This document shows positions 1 to 20,406 of a DNA stretch of 20,406 bases, piece after piece (the stretch's first letter is position 1; every line of letters begins with the position of its first letter). The DNA is taken from positions 1 to 20,406 of IMG/VR virus record IMGVR_UViG_3300046007_002000; one strand, written 5' to 3'. The position numbers and the translations under genes were made by a program. Source of the stretch: a virus. The notes beneath the pieces are model-generated. The model saw only the letters and a program-made list of their open reading frames with translations, was not told the origin of the DNA and ran no database searches.

Positions 1-1
1 G

Positions 2-1729
2 TTGGATGTTATGGCGTATAATTCATATTTGAACTCTTTTTACCTGAATATGGTCGCCTCTGAAATGTTTTTAGATTCAGCACAGAAATATGATTCTGTT
101 GTATCTCATGCTAAAGAACTAAATTATCTTCCTAGAAGTTCTCATTCTTCTGTCGCCAACGTTTCTTTTACGGTTGAAACTTCTGGAATTGAAGGGGGAT
201 TTACTGTTCCAAAAGGAACAAGATTTTTTGGAACCAATTCTAAAGGAACTTTTTCTTTCGTAACAAACGAGATAAACACATACACGTCAAGTAACTCTGT
301 ATACGCAGTAGATAATCTACAAATATATGAAGGATCTTATTTTAGAGATTCGTTTGTTGTAGATAATGACATAGAAGACCAAAAATTTGTGTTATCAAAT
401 CAAAATATTGATGTTAATAGTGTATCAGTCCAAGTTATAGAAAATAATGATTTTGTTAATCCTCTAGATTTTACGTTTTCAGAAACTCTTTTTGGTTTAA
501 ATAATACTTCAAAAGTTTTCTTTTTACAAGGTTCTGAGAGTAACAAATATGAAGTGGTTTTTGGTGATGGTTTCTTTGGAAGAAAACCAAAAAATAATTC
601 AACAATTTATGTTGATTATATCGTTACTAATGGATCTGATGGTAATGAAGTTGAAAGTTTCACTCTTACTGATGATTTAGGGCCAGTAAATGGGGGTATA
701 GCTGATTCTTCAGCAGTAATAACAGTTTCAGCTTCTGGATCCGGTGCAAATCAAGAATCGTTATCTTCTGTAAAATTTTCTGCTCCAAGATACTTCGCAA
801 CACAACAAAGAGCAGTTTCAGCTGACGATTACGCAGCATTAGTTTTAAATAATTTTGGTGGAGAAATTTCTGACGTTACTGTTTATGGTGGTCAAGAAGT
901 TGAACCAAAACTATATGGGAGAGTTATTCTTTGTTTGAAACCAGTAATCGGAACAATAACCCCAGAATATTTAAAAAACAGAATATCTAATTTTCTTTTA
1001 GAGTATATATCGCTACCAAATAGAATTGTTATATCTGATCCAGAATATATCTATATAAAATTAGATACTATTGTTCAACATGACATATACTCAAGTAATA
1101 AATCTTTTTCAGAAATTAAGAATGTGGTTTTAAATACAATTTTAGAACACAGTTCTGAAAGTCTAGAAAAATTTAATAACGATTTAAGATATAGTCAGAT
1201 TACTACAGATATTGACAATTCAGAAACTACTATCATAAGCAATCAAACTCATATTAGGTTTATTAAAAGAATCAATCCTCTTTTTAACAGAGATACTTCT
1301 TACAAGTTTGAAACAGGCAATCCTTTATTTTATGAAACTCCAACAATTGATGTTGGAGTGCCTCATGCAGAGTTGTATCTTAATAATTATGAAACTCACT
1401 ATGAACACGCCTCGTTAATATCTTCAAAATTTGTTTATAATTATGGTGGAAAATTGTATGAAAGTAGCTATTTTGCTGATGATGGTCAAGGTAATATAAA
1501 AGTATATACATTTGGATCCAATAAATCAATTATCCCATTGACGATAGTAGGAACTATAAATTATGATGTTGGGTCTTTTGAATTGAATAATATTCTTATC
1601 AATTATTATGCAAACTATATTTCAATATATTTAAATAATAAAGATTCTGATGTTTATGCCAAATTGAATAATATTATTATAATAGACCCTACGGATGTAG
1701 ACATAAAAGTAATCGAAGCTAAAAGATAA
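2..1729 (+). CDS. gp6: Baseplate wedge subunit, T4 gp6-like (5' truncated by window edge)
   Basis: Probable gp6 homologue, the protein that joins neighbouring wedges into the continuous ring of a contractile-tail baseplate. The reading frame is open at the left edge. The visible protein begins inside a conserved segment (LDVMAYNSYLNSFYLN) that in gp6-like proteins of marine T4-like phages lies roughly 45 residues after the start, so the TTG at base 2 is not the true start. Visible residues about 185-214 contain the FGDGFFGRK segment typical of gp6/J-like wedge proteins. Residues about 258-320 carry the SAPRYFATQQRAVSADDYAA block followed by VYGGQEVEPKLYGRV, the best family marker. The stop overlaps the next ATG by one base (TAATG), which suggests translational coupling. 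The family assignment is from remembered similarity and gene order. Confidence 0.85.
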   Translation: MDVMAYNSYLNSFYLNMVASEMFLDSAQKYDSVVSHAKELNYLPRSSHSSVANVSFTVETSGIEGGFTVPKGTRFFGTNSKGTFSFVTNEINTYTSSNSVYAVDNLQIYEGSYFRDSFVVDNDIEDQKFVLSNQNIDVNSVSVQVIENNDFVNPLDFTFSETLFGLNNTSKVFFLQGSESNKYEVVFGDGFFGRKPKNNSTIYVDYIVTNGSDGNEVESFTLTDDLGPVNGGIADSSAVITVSASGSGANQESLSSVKFSAPRYFATQQRAVSADDYAALVLNNFGGEISDVTVYGGQEVEPKLYGRVILCLKPVIGTITPEYLKNRISNFLLEYISLPNRIVISDPEYIYIKLDTIVQHDIYSSNKSFSEIKNVVLNTILEHSSESLEKFNNDLRYSQITTDIDNSETTIISNQTHIRFIKRINPLFNRDTSYKFETGNPLFYETPTIDVGVPHAELYLNNYETHYEHASLISSKFVYNYGGKLYESSYFADDGQGNIKVYTFGSNKSIIPLTIVGTINYDVGSFELNNILINYYANYISIYLNNKDSDVYAKLNNIIIIDPTDVDIKVIEAKR

Positions 1730-4677
1730 TGGAATTTTTAACAGAAAAATATATTTCTAATTTTGTTGAGAGTCAATTTCCTCGTTTTTATGAGGAAGAT
1801 GGACAGAATTTTATTCTATTCGTTAAAGCATATTATGAATGGTTAGAAGAAACAGGAAATCCTCTAAGAGAGGCTAGATCTCTATTTGATTATAGAGACA
1901 TTGATAACACTTTAGAAAAATTCTTAGAATATTTCCAGAAAAAATATCTTTACGGTATTCCTTTCAACATTATATCTAATAAGAGATTTCTCCTAAAACA
2001 CATTCTAGACGTTTATCGTTCAAAAGGAGCTATACAATGTTATAGACTTTTGTTCAGATTAATCTATGATGAAGACGTAGAAATTTATCTACCAGGTAAC
2101 GATGTATTAAGAGTTTCTGACGGTAACTGGATAAGACCAAAATATTTGGAAATCACTGATACTCCTGTTATTGGTGATTTTGTTGGTAAAACGATTATTG
2201 GTAAAGTATCAGGAACATCTGCTACTGTTGAAAGTTATATTCAAAAAGCATATAATAACGATATAGTTAACATTGTTTATATTAAAAACATTTTACCTAA
2301 TGGTGCAGATTTTAGTGTAGGAGAGCCTTTACTTCTTATAAGCGATATTGATAACGAAAACATTTCATACGAAACTCCTGTCAATTTAGGTTCTCTAAAT
2401 TCGTTAGTTATTACTAGTGGCGGTCAGGATTTTAGAATTGGCGATGTTGTTAAGATTGCCCATAAAAGCCCATTTACTGATGAAATTATTTCTTATGGTA
2501 AAGAGGGGTTATTAAAAGTTTTTGAGGTTGCAAAATCAACAGGGGTTTTGAATTTTAAAGTTCAAAAAAGCGGTTTTGGTTATACAGCTAATGCTCTTAC
2601 TTTTGTATACAACAATCCTTATGATAAAACAGGATTTGGTGGAAGCTATAAGATAAGATCTTTATCTGCAAAAAGATCTTTAACTTATAACACTGATATT
2701 ATAGCAGGGTTTATTTCGACTACATTAGATGATTTAAATTATGAGTTTCCAGGTAATTCTCCAGGTAATCTTTATGAAACTTTAGAACAAACTTTAACAT
2801 ACCAAACTAATGTGTTTGGTAGAATACTTTCTTTAAGAGGTATTAAAGTTGGTAATAATTATACATTACCAGCTAATACATTTACAAGATCTTTAATTAA
2901 ATCTATACCATTAGCTGGTAATGTTGAATATTCTCCTCAAAGTTTGAAACTTTACAATATTAAAGATAATAGTTTAACATCTACTTCGTATTCAAACGGT
3001 GAAGTTATTACCGTTTTGAATCAAAGATCCAACGTCAATATAACAGACAACAGAATATCTAGTCCAGGAGAGACTCATGCTCTTATATTGACGTCTAACA
3101 ATGCTGAATTTGAATTTTATGCTAACAGTTTAAATGTAAGTAATACAAACGATACTATTTACTTTTTTGACGCTGATACTTTTTTTTCTTTAAGCGACAA
3201 AGTTTTGTATTATGTTCCTGAGGGTGGAACAGCAGTAAGAGGTCTAACAGGTAATAGAAATTATTACATAAATTTTGTTAATAATAGTCATGTAGCGTTA
3301 ACTCAATATCCTTTTGGTACAAACGCAACAGCTACTATTACGACTAATAGTTCTGGTGGAGCTTTATCTTTTACTATAACAGATAGAGGTTCGAATTTTA
3401 TAACACAAAACCCTAATGTTATTATTACTACAACTTCGGGTATTGGTGCCAATTTACAAACCTCGTTTGCTTGCGCAGTAACAGGCACAGGAACTCAATT
3501 TACAACATTTTTGGCTAATAATGATGCAGTATACCTTCAGGCAAATAGCGCTGATGCTAATACTGGCGAAACTCAAATGATAAGACAAGTTGTAAACAAC
3601 TCTTTATTATTATTATATGGGCCAACAACTTACACATCTAATGCCAATGCTTTTTACTCTATGACTTCTGTTATTGTCCCTGCAAGTTTTGCCTCTTATG
3701 AATCTCCTATGGTTTCAGAGGAAGGTATTAATGGTAAAAATGAATTTATTTCAGCTATTCCTAGTTCTGGAAATAACACCATCACAGCAGTCAAAATTCT
3801 AGATTCTGGAATAGGTTATGTTGATGGCGAAGAAATAAATGCATATTTGTATGGTTCTGTCTCTGACACAGTTACAATTGTTTCCGGAGGCTCTGGATAT
3901 GCTAATAATGAAAAATTGGTTTTTGCTGGAGGAAACCCTAGTTCTCCTGCTGCAGGATTCGTCAGAACTGGCGCTAATGGAATAATTAATGAGGTTACCA
4001 TAACTTATGGCGGCTCCGGATACGAACAACCTCCAGATATTTTCATTCAAACTATAAATGGTAAAGGAGCTTTTCTAGAAGCAGAAATTGCTGAGTTTAA
4101 TACTCAGATTGAGATCTCAGGCACGGTTCAAAAATCAGGTTCTGGTATATCCAGAGGTTATTGGGCAACAACAAGAAGTTTCTTAGATTCTGATAAATAC
4201 ATTCAGGACAGTTATTATTATCAAGATTATTCGTATGAAGTAAGAACTGCTAGAGTTTTATCCGAATACAAAGACATTTTATATAACACCTTCCATTCGG
4301 CTGGATCCGAATTGTTTGGTAAATACCTAAAGACAGATTTGAATCAGTCTCTTCTAGAGTTAGTTCCTGACGAACAATATGAAGCAAACACTGATCCTGT
4401 TACGCTATATACAATTGTTTCTGAAACATTTATAACATGCGACGAGGACGAATTAACCGTTGATGATTATGTGTATGACTACTACCAGTATACAAATATA
4501 CCAACAATAACAGTGGATGCAAGCACTGCTAATGTTGTTACTAGCAATACATATATTCTTTCTGATTACATTGTTGTTTCGGTAGACATGTCTAATAATG
4601 CGTCAGGTAATATAAATCGTTATTTGAGAGCGGATAGCAACACCAGTTACATAACTTCAGATATTATAGCTTATTAA
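1729..4677 (+). CDS. Probable baseplate wedge protein in the gp7 position (982 aa)
   Basis: A large protein directly after gp6 and upstream of gp8, the place of T4 gp7 (about 1030 aa), which starts wedge assembly; the length also fits. The N-terminal ~130 residues are charged and probably helical, with a SQFPRFYEEDGQNFILFVKA segment known from structural proteins of marine T4-like phages. The middle is beta-rich and holds repeated Gly-rich turns: GGQDF (231-235), SGFGY (281-285), RGSNF (553-557), SGIGY (693-697), GGSGY (720-724) and GGSGY (761-765). Residues about 464-550 form a module that is also present in the 2132-aa protein downstream. A conserved C-terminal region contains IQDSYYYQDYSYEV (825-838) and FHSAGSELFGKYL (855-867). 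The ATG overlaps the gp6 stop by one base. Direct homology to gp7 cannot be shown here, so the role rests on synteny, size and motifs. Confidence 0.65.
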   Translation: MEFLTEKYISNFVESQFPRFYEEDGQNFILFVKAYYEWLEETGNPLREARSLFDYRDIDNTLEKFLEYFQKKYLYGIPFNIISNKRFLLKHILDVYRSKGAIQCYRLLFRLIYDEDVEIYLPGNDVLRVSDGNWIRPKYLEITDTPVIGDFVGKTIIGKVSGTSATVESYIQKAYNNDIVNIVYIKNILPNGADFSVGEPLLLISDIDNENISYETPVNLGSLNSLVITSGGQDFRIGDVVKIAHKSPFTDEIISYGKEGLLKVFEVAKSTGVLNFKVQKSGFGYTANALTFVYNNPYDKTGFGGSYKIRSLSAKRSLTYNTDIIAGFISTTLDDLNYEFPGNSPGNLYETLEQTLTYQTNVFGRILSLRGIKVGNNYTLPANTFTRSLIKSIPLAGNVEYSPQSLKLYNIKDNSLTSTSYSNGEVITVLNQRSNVNITDNRISSPGETHALILTSNNAEFEFYANSLNVSNTNDTIYFFDADTFFSLSDKVLYYVPEGGTAVRGLTGNRNYYINFVNNSHVALTQYPFGTNATATITTNSSGGALSFTITDRGSNFITQNPNVIITTTSGIGANLQTSFACAVTGTGTQFTTFLANNDAVYLQANSADANTGETQMIRQVVNNSLLLLYGPTTYTSNANAFYSMTSVIVPASFASYESPMVSEEGINGKNEFISAIPSSGNNTITAVKILDSGIGYVDGEEINAYLYGSVSDTVTIVSGGSGYANNEKLVFAGGNPSSPAAGFVRTGANGIINEVTITYGGSGYEQPPDIFIQTINGKGAFLEAEIAEFNTQIEISGTVQKSGSGISRGYWATTRSFLDSDKYIQDSYYYQDYSYEVRTARVLSEYKDILYNTFHSAGSELFGKYLKTDLNQSLLELVPDEQYEANTDPVTLYTIVSETFITCDEDELTVDDYVYDYYQYTNIPTITVDASTANVVTSNTYILSDYIVVSVDMSNNASGNINRYLRADSNTSYITSDIIAY

Positions 4678-4685
4678 GAGAGGAA
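4678..4685 (+). promoter_or_regulatory. Ribosome binding site supporting a GTG start
   Basis: GAGAGGAA lies immediately after the stop of the 982-aa gene and ends 7 bases before the GTG at 4693. It is one of the clearest Shine-Dalgarno sequences in the window. It supports GTG as the start of the 304-aa protein, because no in-frame ATG lies upstream in the short gap. Confidence 0.7.
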
Positions 4686-4692
4686 ATAAAAA

Positions 4693-5607
4693 GTGGCAAA
4701 ACAAACAGTAGACGTAGGCGTAGTAGCTAATGACGGTACTGGCGATCCGCTAAGAACCGCCATGATTAAGATTAATGAGAACTTCACCGAATTATATACT
4801 AATGCAGTTCTCACTACATCGGTTTCAGTAGGTAACTCTACTATTAACAGTTCAATGTCAAACACTGCAGGATTTTATGCAGGAAATAGTGCTGGAAATA
4901 GATTTATAGCAAATAGTGCTGTTATTGACATTACTGATGGCACCACTTCATCAAATTTAACAGCAACTACAGCAAAAGTTGGTGCTAATGTTATATTGAC
5001 TACTACTTCAATATTTGTAGGAAACTCTACACAAAATGTTGTTCATTTACAGACATATGTAGATGTTGCTAATACTCAAGGTAATACTAAAATTCTACCA
5101 ACTAGAATGGCGATCGGCGGTGGAACGGCGAATGTTACTATTAACGTGTTAGCTATAGCAGTAACTAATACTATTTCTAATACGACAATTGATGCTGGTG
5201 TTCTAACTATTGCTAATACTAGTACAGGTAGAGCAAATGTCGAGCCAGGTAAAATTACTGTTGGTGCTAACGTTATAGTTAACACGACTATTGTTACTAC
5301 GCCATCAATTAATGTTACATCAAACTCTGGTTTAGGTGTTGGTTCTTATACCATGGCTGGTAATGGATATACGTATCTACCAAACGGACTAAAAATGAAT
5401 TGGGGTTGGGTGTCTGCTAATAGTTCTGATGGTAATGCTGTCTTCTCCAACGCTTTTTCTACTGCAGTATATTCGGTAATTGCAACTAGTAATACTGCTA
5501 CTGCTACATATCAAGCAGGAGTAACAGCTATAAACCTTGGCAACACCAATATTAGAACAGCTAATGTTACTTCTACTAATGTTCGTTGGATAGCGATTGG
5601 AGTATAA
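4693..5607 (+). CDS. Short tail fibre/pin-like protein with gp9/gp10-type N-terminus and gp53-like tip
   Basis: Probable short baseplate-attached fibre. Residues 1-36 contain VANDGTGDPLRTAMIKINEN followed by FTELY. This strongly resembles the N-terminus of T4 gp10 (as remembered: DDGTGDYLRKGGIKINENFDELY) and related fibre attachment domains that dock on the baseplate. Residues about 37-220 are low-complexity beta repeats rich in N/T/V (VGNST, VGANVI), probably a fibrous shaft. Residues about 223-304 (GNGYTYLPNGLKMNWGWV to WIAIGV) look like the gp53-like tail-fibre C-terminal domain, whose usual signature is LPNG..+.WG and a terminal WIAIG. The start is GTG with a strong RBS. The gene lies between the gp7-position and gp8 genes, where T4 has none. 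The modular reading is solid; assignment to receptor binding is inference. Confidence 0.7.
   Translation: MAKQTVDVGVVANDGTGDPLRTAMIKINENFTELYTNAVLTTSVSVGNSTINSSMSNTAGFYAGNSAGNRFIANSAVIDITDGTTSSNLTATTAKVGANVILTTTSIFVGNSTQNVVHLQTYVDVANTQGNTKILPTRMAIGGGTANVTINVLAIAVTNTISNTTIDAGVLTIANTSTGRANVEPGKITVGANVIVNTTIVTTPSINVTSNSGLGVGSYTMAGNGYTYLPNGLKMNWGWVSANSSDGNAVFSNAFSTAVYSVIATSNTATATYQAGVTAINLGNTNIRTANVTSTNVRWIAIGV
5599..5602 (+). promoter_or_regulatory. Ribosome binding site supporting a TTG start
   Basis: GGAG at the very end of the 304-aa gene is 8 bases before the TTG at 5611. It supports TTG initiation of the gp8-like protein. The first in-frame ATG lies about 15 codons further in and would remove the conserved ILPEYKKVVLDEML segment. 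Confidence 0.6.
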
Positions 5608-5610
5608 ATT

Positions 5611-7179
5611 TTGGGAAAAATACTTCCGGAATATAAAAAGGTTGTTTTGGATGAGATGTTGGATAATATTATATCCAACACTTCTCATTATTACGCTGTA
5701 GCATCAAATCCTACAGAATATCCAGGAACAGCCCCTGATGTAACGAGCGATGATTATTCAACCAATTATCATATATGGTCTATGATTTTTGGTAAAAAAA
5801 TATCAAATACTGATATTATACCAATTATCGATAAAAAAATGTGGTCTAGTAATACAGTTTATGATAGATATGATGACACATCAACAACTATGAACGATAC
5901 AAACAATTTTTATGTTATATGTCAACCAGGAATAGTTGGTGGTAATTATAACATCTATAAATGTATCGATAATGCAAATAGTTCTGTTTCTACTGTAGAC
6001 CCAAGTTCTGTTGGTGATCCTACTTCTCTAGTAACATTTACAACTTTTCCAGACAATTATAAGTGGAGATTTATAACTTCTGTTTCAAGCAAAAATTATG
6101 ATAAATTTGCGACTTCGGATTATGCACCATGTCCTGAAAATGCTACTGTAAAAGCTACAGCTAATAATTATTCTGGAATAGATGTTGTTGTTGTAAGCAA
6201 TGGTGGTTTTAATTATGACACCTATCATAGCGGAATTGTAGAATCTGTAGTTAACACAACTCTAGTTCAAATTAGTGCTAATGCATCTTCTACTCCAGAG
6301 TTTTACACAAACAGTGCAATATACATCTATAATACTGGCGAAACCACTTCTCAGTTAAGAACTATTAGTCAATATGTTGCCAATAGTAGAGGAAGATTCA
6401 TAAAAGTTGACAGCGAAGTAAATTCTGAAATTATTATCGAAGGTACAACTCTTTATAAGATAAGTCCGAGAGTTGTTTTCAATACAGATGGAATTACCCC
6501 TAAAGCATATTCCACAGTAAATCCATATAATAACTCTATATTTTCAGTCACTATGCTTGATATTGGATCCGGAATCAATAGAGCAGAAGTTTCTATTGAT
6601 AGTTCAGTAGGTTCCGGAGCAAATCTTTATGCTATTGTACCTCCTCCAGGCGGTCATGGATTTGATCCTGCTTCAGAACTGAATATGAGAGGATTTTGTG
6701 TTGCTTTTTCTTTCGCAAATACAGAATTCGGTAAATATGCTAATAGCGCTAACAGCACTATTCCTATTAATATAACATATAATAAGATAGCTCTGATAAA
6801 AAACCCATATGTAATGGATGAGAATGGTAACAGAGGAGACAGATTTTGGTCGAATACTTTTGACCAGAGATTTATAACCTCTATATCGCCCAATTTTACT
6901 TTTGCATATGATGACTTGATTGTGGGTGAATCTAGTGGCGCAAGAGGTAGAATTGTGTTTTCTAATGGATCTCACATTGGATTTGTAGGCGATAAGTCTT
7001 TTGAAGAAGGTGAAAGATTGTTAGATGACAATTTAACATATGTTACAACCTCGAATTCTTTTGTTACTCGAGGTGACATTTATAATAAAGAGATTAGACC
7101 TTTGTATGTTCAGAATATAAATAATGTTGAAAGATCAAATACTCAAACTGAGTCGTTCAGACTGATAATTCAGATGTAA
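5611..7179 (+). CDS. gp8: Baseplate wedge subunit, T4 gp8-like
   Basis: Probable gp8 homologue, the wedge component that in T4 dimerises and binds gp7 and gp10. The match to T4 gp8 is by ordered landmarks: an early IWSMIFGKK segment (T4 has MWTHMMG), then DIIPIIDKKMWSSNTVYDRY (T4: DAVIPRRDW...RYPD), then NFYVICQ and YNIYKCIDNANSS (T4: WLVYRCLDV). A DNYKWRFITSV segment follows (T4: DGYVWEYLFEI), and RPLYVQNINNVERS near the end (T4: RPPIIMAMDQTEE). At 522 aa it is much longer than T4 gp8 (about 334 aa). The extra length is in the middle, with Gly-turn repeats such as SNGGFNYD and DIGSGI. The start is TTG with GGAG upstream, three bases after the preceding stop. The fold identity is well supported, but the sequence is divergent. 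Confidence 0.75.
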   Translation: MGKILPEYKKVVLDEMLDNIISNTSHYYAVASNPTEYPGTAPDVTSDDYSTNYHIWSMIFGKKISNTDIIPIIDKKMWSSNTVYDRYDDTSTTMNDTNNFYVICQPGIVGGNYNIYKCIDNANSSVSTVDPSSVGDPTSLVTFTTFPDNYKWRFITSVSSKNYDKFATSDYAPCPENATVKATANNYSGIDVVVVSNGGFNYDTYHSGIVESVVNTTLVQISANASSTPEFYTNSAIYIYNTGETTSQLRTISQYVANSRGRFIKVDSEVNSEIIIEGTTLYKISPRVVFNTDGITPKAYSTVNPYNNSIFSVTMLDIGSGINRAEVSIDSSVGSGANLYAIVPPPGGHGFDPASELNMRGFCVAFSFANTEFGKYANSANSTIPINITYNKIALIKNPYVMDENGNRGDRFWSNTFDQRFITSISPNFTFAYDDLIVGESSGARGRIVFSNGSHIGFVGDKSFEEGERLLDDNLTYVTTSNSFVTRGDIYNKEIRPLYVQNINNVERSNTQTESFRLIIQM

Positions 7180-7184
7180 ATTAT

Positions 7185-7188
7185 AGGA
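7185..7188 (+). promoter_or_regulatory. Ribosome binding site for the 2132-aa gene
   Basis: AGGA lies in the 18-base gap after the gp8-like stop, with 9 bases to the ATG at 7198. No promoter-like element is visible in the gap, so the gene is probably read from an upstream late promoter outside the window. Confidence 0.5.
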
Positions 7189-7197
7189 TCATTTTAT

Positions 7198-10100
7198 ATG
7201 TCAATTAATACCAATTTCAGCATTTCTCCATATTTTGATGACTATGTTGAATCTAAGAATTTTTATAAGATTCTTTTCAGACCTTCTACTGCAATACAAG
7301 CAAGAGAACTCAATCAGATGCAGACTATTCTGCAGAAACAGATTGAGAGATTTGGCACACACATATTTAAAGATGGTAGTATAGTTCTTCCTGGTCAGTT
7401 TGATCTACAATTAAAGGTTCCATATGTAAAATGTATCGTCGATGATATCGATACGATAGATTCTTTTTTAAACACTACTATAGTTGGTCAGAAAAACGGC
7501 GTAAAAGCTGTTGTGACCAAAATTGAATATGATGTAAATCTAGACATCCATGTATTTTATCTACGTTATACTGATGGTGGTGTTGGTGCTATTGGAGCTT
7601 TTGTTGAAGATGAGCAGTGTATATCTTCTTCTAATGCGGCTCTAACTATGACTACGATTTCAGAGAGCCCAACAGGGTTTGGTTCTCTATTTTCTATTGG
7701 TTCTGGTGTCATATATACTAAAGGGTTTTTTGCGGCTTTTCCAAAACAAACAATTGTTGTAGACAAATATGATAATACGCCAACAGCAGCTGTTGGGTTT
7801 AAAGTTGAAGAAAATCTTATAACTGATCTTCAAGACGAAACTCTGTTAGATAACGCTCTTGGATCTTACAACGAAAACGCCCCTGGAGCTCATAGGTTTT
7901 CTCTTGATCCAGTGCTAACTGTAAAAAATTACGACGCCGCTTTTGCTGATCCGGATTTCGTATTATTATTGACTCTAAGAGATGGAAATATTGAAGAGTA
8001 TAGAGAAAGATCTCAGTATAATATTATATACGATGAATTTGCAAAAAGAACTTTTGATGAATCTGGAGATTACTATGTTCGTGGCCTAAATTGCACAACT
8101 AGAGAACATCTAGATAATGGTGAAAATGAGGGTCTTTATACTGCTAATAATGGTGGCGATGGAAATAAACTTTCTATTGAAGTTGATCCTGGTCTAGCTT
8201 ATGTTAAAGGTTATGAAGTAAATAATCTGTCAACTAAACATATAGTTGTTGATAAGGCTATAGATTATAAGTTTATTAATTCACAGACTGTAAGCGGAAG
8301 ATCTGGGGGTTATTTCTTTATTAACGAAATAACAGGCGTTCCAGCTTTAGATCAAGGAACAGTAGTAAATTTATATAATACTGCTGAGACTAGACTTACA
8401 TCCAATAAAGATAAAGACAATACTGCATTAACAACAGCTATAGGTACAGCTAGAGTTAAAGCCATGGTTTATGAATCTGGCATCACAGGAACACCAAGCT
8501 GTCAATATAGATTATATCTATATGATATTAATATGTCTTCTGGTTCTCTTTCGGCTGTTAGAGCAGTTGGTTTAGCTTCAACATTTTTTGCTGATATTGT
8601 AACTACCACTATTGATACTGTAACTAAAGCCATATTTAATGGTGATAATAACAATCTATTATTGTTTCCTATAGGATCGAATTATACTAGAACTATCAGA
8701 AGCGAATCAGGTTCGTCAGATACTATATTTACGTTCTATAGAACTGAAAGTAAGAATATTAATTTCGGTGCAGGAACAGGCGGCAACGTTTCAATAACAG
8801 TTTCTACTCCTAATGAAGATATTGGATTTGGTGATGGTGTTCTAACTGCTGCTGAAAAAAGAGAAATTATATTTTCTGTTTCTGCTGATACAGATATTGT
8901 ATTGGATGGAACAGTTTCCGGTTCAGGTAGTACTATAACTGGTTCTGGCACTGCTTTTACTAGATTGCAAGCTGGCGATAGAATCAAAGTCAATGGCAGC
9001 TATTACTTTATTAATACTACTCCTGTTAGTGCCACTAGCCTTCAAGTTGTTGGAACTCTAGCAGGTTCTGTTGGTGCAGGTAATACAATTTATAGATCAT
9101 ATCTTGCTGGTGATATTGTTGATTTGACTTCAAAGGGTTCAGACGGTTTTATCAGAGAAGCATCAGTTTCTGGTACAACTCTTTCTATTGGACTTCATGA
9201 AGATAATAGTAAGACAGGAACAGTTGCTGCTTCTGTTACTTATCCAGTAACTAGATCTTCTGCAGTAGAAATTACTAAAACCTTAAATCCTAATAGATAT
9301 GTAAGAATTAATTGCACTGGTTTCTCAAAAACTCAATTGAAGAGCGCAATCAGTTTGGGTCTTCCTGACGTTTATAAGATTCGTAATATTTGGAAGAAAA
9401 CATCAGCATTTACTGCTGAAGGTTCGGCAAGTCAAGATGTAACAGATAATTTCGTTTTTGATAACGGTCAAAGAGATAATCTGTACGATCACGCAAGAAT
9501 TATACCAAAGTCTTCTACAACATTAGCAAATACCGATTATTTGTTAATAAAACTAGATCACTTTGTTTCTGACTTCTCAACAGGATTTGGTTTCTTTTCA
9601 GTAGATTCTTATCCTATTGATGATACACAATCATCAAATACGGCTATCTTTACATATCAGATACCAAAATATATTTCTTCTGCTGGTTATGAATTCAATC
9701 TAAGAGACACTCTAGACTTTAGACCATATAAAGCTAGTACAGCAGATAGTGCAACTACAGTAACAGCAGCTACTACAAATCCTGCTTACAGCAATACAGG
9801 ATCGCTAAGTTCTGGTGCAAATGGTCTAAGAATTCCTATTACTGATAGTTTAATGTACGTTGATTATTCATATTATTTGCCTCGTAAAGACGTTGTTGTA
9901 ATTGATAAAGATGGTACATTCTCAGTAGTTAAAGGTCAGTCAGCAGAATTTCCTAGAACACCATTTGTTCCAAGTAATTTAATGGGGTTATCAAATATTT
10001 ACATTGCACCATATCCTTCTATTTCTGAAACTCTTGCAAGAGTTTTGAAAACACAGAAGGATACTTGTATTTCAACAAATATCGCAAACATACGTTATAC

Positions 10101-13100
10101 TATGAGAGATATCGGTGTTATTAAAGACAGAGTTGATACTCTAGATTACTACAATGCATTGAATCTTTTAGAAAAACAAGCAAAAGATCTCAAAGTTCTA
10201 GACGATCAAGGTCTAGATCGTTTTAAAAACGGTTTCTTTGTTGATGGATTTATTGATCATTCTTTAGGAGCGACAGATAACGCAGATTATAATATTGCTG
10301 TTGATAAAAAAGAAAAAGTAATAAGACCCGTATTCAACATGGATTCTTTTGGTTATAGTTTGATAGCAAATACTAATGTGCAGAAAACGGGAAATCTATT
10401 AACTCTGCCTTATACTGAAACCACTCTTGTAGATCAAAAAGCTATAACATCAATTAGAAATATTGAACAGAGCGTTTATAGATTTATTGGTGTTATGGAA
10501 TTAACGCCTTCAGGCGATACTTGGTGTGACACTACCACCGTTGACAAATTGATTGCTATCGGGGATACAAGACCTACTGAAGTTATCATGACAACAGAAT
10601 GGGGTTCTTGGCAAACATATTCTACAGGTTATAACCTGTATGATAGAAATATGAACGATACTTCCGGAGTTGTTCCGACTGATCCAAAATATTTTCTAGG
10701 ATCATATACTAGTTATGCTGCTGCTTTACAAGCATCAAAAAGTACTCCACGAAGAAGAGCCAATGGTCAATTGTATACAATTCTTGGTTCTTCGACCGAT
10801 GATAGAGCATTAATTGAAACTATAACAACAGAAACAAGAACAGGCGTTGCAAAAACTATTGATTCTACAACGCAAACACAAAGTGTTGGTAATTTTGTTA
10901 CTGACGTCAGCGTTCAACCTTATATAAGACCACAAGTTATTAGTATCTATGTAAAAGGTTTGAAAGCAAGAACCAAATACTACACATTCTTTGACGGCGA
11001 AGATATGTCAGGTTATGTTGTCTATAAACTAGTCCCTGAAAATGGTGACGTGCTCACATCAACCCTTTTCAGCGCAGAAGGAGAAACTGTAGTTTCTGAT
11101 GATTTTGGTCAGGTTGTGTGTTATCTTCGTATTCCAACTGAAGGTAAGAGATTCAGGGTTGGCACTAAAGAAATCAGAATAACTGATTCTCCTACGAATT
11201 CTGTTGATGCTACATCTTATTCGGAAGCTAATTGGACTGCTATTGGTATTTCTGCACAAAAACAAAATACTATTCTTTCTACACAAATTCCAATAATCAA
11301 AGAGACTGTGGTTACCGAAACTAGAAAGAAACAGGTTACGGAAATAACTGGTCCTTCTTGTATGGCATATTCGTTTAAAATTGATGTCCCACCAGGAGAA
11401 GAGGGCGTATTCTTAACTTCTGCAGAAGTTTATATTGAATCAATGCATCCAACTCTTGGATTCTGGGTAGAAATCAGAGAAATGATTGCCGGTGGAATAA
11501 CTCGTAACCAAGTGCCTTATTCTGAGGTATGGTTAAAGAGAGATGATGCTCGTATCAATCTTAATCCTTTTGATGATTTGGTGGCTAATCCAACTTCTTT
11601 AACTTCTACAGTCATAAACTTTCCATCTCCAGTATTTTTATATAATGATACAGAATATGCGTTTGTTATTCATACCGAAGGGTTGAATCCTGATACATAT
11701 TTTTATATTTCTAGACTTGGAGAGACAGACCTATTAACTGGCAGTCCGGTTACTTCTCGTAAACTAACAGGAACTCTTTATACAACAAATAATAATCTAA
11801 ACTATGATATTGTTCCTGATGCTGATTTGACTATCAAATTCAACAGAGCTCTGTTCACTATCGGAAGTGTTGGTTCAGCAATTCTTGGTAATAAACCAAC
11901 AGAATTCTTACAACTGAAATCTGGTGCTGATAATTTTGCTAGAATAGGTGACTCTGTTGTATCTTCAGACAGATTAACTGTTAATAATGCTACAGGCGGA
12001 TCTAATAGTATTTCTGTTGGAGATATTTTGACAGGATCTACGTCAGGAAAAGTAGGTAATGTTGTTGGTATCGTTTCTGGTAGCTATTATACTGATGGAT
12101 TTGGGTTTGTTAATACTGAAGTTATAACAGTAGCAAATTCTCTTGGTGGAAACAAATTTATCAATTCATCTATTACAACTGTAAATAATGCTACAGGAAT
12201 TTTAAGAAGTTATAATTCTACTAATAACGTTATGATAATTGATGATTCTAGCGGAACTTTCTTTGCTAATGGTAAGATAATGGCAGTTATTAGTAACAAT
12301 ACAGCTGTTATTAATGCTTTTAGTAGTTTCCCATATTCTACCACTAACATTAAACCAGCATATCTAGTATTTAATGCTACTACCTGCACTTTCGAAGAAA
12401 GAGGAACTTATTCTGCTAACAACACTCATACGGAGTATCAACCTGCTTTCCCAGATAATTCTTCTGATTTTGATGAAGAGGTAACTCTTCTTTCTAGAGT
12501 GAATGAAATATCAACTTATGCTGCTTCTGGTCCAAATAGCACTAGTGCTAGCTTGAGAGCGTCTTTGAGAACAGATACAGAATATCTATCTCCTGTTATT
12601 GATCTTTCTAGAGGACACGCTGTTTATGTACACAATATTGTAAATAATAGCGATCCATCTACCAATGCATTAATGATCTATGACATAGTTAATATTTCAC
12701 CAAAGAATATATTAGCTAATACTGCAGGATTTAGTAATACAGACGATACTCTATTAATAAGCAGTGCAAATTCCTTCTATACGGTAGGAGACAAAGTTTA
12801 TTATAGTGTTCCTTCTGGAAATACACCAATTTCTCCTCTAACTGGTAATACGTATTATTACGTGTCTCTAGCTAATACAACTGCTATTCAACTAGCTAAT
12901 ACTCTAGGTGGTTCTAGTATTGATATAGTAGACACACGTGGAGCTGTTGGTGGAGAAATTCATACTTTGACATATACTATTCAAGTAAATGATATGATAA
13001 TTTCTGCTACTGACACCGCAGTTAATGCTTCAGTAATTTCCATTATAGATGATGAATATCTATTATCAAACACTGGTAGTATTTTTACTTATGGTGAAAC

Positions 13101-13596
13101 CATAACAGTAGCAAATTCTTCCGGCGGTGATAAGTTTATGACTGCTACTGTCGGTCCTATTCAGACTTCTGAATCTGGAGTAGCTGGTGGAAATCTTATT
13201 AATAAATATATTAGTAAGAATATAACTTTAGCCAATGGTCAAGATGCTGAAGACTTAAATGTTTATTTAACTGTATATAAGCCTGTTGATACTGATGTTA
13301 AAGTTTGGGTTAAATTAAAAAATGGTGAAGATAGTGAAACTTTATCACAGAAAGAATGGATAGAATTGGTTTATAACGATAATTTTAATTCATCATCAAT
13401 AAATAAAGGTGATTTTGTTGATTTGCTTTATAGTATACCTGATGCATATATGAATAATGGAATTTTTGAATATCTTTCTGATGGTGTTACTTACTCTACC
13501 TTTAAACAGTATGCTATCAAAATTGGATTATTTGCATCTAACTCTGCCCGTGTTCCTAGAGTCACTGACCTAAGAACCATAGCTTTACAGAAGTAA
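7198..13596 (+). CDS. Giant virion structural protein with DUF4815-type N-terminus (2132 aa)
   Basis: The largest gene here, probably a peripheral baseplate or tail protein. Residues about 7-67 (ISPYFDDYVESKNFYKILFR, AIQARELNQMQTILQKQIER, FGTHIFKDGSIVLPG) are the signature of the DUF4815 family found in many T4-like marine and rhizobial phages. YVKGYEVNNLSTKHIVVDKA and LRDTLDFRPYK (about 830-845) also fit that family. A helical stretch follows near residues 965-1020 (LDYYNALNLLEKQAKDL). The later part contains a carbohydrate-binding-like beta region (VFLYNDTEYAFVIHTEGLNP then YFYISRLGE), a module shared with the 982-aa protein (1841-1924), two copies of an ITVANS.GG.KF segment, and a conserved C-terminal domain ending VPRVTDLRTIALQK. 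It follows gp8, where T4 has genes 9-10. Virion location is likely; the precise role is unknown. Confidence 0.7.
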   Translation: MSINTNFSISPYFDDYVESKNFYKILFRPSTAIQARELNQMQTILQKQIERFGTHIFKDGSIVLPGQFDLQLKVPYVKCIVDDIDTIDSFLNTTIVGQKNGVKAVVTKIEYDVNLDIHVFYLRYTDGGVGAIGAFVEDEQCISSSNAALTMTTISESPTGFGSLFSIGSGVIYTKGFFAAFPKQTIVVDKYDNTPTAAVGFKVEENLITDLQDETLLDNALGSYNENAPGAHRFSLDPVLTVKNYDAAFADPDFVLLLTLRDGNIEEYRERSQYNIIYDEFAKRTFDESGDYYVRGLNCTTREHLDNGENEGLYTANNGGDGNKLSIEVDPGLAYVKGYEVNNLSTKHIVVDKAIDYKFINSQTVSGRSGGYFFINEITGVPALDQGTVVNLYNTAETRLTSNKDKDNTALTTAIGTARVKAMVYESGITGTPSCQYRLYLYDINMSSGSLSAVRAVGLASTFFADIVTTTIDTVTKAIFNGDNNNLLLFPIGSNYTRTIRSESGSSDTIFTFYRTESKNINFGAGTGGNVSITVSTPNEDIGFGDGVLTAAEKREIIFSVSADTDIVLDGTVSGSGSTITGSGTAFTRLQAGDRIKVNGSYYFINTTPVSATSLQVVGTLAGSVGAGNTIYRSYLAGDIVDLTSKGSDGFIREASVSGTTLSIGLHEDNSKTGTVAASVTYPVTRSSAVEITKTLNPNRYVRINCTGFSKTQLKSAISLGLPDVYKIRNIWKKTSAFTAEGSASQDVTDNFVFDNGQRDNLYDHARIIPKSSTTLANTDYLLIKLDHFVSDFSTGFGFFSVDSYPIDDTQSSNTAIFTYQIPKYISSAGYEFNLRDTLDFRPYKASTADSATTVTAATTNPAYSNTGSLSSGANGLRIPITDSLMYVDYSYYLPRKDVVVIDKDGTFSVVKGQSAEFPRTPFVPSNLMGLSNIYIAPYPSISETLARVLKTQKDTCISTNIANIRYTMRDIGVIKDRVDTLDYYNALNLLEKQAKDLKVLDDQGLDRFKNGFFVDGFIDHSLGATDNADYNIAVDKKEKVIRPVFNMDSFGYSLIANTNVQKTGNLLTLPYTETTLVDQKAITSIRNIEQSVYRFIGVMELTPSGDTWCDTTTVDKLIAIGDTRPTEVIMTTEWGSWQTYSTGYNLYDRNMNDTSGVVPTDPKYFLGSYTSYAAALQASKSTPRRRANGQLYTILGSSTDDRALIETITTETRTGVAKTIDSTTQTQSVGNFVTDVSVQPYIRPQVISIYVKGLKARTKYYTFFDGEDMSGYVVYKLVPENGDVLTSTLFSAEGETVVSDDFGQVVCYLRIPTEGKRFRVGTKEIRITDSPTNSVDATSYSEANWTAIGISAQKQNTILSTQIPIIKETVVTETRKKQVTEITGPSCMAYSFKIDVPPGEEGVFLTSAEVYIESMHPTLGFWVEIREMIAGGITRNQVPYSEVWLKRDDARINLNPFDDLVANPTSLTSTVINFPSPVFLYNDTEYAFVIHTEGLNPDTYFYISRLGETDLLTGSPVTSRKLTGTLYTTNNNLNYDIVPDADLTIKFNRALFTIGSVGSAILGNKPTEFLQLKSGADNFARIGDSVVSSDRLTVNNATGGSNSISVGDILTGSTSGKVGNVVGIVSGSYYTDGFGFVNTEVITVANSLGGNKFINSSITTVNNATGILRSYNSTNNVMIIDDSSGTFFANGKIMAVISNNTAVINAFSSFPYSTTNIKPAYLVFNATTCTFEERGTYSANNTHTEYQPAFPDNSSDFDEEVTLLSRVNEISTYAASGPNSTSASLRASLRTDTEYLSPVIDLSRGHAVYVHNIVNNSDPSTNALMIYDIVNISPKNILANTAGFSNTDDTLLISSANSFYTVGDKVYYSVPSGNTPISPLTGNTYYYVSLANTTAIQLANTLGGSSIDIVDTRGAVGGEIHTLTYTIQVNDMIISATDTAVNASVISIIDDEYLLSNTGSIFTYGETITVANSSGGDKFMTATVGPIQTSESGVAGGNLINKYISKNITLANGQDAEDLNVYLTVYKPVDTDVKVWVKLKNGEDSETLSQKEWIELVYNDNFNSSSINKGDFVDLLYSIPDAYMNNGIFEYLSDGVTYSTFKQYAIKIGLFASNSARVPRVTDLRTIALQK

Positions 13597-13601
13597 GAAA
13601 A

Positions 13602-13811
13602 ATGAGTTTAAAGAAAACCGATGTAGAGGGTCTTTATCGCGATGTTGAAACTAGAGCGGTGTTGAATGTTGACAATTCCGCTCTAGAGGCATACAAGAAA
13701 AGAAAAAGAGCAAATGAAGAATTTGTTCAATATAAGAAAAAAATAGAACAGATTGATAATGATATTAATGAGATCAAAAACATTCTAAAATCAATTGTAG
13801 AGAAAATTTAA
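13602..13811 (+). CDS. Small coiled-coil protein preceding the long fibre gene (69 aa)
   Basis: A short, highly charged protein. Residues 1-24 carry an MSLKKTDVEGLYRDVETRAV segment ending in VLNVD, of a type I associate with small proteins in marine T4-like phage structural clusters. Residues about 25-69 are a predicted amphipathic helix with heptad spacing (YKKKIEQIDNDINEIKNILK), most likely a coiled coil. The gene starts five bases after the preceding stop, and its own stop is immediately followed by the ATG of the 1122-aa fibre gene, so the two are probably translated together. It has no signal peptide or membrane segment. It could be a virion linker or an assembly chaperone for the fibre. 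T4 gp57A is a small coiled-coil fibre chaperone, but no homology is visible. Confidence 0.65.
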   Translation: MSLKKTDVEGLYRDVETRAVLNVDNSALEAYKKRKRANEEFVQYKKKIEQIDNDINEIKNILKSIVEKI

Positions 13812-16800
13812 ATGGCTGTAACTATCGCGAATACAGAAATAACGCAAACTTTTGACTATTGGAGAAATAGAACAAACGAACTTGCTTGGACCATGAGTAA
13901 GGTTGTTTTGACTACTGACGGATCTCTTGCTCCATCAAGTCTTATAGGGAATTCTGTAGCAACTGGTAATACCACAATAACTGGTACTTTTTTTGCAAAT
14001 CAATTTACTTCTAATTCTAGAGTAACAGTCAAAGATTCTATATATGTTAATACAGCGACAGAAGTTAATGGCGCTATTACTAGTAGTTTTGTTATAATAA
14101 ACACAACCAGTATATCTGTTGGTAATGTTACTAGTAATACTACTCTTACAAATAATAGTTTATACACAAGAAATGTTTTTATAGGTTCTAATGTTACAGT
14201 AAATACTACTTTATTTTTAATTGGTGATTCTTCTGCAAATAATAGAATTTCTCAAAACAATATCATTATTCAAGCAAACGATATTGTGAATAGTGTATCA
14301 AATGCATCTTTATTAAAACTATCTAATAATTCTATAAATTCTACTTTGACCTATAATTCGCTGATTATGGGTAATACGACAGTCAATTCTACAATATTGT
14401 CTACTGGGGCTGGTGTATTTACTGCAAATGATATATCTCTAAATGCCAATGGAATAGTTGTAAATTCTTCTGGTGCTTTTGTTACTAACACTAGCGGTGT
14501 AGTTAATGCAGCTGTTCATCAGGTTGGAACTTCTTTTACTGCCAATTCTACATTAGTAAACACAGCCGCTATAAACATTATTGGTCAAACAAACACTGCT
14601 ACCCTGTTTGTTATTACTAGTGCAAACATTGCATCTTCAAATGTTATAGCTAACACCTCTGGTTTGTTTGTAGCTAATGCTACTGGTATCGTTAATGCTG
14701 CCACTCATTCTGTCGGAACAGCGTTTACAGCTAATGCAACTTTAGTAAATGCTGCAGCAGTAAATATTGTTGGTCAGACTAATACATCCACTCTGTTCGT
14801 TACTACTTCAGCTAATATTGCATCTTCAAACGTAATCGCTAATACTTCTGGTTTGTTTGTAGCTAATGCTACTGGTATTGTTAATGCTGCCACTCATTCT
14901 GTCGGAACTTCTTTCACTGCTAATTCTACTCTTGTTACTGCTGCAGCAGTAAATATTGTTGGTCAAACAAACACTGCTACACTCTTTGTTACTACTTCAG
15001 CTAATATTGCTTCTTCAAATATAATTGCTAACAGTGCTGGATTATTTGTAGCTAATGCTACTGGTATTGTTAATGCTGCAGTACATCAGGTAGGAACTTC
15101 TTTCACTGCTAATTCGACATTAGTTAATGCTGTATCTTATTATGCAGGAACAACGTTAATTGGTAATACTATCGGTCCTTATGGTAAGCTCGAAATTAAT
15201 CTTAATGTTAATAACGCATTAACAGCTAACAATTCAACCTATTTGAACGGTCAGTTAGCATCGTATTATTTGAATGCTACCAATATTAATGCAGGCACTC
15301 TTGCATGGGCCCATGCTCCTGTAGGAACAGTAAACACCACTGGTTCTTTTACATTATCTGGCAACACCACATTAGCGGGCACAAACACTGTCATTAGTTC
15401 TAATATTAACGTTACTGGTGCATTTATTAATGTAGGCGCTTTAGTAAATACTGCTGCTATTAATGTAAGAGGTCAAACAAATACCAACACTCTATTTGTC
15501 AATAGCGTTGCGAATATCTCTGGTAACTCTACTATTTCTGGTAACTGGGCAAATGTTACTGGAGACCTATTCGTTCGTGGTAATTTGACAGTTAATGGTT
15601 CATTAACTTATGTTGGTAACGCCGCTGGAGATATCATCCCTCCAAGTAACAGTTTCTCTCTTGGTAATACATCAAATAGATGGGGTTTTTACGGTGTTGT
15701 AATTGATAATATAGGTAATACAACATCAAATAATGTTAACGTAACATTAACAGTAAATGCTGCTAATCATACAGTAGGTTCTGATTTTATTGCTAATTCT
15801 ACTGGCGTATATCACACTGGTCTTGTTAATGCCGCTTCTTATAGAGCAGGTAACTTTACCACAGGAACTGGTGGTTCTATTCAGAATACCACCACTATGT
15901 TTGTTGGAAATAACACTATCAATACTGTTATTACTTCTGCTGGTTTGAATATCAATTCTGTTACTATTGCTAACTCCTCTGGACTTTATACTGACACGGT
16001 AAACGCTAGTATTATCAGAACTGGTGGGGGATTCAATACATTAGCTAACGGTGTTTACATAGACTCTGATGATATTTGGTTTGGTAACAGTTCAGTATCA
16101 GCTACTGTCAATTCTACTTTTTATAGTAAAACAGCAAATAATACATCATTCGTAGGTTCTGTTTCTGCTGTAAACGTTGTTTCTAATGCTCAGTTGTCTG
16201 CTAATTTGACAAATTATGCTGCACTAGCTGGAGCTACCTTTACAGGCGCTGTTCAGGTATCAAACAACGTAACTATTACTGGTAACTTGATTGTTTCTGG
16301 TACAACAGTATCAGTAAATACTCAAACTCTTGATGTTAGAGACCTTAACATTACGGTAGCTAAAGGCGTTGGAACTGCTGCTCTTGCTAATGGTGCAGGA
16401 TTGACAGTAGATACTGCTGGTATTGGATGGTATTATCATAATACTTCAAACACTTGGCAGTCTAATGTAGGAATAACTCCTTCTTCTAACAATTCTTATT
16501 CTCTAGGAACTACTGGGTTAAGATGGTCTGCACTGTTTACTAATAATATTACCGCTACGACCATAACAGCAACAAACGTTTCATCTACTGATGTTTATGG
16601 TACAGTTCGAACTGCAACACAGGGTACAATAGATCATAACAGTCTAGCAAATTATGACGCCAACAGACATGTTGATCATACTGCAGTTTCTATAACAGCA
16701 GGTAATGGTTTGACTGGTGGAGGAACTATTGCAGCTACTAGAACTCTATCAGTTGTAGGAGCCAATGGTATCTTAGTTACTGCCGCTGGTATTAATGTTT

Positions 16801-17180
16801 TTGGAAATACTGGAATTGTATCTAATTCTTCTGGTGTATTCGCTAACGCAACTTATATTCAGTCCCTAGTAAATATTTCTAATAGTTCCGTAACCACTAG
16901 TGGAACTTCTGCGCAAAATATTGATAGCTTTACTAAGGCTGGTTTTGCAGGCGCAGAATATCTTATCAATGTTTCTGATAATTCTGCTAATAATAAATAT
17001 ACTACTAAAGTTTTAGTCGTGCATGATGGTACAAATGCTGATATAACAGAATATGCAGCAATAACTTCTAATAATTCTGTTGGCGTATTTTCTGCGACAC
17101 AAAATACAACTCATGTTATATTACAATTTACACCATCATTAACTGCGACAACTGTAAAATATACTAGAACGGTAGTCTAA
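13812..17180 (+). CDS. Long tail fibre/adhesin with tandem 63-residue repeats (1122 aa)
   Basis: Probable long fibre-like virion protein. The N-terminus (TFDYWRNRTNELAWTMSKVV) is the only compact, non-repetitive head and resembles attachment heads of fibre-like proteins in marine T4-like phages. The shaft is extremely rich in N, T, S, A and V. It contains three full plus one partial 63-residue repeats at residues 221-440 and a decayed relative near 537-565. Two LG.t..RW modules follow (about 610-635 and 890-915). Residues 962-1010 (TAGNGLTGGG onward) recur in the 528-aa protein. The C-terminal ~105 residues (SAQNIDSFTKAGFAGAEYLI, KVLVVHDGTNADITEYA, then a TVKYTRTVV end) form a distinct domain that I associate with phage structural proteins. 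The ATG follows the upstream stop with no gap, and the stop overlaps the next ATG (TAATG). Receptor binding is inferred. Confidence 0.7.
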   Translation: MAVTIANTEITQTFDYWRNRTNELAWTMSKVVLTTDGSLAPSSLIGNSVATGNTTITGTFFANQFTSNSRVTVKDSIYVNTATEVNGAITSSFVIINTTSISVGNVTSNTTLTNNSLYTRNVFIGSNVTVNTTLFLIGDSSANNRISQNNIIIQANDIVNSVSNASLLKLSNNSINSTLTYNSLIMGNTTVNSTILSTGAGVFTANDISLNANGIVVNSSGAFVTNTSGVVNAAVHQVGTSFTANSTLVNTAAINIIGQTNTATLFVITSANIASSNVIANTSGLFVANATGIVNAATHSVGTAFTANATLVNAAAVNIVGQTNTSTLFVTTSANIASSNVIANTSGLFVANATGIVNAATHSVGTSFTANSTLVTAAAVNIVGQTNTATLFVTTSANIASSNIIANSAGLFVANATGIVNAAVHQVGTSFTANSTLVNAVSYYAGTTLIGNTIGPYGKLEINLNVNNALTANNSTYLNGQLASYYLNATNINAGTLAWAHAPVGTVNTTGSFTLSGNTTLAGTNTVISSNINVTGAFINVGALVNTAAINVRGQTNTNTLFVNSVANISGNSTISGNWANVTGDLFVRGNLTVNGSLTYVGNAAGDIIPPSNSFSLGNTSNRWGFYGVVIDNIGNTTSNNVNVTLTVNAANHTVGSDFIANSTGVYHTGLVNAASYRAGNFTTGTGGSIQNTTTMFVGNNTINTVITSAGLNINSVTIANSSGLYTDTVNASIIRTGGGFNTLANGVYIDSDDIWFGNSSVSATVNSTFYSKTANNTSFVGSVSAVNVVSNAQLSANLTNYAALAGATFTGAVQVSNNVTITGNLIVSGTTVSVNTQTLDVRDLNITVAKGVGTAALANGAGLTVDTAGIGWYYHNTSNTWQSNVGITPSSNNSYSLGTTGLRWSALFTNNITATTITATNVSSTDVYGTVRTATQGTIDHNSLANYDANRHVDHTAVSITAGNGLTGGGTIAATRTLSVVGANGILVTAAGINVFGNTGIVSNSSGVFANATYIQSLVNISNSSVTTSGTSAQNIDSFTKAGFAGAEYLINVSDNSANNKYTTKVLVVHDGTNADITEYAAITSNNSVGVFSATQNTTHVILQFTPSLTATTVKYTRTVV
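14472..15131 (+). repeat. Tandem 189-bp (63-codon) in-frame repeats within the fibre gene
   Basis: Units start at 14472, 14661, 14850 and 15039, exactly 189 bp apart; the fourth is partial (about 31 codons). The consensus begins GLFVANATGIVNAA.HSVGTS and ends with GQTNTATLFV and SANIASSNVIANT. Many differences between units are synonymous third-position changes, so the protein repeat is better conserved than the DNA. Unit 1 is the most divergent (GAFVTNTSGVVNAAVHQ). Its HQVGTSF segment matches unit 4, while units 2 and 3 share HSVGT. Confidence 0.9.
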
Positions 17181-17509
17181 TGGCAACAAAATCAAATCTA
17201 GTTATAGATCAGGGCTCTACGTATTCTGTAGTTTTAGATCTGACGGATGAAAATGGAGATATCATAAATCTTGGTGGGTATACTGCTAATTCTCAGATTA
17301 GGAAATGGTATACCTCTTCTACGCCTGCAGCTACTTTTACAACATCAATTAATGCTTCTTCAGGCGAATTACAGTTGTCTTTGACAGCGAATCAAACAAG
17401 CAATCTAGTGGCTGGTAGATATGTATACGATGTAGAACTAGACAATAATGGTGTTATTTCTAGAATAGTAGAAGGCATAGTAACGGTAACTCCACAGGTT
17501 ACAAAATGA
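17180..17509 (+). CDS. Small beta-sandwich-type virion protein (109 aa)
   Basis: A short protein with alternating hydrophobic/polar strands and no signal peptide. The landmarks VIDQGSTYSVVLDLTDENGD, LGGYTANSQIRKWY and VAGRYVYDVELDNNGVISRI, with an EGIVTVTPQVTK end, fit a widespread small phage protein type found next to fibres. It resembles the N-terminal beta-sandwich of BppU-type baseplate proteins (a polymer-like 'linear-in, gain-out' layout: DL.D..G..+dL.GY). The ATG overlaps the 1122-aa gene stop by one base, and its own end overlaps the next gene by four bases (ATGA), so it is tightly coupled on both sides. A role as an adaptor or cap in the fibre assembly is plausible from context. The sequence alone gives no function. 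Confidence 0.6.
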   Translation: MATKSNLVIDQGSTYSVVLDLTDENGDIINLGGYTANSQIRKWYTSSTPAATFTTSINASSGELQLSLTANQTSNLVAGRYVYDVELDNNGVISRIVEGIVTVTPQVTK

Positions 17510-17775
17510 GCGCAATTAACGTTGTAGTAGGCAGAACTAAAAATATTCAAATTTCAGCCAATGCTACAGGCGGAAGTGTAAGCACAAACAGAAATCCTGT
17601 TACATTAAAATCTACTTTGCCTTCTGCAACAAGATTAGATGCTCTAAATGATGTAGTAGCCAGCGGTGAAGTCTCCGGAGCAGTTCCGGTTTATGATTCT
17701 GCAACAGACAAATATGTGGTTCAAAAACTTGATTTAAGTAATGTTATTGGCGATTTAGACGGCGGAACCTTTTAA
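17506..17775 (+). CDS. Small structural protein ending in LDGGTF (89 aa)
   Basis: It starts at an ATG overlapping the preceding stop by four bases. Residues about 40-75 contain a module common in phage tail proteins (RLDALNDVVASGEVSGAVPV, YDSATDKYVVQKLDL). The protein ends in Asp-Leu-Asp-Gly-Gly-Thr-Phe, the same last six residues (LDGGTF) as the 528-aa fibre downstream. The first 30 residues (INVVVGRTKNIQISANATGG) are beta-type. Tight overlap with the 109-aa gene suggests equimolar production, and the two may work as a pair. There are no membrane segments and no catalytic motif. The function is unknown; a virion location is inferred from context. Confidence 0.6.
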   Translation: MSAINVVVGRTKNIQISANATGGSVSTNRNPVTLKSTLPSATRLDALNDVVASGEVSGAVPVYDSATDKYVVQKLDLSNVIGDLDGGTF

Positions 17776-17779
17776 AACC

Positions 17780-17825
17780 TTTTTGTAATAAATACAAAAA
17801 AATTTTTGTAATAAATACAAAAAAA
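17780..17825 (+). repeat. Two identical adjacent 23-bp repeats, each an inverted repeat
   Basis: Copies at 17780-17802 and 17803-17825 are identical over 23 bases. Within each, TTTTTGTA and TACAAAAA form a perfect 8-bp inverted repeat around a 5-base centre (ATAAA): arms 17780-17787/17793-17800 and 17803-17810/17816-17823. Each arm has a single G or C, so an RNA hairpin would be weak. This is the longest gene-free gap in the window (17776-17850). Confidence 0.9.
17787..17817 (+). promoter_or_regulatory. Candidate tandem T4-type late promoters
   Basis: AATAAATA occurs at 17787-17794 and 17810-17817. It fits the NATAAATA late-promoter element reported for T4-like cyanophages (T4 itself: TATAAATA), recognised by the gp55-type late sigma factor with sliding-clamp activation. 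The position fits: a transcript starting just downstream of the second copy would have a leader of about 25-30 bases carrying AGGAG before the ATG at 17851. The same 8-mer also occurs by chance inside genes in this AT-rich DNA, so the evidence is location plus exact duplication. Confidence 0.5.
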
Positions 17826-17834
17826 GATTCCAAC

Positions 17835-17839
17835 AGGAG
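17835..17839 (+). promoter_or_regulatory. Ribosome binding site for the 528-aa fibre gene
   Basis: AGGAG with 11 bases to the ATG at 17851, slightly long but the best match in the leader. It confirms the start MANNRIQIKRS, which is also the conserved N-terminus of the paralogue at 19717. Confidence 0.6.
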
Positions 17840-17850
17840 CAAATTTTTAA

Positions 17851-19437
17851 ATGGCTAATAACAGAATTCAAATTAAGAGAAGTCCATCTACGGCCACGCC
17901 TTCGTCATTACAACCAGGCGAACTAGCGTTTTCTAACGCTACAGGCGGGTCAGGTGTCCTTTTTATTGGTTCTACTGATGGAGGCACAGTTGTTCCTATC
18001 GCTGGTGTTAGAACTCCTGGTACTCTGACAGCTAACCAAGCTCTTGTTGCAAACGCAACTTCTGGCATTGATAAAGTCATTGTAGCCAATCTTGTTCCTA
18101 CAAATATCTGGGCTAATGGAGCCACAGCTAATTCAGGCGATGTTCTGTATTCAGATGGATCTAAAGTTTATTGGAGGGCTCCTTCTGCTGGTATTGCAGG
18201 TTCAAACGCTCAAGTTCAATTTAATGACAGTGGAGTCCTTGCCGGTGATGCTGGTCTAACTTACGATAAAAATACTGACACTCTAACAACTGTAAGTCTA
18301 TTAGTGACTTCTAATGTTACGGCTTCTAGTGTTAATGCTGCTATTATTCAAGTCGGAACTTCTGTAGTTGCAAATTCATCAAGACTTGTTATCGGAACTG
18401 ATGTTGGTCTTCAAGTCAACGGCACTATAGGTACAGCAGGTCAAATTCTTTATTCTAATGGTACGACTGGTTATTGGGCAGCTGCTCCAACAGGAGATAT
18501 TACTGCAGTCACAGCAGGCGATGGTCTTACTGGGGGTGGAACTTCTGGAGATGTAACTCTTAATGTTGTCGCAGGTAACGGTCTTTCTGTTTCAGCTGAC
18601 GCTGTTGCAGTTCTTGCTAATACTGGTGTTGTTGCTAACTCTACTGGTATCTTTATTGGGCAGCCAGTTTCAACAACTAGTAATGTTACATTCGCTAATG
18701 TAGTAACCACTTTTCTTACAGTTAGTGGTAATACTAATCTCGGTGACGCTTCGGCTGATAAGATTAATACTTTCGGATCTTTCTCTAACAGTCTAATACC
18801 AGATGCCAACGTCAGCTACAATATCGGTACTAATGCTCTCCGTTGGAATGAAATCCATGCTTCTAACGTTCACTCAGTAGTAGGTTATTTCGATAATAAT
18901 CTTAACGTTGGTGGTGACCTTATCATAACTGGTAATCTTGTTACACAAAATGTTCAGTCAGTCGTTATCTCCGATCCTATGCTCTATCTTGCTAGTAATA
19001 ACTACGTTAGCGACTTGGTTGATATTGGTTTTTCTGCTAACTATTATGATGGTTCTACTCAGAGACATACTGGCTTCTTCCGTGATGCTACTGATGGTGT
19101 CTGGAAACTATTCGCTAACTCAACTCAAGAGCTTTCGGGCAACAATGTTATTAACACTACTGCAGTAGGTTATACTACTGCTACTCTAGTTACCTATCTA
19201 ACTTCTGGTGGTCTTGTAACAAACGCAACTTCTGTCTATGTAACTGCTAATTCTACAGTAAATGTAAATATCTCTGCTAATGTTATATCTCTTTCTGAAA
19301 GAGCAAATAATGATTTACTATTTGCTAACTCTACAGGTGGTATTACTGGTCTAGCTCTAAATACTACTGGTGGATACGTTCTACAGTCAAACGGAACAGC
19401 TATCGTTTACGACTATTTGGATGGCGGAACGTTCTAA
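17851..19437 (+). CDS. Tail fibre-like structural protein with MANNRIQIKRS head and LDGGTF end (528 aa)
   Basis: Probable fibre or adhesin. Residues 1-50 form a small head (IQIKRS, then LQPGELAF, then GVLFIGSTDGG) similar to phage fibre N-terminal domains of the Mtd-N type, in which a GE(L/I)A step is followed by a display turn. Shaft modules follow: GTIGTAGQILYSNGTTGYWA (about 190-212), TAGDGLTGGG onward (221-268), SYNIGTNALRW (about 318-340), and a GDLIITGNLVTQNVQSVVIS module with DPMLYLASNN (about 350-385). Next comes a VDIGFSANYYDGSTQRHTGF domain with RDATDGVWKLF, which I associate with phage tail fibre-like proteins. The protein ends YDYLDGGTF. It sits behind its own candidate late promoters, unlike the overlapping genes upstream. 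The structural role is well supported by composition and context; the ligand is unknown. Confidence 0.7.
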   Translation: MANNRIQIKRSPSTATPSSLQPGELAFSNATGGSGVLFIGSTDGGTVVPIAGVRTPGTLTANQALVANATSGIDKVIVANLVPTNIWANGATANSGDVLYSDGSKVYWRAPSAGIAGSNAQVQFNDSGVLAGDAGLTYDKNTDTLTTVSLLVTSNVTASSVNAAIIQVGTSVVANSSRLVIGTDVGLQVNGTIGTAGQILYSNGTTGYWAAAPTGDITAVTAGDGLTGGGTSGDVTLNVVAGNGLSVSADAVAVLANTGVVANSTGIFIGQPVSTTSNVTFANVVTTFLTVSGNTNLGDASADKINTFGSFSNSLIPDANVSYNIGTNALRWNEIHASNVHSVVGYFDNNLNVGGDLIITGNLVTQNVQSVVISDPMLYLASNNYVSDLVDIGFSANYYDGSTQRHTGFFRDATDGVWKLFANSTQELSGNNVINTTAVGYTTATLVTYLTSGGLVTNATSVYVTANSTVNVNISANVISLSERANNDLLFANSTGGITGLALNTTGGYVLQSNGTAIVYDYLDGGTF

Positions 19438-19467
19438 TCGTATCATCCTTACAAAGGTAATTATACT

Positions 19468-19680
19468 ATGGATCCTGAAATTGTCAATATCTATATTGAA
19501 AGATTATTAAACGAAGTGGCGGAGGGTGCTAAATCTCGCATCCTCCTCGAAACCAGATTAAAATATACTGAGTCTATAAATGTCAATCTTTCTGGAAGAA
19601 TACAACAATTAGAGGCGCAGTTAGAAAAACAGAATAAAAAGATTACAAAAAAAGAAGTAAATACTTCTGATACTTTTTAA
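19468..19680 (+). CDS. Small coiled-coil protein between two fibre genes (70 aa)
   Basis: The start MDPEIVNIYIERLLNEVAEG is followed by one long amphipathic helix (about residues 5-62, with LSGRIQQLEAQLEKQNKK), predicted to form a coiled coil. The C-terminal tail is Lys-rich and then TSDTF. Short proteins beginning with a D-P-E-(I/V) helix are familiar to me beside fibre genes in marine T4-like phages. The RBS AAAGG (19453-19457) is 10 bases before the ATG. The gene lies in the same arrangement as the 69-aa gene at 13602: a short coiled-coil gene immediately before a long fibre. It might be a linker or a fibre-folding chaperone. No sequence homology to T4 gp57A is visible, and the function is unknown. 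Confidence 0.65.
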   Translation: MDPEIVNIYIERLLNEVAEGAKSRILLETRLKYTESINVNLSGRIQQLEAQLEKQNKKITKKEVNTSDTF

Positions 19681-19683
19681 AAC

Positions 19684-19699
19684 TTCGGTATATACCGAA
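19684..19699 (+). repeat. Perfect 16-bp palindrome upstream of a fibre gene
   Basis: TTCGGTATATACCGAA equals its own reverse complement and sits in the 36-base gap between the 70-aa gene and the next fibre gene, just upstream of GAGGA. As RNA it can form a 6-bp stem with an AUAU loop. No T-run follows, so it does not look like an intrinsic terminator. A protein-binding site or leader hairpin is possible. Confidence 0.75.
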
Positions 19700-19705
19700 C
19701 TGTAC

Positions 19706-19710
19706 GAGGA
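19706..19710 (+). promoter_or_regulatory. Ribosome binding site for the partial fibre gene
   Basis: GAGGA with 6 bases to the ATG at 19717. It fixes the start of the partial gene at the right edge, whose N-terminus (MANNRVQVKRT) matches the paralogue at 17851. Confidence 0.7.
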
Positions 19711-19716
19711 AGCCAT

Positions 19717-20406
19717 ATGGCAAACAATAGGGTTCAAGTAAAACGCACGTCTACAGCTGGACGTACGCCTAACACCACTGGTTCATACGCCACAAATTCT
19801 CAATATATTTCAGCGGGCGAACTAGCCCTTAATATGACAGATGGTATTCTTTATACCTCTGACGGAACAAATCTTATTGAAATTGGTGCTAATAATACTA
19901 ATCAACGTATAACCAATTCTCTCACTGTTAATAACGATAAAAATTTAAGGTTTGTAACTGTCAATACATCTGCTGCGGTATCATTCGTTCAGCAGAGTGA
20001 TGATAATTTCGTCATGTATTCGACTAATACCGCATATGGCCAAAGAGCAATATGGAGCGTTTACGCTAATAGTATAACGTCAAATCTTCAAATACAAGTT
20101 CCGTTACAATTAAATGCTGGTCTTGTTGCTAATGGCGGATTAGGTTCTGCTGGCCAAGTATTAACGTCAAACGGTACTACGACATATTGGTCAACTGTTT
20201 CTGGCGGCGCAGGCTCAGTAAACACAGCGGTTCAATATACTTGGACTAATCTTCACACATTCAGTGCTAACGTAGCATTCACTGGTAACGGTATAGGTCT
20301 TACGACAAATACTGCAGCAATATATCTAGGTGGATTAGCAGATAATAACTGGAAAATTGGTAGAAATACAGGTTCTACTACAAAATGGAGATACACTAAT
20401 AACTCA
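19717..20406 (+). CDS. Tail fibre-like protein, paralogue of the 528-aa protein (3' end outside window)
   Basis: The frame is open from the ATG at 19717 to the right edge: 230 codons with no stop, so the gene continues. The head is MANNRVQVKRTSTAGRTPNT followed by YISAGELALNMTDGILYTSD. It repeats the head of the 528-aa protein (MANNRIQIKRS, PGELAF, GVLFIG) with a longer loop between the basic start and the GELA step. Residues about 138-162 contain GLGSAGQVLTSNGTTTYWST, also shared with the 528-aa protein (GTIGTAGQILYSNGTTGYWA). Residues about 180-230 (FSANVAFTGNGIGL, LGGLADNNWKIGRN) look like the start of a further beta module. The matching heads suggest that both proteins attach to the same kind of virion site. 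The RBS and palindrome lie just upstream. The C-terminal receptor-binding part is not visible. Confidence 0.7.
   Translation, partial: MANNRVQVKRTSTAGRTPNTTGSYATNSQYISAGELALNMTDGILYTSDGTNLIEIGANNTNQRITNSLTVNNDKNLRFVTVNTSAAVSFVQQSDDNFVMYSTNTAYGQRAIWSVYANSITSNLQIQVPLQLNAGLVANGGLGSAGQVLTSNGTTTYWSTVSGGAGSVNTAVQYTWTNLHTFSANVAFTGNGIGLTTNTAAIYLGGLADNNWKIGRNTGSTTKWRYTNNS

Follow-up and report, generated by a model that had tools for sequence, protein, structure and literature searches.

A tandemly duplicated late-promoter-like element in front of a tail-fibre gene of a marine T4-like phage

What role might be served by two identical, palindromic copies of a short sequence lying directly in front of a tail-fibre-like gene: that of a promoter, a protein-binding site or an RNA element? 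The stretch of DNA analysed here (hereafter the window), a virus record of 20,406 bases, carries a T4-like baseplate and fibre cluster, and its source is a marine T4-like phage. PHROG matches include baseplate wedge subunits (2-1729, 1729-4677 and 5611-7179), and a 2132-aa protein (7198-13596) matches VrlC-type and other phage structural proteins, the best match being to Ochrobactrum phage OC (34% identity). The 528-aa fibre-like protein encoded downstream of the repeat had no PHROG match at an E-value of 0.001, and tblastn of the 89-aa protein encoded upstream returned no match in phages; the C-terminal ends of these two proteins are alike (DLDGGTF, ending at 17775, and YLDGGTF, ending at 19437). 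The window also contains a 189-bp tandem repeat (14502-15132, 3.3 copies, 80% matches) inside a 1122-aa fibre-like gene, as well as a perfect 16-bp palindrome, TTCGGTATATACCGAA, at 19684-19699, within a gap of 36 nt that leads up to the following fibre gene (19717), and just 5' of the ribosome site. This palindrome is identical in the related contig L006 and is kept with one central change in the related genome G001. The features under discussion are listed in Table 1.

Table 1. Coordinates of the repeat copies, predicted leader, candidate promoter and flanking genes in the window.
Feature	Position	Strand	Details
Repeat copy 1 (23 bp)	17780..17802	+	Inverted repeat 17780-17800; core AATAAATA 17787-17794
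Repeat copy 2 (23 bp), identical to copy 1	17803..17825	+	Inverted repeat 17803-17823; core AATAAATA 17810-17817
Predicted copy-2 transcript leader	17823..17850	+	Shine-Dalgarno AGGAG 17835-17839
Tail-fibre-like gene (528 aa), first downstream of repeat	17851..19437	+	N-terminus relatives in 390 viral stretches
Gene of 89 aa upstream of repeat; relatives mark the homologous gap	17506..17775	+	Homologue scans
TATAAATA within end of preceding gene, 82 bp before vrlC-like gene 7198-13596	7116..7123	+	Candidate promoter, upstream cluster part

Tandem Repeats Finder reports the interval 17780-17825 as an exact tandem repeat (period 23, 2.0 copies, 100% matches). Each copy has the form TTTTTGTA-ATAAA-TACAAAAA, a perfect 8-bp inverted repeat that folds into a stem of 8 pairs, and AATAAATA begins at the final base of the left arm, takes in the loop and extends two bases into the right arm. 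Repeat finding and folding thus confirm the original prediction of two identical 23-bp copies, each with a perfect 8-bp inverted repeat around AATAAATA. The repeat had also been placed in the widest gap of the cluster, and this gap (17776-17850) indeed measures 75 nt, against at most 36 nt for the other gaps between the ORFs used. It is the sole exact tandem duplication of period 12-79 in the window. The question of further copies had likewise been raised: with both strands of the window searched at up to 3 mismatches, matches to the 21-mer TTTTTGTAATAAATACAAAAA (17780-17800 and 17803-17823) were confined to the two repeat copies, 0.01 matches being expected per shuffle. WATAAATA is not enriched across the window (6 observed vs 8.7 expected).

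The best reading of this element, which we hold with considerable confidence, is a gp55-dependent late promoter of the T4 type that has been tandemly duplicated by slippage or recombination and drives the 528-aa fibre gene. T4 late promoters are described as carrying TATAAATA at -13 to -6, as lacking a -35 element and as being followed by AT-rich DNA, and the late-promoter form of cyanophage S-PM2 as NATAAATA (PMC2988020, PMC1524935, PMC2984593); in T4, A is found at -13 in 9 of 50 sites (PMC2988020). With A permitted at the first position, TATAAATA is matched by AATAAATA at 17787 and 17810. The element shares with T4 and cyanophage late promoters (TATAAATA/NATAAATA) an 8-bp core, here with A first, an intergenic location on the strand of a structural gene, AT-rich downstream DNA and a leader with a Shine-Dalgarno sequence; it differs from them in being an exact tandem 23-bp module whose T- and A-tracts form a perfect dyad. 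Following the -13 to -6 rule (PMC1524935), which puts the start 13 nt from the first core base, transcription is predicted to begin at ~17800 (copy 1) and ~17823 (copy 2), upstream of the structural gene and in its direction, with room for leaders of 51 nt and 28 nt, respectively. At the repeat itself, no sigma-70-like site was detected, no terminator-like site (a G+C-rich stem followed by a U run) was present on either strand, and Rfam gave no match at gathering thresholds. Elsewhere in the cluster, the TATAAATA at 7116-7123 is a candidate promoter, and G001 has CATAAATA at the apparent counterpart place; in phage pf16, TATAAATA has been reported upstream of the VrlC-like gene (PMC5587285).

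The leader sequence AAAGATTCCAAYAGGAG is common to the window and the related contigs L006 and L010. A scan for the leader 17-mer AAAGATTCCAACAGGAG recovered 31 stretches, comprising 2 homologous ones, 19 located before a gene whose product starts with MALTSPGVQV, 1 before another gene and 9 without a core. The MALTSPGVQV gene is presumably tail-sheath-like. In its 19 contigs (within the range L133-L163, e.g. L140), AAAGATTCCAACAGGAG sits behind a CTAAATA core, which in many of them lies within an inverted repeat of its own, GCTA-N8-TAGC; the stretch preceding the other gene has a CATAAATA core. A blastn search with 211 bases of one AAAGATTCCAACAGGAG leader region found nothing in phages.

Late cores recur at the homologous position in relatives of the phage. 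Scans with the 89-aa gene yielded 10 loci, in addition to 4 from an earlier scan on partly shared contigs, and the resulting 11 gap rows, which include three identical ones and the near-identical L017 and L018, represent 9 distinct relatives. A late core lies at, or within ~15 nt after, the stop codon in all nine. Two cores occur in L015, and each of the other eight relatives has one, of the TATAAATA, AATAAATA or CTAAATA type. The L015 doublet resembles that of the window in its upstream gene, its fibre neighbour and its number of cores, and differs from it in that the cores are unlike, lie 13 bp apart, have unlike flanks and form no repeat. The contig closest to the window (94.3% identity over 1-11726, 92.8% over 4542-18287 and 90.6% over 18610-19896) has a single TATAAATA in the homologous gap. 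In G001, the gp45-like sliding clamp gene (G001:C1:111419-112074) is split into two ORFs in different frames, and the fibre start at L010:10320 is likewise frameshifted; this suggests that the G001 record holds frameshift-type sequencing errors, and its gap sequence is therefore less certain.

A wider scan with the fibre N-terminus, in which the best 80 of 390 relatives were kept and 18 duplicates dropped, provided 63 distinct gaps including that of the window. Among the other 62 gaps from these best 80 of 390, 34 contain one core (two of them with the stop unresolved), 1 contains an overlapping double core and 27 contain none; of these 63, the window alone has two separate cores. The 27 gaps devoid of a core count against the late-promoter reading, as does the lack of WATAAATA enrichment across the window. 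The core is hence conserved in position in 9/9 homologous gaps and in 35/62 gaps of the wider set (best 80 of 390 relatives), two counts that are not independent, since the fibre set includes contigs of the 89-aa-gene set.

The machinery for late transcription was sought by iterated profile search in nine genomes or large pieces (G001, the partial G002, G003, T4, S-PM2, HTVC008M, OC, Mosig and Melnitz). This search identified gp33 in all nine, and gp55 and gp45 in the same eight, the partial G002 being the one without them. For the relatives of the window, this amounts to gp55 in G001 and G003, gp45 in G001 (as the two ORFs noted above) and G003, and gp33 in G001, G002 and G003; the window, a 20-kb fragment, stops short of these genes. 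Taken with the placement of the element and with the recurrence of late cores in the corresponding gap of related contigs, the presence of gp55, gp33 and gp45 in relatives supports the earlier view of a late-promoter-like element that has been duplicated.

If this late-promoter reading is correct, host RNA polymerase programmed by gp55 and tethered via gp33/gp55 to the gp45 sliding clamp would open the DNA at AATAAATA and begin RNA synthesis at one or the other predicted start, extending into the fibre gene. The transcription bubble covers -12 to +2 of the start (PMC7892883). Given the size of the polymerase, the 23-bp spacing probably excludes two polymerases at once, so the copies would act as alternative starts. 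Late initiation at the fibre gene would probably increase modestly, with a weak 5' hairpin on mRNA started at copy 1. Boosted or separate expression of the fibre gene, as originally proposed, is plausible. We regard the element as a small variation on an ordinary promoter rather than as a novel system of control.

The exactness of the duplication sets it apart. The nine comparison genomes contain 9 exact tandem duplications of period 12-79, 3 of them intergenic, and no exact tandem repeat with a late core; the same genomes contain 8 non-overlapping pairs of unlike late cores within 60 bp. An exact duplication of a late core is unusual, whereas unlike doublets are not rare. The core and an AT-rich melt region are all that a T4 late promoter requires, so that slippage by 23 bp would copy it whole. 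The copies had been thought recent, and this fits their identity over 23 bases and the single core of the closest relative, although these observations do not date the event. A rival account, compatible with the late-promoter reading, makes the duplication an artefact of assembly or sampling, a minor variant, or a neutral and transient expansion without effect. In its favour, the duplication occurs in one contig, no exact duplication appears in the relatives read (the best 80 of 390 for the fibre set) and A/T-rich repeats undergo slippage. We deem this unlikely, because both copies retain a complete core and because the 46 bp involved are shorter than common reads, which makes an expansion error an improbable source. 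That the 23-bp module is an expandable unit, with slippage varying its copy number between phages and hence, through the number of late promoters, fibre dose and adsorption, is a long shot; each added copy would also give the longer mRNA another 5' hairpin. Among the titles listed from the literature on T4-like late promoters, none concerns an exact tandem late promoter, which is not to claim its absence in print.

Among the 8 unlike pairs is the late-core doublet before T4 gene e, a gene described as having two late promoters (PMC3014915). As in the window, a single late gene is immediately preceded by two close late cores, and there is RNA secondary structure in the vicinity; the T4 cores, however, are 13 bp apart and are not parts of an exact repeat, and the structure in the longer T4 transcript hides the ribosome site, whereas the repeat hairpins of the window do not. 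The latter are predicted at -4.1 kcal/mol for one copy (z -3.5) and -8.8 kcal/mol for both (z -3.4). These energies could point to an RNA-level element, in which hairpins present in readthrough and copy-1 transcripts and missing from copy-2 transcripts would alter stability or translation, much as in the early/late switch known from T4 gene e; a start at copy 1 would place the copy-2 hairpin near the mRNA 5' end, and T4 gene e does have its two late promoters beside such a structure (PMC3014915). We judge such an element very improbable. The stems are almost wholly A-U, pairing amounts to 5/8 in L006 and L010, and both the Shine-Dalgarno sequence (17835-17839) and the AUG (17851) are predicted to lie outside the repeat hairpins. 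Weak pairing with UUCC is predicted for the former, within a separate small stem (-2.4 kcal/mol for the copy-2 leader alone), which is the same in both leaders and so does not distinguish the starts. A switch of the T4 gene e type, in which structure in the longer transcript would hide the Shine-Dalgarno sequence or the AUG, was rejected on these predictions.

The palindrome itself is most likely an incidental by-product of T-rich and A-rich flanks. Numbering flank positions outward from the core (-1 just before it, +1 just after it), the dyad would result from an A-type core that follows a T-tract, precedes an A-tract and has T at -1, together with one chance G-C pair; once T5/A5 tracts flank such a core, with T at -1, only one pair remains open (-2/+1, G-C here). 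Among promoters of relatives, the core is often preceded by T and followed by A. Across 176 intergenic NATAAATA sites before ORFs in nine T4-like genomes or large pieces, a count that, like the other intergenic ones given here, is approximate because the gene calls are mechanical ORFs, none shows more than 6/8 pairs, and pairing is not clearly above that of shuffled flanks in any of the nine (permutation P from 0.06 in Mosig to 0.85). Late-promoter prediction in pelagimyophages has been reported as unsuccessful (PMC7029224), so the NATAAATA sites counted need not all be promoters, and the counts for HTVC008M and Mosig are weakened. A set of 43 promoters of relatives, which overlaps the 176 sites, was obtained by reducing 50 sites to 47 distinct ones and subtracting the window's 2 and the 2 of G005. 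Here too the dyad is not above shuffled flanks (P 0.14), and pairing of 8/8 would be expected at ~1.5e-4 per promoter if columns were independent. One of the G005 sites pairs 8/8, but G005 had come to light through the 21-mer search and was excluded for that reason; it is also absent from the 176-site set.

The opposing possibility is that each palindrome is an operator, bound by a dimeric phage or host protein that would tune the fibre promoter. The arms are perfect over 8 bp in both copies, and the exact 21-mer occurs in three records of viral contigs (L003, L004 and L005). In L004, from a distant T4-like phage, it precedes a gp17-like (terminase) gene; segments of the encoded protein share 27-37% identity with the corresponding proteins of three relatives. 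ORFs run antisense to the core in both L003 and L005, although the one in L003 begins with TTG and may really start on the far side of the motif. In eight cultured T4-like genomes searched with the second core base free, no place matched the 21-mer with fewer than 3 mismatches, and 3-mismatch places occurred in 2/8. Within the clade, the relative L230 (3 contigs) has a 7/8 dyad, and three members are complementary at -2/+1 through differing letters (G-C in the window, A-T in L230, T-A in L229), as an operator would favour, but this pair is broken in L010.

Two collection scans bear on the open pair and lean in opposite directions. The first searched for T4/A4 arms, as TTTTNTANTAAATANAAAA with a ribosome site and an ATG behind it, with the first core base fixed as A, the second free and any base allowed at -2/+1; it returned 46 stretches with 46 rows, which are phage sites of any kind and not necessarily T4-like, 15 being complementary at -2/+1. 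Twenty-eight rows lie outside ORFs of 100 codons, and 19 of these, representing 13 distinct sites, have a downstream ORF of at least 60 aa, 1 of the 13 being complementary. A late core is present in 10 of the 13 (8 AATAAATA and 2 ACTAAATA), and 1 of these 10 late-core sites, the L230 sequence, is complementary; the tracts thus recur more often than the complete dyad, which tells against an operator. The rows dropped, which lean the other way (12/27 complementary), comprise 9 outside ORFs lacking a downstream ORF of that length, 6 of them complementary (5 being near-copies), and 18 inside ORFs, 6 of them complementary. In the second scan both -2 and +1 were restricted to G or C, and 80 of 87 stretches were read. 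Complementary pairs make up 52 of these 80 (G-C 36, C-G 16, C-C 15, G-G 13). Sixty-two of the 80 rows fall within ORFs and 18 outside, where 15/18 are complementary, and the 6 intergenic AATAAATA rows (4 distinct sites) are all complementary. This second result leans against an incidental dyad and towards an operator, although many rows are copies, other intergenic hairpins are expected and, among the 4 distinct sites, L004 alone is followed within 100 nt by the start of an ORF and hence lies in promoter position.

Known binding proteins offer little to an operator. An NtcA box, defined as GTA-N8-TAC (PMC3037559), was rejected, the spacing here being GTA-N5-TAC. The best candidate for a second protein would have been DsbA, a T4 DNA-binding protein whose A/T-rich sites overlap two late promoters (PMC2988020). 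Among the nine genomes DsbA was found in T4 only, a weak negative for so small a protein; cyanomyoviruses reportedly lack it (PMC2984593), and pf16 reportedly has it (PMC5587285). With dyads no stronger than in shuffled flanks, a complete dyad at 1 of 10 T4/A4 late-core sites, a spacing unlike that of NtcA and DsbA in a single genome of nine, the idea that a second protein binds at the palindrome finds little support, and we consider an operator quite improbable.

For the study of such phages, the locus urges caution, as a palindromic look need not denote an operator where an A/T-rich late promoter has T- and A-tracts. It also suggests a way in which a marine phage of the T4-like kind might adjust the dosage of a single fibre gene, namely by duplication of a minimal late promoter, which needs no upstream element and of which a slip of 23 bp would yield a complete second copy.
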